Shown piece after piece: positions 1 through 64,000 of a DNA stretch of 64,000 nt; position 1 is the first letter of the stretch, and each line of letters begins with the position of its first letter. The translations under genes were made by a program, and so were the position numbers. Source of the DNA: Pomacea canaliculata (taxonomy: Eukaryota; Mollusca; Gastropoda; Architaenioglossa; Ampullariidae); NCBI RefSeq assembly GCF_003073045.1, contig NC_037590.1, positions 25,322,449 through 25,386,448 of the forward strand. Direction: 5' to 3'. The notes below the pieces were generated by a model. That model did no database searches and was not told the DNA's origin. It saw nothing but the letters and a program-made list of their open reading frames with translations.

Positions 1-15
1 ATAAGACATTTGTAG

Positions 16-212
16 TGAAGTTAGCCGGAGTTGCCCTATGCCATATTGCTTCACCTAGCAAGCTGTCGGCGCTGAGTGCGCTGGGGGACTCCGTGCATGT
101 CGAAGGGCTTTCCCACATATTCGATACAGCGTGGCAACACATCGAGAATTTACACTCTAGATTGTTGGTCGAACTTGTGAAAGTCTCACAATTGATGTTA
201 GCCACACCATGA
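16..212 (+). CDS. possible last exon of an unidentified gene (partial)
   Basis: An open frame of about 65 codons begins right after an acceptor-like TTTGTAG and runs to a TGA at 210-212. The translation has ordinary amino-acid composition: a Leu/Ala/Ser-rich stretch, then an amphipathic helix-like tail (FDTAWQHIENLHSRLLVELV). It would enter in phase 1, so the rest of the gene would lie left of the window. An ATTAAA at 468-473 could serve as its polyadenylation signal. I do not recognise the family. It could also be a chance open frame, since 65 codons is short and no second exon is visible. Confidence 0.3.
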
Positions 213-609
213 TGTGCTTATCTCTTTTGTATTTAAACTCTAAAACAACAAATTTATTTTCTTTTTTTTTCTTTTACCTGGCGGAGTGGTCATTTTAGTG
301 AACAGATGTGTAGTCACTGAAGTGTATTTTGTACATCCGATCCTCTGGGGTGAGTGGGTGGTGGTGTGATAATATGCGTTTGTCTGACGATATTAGAATT
401 TTTTTTTTTTTTCATTTTGATGGGTGTTTACATTTCCTGTTGACTCGACCTATTCAAGGAGAGTGAAATTAAAGACATTTGTATGCGTGGACACTGAATT
501 GTTTATATTTTTATATCAATAAGTGAACACCTAGCTATAACCGTGGGCGATTTAAATGCCCACCTAATAGCTAACGAGTATGTTACCTTATAGTTAACGG
601 ATTTAACAA
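213..609. other. non-coding stretch
   Basis: AT-rich sequence with short T runs and no convincing open frame. If the exon at 16-212 is real, this is its 3' UTR down to about 490. Confidence 0.4.
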
Positions 610-985
610 AGCCTGGCTCGAGTGGTTTCGACATGTGATGAGGAAATTCAGCATAGAGGAGGGTCTCGTTTGAACCATCGAAGTGGTGTACGAAGGCTCC
701 CAGAGCTCATTTCTGACAAGATCTCTTTCACACAACAGTGGGCGTTTACAGGGCTTTCTTCTGTCGCCTATACTGTTCAACGTCTGCCTGGAAAATGTAA
801 GGCAAGAAACCCTCCATGACCACCTATACCTCCGTGTCCATTGGTGGGAGGCTGGCATGCAGCCTGTGCATTGCAGAGGAGAGTGACTAGATGGCCGGCA
901 GCAAGAGCGAGTCGCAGGACATCACAAACAGACTGCTGGACCCGCCCCACGGGCTTGCAGTGGATCGGCTGGTAGCGGTTAAGGG
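610..985 (+). mobile_element. LINE reverse-transcriptase fragment (non-LTR retrotransposon)
   Basis: The plus strand translates, over several frames, to pieces of a LINE reverse transcriptase: WFRHVMRKFSIEEGL, then IEVVYEGSQSS, then LLSPILFNVCLENVRQETLHD, then DxMAGSKSE near 889-912. These are the finger and palm segments around the RQGCLLSP motif and the region after the YADD box. The YADD box itself is destroyed. Frame changes and stops show an old, dead copy. The piece at 15930-16445 reads like the next part of the same kind of element. Family (RTE-like or a relative) is inferred from resemblance only. Confidence 0.8.
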
Positions 986-2595
986 ATGATGATAATGATA
1001 TGTATTTATATACCGCTCTATCACAACAGTGTCATGCTTTGAGGATCAGTATGAACCATAGAGATTGTACAATAAACAAGACAGTAGATAAAAGAGTTCG
1101 ATTTGTAGGGAATTATTTTTGTGTGAAAACCCTCTACGGTGGGTTGGTAAAATGTTTTCATTATTGTTTACTATTATAATAATAGTTTTATTAAAAACCC
1201 ACTGACAACTCATTTGTTGTGTGTTGAAAGAAAGAACGCGTAACTGTCGCAAGGTTGTGACATACAACTTCTTGTCTCTTAAATTTCCGCTGTATATCAT
1301 CTGTTTTACAGAAAACACCGAGTTTTACCTTCATTTTGTTTGTATTGATATGAGACTTTGTACAAGCACATTTTCCTCTTTTGCTTTAATTATTTTATCT
1401 CTAAACTCATGCACAATTATTTCCTTTAGGATCATTTTTAGAGAGGTGGAGGTCCACGCTGTGTCAGGATGATGGATGTCTGCATTTCACTTGATCGTAA
1501 TTCAGAAGTATGGTAAACATTTTGGATGAAAACGTGAAACCAAATCGACAATTACAACAAAAGTAAAGTGCAATGACTGAAAGAGGACTAGCGAGTCTCC
1601 TTGACCTTATGCAGTAGGGACTCGGCATATTTAAGAGAACAACCATATATACATAGGATCATCATGTTCATCTAATATTTTGATGATTGAGACCACAAAA
1701 ATGGAGACATGATGTCATAACCCATTCACTATATGTCATACTGAAAGCCCACTTTACAAGCATGAATATAAAAAAACACAGCCCACTTAAAAATTATGTA
1801 AAAAATACCAACATTGCCGCATGTCAGTGCTTGTCAATAAGCGAGAGACACAGAGAGAGAGAAAAAAAAGAAACATTGTATGAGTAGTGCAAATGCTAAA
1901 TATCACACTCGTGATATCTGTAAACATATATCTAGTTTAACGATGACTGATGACGTTACGTTGTGTAAGGTGACGTTCTCATAAAACTAGAAGACATCAC
2001 TCGTGACATTGATCATCAGAACATGTCACCTTGACTGCAGCCCAGTGCCAGCGCACCGATACCACTCGCCTCCTGATTGATTTCACATCCATCCAGAATC
2101 TGCAACAGGAATATCTGGTACCGTCGTGCTGATAACTCGCGTTGTCGGCATGTGATAGCTTTGACGTCCGGGTATCACCCAGGCAGACTTTTTTTCCTAA
2201 ACGTCTCAGTAACGGCAGCAACTTCTTCGGAAGCGTGACGTCAGTAACCCCCCCCCCCTTCTCCCTCACACACACACACACAGAAGCAAATTTCGAACGC
2301 AGTACTCCTCAAACTGCTGCAGGAAACCATCACAGTATGCGTTCCTTGAAGGTAAATGCCTATTTTACGCAATTTTGAGCGTTGCCCCGGCTGTTTTGGT
2401 TCTGAGGTAATGTTGCCGCCACCATTATTCGGTGAACTGTATTCACTCCTTCCCAATTTTTATGCATTGTTCAGTACAGCGCCAGAGCAAGGTATCATAG
2501 TTTGACTTGTCAAAAAGAGGATTGAAAGGACGATTTCACAAGGCTTCTGAAGCTGCGTCTTTCACTGAATCGTATCGCAACGAAATGGGCGACTG
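986..2595. other. intergenic, no gene seen
   Basis: AT-rich spacer. It holds a short TGATGATAATGATATGTATTTATA stretch just after the LINE piece (a pattern seen at several repeat ends in this window), a C9 run followed by a short CA microsatellite near 2250-2281, and small open frames without coding character. Confidence 0.5.
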
Positions 2596-2599
2596 GGCA

Positions 2600-2852
2600 A
2601 TGTTGCCGTCATCAGCTGACGTGCAACCAGTCTTGTCATCACCATTTGACTTGCAGCCAGTCATCACCAGCTGACGCATAAGTGGTCTTGTCATCACCAT
2701 TTGACGTGCAGCCAGTCTTGTCGTCACCAGCTGACGTCCGAAGAGTCTTTTCGTCATCAGCTGACATACAGCCAGTCTTGTCGTCATCAGCTGACGCATA
2801 AGTGGTCTTGTCGTCACCAGCTGACGTTTAGCCGTCATCACCAGCTAACGTC
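2600..2852. repeat. minisatellite of about 33-bp units beside a sulfotransferase gene
   Basis: About seven or eight imperfect copies of a roughly 33-bp unit built around TCACCAGCTGACG and CAGCCAGTCTTGTC. Some units are shortened. Because the unit is a multiple of three, one minus-strand frame stays open and gives an 11-residue periodic peptide (RQLVTTRPLMR-like), which I take as a by-product of the repeat rather than a protein. Nearly every unit carries the palindrome CAGCTG (an E-box core). The array ends 57 bp beyond the stop codon of the minus-strand gene at 2909-4345, so it probably lies in that gene's 3' UTR. Confidence 0.8.
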
Positions 2853-2908
2853 TAACATTTGGAGGTGTTTCAGATAGCAAACTTTTTAGCGGAACGCTAC
2901 ATAAAGAA

Positions 2909-4345
2909 CTAGTGCTTGCGCCCTGACGAGTGGCCGAAACGACTGCGATGTTGGCGCCGACTGTAGGCAGTTGCCAATCGTTTTAGTTGTTCCTTCTGAG
3001 GAAGCAAACTGACTGCTCTTCTCCAGAGGACTTCAAGGAAATCCAGCTCTAGCATAGTCATTAGATGGCAATCCATGCGGGTCACCTTGATACTCGTGTT
3101 GGAGCAGGAAGAAACGTTCATCGGTGGAAGCGATATTCTTGACGCACTACTCTGACAAAATGACTGGACCTGCAAGACGATGTTTTTGAATTGCTGAACC
3201 TCCATCCGGAAATCGTCTGATTGATTCTTCACGATATTGACAAGTCTGTTCCGGAAGAACTCGTACAGGTCGTAGTCGACAGGGGCCAGCAGACGATGCC
3301 GCGCGCGATCGGCGTCGGAAAAGCGGAACGGTCTGCTCTTGACGTTGGTGTTCATAGGGATGTACAGGATGTCTAGCACGTCCCAGCGCAGCAGGCGCCG
3401 CAGCAGCACCAGTGACTCGTCGAAGAACTCGGTGATCATGACGAGGTGGAAATCGGCTTCCAGCTGCTTGATATACTGGTGGCGCAGGATGGCGTTCGTC
3501 ACGTGATGCAGCGTCATTCCTAGGTCCTCAGCCTGTTTGTTGCGGTAGTAACTCATCAAATTGTGTTTCGCCCCGTTGTACAGAAAGTCGGAGACTGGGT
3601 TCGTCTCATTTATGGTCGACCTGTTGGCCTGTATTGGAGGTAGTGCCTCTGGGTGGTAGTACAAAAAGGCGGACACAAACTGCTGGAAGGGCTCACGCAC
3701 GATGGTGATGTAAGCCGTGTCCGGCGGCATGATATCCCGGAAGGCCGAAAGGTTGTACACGGCGTGGTTCCACAGAATGTCGTAATGAGCACCTTTTGGC
3801 ACCGGCAGCACGGAGTGTCGAGTGAGAATATCTCCTGGTTTGGACAAGTAGTTGGCAGCGCGCGAGTGCAGGCGCTTGTCGGGTAAGGCGAAGTTGAGTC
3901 CCCGCTTGTAGCCAAACCGCTGGAGGATGTTGGCTACAGTGGAGCTGGCAGCCTTGTGCACTTTGACAAAGGCCACGTGATGATGTGGCGTGCAGCGCAG
4001 TGGCTCTGAACAATGGCAGAAGCTTTGTTGATTCCACTGTTCCCATCCTAGCTCGGTCTTGCCCATAAAGTCAGTTGCTGTTTCTTCATGAAGGATGGAG
4101 TCGTGAGATAAAAATCTGTGACGGAGGTCTCCCATGCTGCTGTCAGTAACCTCAACATTAGGCTTGGGAGTGGAACTGTCCTCATTCTTTGTCCCAGGAT
4201 GCAGGAGCGACACGATGTACTGCCTGCACCAGTTTCCGGTGTCTGTATGATGCGCGCGCAGCACAGCGGGGGCCACTTGAAACGGATGGTATGGTAGGTG
4301 GGGCAGTATGAGCAGGCACACCAGGGACAGGCACAAGGCCAGCAT
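2909..4345 (-). CDS. galactose-3-O-sulfotransferase family protein, single exon
   Basis: A complete 478-residue open frame. GAL3ST enzymes are type II Golgi membrane proteins that transfer sulfate from PAPS to the 3-OH of galactose on glycolipids or glycans. A hydrophobic signal-anchor lies at residues 1-17 (MLALCLSLVCLLILP). The 5'-phosphosulfate-binding motif is at about residues 125-140 (FVKVHKAASSTVANILQRFG), with the His of the K-x-H-K core corresponding to the proposed catalytic His of the family. The 3'-phosphate-binding motif is at about 212-230 (YITIVREPFQQFVSAF). A conserved block follows at about 290-305 (DFHLVMITEFFDESLVLLRR). Length fits the family (400-490). Unlike its paralogue at 12062-15609 it has no intron at the K-V/H-K position, so it may derive from a retrocopy or have lost the intron. 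No frame disruption was seen. The acceptor substrate cannot be told from sequence. Confidence 0.92.
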   Translation of the reverse strand: MLALCLSLVCLLILPHLPYHPFQVAPAVLRAHHTDTGNWCRQYIVSLLHPGTKNEDSSTPKPNVEVTDSSMGDLRHRFLSHDSILHEETATDFMGKTELGWEQWNQQSFCHCSEPLRCTPHHHVAFVKVHKAASSTVANILQRFGYKRGLNFALPDKRLHSRAANYLSKPGDILTRHSVLPVPKGAHYDILWNHAVYNLSAFRDIMPPDTAYITIVREPFQQFVSAFLYYHPEALPPIQANRSTINETNPVSDFLYNGAKHNLMSYYRNKQAEDLGMTLHHVTNAILRHQYIKQLEADFHLVMITEFFDESLVLLRRLLRWDVLDILYIPMNTNVKSRPFRFSDADRARHRLLAPVDYDLYEFFRNRLVNIVKNQSDDFRMEVQQFKNIVLQVQSFCQSSASRISLPPMNVSSCSNTSIKVTRMDCHLMTMLELDFLEVLWRRAVSLLPQKEQLKRLATAYSRRQHRSRFGHSSGRKH

Positions 4346-4459
4346 GCTGTGACAACAGAACCAAGTGACGTGTCAGAGCAACAACGATGCCAAGAGTATG
4401 AGAACTGTTAAACGACACCTGGCCTCAAAGACACATCATTCACTCCTGCTTTGTGTGTG

Positions 4460-4680
4460 TATGAACGAGAGAGAGAGAGAAAGAAAGAGAAAACGAACGA
4501 ATTCTTTATTGAACAAACCCTTTGTATATTTTAAAGGGAAAATAAAACAAAATAAAAGAGCATCAGCAATAGTTACAATAGTGTTATCTATGCACACTAA
4601 GATTTCCTAATGTTTCCAATAACGTGTTCATTTGTGCGTGTGTGTGTGTGAGAGAGAGAGAGAATATTCGTATGCGTGTG
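4460..4680. repeat. GA and GT microsatellite stretches
   Basis: Two purine-rich or alternating tracts: (GA)n running into AAAGAAAGAG near 4469-4495, and (GT)n followed by (GA)n near 4635-4663. They lie upstream of the minus-strand sulfotransferase start. No function is evident. Confidence 0.8.
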
Positions 4681-4904
4681 TATAGAATACGAGTGTATAG
4701 GTGTAAAATATGTGTGAATGTTTGTTAGTGAGTGTGCATACTTTCACAATATGCTGATTGTCTGATGAAATATCTTTCCTACGAATAATCTGTAGCAAGA
4801 TCAAATGTAATCTGCGACATGAGTGGTGTAGTGTGTGGTCTGTAGTAGTGCATGCACGAGCTGTAACAGTTATCTAGATACTGCCTCGCATTGGTCATTC
4901 TTGT

Positions 4905-5036
4905 TCCTAATCGCCCCCAGTGAAGCTTAGGGCCGCAACTACACCCCGCCATCGGACCTGGTTCTGGGCGTCCCTTCCCAGTGGGGACAATGTCAAGCCC
5001 GCTGCCTCCGCCTCTCTGTGGACCGATCTCCTCCAT
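4905..5036 (-). mobile_element. LINE 3'-end fragment, minus strand
   Basis: Read on the minus strand this gives VPTGKGRPEPGPMAGCSCG followed by PKLHWGRLG. It closely matches the extreme 3' end of the better preserved minus-strand LINE at 45331-46463 (VPAGKGPGQGPMAACGCGPM, LHWGRIG). Both copies stop at nearly the same place, the plus-strand CGCCCCCAGTG motif at about 4912-4922, so this is the natural 3' end of the element. It abuts an endonuclease fragment on the opposite strand. Confidence 0.7.
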
Positions 5037-5047
5037 GTCTACTCATC

Positions 5048-5745
5048 TACTCCGGACGTGAGGACAGAATGACCACACACAAGGAGTAGCAGTACTGATG
5101 ACACCAGAGGCTGCAATAGCATGGGAACCAGTTTCCCCACGACTTATGTCAGCCAGGTTCAACTCCAAAGGAAGAAAGATCACCATCATCCAGAGCTATG
5201 AACCTACCAACACAGCTGAAGAAGAGGAAAACGAATACTTTTAACTCCCTACAAGCACTGGTTGATCGTACTTCAAACCGAGACCTAAAGGTCATAATGG
5301 GTGACATGAATGCCAAAGTTGGAAATGACAAAACAAAGGACACATATTGGGAAAGCACGGTGTGGGCAACTGCAATGAAAATGGTGAGCTGCTCACAGAC
5401 TTCTGCTTGTTCAATGACCTTGTAGTCGCAGGCACAGTTTTTCCACAGAAAACCATTCACAAGACCACCTGGACTTCACCAGATGGACATACAGAAAACC
5501 AGATCGCTCACATCACCATTAATCGCCAGTTTAGAAGGAGTCTATGTCAGAGTAAAGCGAGGCGCAGATGCAGCCACAGACCACCACCTGCTTGTGGCAA
5601 CCATGAATATAAAGCTGAAGTCCTTCTGTGACTCATCAGACAGACCACACCACAAATTCAACGTGAAGTTTCTTCGAGACCGCAGAAAGCAAGAAGAGTT
5701 CAACTGCGAAGTTAAAAACAGGTTTGCGGCGCTGGACAGGATTAC
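5048..5745 (+). mobile_element. LINE endonuclease-domain fragment
   Basis: The plus strand encodes an apurinic-type endonuclease as found in non-LTR retrotransposons and in host proteins annotated as craniofacial development protein 2-like. Visible in order: RFNSKGRKITIIQSYEPTN, RDLKVIMGDMNAKVGND, GKHGVGNCNENGELLTDFC, TWTSPDGHTENQI followed by HITINRQFRRSL, and VKRGADAATDHHLLVATMN. The GDMNAKVG and DHHLL boxes are catalytic-site motifs of this domain. The reading passes through three frames, so the copy is dead. Homology fades after about 5745. Probably the same family as the adjoining minus-strand 3' end, in inverted arrangement. Confidence 0.88.
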
Positions 5746-8665
5746 AAGAGACGTGGAAGACTGCCTGCACACGCGTTCTGGGGAAAAAAGGAAAACGCAT
5801 TGGCTATGTTTAGCACCTATTAACATGACAAATATTTGGAAAGTGTTCCCCATAAAGAAGGAAAACATGGTTGAGGACATTATTCCGCCTTGTTACGTGA
5901 GCACTATAGTGCTAACGCTGCTGCCAGAATGTCAAGAGTAGTTTTCCAATGTAATGACACGAGATGGAAATGCCAAATGTTCCTCATCTGACTATTAATA
6001 GTCTGCGCTCCAATATTTTCACAGCAAGGGTTGCCTCATTTTCACCAGCTCTTTTTTATGAAAAAGTAAGTTCTTGACTTCTCATGCAAACCAAAGGTTA
6101 CATTTAAGGACAAGTATGGTGCAATTTTTTAAAATATGAACTGAGTGTAAGATACCGTTTTGGCAAAACTTGTGAATTCGCCCCTCTGTTCGCGAGATAC
6201 ACGCCTACAAACACACTCATACACAGAAGGACGTCAACAACACAGACGTCACGGTTGTACATGGATACGTCTGAATTGCGAAAATTGCGATGGACTCACA
6301 CACTTAGACGCCGGGCCCAGAGTTGACGTGTTTTGACGTATTTGCGTGCAGCCGGGACGTCAGACTTTGACTTCTTGTTATGCATAGTGCATTGAGCCTT
6401 TACTCAGCCATTAGAACAATATTTGTACTTCTTGAGCTTTGTAAGACAAAAATCTTCATATCAAAAGGTAAAGTTTAAGTGAGGATTCGGTGTTGTTGTC
6501 TGGTTTTTTTCGCGGTGGAGGGGGAGAATCCTATTCTTTTGTCAAATATTGGGAATATGACATTTCTTTGCCGGGGGAGAATGGCATTTCCTTACTGAAG
6601 GATCGTCAGAGAACGCTGCTGGCAAGGGATTCTTCGAGGCAGCCCGTAGATGTTTTGTTATTGTCTTATTGATAAGATCATTACCGTAACATCAAAAGTT
6701 GACTGACACACGAGTTCAGTGCAACCTGCTACTGAGATAATAATAATGTTTACTTGTATGACACAATATCCCAGCCAATAGGCAAGGTAACTGGGCTATA
6801 CATACTGTCATACTGTCCAGAAGACAATAACAGTGATGTGAACAGAATTTAGCAACGTATCGTTAAACTAGATACATAGGGAAGGTTGGGCCAATGTACA
6901 TGTATATTAAACATCAGGTTATCATCACTGAAAATAATTCACTATGACTCAAGCTCGCTGCTGTGACTTTGTTCTGATATGGACAAACAGACGGTTGGGA
7001 AGTTTGACTCGTTCTTACCAAAACGCTCGCTTGATGGACCGCAACTTCATCTTGCAGTACAGCGAACTGAAACAAAGAGAAATTTATTTCTACACATTGC
7101 AGGCTGCGTGTCTAGCTTGCGCTTATAATATTACTACAACATTTTATGATAACTCCTTGGTGTGTGGTGTTAACGATAATTTTTAGATCTGGCTATTTTA
7201 TAACCGTGACATGTCAGTGACGAACGGACATGTGGTCAAGCAGTGAACTACATGTGCAGGCGCGCGCGTGCGTCCATGCTTGTGTGTGTGTGTGTCAGGG
7301 GGCGCCGTGCTGCACGAGAAGCAGATACATTTGAGCATAAAAATTCATCAGACTGCACCTTTGCCGATGACCTGTACAACGAAATGTTAAAGCTGTTAGA
7401 TTTTGTCGGATGTCGGGTGTAGCAACAAATCCAATCGCTCGCCAGTGCAAAACAAACGACAGGTGGTCACCCTGACTTACTACTGCCCACCACCCTTTCT
7501 CCCCACTCCCACCTGTAACGCAACAGGTGAAAGAGGCGCCACTAAGTTGGGTTTCATATTCTCTACCTGTGTCCTGCTTGGTAGCAATATAATCGAATGT
7601 AATTGCCCCACGCAAAGGTACACCGCGACCAATTAACGAACTACACAGTCCCCATACGACCGGTCGCAGTCAAAGGACAAATGAATGAATGACAGACTAA
7701 TGTCAGCTTCTTTACGTCAGGCTGACAGGTGTGAACACACACTAATGTCACCTTCTTCACGTGCTGCCAAGAGCGGCGGCTGTGATCGATTTCACACACT
7801 GCAGGTGAGACACGTGCACAGTCGCAGCGATGCCGTGCTTGGTGCCATCAGAACAGGCTGGTAATGATGTTGCCGGGTAACCAGTCACACTTACGCCGTT
7901 TTATCTACAAGTAGATGTCGAACATTGCCCTTCTTGTGCTGGACTGCGGTTGCTGTGTGTAGTTTATGATTGCCTCTCGTTTTGGAAGAGCAGCTAGTCC
8001 AGCTAGGTGTCTTGAGACATTGTGTTTGCATGGCTGGAGAAAGTTCAAGCAGAGTTACAATATGAAACAACACAAATAGACGTATTCTCTAGGTCAAAAT
8101 CTGGATGTATAATATCTATGAATTGATATACAATATACATGATCATTCATACTCGTACTAAAGGGACACTTCATACATCCAGCTGTGTTTACCACAGACA
8201 TCTATGATCTTATTCCACGCATTCAGCGCAAAAAGCTCTCATCACCGTGGGAAATCGCTACTACTTCAATGTAATGGCAGAAAGCACGGCTTTATTGGTA
8301 TCTTAGTGATGTAACTGCTGGGTCACGATCGAGTTTTCTGTATTCCTACGTGCTGGATTAGTCTCAAATCGACAAAATAGTCTATCAGTTAAGATTTAAG
8401 TTATGACGATGTAGTCTACAAAACACAGAAGACTACATTCTGCTGGAACCAGCATATTGTCATGATTGTGTACATGAAATTCTTCCAAGAGCAATTGGCA
8501 TATTAAGCTTTGAAAAGATTTTCAATTTGGCTGTAGGTAAGTCTTGGCTGGGTTGGAATAAATGTACATGTACTTAACACATAAAGCAACTTCCACACAC
8601 ACATATATAATAGTCATATATCATGTGGTAATTTAAATGGGACAGAAAAATCTCCCACAGTTATA
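5746..8665. other. intergenic, no gene seen
   Basis: No open frame with coding character. Items visible: a repeat-like stretch starting TAATAATAATG near 6736 (a start seen at several dispersed repeats here), a GT/GC microsatellite near 7257-7295, and a 22-bp imperfect direct repeat (ACTAATGTCAGCTTCTTTACGT at about 7697 and ACTAATGTCACCTTCTTCACGT at about 7741). Confidence 0.5.
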
Positions 8666-8673
8666 TTCTAGAC

Positions 8674-8918
8674 CAGGGATGCACAACCTACGGCCCGCGG
8701 GCCATATCCGGCCCGCGACGCGGTGCCATCCGGCCCACGAAACTTCTGTCCACAGTGCAGGAAATCGGCATGTTAGTAATAAAAAAAGACCTTAAAAAAA
8801 CGAAATAATAAAAAATGGTATCTGCTCTATTTTTTTGTATTTTTGCGGTGAAGTGGCCCGCGACACGGCTGTCCGAAATGGATATGGCCCGCAGGCCGAA
8901 AAAGGTTGTGCATCACTG
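8674..8918. mobile_element. short non-autonomous hAT element (MITE)
   Basis: Terminal inverted repeats CAGGGATGCACAACCT and, at the right end, AGGTTGTGCATCACTG. The element is flanked by a perfect 8-bp duplication TTCTAGAC (8666-8673 and 8919-8926), the size made by hAT transposases. At 245 bp it has no coding capacity. A GC-rich subterminal block with the palindrome GGCCCGCGGGCC sits 17 bp from the left end, and a diverged copy (GGCCCGCAGGCC) is near the right end. It shares this block with the element at 13128-13836. Confidence 0.88.
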
Positions 8919-8926
8919 TTCTAGAC

Positions 8927-9744
8927 TAACAGTATCCACGCATCCACAGCCTAAGAACCCTATAGTAAATAAAAGGTCCTTGTCTTCATGCTTTCAGAAA
9001 AGTGATTGCTATGTTGGACAGAGAGAAAACACCTGGTCTTAAAAGTTTTAGTAAAGGAACAAGAAACTGAGAACGTTTGGTTTAAGGAATCTTGATGCAA
9101 AGGGCCAGTCAACGACAATGGACCACTGGACTGCCAGCTGTCAGGACTACGCAACCAGAGCTTGGGCGACTTGTCAGAAGTATAAGTTGGACCCGCTCCA
9201 AAGCACCGGAGTCAGTAGGATTACGACGCGTCAGGGTGATGTTCGCTTGGGGACATTGTTTATTGTGTGCACAAGCGATCGTCGCAGAAGTCCCTGGACT
9301 GGGACAGCACTCTCTATCCGTGTCGCCGAGGCAGCGGTCGTCGCTCTCTGACGTGTATGGCGAGCCCAGTAGGGAAGTGACGACGGTCAGTGGACGGGAT
9401 ACTGCGAGTGGCCACGACTGTCGGCTTCAGACCTGCTACTCACCTCATCACACGCGTGGACTTGCATCGTGGAGAGACTGATGCTGTACATAGGAAGAAC
9501 TTTCAGCACCAGTTGGGAGTTAACAGCACTGTAGCATCTGGAAGTACGGATAGGACTATTTCAGACTAGCCATAATTGTTGCATGTATTTGTATCACGTG
9601 TATGTTAATTAAATCCTTTTCTTGCTTTACTTTGCCTTGCGCGTCGTTAAAACCGTCGTTAAAAGCCTGGAAGAGCAAAAGGCTGGGGCTCGTGGGCGGC
9701 GTGTCGTTCAGTGTGAACATTGTAAGTTACGTTAACCACATCAC
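8927..9744. other. unassigned sequence with a GC-rich island
   Basis: From about 9090 to 9500 base composition rises and two overlapping plus-strand open frames of 77 and 129 codons occur. Neither has recognisable motifs, and there is no clear splice-site pair. It might be an untranslated upstream exon of the sulfotransferase at 12062 or simply chance open sequence. I assign no gene. Confidence 0.3.
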
Positions 9745-9840
9745 CAGTAATTTTTGTACCAGCATCGGCAGTAATAATTGTACTATCATCAGCAGTAACA
9801 ATTGTACTATCATCAGCAGTAATAATTGTACTATCATCAG
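9745..9840. repeat. 24-bp tandem repeat, four units
   Basis: Three nearly identical 24-bp units (CAGTAATAATTGTACTATCA then TCAG) at 9769-9840, preceded by one diverged unit at 9745-9768. As the unit is eight codons, the plus strand stays open and would read a repeated NNCTIISS peptide. No gene context supports translation. Confidence 0.9.
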
Positions 9841-12061
9841 CAAAAAAGCTAATAATTCACATCAGCATCAAAGCTGATATTAGCAACAGCAACTTCGATT
9901 TCTAAATAGCAGCAACAGGCAGGCCTTTATCAAAAACAAATAGCCATAAGTAGGCCTTTACCAGCAACAAGCAGCCACAGGCATGCCTCTCTACAACCAA
10001 CAAGCAGCCAAAACGCAGCTACAAGAAAAGCAGGCATCTGTCTTGATACTAGTAATAACCACCAACTAATCACAGGCGTCCTAGGCAGGACGTAGAAAAA
10101 AAGGCATCTGCAGAACTTTTCCAATGCAAAAACTAACTGGCACCAAGCTGAGTGTTAATGAGGTTATCAGTGCAGGCCAAGTCCTAGTCGCCGTGTCTAA
10201 CAGAGGTATGTTCCGACATCTCGTTGCCCGCAGTGTCCTGCCTGTTGCCGGATTTACGAGGCACTTTAACGGCACCAGCTGCCCCACTCCCCATCCCCCA
10301 TGGCAGCCACAGAAGATAGACCCCCGCCCCCTTCTGCCAGACCCGGCCCCCTTCTGCCGTCACGCTAGCTAACCCACTGGGCCACTTCATCTGAAAGCAG
10401 GAAGCTTGGTCCGGAAAAATTAACCGAGGGTTTGATTAAGTATCCATGGCAACGTCTTACGGCAGTTAAGACAGCCGTCAGGGAGGGTATAGAAGGTCAG
10501 ACTCACATGGCGAAGGGTGGGATCTGGAGGATCAGATAGAGGAGAGCGCGGGGAAGCGCCGCTAACAGGTCGCAGACGAGTGGCGCTCCACGTGTGGAGG
10601 TGAAGCTGCGCGGCAGTCGATGCAGGCGGCAAGACGCGTGCTGGTCACCTTGCCTTCTGACGCACTTACCTACATCCACATTCATACTCGCACGCGTGCG
10701 CGCGCACACACACACACTTTGCTTCGCTAAGTCTTGACTGTGCTGAACAAACACTACAAATCAGTAAAGTACACATTATTAACAATGCCATGGGAACCAA
10801 GTAAAGTATTTAAGTTAATGCCTTGCTCGCTCCATCCATCAGGCTCCGTCCGAGACACGTCCATGTTGTCTCAGTATCCACTGCAGTCATTCCGCGCGGC
10901 TTGCGGACAACGCCAGTGACTAACAGCCACAGGCCGCCATCTCGGAGCTGGGGAAGAGCGGAGTGGAGGAAGCAGTAGTCGCAGGCGAGGGTTTCTTTCT
11001 TTTTTTTTTTTTTGTTCCTTGGGGCCTGCTGGGCTCCTGTGTTTGGTTGTTTTCAAAACTGCTCTCGGTGAAGACTCTAGTCCTGTGCCTTCCCTCACAC
11101 GTTCTCACCAGAGAATGTCCGGTGAACTTGTCGATCGTTCTTCTCGTTAAAAAAGAGGATTAAATTTTTTTTTTTTATTCTTCAGAGACCATCATGTAGG
11201 CCGTACATCATGCCACAAAACCTCGTCACAAGACTGGGTTGCAACACTGCTCTCATCAAACTGAACCCGGCAATACATCTTCTGGTAAGTAAAAGAAATC
11301 AGGAGAAGTATGCAGGATAATACTATAAGCACTATCGAGTAAATGCATTGAGTTAGTCCCCTGTGTGGCCACAGAACAATGTCAATTGTGTTCATCAATA
11401 TTTAACAGCTGTTTCATTTTCAGTTTTTTAATTGGACAAAAAGGAAAAGAACAGGTATTATTTCGACAGAAAGCATTTGAATTATTACGCACGTGCAGTA
11501 TATTAAGTACGTTTTGCACACGAGCAATGAACGTAAAAGACTAATACATGTATTCCACACAAATGTCAACCAAGCTTGTACTAGACAGACTATTAAGGAC
11601 TGTTAGGATGCTCACTCGTCGTGAATATTCTAATTCATTGAACAAGTTTCCCTTTCTTAATCAACAGGATAAATGAAAGATGCGCGTCTGTCATCGAAAG
11701 TGGCTTATTTGGTGAGTTGCTTGATGAAAACGAGTTATGAACAAAGTAAGAGAGAGTATTGGCTATGTATCGTGTCATCTGATATATATAAAGCAGTTTT
11801 TACCCAGTTATTGTCAATAGCTGTCTTTACCCTCAAGGGTACAGAGAGAGCTATTCTGTTATTAACATATAATCTTGACAGTGATTATCTTTAAAAACAA
11901 AATTTCAATTTTTTTTTCAATAAACGATCGCGATCGTTACAGAAATGTTACAGAAAAGACCAAAAGATGGTCAGAATTAGTCAGAATTAAACCCAACAGA
12001 ATTAGTAGGATGAGACAAACAAGTAATGCGAAGGCCATCTTAATTGTTGAGAAGGAACACG
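9841..12061. other. intergenic upstream of the second sulfotransferase gene
   Basis: Begins with a degenerate repeat of AGGCCTTTA, CAGCAACA and AGCAGCCA words (about 9905-10025). Then comes a moderately GC-rich stretch (10200-10640), which includes one exon-like segment on the minus strand listed separately. T runs lie near 11000 and 11167. The remainder is AT-rich with no supported gene. The promoter of the gene starting at 12062 should lie here, but no clear TATA box or initiator could be assigned. Confidence 0.4.
10507..10605 (-). CDS. orphan exon-like segment (uncertain)
   Basis: On the minus strand a 99-bp open segment lies between an acceptor-like GCCGCGCAG and a strong donor-like GTGAGT. 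It reads FTSTRGAPLVCDLLAALPRA then LLYLILQIPPFA. The hydrophobic pattern with a D-LLAALP-LLYL core is vaguely like the S3 segment of cyclic-nucleotide-gated or EAG-type channels (D-x-x-S-x-LP-x-D-LLYL), but the acidic residue usual after LP is Arg here. No neighbouring exon was found. It may be a relic exon or coincidence. Confidence 0.18.
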
Positions 12062-15000
12062 ATGTCACTCGATGTCTTACCTCCAATTAAGCCTTTTACA
12101 TGTCGTGCCAGTGTCCTGCTGCTGACGGCGGTGGGATCCCTGTTGCTGCTGTTGCTGTCAGACATCGAAATCATGCAGGTTACTCCCAGCAGGTTGATGA
12201 CAGACTCCACAATCAGGCGCCATGTTTATGACACGGAGCGTCCAAAGCATCGTCACTCTGCACCTGACACAGCAAGTCATGTCAGTGGCACAAGGTGCAC
12301 GCCTCGTCAGCACGTGGTCTTCTGGAAGGTACCATGTTCTCAGTCATTCCCTCCTGTAGGCAATCAGTCATTCATCTATTACTATAAACAGTCATCATTT
12401 CATGCCAACTTTCTTACTTTAATCATGTAATCATTTATTTTTCAGCTCGATGTAGTCTAGTTTTTTTCTTCATATCGCCTTTTAGACGACACTACAGCAC
12501 ACCACAATGCACAACAAAAACACGTACGATACACTACAGCACAACACAATGCACAGCAGTCACAGGTTACAGTATAGTACATTACAAAGCATAATATTTC
12601 ACTTTTCACCACAGTACAGTGCACAAAGATCGTAGATGACAGTACAGAACAGTGCACAAAGATCGTAGATGACACTACACTACAGTGCACAAAGTCGGTA
12701 AGCATGTCGGTAAGCGGTTACTCACCCCAAAAGTGTGCTTCTCTTCTTCGCGCCGACCACTAAAACATTTTCTTCTACTTTCATACGTTTGCATTTCCAG
12801 TGTTTCGCATGTGTGTGTGTGTTTTGTTTTGTCTTTTTTAAAGCAATAGCGTGTCGTTCATTAAGGTGGCTACATGTTTCTAGATCCACCTGTTACCATA
12901 GTAACTCTATTGATGCCTCCTAAGCTGTTATTGACTTTTTCACCTGTTATCTTCTGGCTTCAAATTGAGAGAGTGTTGAAAGAGTTTTCCTACTCTTGTC
13001 ATTAGAACTCTTCCCTTTCTTCCTGCCACTCGCCTAAAATCGCGAGATTATCAGACTCTCTGACCCCAGGACTTATTTTAACAGTCAGGGGTCTCGTGGG
13101 GGTCATAACCTTCAGCAGTCTCTACAGCAGGGGTGTCAAACTCAATTACCCAGGGGGCCAAATGTCACATCGTACACTAAGTCCGATAAATTTTTATTCA
13201 ACAGTAGAAAACTAAACTTTATGTTATTAAATTTGTGTAAACAAATTCATACATTAAAACAAAGTTAAAGTAATAACAAACCAAGGATTAGCAGTTTTTC
13301 TTCTTAATTTACTTTGTCAGAAGTGGACGTTTTGATATTTGATATTTTTTCTTGGCAACAGTTCGTGTTTAGAGTAAGTTTCTGTGTTGTGGAGATTCTC
13401 AGGATGGACTGCAAGTGTACATCAGTTCCTGTGTGATGTTTGTTGATCTTCATAAAAGTTGCTCACACAAATATGTACTACCAAAAGATTCGAGCCTAGC
13501 ACCCTTTGATCTCGGACCGATTCAGGGAAGTTAATTAACAGTACTAAAATCTTCGACCCGCGGCCGTGTTAGGTGTGCGTGTCAAAGGTCAGATTTAACC
13601 ATCCCTTCTGGTCATCAACAGGAGCTGTGGTAACTTGACCAGTGCACTGTTGGTGGTCTGTACAACTTCACTAAACTCATCTCATCTCTTGCTGTCCTCG
13701 ACGGGAACTTTTCTGTTGTTTGCCTTTTACTTGTCGCCGGGCCATTAACAATGATTAACTAAACTTCTTTCGCGGGCCAGGTAAAATTTCAAGACGGGCC
13801 GGATGTGGCCCGCGGGCCGGGTGTTTGACACCCCTGCTCTACAGAATATACATATAGTCACACAAAATAAGTCGGCTTCTGTGTTTTAAATCTGGTTTTT
13901 TTTTTAAGTGCACACGAATATGTTTATCATCCTAATTACTAATTCTAATCATTATCATCCTAATTACCAGGAAGCAAAGGCAATAATAATCAGGAGAGGA
14001 AGCTTCATCACTGACAAATTTTTGAATGCTCACTCATATTTCAGAATACGAAAACAGTGTTTTTGATAAGGTACTCTAATGTATTAACACAAGATGAATA
14101 CTTCTGTAGTCTGTCAGTAGGTACTCTAATGTATTGACATAATACTTCTGTAGTCTGTCAGTAGGTACTCTAATGTATTGACATAATACTTCTGTAGTCT
14201 GTCAGTAGGTACTCTAATGTACTGACACAAGATAAATACTTTCTGTAATCTGTCAGTAGGTACTCTAGGCGGAGCGAGCTGCTGTGACTAAAGTAGTTTT
14301 GTGAACATTTCCTCAATTTGAGTACACTGTAAATTGTTCTTATCGCAGCTTATCATCATAACATGAACCATGAACTGCACGAAACTTTAGATCTGCGGGA
14401 ATAAGCAAGAATAAGTATACTTTACAAAAATGTTGAGAAATTCCGTTTCTTATGAGGTACACCTCAAAACGTATTTATAGAACACTTTTTACCTAAGGGT
14501 GGAGGTTTATACGTAAATAAATCTATATCTAACTTGGTAACTCGCTGAAGCTTAAATGTTTGTTATGTATATTTTATTACATTTAATTTAAATTGTGTTT
14601 AAATGTATAGTACAAATTCAGTCCTTTTTGTAGATACATAAGACAGGGAGTTCCACAGTGGCCAACATCCTCCAGCGGTACGGGTACATTCGCCATCTCA
14701 ACTTTGTTTTGCCCAGAAAGCGGCTACATGCCGCGAGCTACAACTACCTCAACAAGCCCGGCGAGCCACTCACCGCCAGAAGCCTGATTCCGCCTCCAAC
14801 GGCCAGCACTACGACTGCTGTGGAACCACGGCATCTACAACAGCACCTTCATCCACAGCATCATGCCGCTCGATGCAGTCTACATCACCATGCTGAGGCA
14901 GCCGCTGCAGCAGTTTGTGTCGGCCTTTGAGTACTACGGCAACATCCCCGGCAGCTACATCAACGCCATCATGACCAGCAACGTCAGCAACCCACTGGCG

Positions 15001-15609
15001 GAGTACCTGGGCCACCCCGCCCTGTACGAGTCCACTCTGCGGTACATGACGTACCTCCGCAACAAGCAGGCCGAGGACCTGGGCATGGAGGCACGTCACG
15101 TGACCAACCTCAGCCTGCGCCGCCAGTACATTCAGCAGCTGGCAGCTGATTTCCACCTCGTCATGATCACAGAGTTTTTCGACGAGTCGCTCGTGCTGCT
15201 TCGGCGCCTGCTGTGCTGGGACGTGCAGGACGTGCTGTACCTGCCCAAGAACAGAAATCACCTGAAGAAGGAGCGCACCTTTAGCGCCGAGCACCGCCGG
15301 CAACACCGACTACTCTCCATAGCAGATTACGATCTGTATCACTACTTCTATCAACGATTTATCTTGACGATGAAAAGCCAAGAACCTGATTTCCAAGAGG
15401 AAGTAAGTTACTTCAAGGAGCTGCTGGGCCACGTGCAAACACAGTGCGTGCAGGAGGGTGAAGTGACTGTGAACAGGTCGCAGTGGCATGCTCAGTTCAC
15501 ACTGACACGCCGAGACTGCCAGCTGATGCAGCAAAGTGAGCTCCCGTTCTTGGATGACATTATAATGGACGCACTAATGCGTTATCACCTGAGCGTTAAA
15601 AACAACTAG
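12062..15609 (+). CDS. galactose-3-O-sulfotransferase family protein, two coding exons
   Basis: Exon 1 is 12062-12328 (89 codons). Exon 2 is 14634-15609. The intron is phase 0, with donor AAG/GTACCA and acceptor TTTTTGTAG. Exon 1 encodes a signal-anchor (about residues 18-33, VLLLTAVGSLLLLLLS) and ends in CTPRQHVVFWK. Exon 2 begins IHKTGSSTVANILQRYGY, completing the PAPS 5'-phosphosulfate motif. The 3'-phosphate motif is YITMLRQPLQQFVSAF, and DFHLVMITEFFDESLVLLRR is identical to the paralogue at 2909-4345. Predicted length is about 415 residues, normal for the family. Exon 2 changes frame twice within 25 bp (near 14792 and 14816). Alignment to the paralogue (NGQHYD then LLWNHGIYN) shows each is one missing base. 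With splice sites and motifs intact, sequencing error is as likely as pseudogenisation. The role would be Golgi sulfation of galactose. Confidence 0.88.
12489..12698. repeat. degenerate tandem repeats in the sulfotransferase intron
   Basis: Two related arrays: a roughly 41-bp unit (CACTACAGCACAACACAATG-like) at about 12490-12560, then a 28-33-bp unit containing CAGTGCACAAAGATCGTAGA at 12611-12698. The words ACTACAG and GTGCAC recur across both. They lie about 160 bp after the exon 1 donor. Confidence 0.7.
13128..13836. mobile_element. non-autonomous hAT element in the sulfotransferase intron
   Basis: A 709-bp element with terminal inverted repeats CAGGGGTGTCAAAC and GTTTGACACCCCTG. It is bounded by a perfect 8-bp target duplication CTCTACAG (13120-13127 and 13837-13844). 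No transposase frame remains, so it must have been moved by a relative. Near the right end it carries the palindromic GGCCCGCGGGCC block also found in the element at 8674-8918. The exact duplication suggests a fairly recent insertion. It lies between the splice sites and should not affect the coding sequence. Confidence 0.93.
14071..14268. repeat. tandem repeat of about 47-55 bp, four units
   Basis: Four copies of a unit starting GGTACTCTAATGTATTGACA and ending TAGTCTGTCAGTA. The two middle copies are about 47 bp and the outer ones longer, with an extra CACAAGATGAATA. Lies in the sulfotransferase intron, about 370 bp before exon 2. Confidence 0.88.
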
Positions 15610-15709
15610 CCTCGTATATCTGTCTGTTATTCCCATTTCCCGAAAGAGCTATGTCACGGAAAAGATTGAGGACGAAACTCACGAGAGACATATTTTCCTA
15701 ATCATAAGC

Positions 15710-15715
15710 AATAAA
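15710..15715 (+). terminator. polyadenylation signal of the plus-strand sulfotransferase gene
   Basis: AATAAA, 101 bp beyond the TAG stop at 15607-15609, followed by GT-rich TGTAATGTGCTGTGT. This is the expected layout for a short 3' UTR. Confidence 0.65.
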
Positions 15716-15929
15716 TGTAATGTGCTGTGTCCCTGACAACTGCCTATCAAAACGGTTTTGTAAAGACTGCTAAGGTGTGGGGAGCTGGCGTGAGTCTAAG
15801 GAAGTTACCTGAACGTGAGGAAGTTGACTAAGTATGAAGAAGTCAACTGCATGTGAGGGATGGATTGAGTTTACCGAGCACCCTCACACTATGCATATCA
15901 TCACCGTCAGACTATCAAACAGAGCAGGT

Positions 15930-16445
15930 GTATCTGTGATGGAGACCAGCACAGACAGCAGCAAAGTCATGTTTAACACAGCAGAAATCTACACCAACGA
16001 AGAACAGCTGAAGGAGGGTAGCTGCTTCAAGTACCTAGGACCACCCAAAGATGGCCGATGCACGCAGAAACCCTGGCCAGGATGTATACCGCGACGGCAG
16101 CAACGGCAAAGCTGAAGAAGTCTTGGTGCAGAAATGCCATCGGCCTTCCTACCTCCCCGGCTGTACAAGTCTTCCTGTATTACAGATGCGAGATGTGAAC
16201 TCCAGATATTCGAGACAGAGTGTAGAGAAGCTGTTCTTAATTTCCTTAACTGGAACACATGATCAAAAAATATGAACGGAGTCACCGCAAAAACCACTTT
16301 TGGCAACAGAAAAACTGGAAATTTGACCACGTGACCTGACACAGCTCTAAGACCGTTCTTCAGGGCACTCTTTCAGTGAGACAGACTTATGTTGATCAAT
16401 CCAGACCTGTTTACCGCCGCTCATGAAACTTGGGTGGCAGGCCTT
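15930..16445 (+). mobile_element. LINE reverse-transcriptase C-terminal fragment
   Basis: Translates in broken frames to the part of a LINE reverse transcriptase that follows the YADD box: METSTDSSKVMFNTAEIYTN, then CFKYLG, KDGRCTQ, and in a shifted frame ATATAAMAKLKKSWCRNAI. Further on come HMIKKYE, KNWKFDHVT and KTVLQGTLS, which match the thumb and C-terminal region of such elements. Many frame breaks; old. Reads like the continuation of the family seen at 610-985. Confidence 0.78.
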
Positions 16446-16449
16446 GTCA

Positions 16450-17379
16450 GCTACTGATGTCCAGTGTGGTGGGCAGCACAGCTCAAGGGAGTGCACCCCG
16501 CGTTTACCTGACGATCACAGTTAAAGGAAGCGAAGAACTGATAGTAAAGTAGCCGAGTCACACACACCTTTCCTGGTTCTTCTCTTACAGGAGTTCTATA
16601 AAATATATACTTGCATATTGATATATATACACACATATAAGTGTAAATAACAATATGATCTCATATGACGTGTGCATGATACGACCTGCATTAGAAATTA
16701 CAAAATCTACAATGCTTATACTGTCTCTGATAAAAGACTGGACACCATATACTTTCACAATACACAATTTCTCTATGATGCTTTCTTTTCCGAATGGTTA
16801 TTTGCAGCTAAAGTGAATGTACCTAATATATATATTGCTGATTATTGAATGCTTTAGGCTGTTGTGTGATGCTTGATGAATGTGTGATAATCAATGTCTC
16901 CAAAGTATTTTGTGTGACTTGTGATGGCAGGACTGAAAACTGGGAGACCAAAATATTAATCTGCTCTGTCTGTGGATGACCTCGTCATTGCTCGGTTTCA
17001 GCGGATGGTTTGTCAATGCTCTCTGTAGATGGTCTTATCAAAACAGTTTGGCAGGTCTCAGTCTGGGTGCCTGATCTCGGCTTTCAACATCATTTGAACT
17101 ACACCGCGACATTCCTTGTAATGTTGTCCTGGTTTCTTCACCTTGATACTACATTAACAGACACACTACTCAGTCCTATGAACATAAACGTTTTCTATTC
17201 CTGACGTGTCCACAGTGCAGCAACCAAAAAAATATTTCATTCTTTCTTGGTGCCTCTGCCTCCTTCCGCTACAAACTTTTGATGAGAGAAAAGGCTGTGG
17301 GAGTAGGGTTTCGAAGATCGAAAATAAAATCGACGATTTGTGTGATCAGTTTAATTCCGCCCACTGCGACAAGATTCAA
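16450..17379. other. intergenic, no gene seen
   Basis: AT-rich spacer with a short TA/CA stretch near 16618-16640. Open frames are short and without coding character. Confidence 0.5.
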
Positions 17380-17719
17380 CTGGACGGCCGCAGCCCTCCA
17401 TGCCGTGGATTGTGGATTGTGTCCCTTTGGCCCCTTGCCGAGGCCGCGACACAGACGGCAACTGCCGGTCACGTTATTTCAGGCAAGGTCAGAGGTGACG
17501 GTGACGTTGTGACTGCGCGGTACGTTCGTGCGTGCGTGTGTGTGCGCGCACCGCGAAGAAAGGAACTTTCTCTCTCGGCTGACAGCGACAAGTGCGCCGG
17601 CCTGACGAGGCCAAGTGGCTGCAGGCAGTGTTGTTTGGTGGCACAGCCGTGTCGCTCCGTCTGTCTTGCGCCGCGCGGTGGACATACTCGCTTTCACTCG
17701 GCAAGGGTATTAGCTTTCG
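17380..17719 (+). promoter_or_regulatory. GC-rich block ending in a strong splice donor; candidate upstream exon or promoter
   Basis: A locally GC- and CpG-rich stretch with a GTGCGTGCGTGTGTGTGCGC tract ends in TTTCGG/GTAAGTG, a near-consensus donor. It is a candidate 5' untranslated or first exon for the plus-strand ITPRID-like gene, whose first supported coding exon (25697) starts mid-codon and so needs an upstream exon. An open frame crosses it but shows no known domain. The link is inference from position and base composition only. Confidence 0.25.
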
Positions 17720-18401
17720 GGTAAGTGTTCATTCCTTATTTCGGACTTAATTTCCTAAGTCACAACCACAGGACTCGAGGAGCAAGACAATCGAATGTCA
17801 TACTACACTCGCTGGAAGCAAAGACCTGAAGGAATGCGACCTCCCCTGGGGACAGGGAATGAGGGCTGGCAGTATAGTTGATGTCAGCTTTCGGCTGGAT
17901 CGGCTCAGAAAGAAATGCCATATTCATGTGCTCATACATTTTTGGACGTCTGATGGCATTTCTGCTGTGGGAGCCTGTAACCCTCGGATGCTGTCCGGTT
18001 TCTGTAAATTGAGACATACGCCAGTGGCTTTTGGGTGGCTTACTTGCCACTGAATCCTTGCTTTATCTCAGTTGCCTCCCCTGCCAGTCAGTTGGGGGCA
18101 CAAGCTGGTTTAAACGAGAGAATGTGACAAGAGCAATAATCAAGCCACCACACCCACATTTCGGGAATCTTACTCATTCCTTTATCTTGGAGCAAAGCTA
18201 GTTAGTACATTGGCCTTTCTTCTAGGTGCATGTACAGTACATGGCCACAACAGTACTTCCTGATAGTGTGCTAGACAAAGCAACAAAATTGACAATTTTA
18301 CTAGACAATGTATTTTGATTTGAAGATGAGTGACACTAGTGACTGATTATATGACAAGACCTAGACAATATCAAGGACACAACAATGATATTGTAGAAAG
18401 G

Positions 18402-18475
18402 GTTAATAATAATAATGAGGATTTATAGAGTGCCTTTCCAAAGATTTGCTCATATAGCGCTTTACATAAACTACA
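18402..18475 (+). repeat. dispersed repeat start of the 'aataataat...gcgctttaca' type
   Basis: AATAATAATAATGAGGATTT followed by ATAGAGTGCC, then ATATAGCGCTTTACATAAAC. Comparable stretches occur near 24470-24535, 33168-33245 and 53176-53215. This start is common in repeats of marine invertebrates as I know them. The family is not classified here. Confidence 0.5.
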
Positions 18476-21400
18476 AACCATGGAAGCATGGTGGATGTAA
18501 ACACACTATAGACTTTATGAGAAGTATATGTAATCATATAATGTTAGACTCTTGTGACTGTTAAATGGAGAGATATCTACACAATCTTTTTATGGCTAGT
18601 TCAGATAAAACTAGTTTAAACAAGAAACCCCCCCCCCAAAAAAAAAAGTGAGCATTGAACCCAAAGACATTAAGCACTGAGTAATTGCTGCTTTAATTTC
18701 TCAGTCATAACTTGATTTAGGAATGAGTACTAAGTATCAGTGAGCCCAAAGCATAACTGACAGTATTAAGTAACATAATACATAGCTGAGGTTTCTATTC
18801 AAGAAACAAGAAATCAGTATGTTTTGTTTCAATGAGTACAGTAAGGCTATTGTTTTAGCAAGTATAAGTTTGTAGTTATTATCACAGCCTTGAAATACAT
18901 AAAATCTGTTAAACATTTACTGTAATGAAGGCAAGATACGAAGTGCTGCATGCAGTTTGATTTCTAGATAATTCCATGCAATCTCAATACCTTTTTGGAA
19001 AAAGTGTAAGGTTGTATTCACAGTTGTCTTTTTCTACACCTGCCTCAGAGATGGATAAGGGTAAGGAGTTTTGACACAGAACTCGTGGTAGACAGTTACA
19101 TTTGTGCCCACTGTGCTATAGGTTGCTTTTCTCTATCGCAGCCATTCACAGCAGCAACAGATGCTGAGTGTCATGTGGATACCTTGATCCACACAGGCTC
19201 ATTATTTTGCTTGAAAACCATTTATTTCATTTATTCCCTGATAATTTGTTTGCATTGTCACCACCATTGCTTCATTCATTTTCAGAAAAGTCATTGTAAA
19301 ATGAGATATAGTTTTATCTGTGCATGCTGAAGTATGGCTTGATGTTGGAATCCCATTAGGACTGTGTATTATAAATGTTACCAGCAGTAGTCCCTATGAT
19401 CATGTCATATTACAATGTAGTGCATTAAATTTGCTGTTGGGTCTAGAATAGAAAAACCTGCTGTTTATTTTATTTTTTAACAGACAAGTCTTCAATTGAA
19501 AAAAATGTTTTTAATTGAACAGAAAAAAATGTGATTGCTGTCCCCTTCTCATACTTCTCTGTGGCACATTTTATTTTACTACGAGAGCTTGACCAGTGCA
19601 TGTGACAGGAGAGGCTATGTAGTGCAGAACACGTTGATGTGGCGACAGAGACAGGCCTGGCTGTTGTGTGTAGCTGTCGATTGTTAGCATCCATGCACAC
19701 CATTGCATAGCGGGAGCGGCGCACAAGGGGGAGCGGTACACACGTCAACATGGTGTGGTGCACCCATCACCAGCGCAGTAGGCGGTGTGCAGGCCACCCT
19801 CTCATCAGATAGGCCCGCCACGTCGCTGAAGTCAACAGCACTGTCATCTTATGTCGCCACCACTGTCACCACTGTCACCCAGTCTCTCCTACGCCCTCCA
19901 CTAGACCAGTCGGCGCGACTGCGGTGTTGGTGGGGAGTGTGTGTGTTGGGGGAGATGTTGCTGGCCGGGTTTTGTGTAGCACATCCTTTTGTGAAAACGG
20001 TAATGATGTGATGCTCGGTCACGTTCATGTCAATTTTGCCAGTCTTTTCCTGGGTTATTCGACTGACAGTTCACGGACTTTAGTGTGTATAGTGTCTAGA
20101 TAGGGCGTGTAATTTGAATCTGAAGGAGTTTGCATCTTGTTTTCTTTACAAGTTTATTACAAATAGTTTAGGAATGCAGTCAAAAGTAGGCACACATTAG
20201 TCATGTGTTAATACAGTGAGATACACAGATATGAGTAGGTGATCATATGCGTTCCGCATCAATGTGGTTAGTGTTCATGGAGGTTGTGTATCTATGGTTC
20301 GTGTACAACACTTCAGAACAGAAACGTTGCTGGTTTCAGGCTCGGTTCTAGAATTTTTGTTCAATGCTTAATAATATATGCAGGCTGATAATACTGACTC
20401 TTCTGCTCGCCTTACACTTCACATCTTTCAAACCTAACTTCTTGACTTTGGTCCACTTTCTTTTTTGTCTCTGGTCCACTCTCCTGGCATGAACTACCAC
20501 TCCATATTTACCGGAAACCCAAACTGTATTTGAAATCTTATCTTTTTCTTCTGCCTTCTGTGCATTTGTGTTTGTATGTAGATATGCATGCGCATGGTAC
20601 ATGAGTGTACTTGTGTATGCTATAAATTACTGTAGCGACAGTGGGTGCTTTATAAATAACTTTATTATTATTGATGGATATATTAATGGTGGGTACATAC
20701 TGTTTAAGTTGCAGGGGTTGAACAGGCTTCTTGACTTGTGCATTGTTGACAGTTCTTTATTTGCATTAACTGCAATTCACTGTTGTTGTTTTTTAAGGAC
20801 CTCTCCCTCATTACCATTCTTTGTATTGCACTGTTACTAAGCCATTCATAACCGAGTGGATCCTACAATAACAGAGCACCTTGAATCCAGAGCCATAACT
20901 CCCACCTGCAGTCAGACAGCTCATTCATATCACATATTGCCCAGCACGACTGCTGAGCAAGTTGATGCTCTAGATCAGACAACTGCTGGGAAATGTCAGT
21001 TGGTGAAATGATAGAATCCACAGTAATTACTGCTATATTATTGAGCTCTAACACACCTGATCTACTTGATGTTTGAAAACGTGAAAAATGCTTTATTTTG
21101 CAGCTGACAGAGAAGAATGTTTTAAAAGAATGGTTACCAGCATGCATAGGAAATGTTTGAATAATGTTCACACCCACTCAGAAAGTAACATAATGTGAAA
21201 AGAGGATGAAGTCTAGTTTCTCATTGTTAAACCTCAAATTTAATTACATATACTGCAGTGGAACAAACTGAACTTCTTCAAATGAAAAAAAATAAGCTTT
21301 TAACTCAGTGCACAAAATGTATGTGTAATTTGGGCTGTTAAATTCTAATTCAGAAAAATTGTAAACAATAAAATCAATCACTTTCATAAATGGTAATTTT

Positions 21401-21539
21401 GTTATTTATTTCTCTTCATTAAATAAACCAGGAGGCTTTGATGTACACCACAAAATCACCTACTTAAGGCTGACTGGCAGTTGGCTGAGTGATCACTTGT
21501 GACTAATCACTTAAGGACATAAGCCACTCTTTGTCATAT

Positions 21540-21587
21540 CTGACATTTTATTTTGCACTCCCTGGCACCCTAGATTGAGAACCCCTG
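21540..21587. mobile_element. possible hAT element terminus
   Basis: The right-hand sequence GATTGAGAACCCCTG, read from the other strand as CAGGGGTTCTCAATC, has the form of a hAT terminal inverted repeat. No matching partner end or 8-bp duplication was found, so this may be a lone end or coincidence. Confidence 0.3.
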
Positions 21588-22479
21588 ATGTAAGAGAATA
21601 TTTTAGCTCAGTCGGATAATGGAGCTTTGTCATAGTCTTTTACTCATTTCAAACTCTTTACTGCTTTCAGACCTAATTACAAAAAAAAAAGAGACATAAT
21701 AAATGGCAAAGAAATTTTGACGGTTAAAAGGTCAGTAGGGAAATGCAAAAGTAGAATATATGAGGAAATAGCTTGAGTTTGCAGTTTTTTAAATGGATTA
21801 TCACTATATAGCTGTATGCCTTTTGCTGAAAACCTGCATATTAAAAACAATCATAAACTACCTTTTTATTTGGTGTAGTGTCTCAGCTGATCTGGTATTT
21901 CAATGTACTCACATTCTTACATTCACACAAGTCTTATTGTGTACAGTATCAACTTTTTTTTTTTCTTAACTTTGTGATCTCCCTGAGGTCACAGTTATAT
22001 TTATTTTGGTCCACTTTGTCTATATTTGAACCAACAGGACTTGGTTGTTACATTTTGTTCATACACATAAACATTTCATGGCTTTATTTGGACAGATTTA
22101 ATAAACTGTTTGAGTAGAAAAATGACATTGACACACAGAGCATGGCTTTCATTCATTTGGAAGGGGGATAGTTTGGAGGATTTAGTATTATTATTATTAC
22201 ACAAACATACACTGTATTTTCTCTGAGCTATAAGTGCCTCCAGGTGTAAAACTTCCCACATCATTGTATCAACAGGAAAAATAGTCTGAAGGCAGGCACA
22301 TTATTTGGAATGCATACCGTGGTATAATCATCTTTAGTCAAATTAAAGATTTTGCCCTCTTTCTAAGCATTTAGTAAAGATTTCCAGGTCAGATGAGGTG
22401 AGAAAAGGTACCAAAATAGCGTAGACATTATGTGTTCTCTGTAGTTTCCTGGTTTTTAGCCATGACTTAGTTGTTACAG

Positions 22480-22618
22480 GGCGGTCCGGTGGCACAACGG
22501 TTAGTGCCTGTCACCAATACTTTCTCTGCATGTGGCAACTGTTCACAGGGCTGGCTGCCTTGCCATGATATAACCTTATAGTTGATGGCTGGGTGTAAAA
22601 CACCAATTCCCTCCCTTA
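22480..22618 (+). mobile_element. tRNA-derived SINE with target duplication
   Basis: Starts with a tRNA-like head, GGCGGTCCGGTGGCACAACG then GTTAGTGCC, containing an A-box-like TGGCACAACGG. It ends in a short tail and is flanked by a 9-bp duplication TTGTTACAG (22471-22479 and 22619-22627). Compared with the copy at 56645-56812 it lacks about 50 bp in the middle, including the B box, so this copy is internally deleted and could not be transcribed from its own promoter. Confidence 0.87.
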
Positions 22619-22627
22619 TTGTTACAG

Positions 22628-25600
22628 TATTCATGATTATTAAATAATCATGTACAACCTTTTGGTGAATGGGCGCCATACTAAATTGACCAACATTGAT
22701 GTCGGGGTCATCATCATAGATGTTGCCCTTTGGTTTATTGCTCTTCTGATGATGATGATGATGATGATATGGATTTTCCGCCTTACGATGCTGTGTAGGT
22801 GTTCAGAGTTTAGGCAGCGTGAGGTGCGCGCTGACCCAGGGTCAGGCTGAAGCACGTCTACAACTAACTCGTGGCCACATCCAGCGACAGTCTCACGAGA
22901 AACATCACCTGTGTCGTCTTTGTTCTTATCTGCCGACGGCCATAGTTCTAACTCCCCCCTCCTACACCATGTTTCTTGATGGAGATACTTTTTTTTTTTT
23001 ACAGACTTCTTGCTCTGGTCCTTATTTAGTAAATTAGGTCGGTGTGTTTTTGAGAATTGGCGGGTGTGGGAGAAAACTTTCGACGCGAGGGAAGGTGTCT
23101 GGGTCGCAATTTTCTCTGTCGCAAGGTTAAGGTAGACATGGCTGTCTGACTCTCCAGGTAACAGGAAGATTGCAGCGTGCTTAAAACTGTTGATGGAGGT
23201 GGTATGCATCCACAGGCTTCGCAGAAACAGTGCGCTGGGCCACATCTGTCTCACAGGTCCACTGGAGGCGGGGGTGTTTTTTTCACCGATACGCTTTACC
23301 ACCGCATCGTTCTTTTAATGTCTTTGATGTTAGAGCACTTTTTCCTGGCTTTCTTTTGTCAAAGAAAAGTTTAGAGATCTGGATTGTTCAACGATTGTTT
23401 TGGTGTTGGGTGAAGTGTGTCGTGAAAGTTTGGGACTTAAAAGGATAGTGTCAATATGAGGACTTTTTCCGATCGGCATCCGGTAGCAGCAGCCGCTGGG
23501 CACGTGTAGGCGACAAGAACGACTTTCTGTCTGGTGTCCCAGTCGTAGGCACAATGAACGTTGCCGTAGGAGCAGTTGCAGGACTCCGCAGCATGGGATC
23601 ATACTATGAAGTCGTGATGGTGAAGTGATGCTGCATCAATCGGCTGCAGAGAAGCAGTTTGTTGACACCCCAGGAGCGTGTGGCGGTCGTGGCTCGGTCA
23701 GGCTTCCAGACGCTTCCGTTTAACGTAGAATCAGACGATACAACTCGATTTTCCATGAAAGCAAGGAGGAGGGGGTGTCCTAGGACACAGTGAGACCACA
23801 AGAATGTCAGGGGAGGATGCCACTGAACAAATGCTAGCGAGGCCGCGAGGACTGGCTGAGAATGGCAGTCGTAGAACATCTTTATCCGCAGTACACTTGT
23901 GTTTGTGTTTCTGTTGATAACACTACCTTTTCGCGCGCATTGCGTGGTTTTCTGTCTTATCACAGCTTGACATTGCTAGGTCAGTTCCAGTGTCGCAGCC
24001 CTGAAGTTAATCGTAGCTGTTTTGCTTTCCATTTGCAGCAAAAAAAGGCAGGTTTTATTGGTCCAGGTTTCTTTGTTTTGAAAGTGTATGGAAGAATTTC
24101 AGCACTGTACGGTAGCGATGTTGGTTCCAGTGACATGCTTATTGACAGGCTAATGCGAACACCGAGAACACTATGGACAGTCATTTTGTTGTTGCATGAC
24201 CACACCCGTCCGCATACTGCAGTCCATACTGCTGAAACTACAGAACTCCAGTTTCTATATAACCGCCAGTAACCCCATCACTTGCTGCGCCCCACGGAAT
24301 CACGAGGTACCACGAGGGTCGACTCTAGACAAACATGGCTTCTTGTTCCCTGCCATGCAACTTTGGCAATAGTTTTTTTATTCATATAAGAGAACACAAT
24401 GATTGCAAAGCTGGGTAAGTCGGGTATATTGACTAGTCAATTAAACATACTAAACAATTTGTTATTATTAATAATAAAGATGTTTCTTTAGCGCAGAATC
24501 CCAGCACGTGCTGGCTCTTCGCGCTTTACATTAGACTGTTTACATTCAACATTTGACTAAGCACCGCATTTAGTGTTTTCAGTGATGCTGACATAAGTAA
24601 TGCTTACAATTATCATTATACTCGAAAAATGACGAAAAAACTAATTGTGGTGCTCATTGGCAGTTTTATTTTATTTTGCACAAAGATCTGAAATTTGCTT
24701 CACTAGCCATGTGTACCTATTCTGTGCCAATGAACATGTAAGCAGTGGACTGTTTATTCCAAGCCTTAGGAAAGAAAAGTGCTTATATAAAGTACAATTT
24801 GTAGTCTCCATGCCTAATCTCGGTAGGATAAAGTAGCCATATCACACAGACATTCACACACACACAGACCACAAATATACGAAAGGCAAAAGGAAACCTA
24901 TGGAACCTGTCGGTATCAGTCCAAAGAAAATGCCACTGAGATGGCAGGGAGCCCGAAGTCAGAGCAATCGTTCTCAGTTCTCTCAGGGTAACCTCGAATC
25001 GGAGTTGCACAAACCCTAGGTTTATCTTTCTTTGATGATTGTCTCGTTGAAATCAACGAACATGTTGCTACCAGACACCCTTGTCCTGCAAATTATTCTC
25101 CCGCGGACTAAGAAGTCGCGATATGATCATTGATCCTCTTTGACATGATTGATCATGGCATCACTATAGAAGGTGGAGCGGCGAGCGGTTAATTGGCTCA
25201 CCTTCATATAGTCCCTTTCTCTCCCTTTCGGGCTATCACATGATTGGTCCACGCAAGAAATTAAAGGGTGGTCGATTCACATCGGACAAAAAAGTAAAGG
25301 TGGATGTGTGGCCTTACTCGCTCACAAACCCTCGTGTCTAACCTGTGGTTGTTGACCCACTACTTCGTTGTTTTCTAAGGGAGCGACTCATTCTTTTGCA
25401 GATTAAAACACAAAACAACCTAGATATTTATTGGAGTTCATTTTTATTTATTTAGGGATTTATATTTTTAAAAAAATGGAGAGGGAGATTTGGGTGACAC
25501 GTTCTATTTGAAATATTCGCTGTCTTTGCTATCATCTCCTTTTAATTTTGTCAAAGTATGCATTGTTTAGTCATGAATTTTACTGTCTGTGAATGTCATC

Positions 25601-25696
25601 ATACTGTTTGTACTACTGATTCCATGACGTCATGTAGGTCACAATACCATTTTCACTGTTACTTTTGTACATGCCTGGTGCTCCTGGTGCATGCAG
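22628..25696. other. non-coding, no supported gene
   Basis: Holds a (GAT)n run at 22746-22769, a T run near 22990, and GC-richer patches near 22800-24300. Long open frames occur there, including one of 220 codons on the minus strand, but it contains poly-Ile from the GAT run and has no motifs. A repeat-like TTATTATTAATAATAAAGAT to GCGCTTTACA segment lies at about 24460-24535. Likely intron or upstream region of the ITPRID-like gene. Confidence 0.4.
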
Positions 25697-28600
25697 AGAC
25701 GCCTGTACCTCACGACGGAGACAAGGCCACCTGTCGCGACCATCAGACATCTAGCTCTCCGCGGCTGTTGCGGTCACTCAAGGCCAAGCGGGACTACCTT
25801 CGCAACCAGCTGCAACACCTGCACCAGAGCATAAGCTCCTTTACCCTCCGCCGTCAGCAACCAGCTCCCTCCACCTGTGCCAGCACCTTACCTGCAGACC
25901 TCGCCACTGACGACGGTTCGCAAAGTCGCCTTTCGCCTGACGGTGCTGATGGTGACCACGGTGTGACCGCAGCGGTTACAGACTGTGACAGTGGTGACCA
26001 GTCACGTGGTCATGCTGAGGCTGGACTGGCAGTGCGCTGGTGGGGCTATCATGACCCTGCTTGGAGAGGGGTGCATGGACAAGTCCGACCGGCCAGGTGC
26101 ACGAGAGGACAATAGACAGCCGACAGGTAGGTTGTAGACAGGACACGAGTCAGCTGGCATTAATGTTATATATAGGACAAGAGAGAAATGGAAGCTATGT
26201 CCATTTGATGTGTGGCCACCACCAACAAATTAAATATTTGCAGTGCCCTGTTGTTTTTGCACCCATCCCATAGTTTTGTCGACGAGAGGCAGGTTCGAAA
26301 AATTGCTTGCAGAGATGATATGACATCACGAGTTTTTTTCATCTGTACGTGGTGATGTCTGTGATGAGTGAGGTGGTATTCACTCAGATTTTCGGAAACA
26401 TCTGGCACTGCGCTTTACTAAATCATTAGAAAAAAAAATGCGCGTTTGCTAGACCTTTAATAGCAACTACCTTGCGGTGTCCAACAGACAAATCACCAAC
26501 TTGCTTTTTTGACATGAATATCCATTGTGTTGCAGCCTGTCAGGGAGGTCGCGAAGGTGAGTTAGGCCACCTGCCCTACGAATCCCTGGAGCGTCAGTTG
26601 AGCGAGGACCAAGATCAGGGGAACAGGTGAGAACCTCAGTGTCATGTTCACTCATCAGGCGGAAAGAGCACATCAAGACTGTGGTCACACATCAGATAGG
26701 AGACGGCATGATTTATTACTGGTCCACACTAGAATTCTGTATGGTTTAACGATACAGTAGATATAACATCATTGTATTGCAGACATTATATATTTTTACA
26801 GTTTTCAGTATATGTATGTACTTTTTGAGAATGTGTTTTACTGTTTTTTATTTTCCGTTTTGACTTATTTACTGTATGACTTATTTACTGTTTTTTCCCC
26901 TCCCTGATGTGCAGTGTGAAGGCAGCAGACCATGACGACGAGCTCCCCCTTGGAAGTGAAGGTCAGTCTTACAGTTTGTATTGTTTCATGGCAGTACACT
27001 GTATGGCTGTGCCAGACTAGACACAGGCCAAATGTCTTGACCAGCATGGCCAGATTGGCCCACCCTGTCCTCCCTTTAGTCGTGTTGTGTGGTGCTCTGT
27101 TGTATCGTGCCATGCTCTGTTGTATCGCCACGTGCTGTATTGTGTACGCCGTGACCCTGACTTGCCTTCTCTTGCTCCTTGATGTCACCTCTAGTTTCTC
27201 TCCCCCCCACCACCACCACCAAATTACCTACATTTGTGATCTAGAAGACTATAAGTTTAGATAATTAAAACCATTGCATTGTGCCTTGAATCTTTGAAGA
27301 GAAGTTTATGGTGTACATGTCTTGGTTTGCCGACCGCTCGCGCACCTGCTTTTGTCAACGCCAGGTACACCCTCGTGCCAGCAGCTTGTCTTGTCTGTAA
27401 TAAGTCTGTATATATAGTAAGTCAGAAGTTGTCACAAGGCTATTGTACGTCAGTGTTGTGATACATCATGACACGATGCTGAGGTGCATCATGACACTGT
27501 CACACTTCTGAGGTGCTTCATGACACTGTCATAATGCTGCAGAAGATTTGAAATTTTTGGTATTTGGACAAGACATGCTACCAGCCGCCATGGAAGTGGT
27601 TCACCCACTCCCTCGCCAGAAGAGCGATAGTTTTAAAATTGATATTTCTATGCGCCACATGCAGTTTAGCTTTCTAAATAAGAGAAAATGCAAAACTGAG
27701 ATATAGATATATATGTTTATTTGCATGTAATATTACGATCAATCAGGCAGACAGATAAATCACTGTGTATATTTTTTTTCAGACGCTGAACTCATAAAGG
27801 TGCTTATTTATTTTTTCTCATCTGCGTCATAGCATTATGCAATAGCATGGTACGCGGTCTGTTAGGTACCAGCTTGTTTTATTTTGCTCTGTTGGCATTA
27901 GCACCACAAGTAGTTTGGCGCCTGTACTGCAGACTGTCACTCCTGTACCCGCTCATCGACGGGTGTGTACGCTCTACCTCTACAAACCTATCGCTATCAG
28001 TTTGGCCTCTAAATGAAAAGTTCTGCCGATGGGTGTTCCTGAGGTGGGTCTGTGGAAGGCCCCGGCAGCTTGACAACGGGGGAAGAGAGAGAGAGCTGTG
28101 CACGGACCTGCTGCTCCTGTCACCACAGGCCAAGGGTTTTGCTTGTGGATGTTACTGCAGCTGTCACGGTCTGCTTCCTGCAGTCTGTCGTGACCTCTCA
28201 CCTTCTACCACACTACTAGTAGCGCCTGTCTGACGCCGGTTCGCTTCCTCCGATGGCTTTTTAACACTTGTACCTTTCTTTGCAAAACAACTGTAACTAT
28301 TAAGCTATCCAATTAGGTAGACTGCTTTTAATTTATAGCTAGCCATTTTTTTCCCCGGTTTAACATGCACAGATTGCTTGAAAAAGCCTTTGACAGCGAT
28401 GTGTGCCCTGTAGTCACAGGCGTGACGGTGTAAACCTTGTAGTCACAGTATGTCTGATCGCTTAACAGTCTAATCTGTGACTAGCTGCAAATGCTTCATT
28501 TATTTTATCTTATTCAAATGGTTTAATGCATAGTTTTTTTTTGTAAACAAACGCACGTAGACAATAGGTGCCAGCAAATCCCGATTTCATTTTCAACTCT

Positions 28601-31600
28601 AGTCACTGTGTCAATGAAGTTAAGCTCTACCTTGTAGCCGTTGTTGTAAGGTGACGATGGTTAGCAGTAGAGTCCACTAGTGGCGTGGCAGTCTGTTGAC
28701 CGGGTGTTTGAAGCGGTTTTTTGACCTGCTGGCTACCCGTTCACAGACTTGCAACACCGTAGTTTCTTCTTAACCTTAACCCAAAGGTTACTCCGGTCCG
28801 AGTAAAAACAGTTAAATTCCGGCAAAACCTGCTTTAACTTCAGATGCAACATTAATCCCGGGTACTGCTCGGGGTGAACACCAAAGATGCCAAGTCATTA
28901 ATTGGCAGGGAGAAGCGGATAGCCATATTATGGTTATGGTGCCTGCGGCTGAGGTTTGGCAGCGGCCCCACGAGCTGGTCTCCTATCCTTGTTTCTTTGC
29001 GTTGACGCAGATGACCCAACTGTTGAGTAGGTATCATGTTATAGAAGAAGGTATAAATGATAGCAGTGTGATGTTGTCGGTGTGAACTTTGAGGGACTTG
29101 GAAGTGGAAGACAAGAAGGAGAGAAATAAATGCCGCTGTCACAAAATAAAGGCAGTGTCTAACAGCTCACTTCCCCACTCTCACCCCCAGCGATTGACTA
29201 CCTTTTTTTAATATTTTGGTAAATGGAATAAAAGATAATTTTACTAAGATTCTTGAGATGACAAAAAACTCACGCATATGTTGACTGCGGAGGTCTAGGC
29301 TTGAGTCCTACCTCGCCATATATAGGAGCAAAGTTAGAACTTGGACGCTAGGACTTGGCTAGACTCGTATTGATGGGGAAGAAGCAGGACCTCATGCCCT
29401 GACTGTTTTCACTTACTTCAAGCTTAATGAAGTCTTTGTTGATAATTGAGTAGAAGGTACAGTTATATAGGAAAGCCATATCCTCTTTATGATGGTTACT
29501 TTGCCATTGAAAAACTATTTTAAGAAAAGAGCGTGGGGAGGACTGTAGTTGTTGCCGCCCGGTGGGAATCTGAAGTTTCGAGGGAGGTCAGCTTTGCGGT
29601 GGTGCCAGCGATTCTCTCGTTCAGTTGCTTGCTCCATGTCTCTTTCCATTTCGCTCTCTCATGGGGCGCCTCAATGTAACACATCCGTATTGTAATGCCT
29701 CATACCATATGATGCTGCGATTAAAGATAGCATTTGGGAAAAGCCCCATGTCACTCAAATGTTGGTATATAAACGATTTGTAGTATACACGTACACCTGC
29801 AAGAGTGAACATCATTCATTTGTTCATTTATTTACCCGGTGTACAAGCGGATACAATAATGTTCTCTGTCAAGTTAAGTTAAATTTGTACTAATAACACA
29901 CGCATACCAAGTTTAGGGTTGTCTGTCAAGTTTTCGGACTAACAATATCACACAACCTTACACACTCGCCCTGCTGGACACGCGCTAGTTGTTGGTTACC
30001 GGAGTCCGACAACCGACAGTTGGAAACAAAGAGCAGTCAGGAAGCTCGGCACCGAGACTCCGTCACAACGGCGCAGGACTTGCTTGAGTGATCCAGTGTC
30101 CTCGACAGGTGCAGTCACGCTGTCATGCGCCCCCGCTGAGGCATGAAATGACCTAGTTACACCCTAGACAACCTCTCCCCCACGCGCACATGGGAAAGAG
30201 GGAGTTGACTGTGCCACACCTGTGGAGCTAAGTGATTGCTACTCTTTCTCTCACTCCTCACATGTTTACCACGATGACGAGAGTAGTCGCCGGCCCCCGT
30301 TCACCAGTTCGAGGGTCGTTATACCCAATCCTGGCGAAGATTGCGTGGCCCGTGCTGGGTGGTCGGTGTGTCGGTGCGTGGGACATGCCGTACGTACGCA
30401 CTGTGCTGTCTGTCCTTGCCGCTGGCAGGACGTGCAGCCAGACACGCCCGCCGCACCGCTGTGTCGTGCATACGTGCTGTTGACACAGTGTGTTCAGCCG
30501 TTTCCTACATCACTGACACGTAGTGTATGTTGAACTGTTTCAGATTTTCTAGAACACTGACATACAGTGTGTGCTGAACACTTTTCTCGTTTTTTCCCTC
30601 CTACATCACCCACTAACTACTTACCGCTACTACTGCTGCTACTACTGGAGTTGTTTGCTTGACACGTGTAGCATCCCATATCCTAATAGTGCATAGTCAC
30701 GTATCTTTTATATTAGAAATCGCTGTATATTATGGTGCTCGAAGAACTATTGTAAGTAAAAAATGTTAAAAATAATGCTTCGTGTCTGAAATATCCGAGT
30801 TTTTAGGTGTTACTTTAAAGTGTTACGTGAAATTATCAAAAGTTATCTCACCTATTGTTATCTCAGCGCTTGTTTGACAGCTGTAGGTGTCACTAGACTT
30901 TACAAAGCTGTTGTTATCTTTGACCTGTGAGTTCTAATCGCTTCACTTTCTGTCTTCAGCTAACAATTTGAGGCAATGCGGACAAGAAGCAAGCAGCCGG
31001 TATGTATACTTTCCTTTGATCTTATTTTCTTGTTGCCAACTGGAAAAACGCACATTTTACGAGATGGCATGGGCCCTTGAACCCGGTACTGTTGTAGCTG
31101 CGTCACGCGGGTAGTTTGATGCAGCCTACCACACCCAATTCCACCCAGCCGTGGAGTGGGTGACAGACTCCGTACACTGCGTACAGGGTTGAGGAAGGCA
31201 ATTCAGCAGGGGAGAGAAGATGGGCAAAAGCTGATCCCGAAATAAGTGAGGGTTCGAACACCTCCCAGTCCTACCATCATTGGGTTATGGGACCACCTTT
31301 ATCTTTTTGTTAAAAACATTCTCACGAATACATAGATAATAAAGTGAGGTGAGCTGCACACAGTATGAGGAGAACGAAGTAAGGCTGGCGAAAACTGGGC
31401 GAGTATCGGTGGGGCCGGTCATTTCGCCCCAGAACTATACAACCCCACTGCCTGAGTCCAATCGTACTAGCGTGACCCAAGTAAGACCACATCGTTCCAA
31501 CACCAAAAGCCAGATCGTCCCAGGTTCTAAAAGAGTTTGGTGTTAGATGTTTATGTAGACGTTTGATTAACGTCCGGCAGGTGTCACTTTAAACCGAAGC

Positions 31601-34600
31601 TCACTTTACTACAGTACCGTACCGACACCACTCGTCTGGTATGAACCCCATTAAAAAAAAGTCTCCGGCAATAGCAGTGACACACCACTTCTACAGCGCA
31701 CAAGGTGTCTGACCTTTACGCAAGCCAGTCGGTCGTCGCAGCCACTCGCAGGTGAGATGAGTCGCGTTGAACTCACCTTTTGATGAGCCGCACTGGCTGA
31801 ATGTTTCCCGAGAGGAGTGAGCGCCAGAAGGTCAGAGGTGCCGAGGTGAATGTGTCAACTGTGCGCTGTTAGCACTGATGTTTCTGTCCATGTTTTTTTT
31901 CATTCAGTCTTCTGAGTTCGCTTCAGACGCTGATATGACTGTGCTGTGCATTTTCTTGATCTCGTTTTGCGCACACTGACACACGCACAGACAATTGATG
32001 CGTGAAGAGGAGACGTCTGCGTGCAGCTCAATGTACTCGACGTTTTGAATACCTGATGTCAAGATTCTCTGGAGGTGAGACGACGGTGGTGTATGTACAT
32101 TAATTAGTAAGATGTGTTTCAAGCTAAATGACTACCTGAACAACGACACCTGTTTGATGTTTATCAAACGTCTGCATAAATATTTAACACAAGCATGGAA
32201 ACTAAAGAAGAAATAAAGTTCTTATTAAAAAAAATTGCGCCTATATAAAATGTTATCTGAGACCATTCCAAAAATTATATTAAGCTGGTAGCTGAAGTGG
32301 CTCCTTTGGGGGAAAAAAAAGCGGCTAAGCCTGCATGTGTATTGTGTGAACAACGTATAATGTTGGTAATGTATGGCGTTAATATCCACTTGTGTCCTCG
32401 GGGATCGATTCGTCTTTTGGGTTTGGGTCGATTCGGCAGTGTTGGGGCGATATGGTCATGGTTGGGTCGATTTGACTCAGGCGGGTTACTATATGTATGA
32501 TTCTGGGGCGAAATAACCGGTGGCTGCATGTGCGGGTTGGGCGGCGGGAGAGAACGAGGTGTCATAACTCAGAGCACAAATTAATGTGCATGGAGTATGA
32601 AGTACTTCATCCAACGCCTGTCAAGATGGCGGCTTGTTTGTCGTGACACGCTGCACGTCACACGGACAAACACAGCTCACGACCCATCGTGTGTCATGCA
32701 CAGGCTGACCTGCCTTGGCACCTGAAGCCACCGTGCCACACCAGGAATCTCAGCAATCTCTCTTTTATCTCTGTCTCAAACACACACACGCGGGTGAATT
32801 TGTCTTTTCCTTACTTTTTATTTATCTTGTTCTCTCTTTTAGACCAGGAGTGGGGAACCTTTTATCCTCCATTTTGATATTTATCACACCATTCGCCTTT
32901 TCGAAATTAGATGTGAGAAAAATACTGTCCGATCCTATGAATAGCATAGCAAAACAACCGTTTGGAGTCTGTAAAATAAATGTTTATAATTAGAAAGTTC
33001 CTAGAGAAGACAGAGTATACATGTAGTAACAAAACCATATTTTCTAATGCGCATTTTTCTGTTTGTGGTTATGCAGTGAAAGTACAACAGTATTATTATT
33101 TACTACTTCACAAACCTCCTGATAAAGGAATTCGTTTACAAGGCATTTACAAAGTGTCTATACACATGATAATAATAATAATAGTAATCTTACATAGCGC
33201 CATATCTCGGTCCTGTGGACAGGTTCATGGCCCTTTACGGGAAAAAACCAAGACAGACAGACAGACAGACACGCACACGACGTGCAGAATCGATGACTAG
33301 AGAATGCCAGATGAGATTAAAGATGTCTAGCAAGAAGCTGCAACACACAGGGGTGCTTGCACACGCACATATTAATAAACCCAAACCAATTTTTACCAAT
33401 CAAAGATTTATCATTTGCTCATTCTTTGGAAATCCATGAAAAAATAATGTTGGAAATTTGTAGGCTAAGCTACACAGCGTGTCGACGAACATTTTATTTA
33501 TTATAAAAGAAGAACATCGAGCCTCGCCTGAGGTTGCCTTGGCCGGGCTGGGTCCCTCCCCCCCCCCTGTTTTAGTCATACACAATCACAGATTATCACA
33601 GGGGTGGGCAAAATACAGGCTCGTCTACAACAGTGTAATGTGTACATGCTTTCACAATTTTTTAAGCTGAGTTAATTTGAAATTTAATTTATCAAATACG
33701 GCTTAGCCTAATTTTTTTAATATGTTATCGGCCTGCCGCATAGTTTAGTTCAAAACCGGCTGACACAAAGAAAACTTTGCCCACCCAGCAGGACAGTGCA
33801 CACACTATCGACAGAATCGCCCATCACAGCAGGTGAGAACAAAAGTCGTTGGTGCGAGCATTTCTTCTGAGAAAGAAGCACGCGCACCTACACGATACAC
33901 CATGTGACTGGTTTATACACCTCATGACAGCTGCATACACATGTGATTGGTTATACATGTAAACACTCTACTACATGACTGATAACCACAGGTGACTAAT
34001 CAATACACCATATGACTCGTTTGTATACCAGGTGACAGCTCAATATACAAGGTGTGTGTGTCAGTAATATATACCTTGGAATTTCTCTTTATATACTTGG
34101 TGACATTTCTATGTACGTCTACATACATAAAATTTGCCGCACTAAACCTGGTGGACTGTGATGTAGACACCCTCGCTGAAAACATCAAACATGTGTTACT
34201 GTCAACAATCCAGGAGGCTATAAGGAATAAGAAATAAACACAAGCCACGAATGACAGTCCAAGATCTCTGTGACCAAAGACGGACTGTGAAGAGAGAAAA
34301 GAAAAGGAAAAACAAAGCACCCACCAAATACAAAGAAGTGAACTGTGCCATCAAGAAAAGGATGAAGGTAGCTACAGTATTCCAGAAGGCCTCGTTCAAG
34401 TCACCAGAGTGCTGTATCATAGCTCAACGAGTGCAGTTTCTGCTGATAACCGTATAGCTTACTGTCACACCTCAGCAGGCTTATATCAACGATGTCCCTC
34501 TCGCTGGTGCTGTTTAATGATAAAAGCACGGACATGTATAACATAAGTCCATGATGAAAGGAACTCTATACTAGGCGACTGCTCGATGCATCAGGTGGCA

Positions 34601-37600
34601 GCTGTACATGTGACTAGGACAGATCGTAGAGGAAGGCTGACAGCCAGGGGCTGGCCATGTACCTTGTGTTTGTCCCCTAAATGTCGTATAGAGGAATGCA
34701 ACTATCTCCGTTTCACAACGGTTGGAAAACAGTCCTGGCCAAGCAAACAGTGTATATAAGGTTTAATCGCAAATAATGCACAATGGCAGAAATCTTCTCA
34801 CGAAGGAATGGTTAAGCAGGCTGATTAAACTTTCATTTTTAAACATGCATTTGGCTGTCAAACACCCGTGTGATAGTCACAGCAACACCTGATATTGTGT
34901 AGTAGTTACAGCTGGTGTAATATTTACCCAACACATAATGAGTATGATTGCATGCCGTTCAGGATCCTTGGTGTAGTCGTCGAAATATCCCCCGTTCTGT
35001 CACTTGTCCTGGTTTAGGACTGTGGGTGTGACCAAAGGACGATATGCCGTGGTTACCCGAGCATCAAGTTGTGTCACCATCAAAAGCGACAGAAAATAAA
35101 GTACAAACATTAATGCTGTTTATACCTCATTTTCCAAACACAAATACGCCGCAAGTCTCGATTATCGCTTCAAATAAGTGGGTGCGTGTACGTTTGAACT
35201 ACAGTCGCCCTTCCCCACCCCGGGTTGAAATGTGACAGGCCCTACTGTATGACAGCAGTGGCAGCGCTCCACCCGGAACAGCATTTGACGTGTAGGCGCG
35301 CAGTGCCCACTGTTAGTAAACGGAACAGGGTCGGTTGGCTGCCAACTGATAATTGTTGAGGCCACCTGCTCGAATCTGACGGTTTGCTGTCGAAGGGAGG
35401 TGGGAGCGATCCGCGTGAATCATGGCCAAGGGCACTGGTGTGTTTGATGTACAGTTCCCTCCTTGCTTGTTAGCGGCAGGAAAAGATGATGTCCAACACC
35501 TTGGCACCTGCGTTTAACTGACAAAGTACCTGTCTCCAGTCACTGTTGGCTTTTGCCAGTGGCTTCACTGATGGTAAATTTTGATGGTTTGTTTGAAATT
35601 TTGAAAGGATGTCATGTTTCCGGTTGTTTTTAAAAAACAAGTTTTGAAAACTTTAACTAGCAGTAGCAAATCAGGAGTCGGCGTAGTTAAAAATATTTAG
35701 TATCATGGAGAAACATGAAGCCAATAGGTAGTGTAGTCACACTCCGCCTTCAGCTGTGGATACCTAAACCCAACGCCAGTTCAGTAACTGGTAGAGGGTG
35801 GAGCCGGTTTGTGCTGTTGGCGGTAACGGTTGAATGAAATATTTTTCATACAATGTGTAGCTTTTGCTACTGTGTCACATACCTGTGAGGTTAGTGTGTA
35901 CCTGTTGATATTGTGGATCATGGTAACCCATAAAGTTACTTTTATTTTTGCATGTGGTAATGTCAGCCCAATGAAGTCTTGGTTCTGAAGTTGTGTCAGT
36001 TTAGTATAAACTGCCAAGCAAATTTGTTGTCATGTTAGAGTGACATAACTGAAGAATTTTCTGCAGTCATATTATGCCCAATGTCACGTCAAAGTCTGGC
36101 AGACTTTCAGTTTAAGTTATGAAGTCAGGTCATCTGGTTGGTTTGTTGGTTTGGCAAGAAAGTGCTTCCTCCTAGAGGTGATGTCACACTATGAGGTAGA
36201 GGGAGGAGGGAGGGACTGGAGAACTAGGAGGAAGCCCCTGATGGCCAGGCTTGGCAACAGGTGTTAGTGACAAGCTTGTTTTAACCACTACACTACTGGG
36301 TGCCCCCAGAAGTCAGGCCACAATACTGTGTTGCATTATTAATTAAGGATAGATGGTGAAGACTGTCATCAGTGGCAGAAAACTTTAAGTGTAATCTGAA
36401 ACATCTGATTGTGAACTGCAAGGTCTCCTTCCACTGTAAGAAAATCACATATGGAGACCTAATTATCTACCTAGTTCACAATCTTATGCTTTGGATAAAC
36501 TGATGTGTTGCATTTTCTAACTGTGCATGGAGAAAAAGCATGGTGAGGAGGGTTTCAACAGGCAGTTGGCCTTGTTCACACGATTATTTCTAAAGACATC
36601 TCAGTGTGATTCCTGCTTCAGTAGGTCTGTTGTGCTCCTTATTATTGAAGATGGCCTTTTGCTGCTATGTCACTGTGACAGCATGAAGTAAGAAGGCATT
36701 ATGGTCTGCAGCCCTAGGTGTCTGCATCTAATTAAAGCCAGTGCCTTCCTGGAAGACTTACCTATAAGCTTATGAGATGTTCCCTTGAGACCAATAATTA
36801 TTAGAAACTATATGAAAATCTCACTGAAATATTACAAGATATTTGGTTTTATTAACACACAAGCATGTGTTAAGTTTGTGGTAAGATATTCTTTGACATT
36901 ACTTATTGCAGCATTTTATAACTTTCCATAAAAATGCATTTTTTGCAACAAATTTTAGCCATTGTTGTATCTTTTCCAAAGTAATAAAATCATGAAAGCA
37001 GACTTTGAGATCATTGTAAGTCGTTTCTCATATTAGCATGGATATATATTTCAGAACTTTCATTATAATTTTAATTAAAAGTAGATGTTATGTTCATTTT
37101 TTTAATTCCATATTTCTGCTTGACTTAATGTGTCTCTTGTGTTTTCAGGTCAGGTGGAGAACCTTTTCAGGACAAAAGATTGCTATGGTTACGACAAAAT
37201 GGTGGTCAGATACCCAACTCTGGCTGGACAAGTTTCAACTCTGAGCTCTCCAATCTAACCAGTGGCTCCAGTGCTAACAGGTATTAGCCTTTTTTTTTTT
37301 TAATTGACTCAGGAAAAATAAAATACCAATGTGGCAGCGTGTGAAAGGTCACATGGCACAGTTCATGAAAGGAATAATGATGTGTAACTGAGTCTTTATG
37401 CATAGGTTATGGCAGAGCAAAAATCCCTTTTCTGATTTCACTTAATGCCAGTAGCTTCCCTTGCTGAATCAGGTACTTCTTGCCAATCCATTGCAGTTAA
37501 ATACTAAAGCAGAAATGAGAAAAAAAAACTGATTTGATTTAGAGTAAAGAGTGGTCTATGGACATTTATTTTTACAGAGTTACATCATATACTTCTATTG

Positions 37601-40600
37601 TCTTGGGAATGTGTGTGTGTGTAGTGTCGAGTGGTTGTTACAGGAGAGACAGGCAGACCCAGAACAGGTGTTGCTGAATTTAGGTTTTGGCGGTGGCCTC
37701 TCCCAATCTGCACCAATGTTTACTCGCATCCCAGAAAGGTTCTTGCAGGCACAAAATGCACCTGTGCGTGATGAGGTGCCTCTGGAAGGAAATGAAGTTG
37801 CAGTTCAACAGAACTCATCTCGAGGTCAGTTTTATTTCACAGATGTCAGTAACAGTGTGTGTGACAGTGAATACTACACATACATTCTTAACAGGGTTCC
37901 AGCATACTTTTTCAAAGAGAGCTGTTCTTCTGACCACAGTAGTGATTCAGACAGCTTTGTGTGTCCTGACTCATTTTGCTGCTCCCATTACACCATCATG
38001 CCAGGCCAGGCAGTCAACAGAAATGTGTGTGCAGAATGGCAAGGCAGTCCCAGAAGCACTGGTACCACAGACTGTGTGCGTAGGTGATGTTTCATCAGAA
38101 ATTCAGTTGGGGAAGTGGTCTTCTGCAAAGGATGCAGTGTATCGTGTCCAATATATAGCACAGAGCTCACCATACACAGACAGTGGGTGTGTCAGTTCAG
38201 GTCAGTGGGCTACACAACAGTCATTTTCCTTGGAAGAAGACCCTCCAGATCCCGATGAATTTTCAGTTTCATCTGGCTCTACAGCTACTCAAGATGATGC
38301 AGAGTATGGGTTTTTAACACTTGCTCCGAATGAATCCCTTGTCTAAGAGTGATGTTGCTTCTACAGCAGACACACTGTGACATTGCTGTTTACATTTCAA
38401 ATGAATGCAAATTATTATACTAATGCTTAATTGAACATTTTGAATTGATACATGTACAAATGATCTCCATGAAAATAATTTGCTGGTGAACAGGAAAGCT
38501 CTGTAGTTCCCAGTGTTACAGCATGCATCTTAGTGATCTTGACAGTTGTGACTGTACTGTGTTTATGGTTCAGTTAAGTAGAGAGTCAGTTGAAAATATC
38601 TTTTTCAGACCATAAAATCTAGAGCATTTTTACTTTTCTCTCCTATAAACATCAAATAACTCTTATCAGACATGCAGATTGCTTGGTTTTGTGGCTAATG
38701 TTTATTTTAATGCTTATTTCAAATGATGAGTATGACAAGGGAGCAGTATTGTAAAACATGTATATGCCTGGTCACTTTCATCGTATTCAAAATTTTTTCT
38801 AAAGTCACTGTTCAGCTGCATAGATTTGAAGTTGTTTCTTTAACTTTTATTTCTGGAGAACTGTACAAAGTCTCAGGGATAATCATCTGTGGAAAATTCT
38901 GTCAACACTCATGTTGGGAATTTATTGCAGTCTGTGGCACATTATTGTGCCAGTCATGTGCACACTTTGTTAAAAAGTTGATATTTACAATTGGGAATGA
39001 ATCCTTTACTAGGGGAGTTAAACATGGTTTATATGGTAACATATTTGAAGGATGTGGTACACTGTTGTTGCAGCAGCTGAGAGTAGAGCATACTGTTATT
39101 ACAGATGATCAATTCCTTGCTTAGCGTCACATTTTAAAACAGCCGAGGGTCAAAATACCTGGAGTATTTCAGTTTCAAATGCTTAATCCTTTCTTGAGCT
39201 GACACTCAAATATATATTATATGTGTGTGTATGTAATTGGGCATTATTTCACTTGGTGCTATCTGCCAATATAGATGATGACATCACGTGGCAAGAACAT
39301 AGTTATTTGATTAATTTCAGTATCACATTTGCGCTCTTTTGTTCTTTCGCCATTTTTTAAGGCATCAGTGACATCGGGACAAGCACCATACTATATTTAC
39401 TGGCTTGGCTTATCTGATAAAGTGCTTTGTTTTGAAAAATAACAAGTGTTTAAAGTTTTGAAGATTTGTGATTATCTTGATATTGGTATGGTCATTGCTT
39501 TCTGTAGCAGATTATGATTTATTAAAAGATATTTTTAATATTATTTAATTAGATTGAATTAACTACAGCATTACAGCATATCTCTGAACACATGCTGTTT
39601 GTATGTTGGTCTTCTTATTACCAGCTGAATGTCCTTCCAAAATTATTTAAGGATTTAATTATAAAAATGGAGATGATGGGTAACTGCTGGATTAGAAGGA
39701 TAATCTTTGAAAACTGCTTGATTTATAATTTCTTGTTAGAAACAGAATTTTGTATTGTTTAATTATATAAATGAGTACTGCTGAAAACATAAAATGTTGT
39801 TGTCTTCATATTTTCTTAAACTTCAGCAAAATATTAACTTCTTGTAAAAATACATGGGTGCATTCTTGAGACATATTGTAGCAAGTGCAGTAATTTTGTT
39901 TCTCTTACTTTCTCTCTCTCACACACACACATATGTGCACAAGCATACACAACAAATATAGAAGCCAAAATGTTTTGTGGAGTAACATTTCACATTGTAA
40001 GCCAGTAATGTCAGCACTGCACCAGGTTCGGCAGTCCCAGTTACTTCTCCATTCAGTGGAAGTGGAGGTAATGTGTATCATCTTATCTAAACAGTGTACC
40101 TAGTTGGAGAAGTCTGTTATTGTTTTTTCTTTGTTTTAATTGTGTTTGAGCTTGAGATCATGATAATAGTTTAATTTTGAAACACATTGCACACCATGAT
40201 AAGAGAATGTGTACATGTGAGTGGGTAAACTTTATGAGCATGTGGACCTGTCTATGTTTATTGCCTTTATAAAGAGCATCAGCTACTCTGTATGTGTCAC
40301 ATTTTACATTTAGGTTTGTTATAAAATAACAATATGAAGTATCTTTTTGAGCTTTTTTAATTATATCAGAACAGTTTATACCTTAACACTGTCTTTTTTA
40401 AAAATTGAACATATTCTAGTTGAGAGAAGGTTAACACACTAGAAATAAAACCACTGCTTCTTGGTCTCTGACAGTCCTATTTATGAACCATCTCTGGCAG
40501 TGTTCACTACCTGCTTATACATTCACAGTAGAGTTATGCAAGTGTTACTAATTAACCAGATTTACATATAAGTTGCTTGTAATAAAGATTTCTTCTTTCT

Positions 40601-43600
40601 CAGACTACAATTTAGCCAACATTCATATACAGAGCCGTATTCAAAGTACAGATAAGCAAATATGCAAATGGAGTAGTGTTAAAAATAAAGTGTAACAAAC
40701 ATGCATATAGATGGGTGTTATTTCTTGTAAGTTACAGGTTCATTGTTTTTAAATAATTATATTTTGGATTGGTTTGTTTTCTGAGTTTATTGTGCTTTTT
40801 ATAAACTTGTGCTCTCAGTGAAATCTTTTTTATGCAGTTGATTGTGGTTCAGTGTTTATGCTTGCATGCAATTGCATGTGTGTTTGCATGTTTGTACTTG
40901 GGGTGGTGGAGGGTGCACTGAATAGAGCATCAGATATAAAAGTTTGTTCATGGATTTGTGTCTATGATTTTGTGAAATGCGTTGCTTTGTGTCAATGTTT
41001 TTTGTGATATGCATTGTTTCATCTATAGTTTTGTGAGATGCACAATTCTTTCAGTTTACCTTTGTCTTTTCCCCTATAAATTTCTGTTAATATTCACTTA
41101 TGCATTTTAATGTACTGATGAGTTCCTTTTTTGTGCAAATGAATCTTTCTGGATCTGAAATGTGATATTTTATGATATATTTGTTTTGTACAATTATTGG
41201 CATGTTGAAACAGGCACAACATAGTGATCTAGTATTTTTATTTTCTGTGGTGTTGCTATGTGATGCATGCTTAGAGCAGAACTGCCAATAATTTGATGCA
41301 TTACTACCATCAAGTTATTCACAGAATTGTTCAGTAAAATTAGCAGACAGTTCACAGGTAGTAACTTGGGTGTTTATTATCTGCATTGCCTTTTGTGATT
41401 ACATGTTCACTTAGTAATTCAACGTGATCATTGTAAAAACATTGCTATATAACAACCAAGTAAAACATATACATTGTATTAAGAAAATTATGTTTAAAAT
41501 TTACTTACTGTAAAACGATACAAGTAAAGAGATTCTAGCACTTTGTATTACCACAAAGTTATAGAAATATAAACAAAAAATTGTTGCTTGGTATACACAT
41601 TGTTGTATCCAGTTGAAATATGAAGGTGACTTAACTTTTCTGTTTTATTTATTTTTATTGCTTAGGAGCCTCAGGTTGGCAAACAGCTCGGTCTTTGTCA
41701 GCAGCTATGTTTGGCATCAAGATGCTCAGCTCTCTGCAACAGTCCTCAAGTATGGGCATCTTGGGCTCAGTGGCTTCTTCCACAACAGGATCGCCCCCTT
41801 GTGTCACTCCGCCTGGCAAAGCACGAAGTGTGCTCCATCCAGATAATCAGAGAGCTCTTGCACTGCGAGGTTTCTATGGTGACAATCTCCCTGAAGGCCT
41901 TGAGGTGGAGTTTTCAAACAAGCGGGAGGTCAGAGAAGAGAAAGAGGTTTGTCCTACTCTCGCTCCCTTGCACCCCTCTCTACACAGAAACACTCTTGTT
42001 AACATATTGACATACTCTTGTTGACACGCATACAGAAACATTATTTCTGACATGCATACATACAGAAACACTCTTGTTGATATGGAAACAAACTTGAGTA
42101 ATTAACTAACCAACAAGAGAAATAAGAATTTTAAGAAAAGTATATTAAAATGTATCATTATATGTATAAGAATATTTTCAGGATAATACAGATCAGGCAA
42201 AGATGTGTTATGACAACAAAATGTGTAACAAAATCAAGTTGGAAAAAAAAACTCATGTTAAAGCTAGATTTATCATTGTACTTGTTACTGAATTGTTGGC
42301 TAGGTGACATTTATATACATAGAAATACCTAACAAATTTGCAACTTGAGATCCTTGTAAAGCCTGCTGGTATGAAAAAAAAACAGTGAAATTCCTGACAT
42401 GTACCATACATAAAAATAATAAGATTCTTCTTGAATTCTTATCATTAAAATTAATGAGTTTTCCAGTTCATATTTAAACAAAATAATTCACACTTTTTCA
42501 GGATGATTCACTTGTTGGGAAGAGTGCAGAAGATAAACGCAAACGGTACCACAGCACACATTCCAAACATCAGCGAAGTATTGTGGAAGCTGGAGGGGAG
42601 GAGGCAGAGCGTGCAGGGGAATGGACTACCAGCAGGATTCAATGATAAAGAGTGTAGATTTCAGTACAACTACAGAGTCTACTGATAGTGAGCATGTGTC
42701 ACTATCTCCAGATGGAGGAAATGTGTTCATGATCTATCTTTTCCTCCAGTTTTTTCTGGTGAACCTGTACCTAACATTGAGGATCTTTACTTCCCAGAGC
42801 AAAGCCAGTCCAATACTCAGATCACAAATTATAGGAAAAAGGTGACAGAAAAGTTGATGGCTGACTTAAGCAATGATGACAATTACTTTGTGTCACCTCC
42901 TAGTTCTAGGCAGACAACTGTGGAGAAGTCCGCCATACAAACACAGGCTGGTGTTGAGCAGTTTCAGCGAGAGCTGAATGAGACAGACATGGACACTGAT
43001 GTTGATGACATGGTGGTCACACAGCATGGTGTTAGTAACAGTGTGAGTATTGTTGTATCTCAAGAAAGGAGTCCTTCTGAGTGTTCAGTAAAACCACCCA
43101 CACCTGAAGGTATAAATTTCCTCAGTATTGTCAACATAGCAGTGGACAGACTGTCAGATTCAGGCTCTGACTACACGCTGGTTGATCATCAGTCCAACTC
43201 AGGTTCAGAAAGCCCACGACCTCTTTCATCTCTAGAAACAGTGGATGACCGACTGGATATGTGCATAGTGTGTCAGGAATGTCAGGATTTGCAGACCTTG
43301 AACAGGGTCCCATACTATATCACAGAAAAGACTCTGTCCTGAATGCTGAATTGGATGAGAATGACAATCTTCCAGACACTCTTCCAATACAAGTGAGTCT
43401 GTTTTGTATGTATAATTTGGCCATAACATTTTAAGTTTTCGTTAATTTTTGTGATTCTCACAGATGTCTTATTTCCTGTGCTTTTATAAGGTAGTCCTAA
43501 AACAAATTGGAACATTAGCACTTGCATGATGCCATTATCAGAGCCCAGTGCCACAGCATCATTACTTCATTAGCTCAAATCTGAAGTGAACAGATAATGT

Positions 43601-46600
43601 GTAGTGTCAGCCTTGTTGATTTGCTGACTAAAATAAGTGATGCTTTTATCTTAGGATGTCATCAGCCATGGCTCTTGTTTCTACAGCTTTTCAAGCTGCA
43701 ATAGATAAGAAACTATGTGTCCAAATTCACAGACAGGTCCTATGTTTAGATTCCTAGGATGCATTTTTTGTGTACCGTTAAAAGTATGCACATGTGTATG
43801 TATGTATATATTCTCCTTGAATGTATGTGTACAAATTTATGTGTGTAGTGAAATCTTGAAATCTTTCATAAATGCAGCTTTGTGGAATTTTGTCTTACTT
43901 TTAGGTAGTATTCATGTGCACGATTGCCTGTTTTTTGTTTTAGATAGGAAGACTACAGCAGCTCCGTGCTGCTAAGCAGCACCTTGATGGTAAGTGCAAG
44001 ACTGTGATTGAAGCAGCTTTGTCAGCCTGGAGATCATATTTCATTTTTATAAACTTTTTAAAGTCTTTTTAAGGAACAGAATTAAAAATATTGTTATCTC
44101 ACCCAGATGGATAGACATGTTAGCTTAGTACACAATAATGTTTGTTAAAATAATAATCATTTGCATCAGCTTGAATAACAAAGTGCACCCACACAAAAGC
44201 ATACATCTATAGCATGTGTTGATATGATATAGTAGTGTGCAAGGATTCTAACTTGGACAGAACGCTTACACCTGCCTTGATATTAGTCTGATTATCAGTA
44301 CTTGTGTTTTTATGCAGGTCCCATGTTTGATGATTAAAACTATGTGGTAAATGTATCCCTTTTCATGTCAGATGAGCTGCCAAGAATGAATAGCATTCAT
44401 TCAGACAGTAGTGGTTTTGGGGATGCTGAAGTCATTGGAGAGTGCACCACTCAAGACACACTTTCTCAAAGGGTAAATTTACTCCTTTTATGGTACTTCA
44501 CTAGCTATTCTTCAGTCATTAGCTTAAGTGTTTGTTAAGAATACTGATCTTCTTGCTTAGTACTTGGACCTTATATTGTTCAAGTAATCCATCATAAAGG
44601 TGTTACTGGCTTATGCATTTTTTGGCCCTATCAAGATCACGGTAGAGAAAAATCTTAGTGCATTACTTAGAGGTTAATAACGAGCACACTGAAACTTAAT
44701 GTTGGTGACAATGACAGAGTTAATGATAAAAATTGAAAGTTTTGAGACAGTTACAAAACAAATTTGTTCATGATCATCCTGGTGTCATATACAGCCAGAT
44801 ATAAAGTCGCAGGAATTCAGTCTATCAATCATTTTTAGTTAAATGTCAACATTAATAGAAAAGGGTTCTGAACAGTTTTTAAAAATGAAATCTGGAATGC
44901 TTAGAGATAGCACTTGTTCATTGTAGCCTTACCCTGGTATATATGGTGAAATGAAAGTAGCCTATTAAGACATAAGAATTTTCAGGGTAGATGACTATGT
45001 TTTGTTGTTGTAGTTGTAAATGTAAGTCACCTGTTTATGTTGCTATGGTAAGTGTAGGTAACTTTGTGATGTTGTGTGACAGGTTAGCCATCTTGGTAGC
45101 AGCTGTGAGAGCAGCACTACTCAGAAAAGCACCTGTACTCTGGTGAACAACATGGTCGTTGAGCATTCACCGCATGACTTGCCCACGCTGCCAAAATTTC
45201 CGCTAATGGTGTGTGTTGTATGATTTCTTTGAGGATTTTAGAGGGAAAGGATATTTTTTTACTTTTATGATACCCGTTATTCAGCACACTTAATTGGGGT
45301 ATATGAAGGATATATGTATGATTAGATAATCTTCTTCTTCTTCTTTCCTATACGCCCCCAGTGGAGCATAGGGCCGCAACCACACGCCGCCATCGGACCC
45401 TGTCCTGGGCCCTTTCCAGCTGGCACCATGTCATGCCAGTGTCTCTGCCTCTCTGTGGACTGATCTCCTCCACGTCTGTCTGGTCTCCCAACCTTACGCC
45501 TCCCCTGTGGGTTCCAGCCCAGAGCCTGTCGCGTTAAATTGTCGACTGGCTTTCGTAGGGTGTGGGCCAATCCAGCCCCACTTCCGCTTCTTGATGTCTA
45601 GGCTGGCAGGGTTTTGGTTGGCTCTCTCCACAGGTCCGCATTGGAGATCTTCTCAGGCCATCGGATGTTAAAGATGCGGCGCAGACAGTTGTTGATAAAT
45701 GTCTGTATCTTGTTGGTGATGGCATTTTGTCACCCGCCATGTCTCAGATCCATACAGAAGGACTGACTTGACATTGGTATTATAGATGCGGATCTTGGTG
45801 TGTAGAGACAAAGCCTTGGAGTTCCAGATAGGTCTTAGGGTGTGGAATGTAAGCCTGGCTTTGTTTATTCGGCTTCTGACATCGTCATCTGTACCTCCGT
45901 CTTTGCTGCTGACTATGCTGCCAAGGTAGGTGAAACGGTCAGACTCTGTAATACATTCTCCATGTAGTTGGAGTGGGGCTTCTTGCTTTGTGTTGATCCG
46001 CATTACCTCCGTCTTCTTGATGTTGATGGTCAGGCCAGTCATTGCTGCTTCTTCTGCAAGCCGAGTGAGCTTTGTCTGGCGTTGTTGATTGTGGGACAAC
46101 AGGCTGATGTCATCCGCATAGTCAAGATCCTCGAGCTGTCTGGCGAAGGTCCACTGAACGCCCGTGTTGCTGTTAGAGGTTGTTCTCCTCATGATCCAGT
46201 CTATGACGATCAGGAATATTGTTGGTGAGAGCAGACAACCTTGCCTCACCTCCAGTCCTCACTGCGAAGGGTCAGACAGTTTCCTTGTGTATCACCCGGC
46301 TGTCGAGTTCTCATACAACTGCTGGATGATGTGGCAATGAACTTTGGTGGAAATCCATAGTGCCGCATTAGTTCCCAGATGGTTTCCCTGTCTACGGAGT
46401 CAAAGGCCTTCTCAAAATCTACAAAGGTTATGTATAGTGGTGACTGCCATTCGAAACTATTTTTTGTCTATTTAATTATTTAATTATTTCACTTGACTTG
46501 GTCGAGCCTAATGAGATCAACAAACTTCAGATAAACAGTCTGAGTTACATGATAAATAAATACAATCAATTTTATTTGTTAGTAATATTAACAACTGAAT

Positions 46601-49600
46601 AATGTATAACTGAATAAAGAAATTGTTTTGTGAGCTATCAACAAAGCATTAGTGATACTTATATGTGATAATTATAATGATCGTCTTTATTTTGTATTAG
46701 TTTTTTTATAATTGTTGTTGCTGCATTTGATTAGTGTGAGTTGTAGAGCAATGCAAGAGGCACATGACCTGGATTTAAGATGATGCTATTAATCCTAGAC
46801 TAGTCATCTTCTGTATATGTCTATATATAGCAAAAGAAATGGTTGTCCCACCTTTGTCTTTGTTTTTAGAACGTAATGAAATATTTCTTTCCTCTTCCCT
46901 CAAGGAAGCATGCTAAAATAGTATTAAATGGTTCAACTGAACCTAGTCATCTTTGATTCTAAATTTAAATATTTTAAGCTCATTGTGTCAGTGAAGGTAA
47001 CAAGATGTTTGTTAAAAAGTATAAATTACAATTTTACATTGGTATTTAAGAATTTTAAAGGCATGTAAAATATCAGCATTCAGACAAGATTCCCTTTTCA
47101 CTCCTAGTTGTATTATTTAAATCACATTTTACCTAATCTTAGGTAGTTTATTAACATATGCAGTTTTAAAAATAGTTAAAAATCTTACCAACAGATTTTC
47201 TGTAACAATTTTGCTTTAGGAAGGTAAAGAAAATGTAGAGCCTCTACAGACATCAGATGGTGCATCATTCAAGCAACATCAAGCAAAGGATGGTGCCCGC
47301 TACATATCTTGGTGTTATGTCCCTCTACAAAGGCGAGCAGACAACTCCTCTACACAGACTGAAAAGCGGTTATCTGGCAGCAAAGCTTTTGTTCTTGGCA
47401 AAACCAGGGTCTCTGTGGTGGTTCCTAGCAATGACAAGCCAGTAAATATAGCAGTGGCTGGTGTTCTAAAAAAGTCAGGTCATCAGGTGAAAAATGAAAG
47501 CTCTTTGTTCACAGAATTGACTTTGGCAAATGCACACAGAGGTGAACAGCTGAACACACCTCATCATGCTGCTGCAGCATCAGTGCTCCCTCCATCTGTC
47601 TTACAATCATCAGGAGATAATCTAGAAGCTGTTGATGATATCCATGGCAGAGAAGATGAGTTTGAGGAGTCTGTACGTGCTTCATGGTGGCACACAAGTG
47701 ACCCATCTGAGCCATTGAGGCATACAGTTTACAGCAAGGAGAAAAGACAACAAAGACACTGCTTCTCAGAAGGAGATGAGGTGGATGGTGGGTCAGCTGC
47801 ATCACTAGGGCCAAGTAGTGTTTATTCCTGTGCATCCACCAATGAGAGTATAACTAGTGGTGTGGGCTCCGATGTGCTAGACTGCCAGAAACTGATGAAG
47901 CTCATCAATCAACCCACTAGCTTCAAGGTGAGTGTGGCATCATAATGGGAAATATTTTGGTTAATATAGAATAAGATAAGAAAAGGTAAAATTATCAGTT
48001 CATTTTAATCGGCATAGATGCTGATGTTTTCAACTGATATATGCATTTTTAAAATTCTTTTTCACAAAGTTCCTTGGTTGAGATGCTTGGATGTAAAGGT
48101 CACACAGGATTTTAGAGAAATTTCATGTTACAGAGCTACATATTCTTCTGGTAACATTCCGTAAAAGACTGCATTTAGCTTATTGGACCAGAACTGTTTA
48201 CTGTGCTACTCCATGGTTACTAAAGGTCACATGACCATTATAGTCACAATCTGGGCATTCTAGGCTAAGTGTGTGGAAAGAGAAAGTAGATACAGGGTAG
48301 AAAAGTGAGACATTTATGACTGTCAGTGATCTTGACCAAAACATTCTTTTTTCCCTGGTCATTTCTGAACACACCAGCCCCTTCTCTCTGTTTACCACAA
48401 TGGTGTCACGATAATTCAGGAACTTTGTAATAAAAAAATCCGCATTCTGTTTTTAACTAACAAAGATGTTTCTTTTTAAATTTCTTTGCTTGTTGATTTA
48501 TAATTTTATATAGGTTTAAAAACAGTGTTGTCACATTCAAACATCCTTGAATACTATACTTAAGCTTGATTTGAATGAGGGAGAGAAGCTGAAGAATGAG
48601 AATTTTGTTTCCTAAGGTACTGTAATTTCTTGAACATGAGAGTAAAAGTCGCCTCTAGAATTTACCTTTTTGCTCCATTTTGAAAGAATCACCATCATAG
48701 GTGACTTCTCCCCATTTGTTTATGCGAAACATAACCACAGCTGTTGTTAGTAAAGCATATAGTGGGAAGCAAATAGCTGAAGAGTTCAACTATTGGGGAC
48801 AAGCCAGATGTGTGCGAAGTAGCTGGTTTCATATTGGTGTAGTTTGGTGTGAAATGGAGACCCCCGTTTGACCCAACTGTTGGATGGATACCTCACCCAT
48901 TGAGAACTGGGACAGGAAAGGCAGTGAGGGAGAGGAGTCAGGAGTCAGGAACTGCCCTCTCTCCCCTCACACAAGTGCTGGTCCCCAGAAAATAAAGATC
49001 AGGGAACTATCTGTGTCTTTGCAAATGGTAACAGATCCTTTTTTAAGAAACAAGATTTTTGAGCTAACAGAAAACTAAATCTACTTTCTTATATCTTGGC
49101 AAACTGATAACATTTTTCTGAGATCCTTAAAGGACAGAAAACTCATGTCTGAACTAGCATCCTACCATGCCACATTAAGTTAGGACTCTGATGCTAAGAC
49201 TTGGGCTGAACAGTCTTGTTGATAGAGGGAAAGTCAGAACTCAAAGCATATGATCATCATCACTTCTAGAATCTAGATTAATGCAGTCTGTCTTGTATCA
49301 GGCCTGATAACTGAGTGAAAGATAGCTACATGGCATATATCAGAAAACCGCACCTTCTTTGTGTTGCTTGGGTGAATAAAAACATTCAAGGCTATCTTTA
49401 TTATTTGAAAGTAATGACTTTGTGCTGGGTCCTGCTTAGATGTATTAGGTAAAATTCAAATAATATTTTAGAATTTTTTTCTGCCTTTTTGTAAATATTG
49501 TAAATAGAGTTTAACAGTCCTTCCTTATAGACCAGAAAATTGTAATCTATGAAAAAAAATTCTTTTGTGCATGTGTAAAACACATTAGCAGAAAAAAATC

Positions 49601-52600
49601 TAGATTGAAACTTTTTGTAAATATTGTAAATAGAGTTTAACAGTTTGTGATGTAAATCTCATTCACTTATTGTCTTCCTTGTTGTCCTATCTTGTTTCAG
49701 GGAAGAAAAACCTGTTTTGTCCACTATAAGCCCAAGAGACATATGAGAGACTGGCCAAATTTAGTCAAGAAAAAGGTGAATCATCATCATCATTAATAAT
49801 TCCTTAACACTATTGGCAGGAGGACTATTTCACATTCCACCACAAACTCAAGACATCTCTGTCAGACCTCTTCCATTCTCTAGAATCTGCTAAATTTTAT
49901 GTCCCTTTTGACTCCCCTAATTTGTCTGGTATATTTTAAAGAAAGAGATTTACTTTTTATCAACAAATCAACAGTACCTATTCTGACACAGTTGCCATAT
50001 CCACATGTATGCCACAAGGGAGTGTGATTTATTTACTTTTATTCATCTTTACAAGTCATAGCACCAACCCATAGCAGCACAGCATAAAATCTGCTGACTT
50101 TTCTTCTTTCATTAGAGTGCTTAAGACACATGCATGTCATTATGCATGCTATTTACTTGGGTACAACTGTATGCATTTCATTCTGTGGACTAAATATCTT
50201 TTTATTTTACCTAATAGACCAGCATTTGCAGCATTTTATCCTGTTGGAACAGGAAGTTTTAATGCAGTTCCTGAGGTTCAGCCATGCATCATCTATAAAG
50301 CTTTTCTGTTATCAGTTCACTTTATATTCTAATATGGTGATTAACTTACCTCCTAAACTTTATATGCTTGTAATTTCCCTACAAAAAACTCCAGATTTGT
50401 GCTTATTGTTTTCCTCATGCAACTTGACAGGCTTTCAGTTCATTAACTCATAGTCCAGCTGGATCGGGTGTTTATTTTATGCCATGCTGTGATTGCAGCG
50501 ACTGCAAGAAGAAACTCGACTGGCACAGTATGCTGTGCAAAAATTTAAGACAGAACTCAGCATTATGGAGACTTCCCTGATGGTCAAGTACCAGATGGCT
50601 TATGATGAAATGAGTCAAGCAGATAGGTACGGTACATAACTGAATTGCACACACCACAAGCAACAAGAAAGTATGTGTCAAACAGCTGAATGACAAGATG
50701 CCTAAACTTAACTTGGAAATAAAAGCATTGCAATAAACAGTTTTTAAGTACCATGTGCACAACATACTTTTGAGGCATAATTAGAATGTAGAAGAAAGAC
50801 AATGTTTCATGGTGTATGTTGAAAGCCTTTTTTCCTCTTTGGAGAAAACGACTAGTAACTGTTGGTCTTCCTTTAACACTTTCCTTCCTTCTCTCTCCCT
50901 CTTTTCTTTCTGAACTGCTGTCTTTGTTTTTCATGCTGCTCTTTATTTAGTGTGTTGATCTTGCTACTAAGCAGGAAGTGCACAATAGAAGTGCTTACTC
51001 TTATTTTTTTCAATGAAAAATCTTTAGATTAATTTTAAATCTAAAAAATTTAAACACGAAGCAGTAGCGTGCTGTCACACATGAGTACAAGGGGGTGTTA
51101 CTGATTGTCAACAGGGAAGATGTGGAGGAGGTCCAGTGCTTGTGGGGAGAGGTTCGACAGCAAGTGACAGAAACAGAACATCTGTTGTCAGCCAGAATGA
51201 AAGCAGTCAGCAATGGCAATGACAGTTTTAGTTTTCTTGCACACATCGATGTTTTGCACAGGGTTAGTTTTTGTTCAGGCTTTAACTTCATGTATGGTGA
51301 TAGCTTTCTAAGGCAAAGTGATGAGAAAAAACAGATGTTCTTGAGGGGAGGGGTGATGTTTAAAAGAAAAAAATCAGTGGGCCCATTAAAGCCTTTTGTT
51401 TTGATTTGGTTTACATGTTGCGATTGTGACAAAACCATAAATAATAAACCATAGCTTTTCCTCAAAACTTTAGAAACATTACACAGTAACATATTGTCAG
51501 GATTTTTCTTATCTTTCCCATGATCTCCACATGCACACGCAAAAACACTCACTTAGTCGGTCTGGTGAAGATTATGTAGAGAGTTTATTATCTTTAGACT
51601 GTTATGGTATTTTGTTTCAGTTGATGGATCTCCTCAAAGAACAGATGTTTCAAATCCAGACATCTTGCACTAGGGAAGAGGAAGAAGAGGACATGCAACG
51701 ACTAGCAGAGGAGCAGAGTTATGGAAGTTTGTTTCAGAACAGACATGCCAGCAGCTGGGCTGACATGGTTCATCCACCCTTCATGAAGGGAGGCTTCTCT
51801 TCCTCCTTGTCATACCAGTCTTTACTCAGTCCCCATTTTCCAGCTGCACCATATCAGGAGGTTTGTCTTTTTAGTGTGGCATCTACCACCATTATCCTAG
51901 AGATAAGCAGCAGTAAATATCCTACCAATAGAAGAAACTGTCCTAATATTTGCAGTTATCATTGTTGAAAACTGTTAACATATTACATGCAAATTTTTGT
52001 CTGGAAAATAGTGATCGAAGTTTTCATGGAATTACATTCATTCCTTGGTGCCAGTGTGTATAGCCTAAAGAGCTTCTAGTGATATCTAGTTAAATTTCTA
52101 ATAGCAACCTTATAGAAACAGAAGATATAGCTGCAATGGGTAGATGAGATTACACCAGATTATGCCAGTCCATGTGTTAATATTTGCTTGTTTTTTCATA
52201 CAATTTTAATGGCAAATTCTGTTATACATATTTTTTAATATTGTGTAGCTGCGAAACTCCCTTCTGTCTGAGGTTAGACATGAGCTGAGAAATAGTTTAC
52301 AACTGCTGCAGTTTGATATAAAGGTAAGTAATCAGGTGGACATAGGCATGTCTAAGACCCGAGTACAAGGAATTGTATATGAGGGTATACAAGAACTGGA
52401 TAAGAGGGTATGCAGAGACTGGGTACTAATCTAAGCAGGAACTGGATATGAGGGTGTGTAGGATTTGAATACAGGGACAAATAGAAGATATTGGGAGTAT
52501 GTTTCATTTTTTTACATTTAGTTTACATGTGTCGCTATAGTTTTAAGAAAAAGATGTTGGTGGATATGTATAAAACAATGATTGTTTAATGTTTTTATTT

Positions 52601-52775
52601 TGTTCAGTATGAAATATGCTTTTAACATACCTTTTTTAAAAACCAAACCTCTGTGCAGGAGAGGGAAAGTGAAATCCACCGCCTGCAGTCCCAGCTACTG
52701 GCCAGAAAGTCAAAATTTAGTACTCCACGGTCACAGAGTGGCTTGAGGTTTCCTAGACGAGAAACAAATGTCTGA
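25697..52775 (+). CDS. ITPRID/KRAP/SSFA2/TESPA1-family protein (IP3-receptor-interacting), 18 exons, 5' partial
   Basis: Coding exons: 25697-26126, 26536-26626, 26915-26961, 30960-30999, 37149-37280, 37625-37824, 41666-41946, 42502-43392, 43944-43989, 44372-44472, 45083-45208, 47220-47927, 49701-49775, 50499-50626, 51115-51262, 51621-51860, 52249-52323, 52659-52775. All have GT-AG borders with matching phases; about 1291 codons, close to human ITPRID2. Family members tether IP3 receptors to actin. Evidence: an IP3R-binding-like segment across exons 5-6 (SVEWLLQERQADPEQVLLNL, GFGG, then RIPERFL); an acidic Ser-rich middle with SIHSDSSGFGDAEV (exon 10) and TQKSTCTLVNNM (exon 11); and a C-terminal coiled coil in exons 14-17 (RLQEETRLAQYAVQKF, then DVEEVQCLWGEVRQQV). 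Exon 1 enters in phase 1, so the start codon lies upstream. Frame corrections are needed near 26040 (one extra base, in a G run) and near 42610, 42718 and 43258 (one missing base each). The family call rests on remembered motifs, not a search. Confidence 0.8.
27458..27538. repeat. 29-bp tandem repeat in intron
   Basis: Two full 29-bp units (GAGGTGCATCATGACACTGT and GAGGTGCTTCATGACACTGT starts, at 27481 and 27510) plus a partial unit before them. Lies in the 4-kb intron after coding exon 3 of the ITPRID-like gene. Confidence 0.8.
29280..29400. repeat. dispersed repeat, copy 1
   Basis: Shares a diverged segment with 49150-49260: words AAGTTAG, GATGCTAAGACTTGG or GACGCTAGGACTTGG, TTGATAG/TTGATGG and GGAAAG occur in the same order in both. 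A GGCTTGAGTCC just upstream resembles a tRNA B box, so this is perhaps an old SINE. Confidence 0.4.
31056..31305 (-). mobile_element. probable SINE remnant
   Basis: On the minus strand GGTGGTCCCATAACCCAATG leads into GTGTTCGAACCCTC, a B-box-like GTTCGAACC, and later GGATCAGCTTTTGCCCATCT. This is the layout of a tRNA-derived SINE head followed by a body. The body word ACCCAGCCGTGGAGTGGGT (plus strand, about 31146) resembles ACCCAACTGTTGGATGGAT at 48871. No clear target duplication. Confidence 0.42.
31416..32525. repeat. large interrupted inverted repeat, possibly a DNA transposon
   Basis: The left arm starts at CCGGTCATTTCGCCCCAGAA (about 31416). The right arm, read from the other strand, starts at CCGGTTATTTCGCCCCAGAA (about 32522). 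Both continue with CTGAGTC, AATCG, GACCCAA, ATCG and AAAAG words in the same order for about 110 bp. A second block matches further in: GTAGACGTTTGATTAACG at about 31555 against GCAGACGTTTGATAAACA from about 32186 on the other strand. That block is separated from the first by about 30 bp on the left and about 200 bp on the right. No transposase frame lies between. Sits in the 6.1-kb intron after coding exon 4 of the ITPRID-like gene. Confidence 0.7.
32847..32872. mobile_element. possible hAT left terminus
   Basis: CAGGAGTGGGGAACCTTTTA has the form of a hAT terminal repeat (CAGGGGTNGGNAACCT-like). No matching right end was found within 1 kb. A lone end or chance. Confidence 0.3.
33250..33271. 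repeat. (AGAC)n microsatellite
   Basis: Five tandem AGAC units directly after a dispersed-repeat-like segment at 33168-33245 (ATAATAATAATAATAGTAAT then CTTACATAGCGCC). Confidence 0.85.
33599..33788. mobile_element. decayed short hAT element
   Basis: The left end CAGGGGTGGGCAAAATAC and the right end AACTTTGCCCACCC form inverted repeats of about 12 bp. The terminal bases of the right end are mutated and no target duplication is left. About 190 bp, non-coding. In an intron of the ITPRID-like gene. Confidence 0.6.
33897..34056. repeat. degenerate repeat of about 22-30 bp
   Basis: Repeated words TATACAC, CATGTGACTGGTT, CATGACAGCTGCA and CAGGTGACAGCTCA give six or so poorly matched units. A similar word pair recurs near 34585-34615 (CAGGTGGCAGCTGTACATGT). 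Intronic. Confidence 0.5.
34128..34420 (+). mobile_element. LINE fragment from the endonuclease-RT linker
   Basis: The plus strand reads KFAALNLVDCDVDTLAENIK then LLSTIQEAIRNKK. In the next frame it reads LCDQRRTVKREKKRKN and TKYKEVNCAIKKRMK. Such Lys/Arg-rich helices (LCDQRR, YKE-N--IKK-MK) mark the segment between endonuclease and reverse transcriptase in non-LTR elements. The short NRFAAL reading near 5730 is the corresponding place in the endonuclease fragment there. Frame breaks show it is dead. Confidence 0.72.
36170..36307 (-). mobile_element. tRNA-derived SINE remnant, minus strand
   Basis: Read from 36307 on the minus strand: GGGGGCACCCAGTAGTGTAG then TGGTTAAAACAAGC. The TAGTGTAGTGGTTA core is a tRNA A box. 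The body that follows (AACACCTGTTGCCAAGCCTG) is not that of the 22480 SINE, so this is a second SINE family. Lies in an intron of the ITPRID-like gene. Confidence 0.6.
37895..38346 (+). CDS. alternative terminal exon of the ITPRID-like gene (candidate)
   Basis: Coding exon 6 (37625-37824) ends in phase 1. After 70 bp an acceptor TTCTTAACAG is followed by a 452-bp stretch open in the matching phase to a TAA at 38344-38346. It would append about 150 residues, beginning GFQHTFSKRAVLLTTVV and ending with an acidic Ser-rich tail (FSLEEDPPDPDEFSVSSGS and AEYGFLTLAPNESLV). The tail composition is protein-like. The product would keep the IP3R-binding-like segment but lose the coiled coil. Alternatively exon 6 reads through to a TGA at 38085-38087, or the stretch is ordinary exon with a sequencing indel. 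Exon 6 also fits the acceptor at 41666 in phase, so both routes are open. Confidence 0.45.
45331..46463 (-). mobile_element. 5'-truncated LINE, reverse transcriptase to 3' end, antisense in an intron
   Basis: Read on the minus strand from 46463: SPLYITFVDFEKAFDSVDRE, TIWELMRHYGFPPKF, then after one frame change RQGCLLSPTIFLIVIDWIMR, LEDLDYADDISLLSHNQQ, DRFTYLGSIVSSKDGG, SVLLYGSETWRV, RRIFNIRWPEKISNADLW and a basic 3' region ending LHWGRIG with a short (AAG)n tail. RT palm motifs, including YADD, are intact. About three frame breaks. Endonuclease and upstream RT are missing. It lies between coding exons 11 and 12 of the ITPRID-like gene, in the opposite orientation, and is the best preserved LINE in the window. 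Confidence 0.92.
46487..46591. repeat. block A of a chimeric intronic segment (copy of 58745-58849)
   Basis: 105 bp identical by eye to 58745-58849, starting TTTCACTTGACTTGGTCGAG and ending TTAGTAATATTAA. It lies just beyond the truncated 5' end of the LINE at 45331-46463 and is fused directly to block B with about one base of overlap. Confidence 0.92.
46591..47136. repeat. block B of a chimeric intronic segment (copy of 53729-54275)
   Basis: 546 bp matching 53729-54275 with only three single-base length differences (TTCTGT/TTCTGGT, GTTTTTAG/GTTTTAG, TCCCTC/TCCCTTC) and no substitution seen. It starts ACAACTGAATAATGTATAAC and ends CACATTTTACCTAA, 83 bp before coding exon 12 of the ITPRID-like gene. 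Confidence 0.93.
48851..49035 (+). repeat. dispersed repeat, probable SINE body
   Basis: Contains GACCCCCGTTTGACCCAACT, GTTGGATGGATACCTCACCC and GGGACAGGAAAGGCAGTGAG. The TGACCCAACTGTTG word also occurs near 29009 (ATGACCCAACTGTTGAGTAG), and a related word near 31146. Intron between coding exons 12 and 13. Confidence 0.45.
49150..49260. repeat. dispersed repeat, copy 2
   Basis: Diverged relative of 29280-29400 in the same orientation; see that entry for the shared words. Confidence 0.4.
52378..52472. repeat. degenerate 23-25-bp tandem repeat in the last intron
   Basis: Four imperfect units built on GAGGGTATACAAGAACTGGA (GAGGGTATGCAGAGACTGGG and GAGGGTGTGTAGGATTTGAA in later units). Confidence 0.65.
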
Positions 52776-53175
52776 TTATGATCACAAGGTGGCGAAATTT
52801 CTTTGATGAGAAATGAAGATCTGATGATGGTTCAAGAAATACCTTTTTTTTTGTGTGTGTGTGTGTGTGCACCACTTTCTTACAGAAGCCAGTCTCAGAT
52901 AATAGTGTCAAAACGTACCCTTTCCACTGTGAAGTTCTACCTAGTGTCTACCAGCATATGAAAGTACCGTACTGATACAGTTTGAATGGAAGAATATGGT
53001 ATAGTTCAGCAAGCAGAAATAGAGAATCATACTGGCACTGCGCTTGTGGAAGCTAAGTGGATGGAATATTCACTAGTAATGCACTATTGAGAATCTGTTC
53101 CTTCTAAGAAAGGAAAGGCTTGAGTGTTTGTCTGTGAGTTCATGGGCATGGACATCATAAAGGTCACAGTTCATG

Positions 53176-53728
53176 TATAATAATAATAAATGCAAAATTT
53201 GTAAAGCGTATACTCACACTCCTAAGGAGTATGCTCTTTGCGCCAAAGAACAGGAACGAAACATGGACAGCATATAAGGGACTGGAAAATAAATAACCTA
53301 TGATCTATAAAAAGAATAACAACAGTACTAATGAAGAATAAAATCAAAACGGAAAGAGGACCCAAATAACAACAAGAGCAACATAATATTGCAGAAGGAA
53401 GGGTGTAAAAAAGGACTGACATTGTGGGAAAGATTGTTAGGAGTAATGTTTACGGAAGAGATGCGTTTTCAGTGCACGTTTAAAGAATTCAAAAGTGGGT
53501 AGGTAACAGCTATGGAAAAGGAGAGAGTTCTACTGTTTCGCTGCACAATAACTAAAACTCCTGTGGCCATATGTTGTTATTCTGGTGACAGGAAGAGTAA
53601 GAAGATGATTATCAGACGAGGAGCAGAGTTGTCGAGCTGGAACGTAAGGGAAGAGCAGTTCAGAGAAATAATCAGGGCAGGTGCCAGCAAAAAAATTAAA
53701 ACAGCATGGACAGTGTGTACCAGAGGCG
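53176..53728. repeat. dispersed repeat, about 550 bp, unclassified
   Basis: Starts TAATAATAATAAATGC and AAAGCGTATACTC. Downstream words GATGCGTTTTCAGTGCACGT, TTTAAAGAATTCAAAAGTGG and GATTATCAGACGAGGAGCAG belong to a repeat type I recall from many marine invertebrate and fish genomes, usually next to a GCGCTTTACA-type start. No coding potential. Its right border coincides exactly with the start of block B (53729). Confidence 0.6.
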
Positions 53729-54275
53729 ACAACTGAATAATGTATAACTGAATAAAGAAATTGTTTTGTGAGCTATCAACAAAGCATTAGTGATACTTAT
53801 ATGTGATAATTATAATGATCGTCTTTATTTTGTATTAGTTTTTTTATAATTGTTGTTGCTGCATTTGATTAGTGTGAGTTGTAGAGCAATGCAAGAGGCA
53901 CATGACCTGGATTTAAGATGATGCTATTAATCCTAGACTAGTCATCTTCTGGTATATGTCTATATATAGCAAAAGAAATGGTTGTCCCACCTTTGTCTTT
54001 GTTTTAGAACGTAATGAAATATTTCTTTCCTCTTCCCTTCAAGGAAGCATGCTAAAATAGTATTAAATGGTTCAACTGAACCTAGTCATCTTTGATTCTA
54101 AATTTAAATATTTTAAGCTCATTGTGTCAGTGAAGGTAACAAGATGTTTGTTAAAAAGTATAAATTACAATTTTACATTGGTATTTAAGAATTTTAAAGG
54201 CATGTAAAATATCAGCATTCAGACAAGATTCCCTTTTCACTCCTAGTTGTATTATTTAAATCACATTTTACCTAA
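53729..54275. repeat. duplicated block B, downstream copy
   Basis: Near-identical direct copy of 46591-47136, 7.1 kb away (three single-base indels, no substitutions seen). Left neighbour is the dispersed repeat ending GTACCAGAGGCG; right neighbour is ATGTAAGATGCTC. Confidence 0.93.
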
Positions 54276-55016
54276 ATGTAAGATGCTCAAGTGTCTTACA
54301 GAATGTGCAGCCATTTGCAGATGCAGATCCATTTGAACAATTATCTTTACTCATACACTTAATCTAACTGCTACACAGGGTATCATGTCTCTGCATGGAT
54401 ATTTGCTTTGGCCTTATTATTAGACAGGGTTAGCTTTATTTCTTCACATCCTTGACCTCTCTTAAAACGTTCTTATTCCCATTACTGTTACTTGTTTATT
54501 GTGGTGGTGTTCTGTCCATCGTCAGAATAATTTTTATAATAAAAAGCAGCATAGCCTCACAGTCATTACAAACTCTTTGGGTTTGCATGAGCTGCAAAAT
54601 TTTGTATTGTCTGTTAATTGTGCTACGCACATCATCTGTGTTTTATGCTTACATGCTAGCCTTTTCCTAACAAGCAGCTCAGAGAACTTCTCTCCATCTA
54701 CCCATAGCTTTTATCTGCTTAGTGTTTCAGGCAATATCTCTGCATCTTTGTTTTCTGAGGACTGATGTTGTGTACTTCATGTTTAATGATTGATATATGC
54801 TTCTTTGCTTCAGAGTGGTTTTGCAGAGATACTATTTTTATTTTGTGTGGATGTCTGTCTGGTCATTCAAGACTGTGTAAAGTGCATATGTGTTTGGTTT
54901 TGAGGATCAGTTGGCTTTGTTACAAAATATATTTATATGTTTGATAGCAGAAATGGAAGTAGTGTACCTGTATGACTTGTGATAAACTTCAAAAATTTTA
55001 GAATGCAACAATTGAA

Positions 55017-55022
55017 AATAAA
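55017..55022 (+). terminator. candidate polyadenylation signal of the ITPRID-like gene
   Basis: AATAAA followed by TTGTTTATT and further T-rich sequence. It is the first such word beyond the repeats downstream of the stop at 52775. Confidence 0.4.
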
Positions 55023-55040
55023 ATTGTTTATTAAATTTAA

Positions 55041-56644
55041 ATGCCTCATATTTTATTAGTACAGGTATTTAAAATAGTATATTTTGTTAAAAATGTTATT
55101 ATTAAGGCTATATTTTGATGTATATTTACAGTTTTGAATTTTTGAAAGTGTACATTTTGTATATTAGATTTTGTAATTTTATTGTGCTGTCATGGCTGCC
55201 CTTCCAACAATCAGTTTCAGACTTATTTAAGAGAACATCGGCTTCCACAAATACAGAACATAATGGTGTCTAATGGACAGTTTTGAGAAGTGTTTTCAAG
55301 TTTCTCATGCACAAAGTGACCACATGAGGCATCAGTGAACAGTGAAACCTACAAAAAAAACAAACTATTAACTATGTATTGTAATCATTCCTAGGTAACA
55401 AGACTTGAAGTGTCATGAAAAAGATCTAAAACACTGAACTCAGGTAAGAAATACAAATAGAACCTTCCCAAAACATTTGAGGGAGAGCTTTGTGCATGTG
55501 TGTGTCTCATGAGAGTGACCTCCACCTAGTCTGCAATTTGTTCATTGGACTGGTGGATGTTTGGAGAGTAAATTTATAAACTTATGAACGTACCAATATC
55601 AGCCATTAGTACCATATTAAAAAAAATAGTAGCACTATTGAAGGCAGCTTTAGTTATTCACAGACTGTGTAGTTCATTGTCTAAAGTTAGCACAGTGTGA
55701 TAATATGTTGCTGCCTTCTATTGGGTACAAGGCAAGCTGCTTCGTTCTTTCCTCATACACCACACCATTATTGCCTGTTATGAACTCGTGTCTAAGAATT
55801 CACGAGCATTGTTGGAGCAGCCAACACATTTTCTACAGCAATAAATAAACTTTGTGGCCAGTGCCGTATCTCCTGCCTGTCCATACACATTGATGCCTAC
55901 ATGAGCGACTCTTGCAATCACCATGTGTCTCGCTGCCTTTGATTTTTGTCTTGTATCAGTACACCCAAGGCTCTTTGCATGTCTGTAAAGATCACAAAAT
56001 GTAAAAGCTATTACAGACTCACTCATGAGTGAGGCAGTGGACTGGACGGACTGGTTCAACAAGGAGAAGCCGGTCTCCGCGTTTTTGTAGCACTTAATGT
56101 TTACTCCAAGCAGCAGAGCTCGTCCCCACCTTGTCACTCGTCACGTCTACGGAACGCAAGGAAGGTATAGCTGCCATTTGAAAGGAGGACAGCTACATCT
56201 GTGCAATGTAAAACTGACGGTTGGAAGGAAGTTGGGGTGGGAGGGGAAGGTGAGAGAGCCGTGTACAGGAGAAGGTGTGTATAGCAGATTGAAGTCAAGT
56301 CATGCCTCCACTGTCGTCTGAAGTACACATCACCGTCAAACAATTGTTTAAACTGCAATCAGTAGAGTTTGTGTTAATTTAAAAGTAATTTATTGTCAGT
56401 GTTTGATCCATTTAGCGTTTGAAAATTATTTTGTGTACAACCCGCTCTTTGCATGCAGACGATATACAGTATATAGTTTGTAAATGCTATTGCACAGTTA
56501 GTCCGAAGGCTTTACCATTCCACTATATGCTGCAAGTTTTAGCTGGGGGATTCTGGCAGACGGCTTATCAAACCAAGTTACATGATTTTAATTACCTCAG
56601 TGGTTTGGTCTATGCATGACTGGCTGCACGTGCTGTTGAGGGAA
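55041..56644. other. intergenic with one unexplained minus-strand open frame
   Basis: AT-rich. A minus-strand frame of 119 codons (56137 to 55778) has varied composition, several Cys near its end (YCCRKCVGC) and no recognised domain. No splice sites or promoter were assigned, and it may be a relic of a mobile element or chance. Confidence 0.3.
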
Positions 56645-56812
56645 GCCCGGTTAGTGCCTGTCACCAACACAGTGAAGGTTGGCTGTCCTGGGTTCAGCTC
56701 TCGTCTCGGGCATGCTGTTCTTTCTCTGCATGTGGCATCTGCTTACAGGGCCATAATATAGCTTTAGTTGCTGGCTCGGCTTGAAACAAATTCCTTCCTC
56801 CCACACGTGCTC
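56645..56812 (+). mobile_element. tRNA-derived SINE, 5' truncated
   Basis: Same family as 22480-22618: GGTTAGTGCCTGTCACCAAC, then GTGAAGGTTGGCTGTCCTGG, a B-box-like GGGTTCAGCTC, and the body TTTCTCTGCATGTGGCATCT. It keeps the middle part lost from the other copy but lacks the first tRNA bases. Confidence 0.82.
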
Positions 56813-58744
56813 TTGTCTCGGGGATGCAGAAGAAGGTGGGATAATAAATCAGATGGTTGAGTAGATGGGGTGTCCAACATCGGTTAGAACTCTGGGGGAC
56901 AGACTTTTCGCTTGGGGCTCGTTGTGACCTCATGTTCCCATGCAGACTCGCAGGCTTGTTTTAGTGTGATCCCATCTAGATCGTGTGTTCATCTGCAGGC
57001 CTTGAGAGATTGGTTTTAGAGTGTTAACGACCTCTAGCTAACGTTCGGCTTTGATTTCTGTTGCACGTTCAACGATTTACAGACTGTGATACATAATTTA
57101 CAGGTGTGGTTGCGCTAGTGAGCAGGTGGACTTGGGGTTCTTGCTGTGGTATGTGGAGATGGTACTCTTACATTTGTCTTAGTTCTAGCTAGAAGCTACC
57201 ACCGCGTACAACGCACCCTAGTACACATGCGAGTGCAATGTATTTTTTCAAAAGTTCCAAACTGTCGGACTTGGCTAAGGTGAGAAGGAAGAACTTTGGG
57301 ATTTTTAGCTAAAAATCGTCCTGAGCGCCCTTGATGTTTTATACTGGTGAATGCAGATGTAGTCAAGATAGCTACCACACTGCAGGCGTTGGTAGGCAGG
57401 CAGCATTGTTCTGAATAATAATCTGTTCAGCTTCACATCAGGTAAACCAGAGAGAAAATTTGCGACCGCATCGAGAGACACGAATCTTCTCAACACGTCG
57501 AAGGCGAACGTTTAGTGCTCTACAAAGCTGATTGTGGACCTCCATAGGAGGACATCTCTAAGCAAACCAGTGTTACTTGAGGAATCAGAAAATGCAATCG
57601 GATGATTTGCATCTCAAACCCCAGAAGATGAAAGCTGTTCCCATAAAATAATTTGCTACCAAGTGTTGGATTGTTTTGGAGACAAGTATGCTTGTTATAC
57701 CAGCAACATGCCAAGATTCGTGTTTCATTTCTTAGTTATTCGCTCTGCTTCTGTGATTTCTACATTTCTCGGGTATTAAGGGTATAAGTACCCCCTCCCC
57801 GTTTCCATGAAACAACTACATCAGACACAATGTGTGTGCGCCATGATCTGCTGTCTTCTTTGGGGCACTGGTTATCTCGCTAATAATTACAATAACAACA
57901 AAATAACCCACCGTTCAATTCCCATGATAACAAACAAGATCAAAGGCAGCGGATATTTTGTAATGTATTCATAACTGACAATATTTAGCCGTTGGACACG
58001 ATCGTCAGCAGGTGTTCTGGGCACGGTTACCTGTTGCTGGATACGATCACAAGTTCATGATGTGACTGACTCTGGTCGTGTTTTTATTTATTGCAAGCAA
58101 TTTATTGTTCTCGTGAGTAACAGTTCTGTGCCTCTGAAATAAAATGATCAAGGCAAAATATCTTTGCTTTCTGTTGCCTGTGTGTGAGATGGGTTAGACG
58201 TCTGTGTCTGTCGACAGGCTGTCAATTTATTCTGCATGCTTATATTAATTAGCACGCGTACTCACATCCGGGCTGCCCCATGATGACATGATGTCAGGCA
58301 CGAGACAGAAGGCCGAGCAATTAATGTACATGAAAGGCGACAAGGGCAAGTGTGTTTAGAACTTGTGTTTACACTCTCGACATGCTCTCTCTGTATGTAC
58401 ATATACACACCCTACCATCCCTCTCTCATGCGCGCGCGCTCCGGCTGGTGCATGCCTGACGTGTAAATGTCGACTGCCAAAGTTCAAAACCCACCTTGCA
58501 GCTTCCTCAGGTGCTACAACAACCGGGCAGATGTCACTAGTAGGTGCACATTCCCTTCGCCAGGTGTCAGCGTGTGCGCTGGAGTTGGGGAAAGGAGGAT
58601 TGCGCACAGCCGCGACAGACGCTGCATACTCACAGAAAGAGAGGGTCAGGGGTCAGTCTGAAAAGTTTTTTTTTTGTTGATTGGACACACTTAGTCACAT
58701 GTGGCTATTTCTCACAGACGGTCGGACTAGCTATTAACCACAGC
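56813..58744. other. intergenic, no gene seen
   Basis: Mixed composition. GC-richer patch near 58380-58640 with overlapping open frames on both strands and a GCGCGCGC run, none with a recognised domain or phased splice sites. Confidence 0.45.
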
Positions 58745-58849
58745 TTTCACTTGACTTGGTCGAGCCTAATGAGATCAACAAACTTCAGATAAACAGTCTG
58801 AGTTACATGATAAATAAATACAATCAATTTTATTTGTTAGTAATATTAA
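58745..58849. repeat. block A, downstream copy
   Basis: 105 bp identical by eye to 46487-46591. Flanked left by CTATTAACCACAGC and right by ATTATTTCCAAGG, neither of which occurs at the intronic copy. Confidence 0.92.
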
Positions 58850-61795
58850 ATTATTTCCAAGGAATGAATAAATAATATTAGTCTGATTTTTAAGTAATAT
58901 TAGAAATGTAACTTATATATAGCTATTTCTAAATAATATAAGATATAAGAAATAAATGTAGCTGCTCTTACAGTTAGTACTGAGTACTATTAAAATTAAA
59001 TGCCGCTACTCTCACAACCGCATTTATCTGATTTATGTAACAAACTTTGTAGGTGGTCAGTGATGGTCTTAGTTTCATAAATGTTGTCTTAACTGTCAAA
59101 TCTGGTATAGTATTCATAGTATCTGGCAGCTGCACCATCAAGCATACTGGAAGCTGTCATCAAATGAATTACAACAGCTGTCTGCTACTTCACAATTCTT
59201 AGGTTAAAAGTCACAAATCAAATCTTTTCGCTGAAAACAAAAGGAATAATTTTTTTAGTTAATTAATCCACCTCATGGTGACATTTTCTGTGTCTAAGGA
59301 TTCACACAGACATTTCTGTGTCTTGCCAGAAAGCGCACGTGGTCTACTCAATGCTTCCACCGTCTTCTTCCTTTTTCTCTCGGAGCCACAATGAGTATTG
59401 AACCAACAACCAACCATTTTAACGGCCGACAGCTGACGTCCTTATGGTTCTCTTTACATCACTAATGTTAGTTGAACTCTATCGGCATGATTACACTAAC
59501 TTGAGCAATAACAATTACATTACAAATAAGTAGAATATGGCGATGTTTGTTTATTTCTGAGAGAGACAAAAAGAGGGACAACAAAACACGATAACTTATA
59601 TTGCTATATTGTTTTGTGACCTGGTAACGAAGTGGGAGCTGAATACAACATAGATGTTTATAAATGAAATGGTTATGATTCGACATAAAGGGCAAAGCAA
59701 GTCAAATGGTAAGCTGGGCGTGACAGTAGCATAGACATATCACTAGACAAGGGACAGTCAGCATATACTTGTAAAGCACTTACTTCGACACTTGCACAGT
59801 GTCAGGGTTTGAAACAGTCATAAAGATATGTGAGCATGCAAGGTGCAAAAAGTCGTTGAACAAGGCTGACATGGTAGGTCGGATGAATGAGTTAAGTATT
59901 TTGTTGGCAGGAGCTTGAGTCCAGAATAAGTGTTGTAAACATCGTGAAGGAACATCACCGACACCGCACACCTACAAGCCTGACTCAGATGAGGCAATAC
60001 AGTGTCGGGCCATTAAGCACCGGTCCAGTAATCTGGGATTTCGCTTAAGCTGCGCAAAATGCTTGGATCCCTTTTTTTTTTTGTTGAGACAATTCGGCTC
60101 TTACGGACCTGGATATGTGGACATGTCCTCTAAAACACTGGAGAAAGGTGTTGACAGCCGGCATTTGGGCATTTTGAATGTCCGTGATTGACATTCTATG
60201 CACTATCGCGGATTAAAATATTTAAATGCTGGTTTATAACTTCAAGGAGGTATTTATAGACTAATAGTCTTTTATTTATCAATAAACAATAAAATAACTT
60301 ACAATGAAATTCAAATATTAATCTGTTTTATCCACGCTGAGTGTCAGCGTTATGGAGGCCGCAATTTTATTTTTAAGTCGATAATCTGATAAAACTTGAA
60401 ATTGTATAAATATGAGTCACAAGCCCAACATAAATCACTTCAGTTTCTGAATGTATAGCGAAACATCGTATTAGTTTTAAATATGTTTACACCATGAGTA
60501 ATAAACATAAAGCACGCTTCATATGATGTTGAGCAAAAGCTGGATGTCATCGACAGAATACGGAGCGGGGAAACTCGCATTAAAGGTCAACCTGTAATTT
60601 ATGCATTATCAATAAATATTTAAGCTGCGGACTACCTAAACCCCAATCACCGCAGCTAATGGCCCCACACACTGTACTGAAAGTAGACAATCACATCACA
60701 GCTGCAGGAGCTCGCAGCAGAAAGTCAGAGTCCTGACCAGTAAATGTGTGTAGTAGACTTCTATAACAGATTATAGTAGACTTCTATGGTAGATATAATC
60801 AGTAGATGTATGTAGTAAATTTTCCCACCGTAAATCCGCTTTACAAAAACAATTAACTAGACAATAAACAGACTCGAGTACTCACGAGGGTTTATAGCAC
60901 AGACACTGTCAGATCACTATACGCCGTTGCTGACGGTTAGGACTAAAGTCTCACTTTTATGGTGACCTCGGTATTTTTTTATCAGTCATAATAGCTAGAT
61001 ATTTTTTCTATGTATCGTGGCCATTTATACGTGTCAAAAGACAGGGTATAATAAACAGGCATACTGCTGCTACCTTAGCATTTTATACAAACATATTGTA
61101 CCTAAGTTAGTATTGCACACAGGCCGAGTGGTACATGTACAGTTTGACTATCTTCACCGACACAAGTCCTAAGGCGTACTGTGATATGCTCACTAAAATT
61201 TCACTAGGAAAATGTGTTAATTCACGGTTTTGTTTGATCAATTACGAAATTAATCTGTTATTTTGTGAGTGACACACACACACGTCTACAAATAAATACA
61301 TACATACATAAATACATACATACACATGTGTATGAATATGTGTGAGGGGCGTTCCTATTCTTTAACGTAAAGCACGGTTTGTGTATATAAATATAAAACA
61401 TACTGTAAACTCGCTGAGCTGGTATAGTGCAGCGATTCGATTCCATCTTTCAAAATACAGTCTTCACGAGTCAATGGCTGCTGATACAGTCCGAGACGAC
61501 AGTTGCTACAATTCTCTACACACACACACACATATTGTGTACAACGTATTCTCTACACACACGTATTGTGAGCATCAGTTATACTCTCGACAGAACACAG
61601 GAGCAGGCGACCCTCATCAGCAGAGAATACATCATTAATGACACTGCGCCACCTTCGTGTCAGTTACCTGTCCCTCACCTGCCGTGCGGATACGGAAGCG
61701 GCGGGCTGAGGTCTGAATACGCATGTGCAGAGGTGTGTGTGTGTTGGAAGAGGCGGAATGACTAACTCTCATCTGATCCCGATTCTCTCTCTCAG
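58850..61795. other. intergenic, no gene seen
   Basis: AT-rich. Contains a repeated GTAGTAGACTTCTAT word near 60749-60790, T runs near 60070, an AC run and an (ATAC)n tract near 61272-61325, and AC microsatellites near 61515-61560. The last 150 bp are GC-richer and may include the promoter or 5' UTR of the gene starting at 61802. Confidence 0.45.
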
Positions 61796-63656
61796 GTAGC
61801 CATGGCGGCACCACAGAAGCCTGCTTCGTTTGACCAATGCCTGGCGACGCTGAGAGAACAGAAGGTAAGAAGCAGTCCATGTTTTACTAACGACTTGCTC
61901 ACCGCGCAGCAGCTTCAGTAAACAGGTGTGTCAGGTGTCACATACTGTCAGTGTGTAGTCAGCCACGAATGAGGTCAAAGAATGTGTGCAGCGAGCGCTG
62001 GGTCTGTCGCCGGATCGCACACATCAAGCGATGAGGACGTTGTAGTGGAAATCGTTGTCATCAATGTATTGTCAGGGACAGGCTGTCGAGGTTGTTAACT
62101 GCCTGCACGCGACGCAGTCAGTCGTACGTCCTGAGACGTGTGTGTGTGTGCTGCAGTAAGAATGTGTGTGTGTATGCTACAGTGAGTAAGAATGTGTGTT
62201 TGTGTGCACACACGAGAATGTCGCATGTCCCACATCAGAGAGTTGACGCCCTCTCTCATCGACATCCTTAGTGAATGACTCAGACCTTTTGATTGCATTG
62301 CATTGAAGATGACAGTCCATGCTAAACACACAGACAGACAGATAGACATATTCACGGCGAGTCCGATGATGATGAGACTGTTCGCTCAATCGTCATCAAG
62401 TTTTTTTTTTTTTGTTTTTTTTTGGTGTGTTGCATCTTTCAGTTTTAATAAAATGCTGCAGTAGTTTAATTCATTGTCAAATCTTTGTGGATGCTGTCAT
62501 TAGTAGTGCGTAACAAGTTTTCCAGGTTACTATTTCTTTCTCTCGCATTTACTGGTCAATCATACGTTCTTCATCGTGTTACAACTTCCAATTTGATGAT
62601 GAGGATGATGCATGCTATGGAGCCCGTAATTGTACTCAATGACAATGAGATAAAATTATGGGCCAGCTGTAGTGCTGCACTTGTTGACCTCGGTGAAGGT
62701 TCTGCCGTGTGAAGAGAGCAGGCGAGGGCAGATTATTACTTGAACTCTGCCTTTCTGAGCATTGTCATCATACCTGACGCACCTGTCAATCTTGGCCTCT
62801 AGTGACACTTTGACCCCACGCAACACCAGTACGCAGTGTACATAATTTCCTCCCCTCCCTACAACACCGACTCTCACCGTTGCACCACTCCATGATGTCT
62901 CACAATCTTATGTTGCAGGTGAAGATTTGCAACTCGAACTTTGAGAATAACAACATCGCCATTCAGCAGGCTCTGGATGAGCTCCGAGAAGAAAGAGAAC
63001 TAATCCGAAATGTCGAACAACAACTTAAAGACTTAGGCAAAACAAAGGTACTAATAAGTAATATCTATGTTAGTTAGACCACGTATGCAAGAAAAATCCA
63101 CTAGCATTTAAACTTCCTTACATATTGAGAGTACACACCTAGGGGCAGTTGCAATGGCGCTTGTGAGGAACATAGAGCCCTCGGCTTAGATGTCGTCTCA
63201 GATGACATACTAATTGCCGATCTTTCCACAGATGACCAGGAGTTGTATTCGATTTCCTCTTCCTTTTCACATCCCTTTAAAATTAAATCTTGATAGAAGC
63301 AGTGTCCTATATAATAAACTAACCTAACAAAGCCATTTATGGTAAAACTGCGCTTCTGCCTCTCTTCACTCCCAGTCTCCTAGATACACGCACACATACA
63401 CAAAGGTACACACACACAATATTCGTTAGACTATGTTGGCTCAGGCTCATAATTGTTATCATTATGCTTCAACTTACTTTGTGTATCATGTCTTATGTCG
63501 CGTATATTATGTGTGTGTGTGGAGGAGGGAGAGAACGATGTTTTATTTACTTTATTCCCCTTTGTTTGTGTAATTAGATTGTAATTAGTTGTTGCTATGG
63601 TGCAGAGTCACACACGAGAATGGATGACAGCGGAGGAAGAGCATGACATCACAGAG
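61796..63656 (+). CDS. 5' part of an unidentified coiled-coil protein gene (runs off the window)
   Basis: Three phased exons: 61796-61864 (ATG at 61802, good context GTAGCCATGG, preceded by acceptor CTCTCTCTCAG, so an untranslated exon lies upstream), 62919-63047 and 63606-63656; all introns phase 0. The translation starts MAAPQKPASFDQCLATLREQ, then KVKICNSNFENNNIAIQQAL and a charged helix (LDELREERELIRNVEQQLKD), then SHTREWMTAEEEHDITE. Residues from about 35 to 64 have strong coiled-coil character with heptad-spaced Leu/Ile. The exon 3 donor ITE/GTGAGT shows the gene continues to the right. I do not recognise the family. The acidic end and coiled coil suggest a structural or adaptor protein, but that is a guess. 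Confidence 0.75.
62138..62214. repeat. GT-rich imperfect tandem repeat
   Basis: Three units of (GT)n joined by GCTGCAGTAAGAAT and GCTACAGTGAGTAAGAAT. Lies in the first intron of the coiled-coil gene. Confidence 0.75.
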
Positions 63657-64000
63657 GTGAGTGTGCACAGTGATGTTTGTAGGATTGTTCAGTTTGTCAA
63701 CTACTATCCTAGAGCTTTGCATAACAATAAAAAAAAAATAAATTACAATTGAAGTTTTCAATATTAAGCATCTCTGGTCAAGCTTACAGTATGACATATT
63801 AAAATTTGCTTTTTTATTTTGCTTTTACTGTGAAGATGTAACATAATGTGAAAAGTACGTTTTAGAATATTGTTGAGAACCCAGTGAGAGAGAGAGCAAA
63901 CATGCGAAGACGAAGAAAGGTTTTGCTTGCTCTACTGAGGCCATGTTTGCGCTACTCGTCGTCGGCTTTTTCCCCATTTTTTTTTTTTTTAACCTGTCGT
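63657..64000. other. intron of the coiled-coil gene
   Basis: Follows the donor of the third coding exon. AT-rich with A and T runs; no further exon seen before the window ends. Confidence 0.6.

Follow-up and report, generated by a model that had tools for sequence, protein, structure and literature searches.

Positions 45331 to 47136 of the analysed Pomacea canaliculata DNA (C1:25322449-25386448, 64,000 nucleotides, hereafter the window) may well hold a single recent germline insertion made of a LINE, a filler of 32 bp and two blocks, A and B, in which the 5' end of the LINE was closed by copying local sequence; we regard the chances for and against this reading as about equal. The narrower proposal that the LINE intermediate used neighbouring chromosomal DNA or RNA as successive templates, and so dispersed two local fragments which are scrambled in order and still segregating, is more tentative. 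The features on which the argument is based are collected in Table 1.

Table 1. Positions in the window of the LINE, the filler, the copied blocks, their probable sources and the border words.
Feature	Positions	Strand	Remarks
Left border word TAATCTT	45327..45333	+	TAAT, the last four bases of the target, followed by the first three of the LINE TTC tail; candidate duplication of the target site on the left
LINE (young, 5'-truncated non-LTR retrotransposon)	45331..46454	-	3' end at 45331, carrying the TTC tail; truncated at 46454
Filler, AT-rich, 32 bp	46455..46486		Between LINE and block A
Block A	46487..46591	+	Copy of 58745-58849, 105/105; two places found
Block B	46591..47136	+	Copy of 53729-54275, no substitutions, three one-base indels; two places found
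Right border word TAATCTT	47134..47140	+	TAA shared with the end of block B; candidate duplication of the target site on the right
Old dispersed repeat	53175..53736	-	Borders the source of B, apparently extending 8 bp into B; relatives 80-84% identical
Probable source of block B	53729..54275	+	Lies past the final open coding stretch of the ITPRID-like gene, in 3' UTR or intergenic sequence
Probable source of block A	58745..58849	+	AGTAATATTA at its end and again at 58893

A BLAST search of region 46301-47400 within the window gave, besides the query itself, exactly two matches. Block A was identical to its downstream counterpart on the same strand (E 2.8e-50), and block B agreed with its own in 545 of 548 alignment columns without a single substitution (E 0.0), the three one-base length differences (G/GG, TTTTT/TTTT and T/TT) being clustered within about 100 bp. 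The blocks, of 105 and 546 bp, share one base (the A at 46591) and span 650 bp together, with copy-to-source distances of 12.26 kb for A and 7.14 kb for B. In the intron, A is not preceded by the sequence at 58744, nor is B followed by that at 54276. In agreement with the preliminary description, the two blocks are thus fused with an overlap of about one base, and their counterparts lie in the opposite order, in the same orientation and between different flanks. The probable sources of A and B are retained downstream, as in templated insertions, and no poly(A) was found at the block ends.

Among the best-scoring candidates of a search of the snail's own assembly (440,159,624 bases, very common words skipped, only these candidates being scored), no further place was found for either block. 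Comparison with itself of 94 kb of C1 (the window plus 30 kb), at thresholds of at least 90% identity and at least 60 bp, returned only the pairs for A and for B, apart from one tandem array that lies outside the window. At the same thresholds no comparable patch was found in 60 kb of C3; these samples are too small to give a rate.

The LINE was identified by an RVT_1 reverse transcriptase match in the minus-strand ORF 45668-46258 and by its family, which is dispersed, carries reverse transcriptase and is variably truncated at the 5' end. The preliminary description had extended it from 45331 to 46463; the start stands, and the similarity actually stops at 46454, leaving the unmatched filler before block A. 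For the first 24 bases of the filler a genome search allowing two mismatches gave no second place, and 11% of shuffles equalled its inverted match of 10 bp to 47168-47177, some 31 bp to the right of B, so that the filler was dropped as another templated piece.

The host gene is called ITPRID-like, with a Pfam KRAP_IP3R_bind match in 37548-38087 (one of the five gene ORFs given) as the sole support for the name. From the end of the patch (blocks A and B) to the next open coding stretch (47220-47945) there are 83 bp, and that stretch is uninterrupted. The insertion of LINE and patch is without evident function, and the event is of a known kind.

Both the LINE and the patch look young. Zero substitutions in 650 bp place the divergence of the patch from its counterparts below about 0.46% (95%), with P = 0.0015 at a divergence of 1% (computed with 651). 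Since the heterozygosity of the sequenced animal was reported as 1-2% (PMC6129957), the patch is probably younger than a typical allele split, and it may be polymorphic and still segregating in the species. Over 1,110 bp the LINE differed from the majority sequence of six copies (itself and its five closest relatives) by one substitution and 12 small indels, and from the majority of 30 copies by eight substitutions and 12 indel events.

Target-site duplications were surveyed in 30 distinct copies of the LINE family including that of the window; of the others, nine run off the fetched locus and 20 end inside it. Six further survey rows (L003-L008) were the same sites fetched earlier and were left uncounted; L008 is the site L033, whose longer locus reaches an end, with a 9-bp AT-only word. 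A common word of at least 7 bp within 6 bp of the 5' truncation point was present in 16 of the 20 copies, and one of at least 10 bp in 14; four of these have the same target word and may stem from the amplification of a single insertion, which gives 11 of 17 independent sites. Copies L030 and L050 have a 7-bp word, and L039 has a 10-bp word located 12 bp further out. The usual duplication in this family measures 10-13 bp and stops short of CTT. In three of the 20 (L029, a 5'-inverted copy, L034 and L055) no target duplication was found at the 5' truncation point, and the LINE of the window had no common word of 6 bp or more at 46454/46455. L034 and L055 were dropped as further patch cases, their flanks having no near-identical local copy: the L034 flank (622 bp) gave one other match (67 bp at 79%), on C1 at a distance of about 97 kb, and the L055 flank (717 bp) gave 13 other matches at 68-77%.

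The word TAATCTT occurs five times on the plus strand of the window and once on the minus strand, and two of these occurrences lie at the two outer borders of the whole LINE, filler, A and B unit. The border-match score was 7 at the outer borders, versus 2 at LINE/filler, 4 at filler/A and 2 at A/B. Of 20,468 control positions, 51 gave a match at least as good that spanned the boundary within four bases, and among AT-rich positions 11 of 3,429 did so, in a test that was devised after the sequence had been seen. When the joined flanks were used as query they matched the two flanks only, overlapping by exactly the 7 bases of TAATCTT, and no other locus was found. The strict form of the border word is TAAT only, which 988 of 20,468 positions (360 of 3,429 AT-rich) match as well, and three of its four letters are also part of B. 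Since the strict form is this common and TAA belongs to B, the border word is suggestive, and not decisive, of a target duplication around the complete unit. The strict form slightly lowers the odds of the single insertion.

The single insertion is favoured by the lack of a target duplication at the LINE 5' end, by TAATCTT at the outer borders and by the youth of both LINE and patch. The preliminary description had named a template switch at the LINE 5' end, local capture or misassembly; the same evidence leans to the first two combined, and misassembly keeps a smaller share, considered below. In the single-insertion scheme, target-primed reverse transcription would have started at 45331, as the TTC tail and the border suggest, and cDNA synthesis would have halted after about 1.12 kb. 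The free end, rather than being joined straight to the other target end, would then have grown by switching to nearby DNA or RNA as template, and the enzyme that copied it would be either the reverse transcriptase of the LINE or a polymerase of DNA repair. We infer that this took place in one event and in the order in which the pieces now lie, that is, 32 bp of filler, 105 bp identical to 58745-58849 and, after jumping 5.1 kb back from 58849 to 53729 with one base in common, about 547 bp matching 53729-54275; B would finally have been joined to the target at the TAA/TAAT microhomology. If this model holds, the B/target joint has up to 3 bp of microhomology (TAA). The A/B joint, the one fully readable inner joint, has 1 bp, which is low for microhomology-mediated break-induced replication (MMBIR) and counts against the scheme.

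Several published systems resemble parts of this arrangement. Extra nucleotides at LINE 5' junctions have been ascribed to template jumps by authors citing unpublished data (PMC2666801), and Zorro3 cDNA was shown to switch to rRNA, with similar switches to cellular sequences mentioned (PMC3510499). As in these ZfL2-2 and Zorro3 insertions, the extra sequence in the snail lies on the 5' side of the LINE; in contrast to them it amounts to 682 bp (32 of filler and 650), mostly from two local chromosomal templates taken in backward order. Chimeras of LINE-1 with RNAs are also known, template switching being one proposed route; a local DNA template is unmentioned in the available part of that account (PMC13174262). 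Class 2 templated sequence insertion polymorphisms are likewise patches of copied DNA with intact sources (Onozawa et al., PMC5110952), but the human ones are described there as coming from distant regions and probably RNA-derived, whereas the snail patch is of local origin, 7-12 kb away, and is joined to a LINE. That class has no target duplication, no poly(A) and NHEJ-like junctions, and the 7-bp outer border word in the snail would count against membership. Finally, two or more templates strung at one locus are found both in the strings of templated insertions of cancers (the copy-and-paste clusters of PCAWG, PMC7025897) and in MMBIR/FoSTeS; MMBIR-type insertions are present as germline variants, and 80% of MMBIR junctions have 2-12 bp of microhomology (PMC8421209), versus 1 bp at the readable inner joint in the assembled sequence of the snail intron. 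No paper on LINE insertions capturing nearby DNA was found in a search that left subscription journals mostly uncovered, so that absence in print is not shown.

The strongest alternative separates the LINE from the patch. An ordinary LINE insertion would have been followed by a double-strand break which removed the LINE 5' part together with its duplication and was repaired with filler, A and B, by MMBIR or as a class 2 templated insertion, independently of the LINE machinery. The lack of a duplication at the LINE 5' end speaks for this course too, the layout of the patch (two local templates on the same strand) is like that of templated insertions described in other genomes, and the strict border match is common (988 of 20,468 positions). 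This course of events is nevertheless doubtful, although a serious competitor, since it requires two separate young events within 32 bp and has to treat the full TAATCTT match of the outer borders as a coincidence.

It is unlikely, but not negligibly so, that the arrangement is an assembly artefact, in which the contig took in a PacBio read that was chimeric or wrongly placed and Pilon was unable to correct it. The assembly was built from raw reads with SMARTdenovo, followed by base fixing with Pilon, in an animal of 1-2% heterozygosity (PMC6129957). All three differences between the B copies are one-base indels, the error type of long reads, and the LINE indels are of the same type. Small indels divide the 30 LINE copies into two classes, 22 at no more than 0.25% and eight at 0.64% or more, the window copy (1.08%) belonging to the second. 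The 12 indels in this LINE have the pattern of an unpolished long-read consensus, and the local consensus quality is therefore poor. Against an artefact, seven of the 29 other LINE copies are also indel-rich, although two of these, L048 and L052, are old (53 and 20 substitutions) and some of their indels may be real. Since one indel-rich copy, L040, retains a complete target duplication of 11 bp, such indels appear to mark poor polishing rather than chimeras. In addition, the mean read of 10.1 kb (PMC6129957) far exceeds the patch of 105 + 546 bp, whose flanks are collinear, there is no N in the window, and a random misjoin predicts no common border word.

The direction of copying, from the downstream loci into the intron, was an assumption of the preliminary description and now has modest support. 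The 10-mer AGTAATATTA has three occurrences on the plus strand of the window, at the ends of both A copies and 44 bp past the end of the downstream one; on the opposite strand it occurs once, at 7126. The GC content is 17% on both sides of 58849. The downstream copy of B is adjoined on its left by an old dispersed repeat, for which 39 relatives were scored and which, from its fixed left and variable right ends, is probably a 5'-truncated retroelement. In three of 11 aligned copies (L010-L012) the similarity reaches 53736, with six of eight bases matching inside B (about 0.4% by chance at 25% per base), which weakly suggests that the repeat runs 8 bp into B. An 8-bp match of ATGTATAA was considered as a target duplication of this repeat and left unused, since a convincing duplication was present in none of eight relatives.

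The downstream loci are thus probably the originals and the intron the copy, as argued by the recurrence of AGTAATATTA, the repeat overlap and parsimony. It is very improbable that, conversely, an ancestral A-B sequence in the intron was copied out as two fragments to 53729 and 58745. The blocks abut in the intron and so could be one original sequence, but two outward events meeting at one base would be required instead of one inward event, and both the equal GC content with AGTAATATTA and the apparent repeat overlap tie A and B to their downstream surroundings.

A retrocopy of a spliced or circular RNA with A back-spliced to B was rejected as scarcely credible, since, although the A|B join is the junction expected of a circle or tandem duplication of 53729-58849 (5,121 bp), 58850 begins with ATT and not GT, GCG and not AG precedes 53729, the other strand likewise lacks splice signals, the left flank of source A was not carried along, and flanks unlike those of the sources argue against the insertion of any larger part of such a circle.

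If the arrangement is an artefact, the locus marks an untrustworthy place in the public snail assembly. If it is real, other snails are predicted to have an empty site, with GATTAGATAAT running directly into CTTAGGTAG, and under the single-insertion reading the empty-site string would be GATTAGATAATCTTAGGTAG. The locus would then be a clean, young case from an invertebrate germline of a LINE 5' end closed by local chromosomal copying, in which the sources, their order and the length of the jump are all readable, and it would mean that LINE activity can shuffle unique neighbouring sequence.

Identical truncation was found in four copies of the LINE family (L037, L041 and L051 on contig C4, and L038 on contig C12), which have in common the 12-bp target word gatatggactat, a short duplicated target-site sequence at the LINE ends. 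The three C4 copies are spaced at about 2.8–2.9 kb, and therefore a single insertion seems to have been amplified within a larger repeat.

An older copy, with about 84% identity to the family of the young window LINE, consists of two parts in opposite orientations, as in 5′ inversion. A young copy with a 5′ inversion (detected as L029 and L007) was also observed, in which the 3′ part is followed by a gap and then by oppositely oriented LINE sequence.

The right end of block B is straddled by the inverted repeat ACCTAA-TC-TTAGGT. The window also contains an inverted pair of repeats of about 600 bp, with 69% identity and 11 kb between its members.

Locations of the repeat features described
Feature	Location	Strand
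Inverted pair, first member	window 3349-3946	
Inverted pair, second member	window 14649-15253	
Older LINE copy, one part	window 4898-5040	+
Older LINE copy, other part	window 5185-5800	-
Young window LINE	window 45331-46454	-
Young window LINE, as scored for indels	window 45345-46454	
Inverted repeat at block B	window 47131-47144	
L037, L041, L051	C4:17752339-17758399	

The scored LINE copies were split by indel load into two classes, the indel-rich one comprising 8 of 30 copies, including that in the window, suggesting unpolished consensus patches in the public snail assembly.
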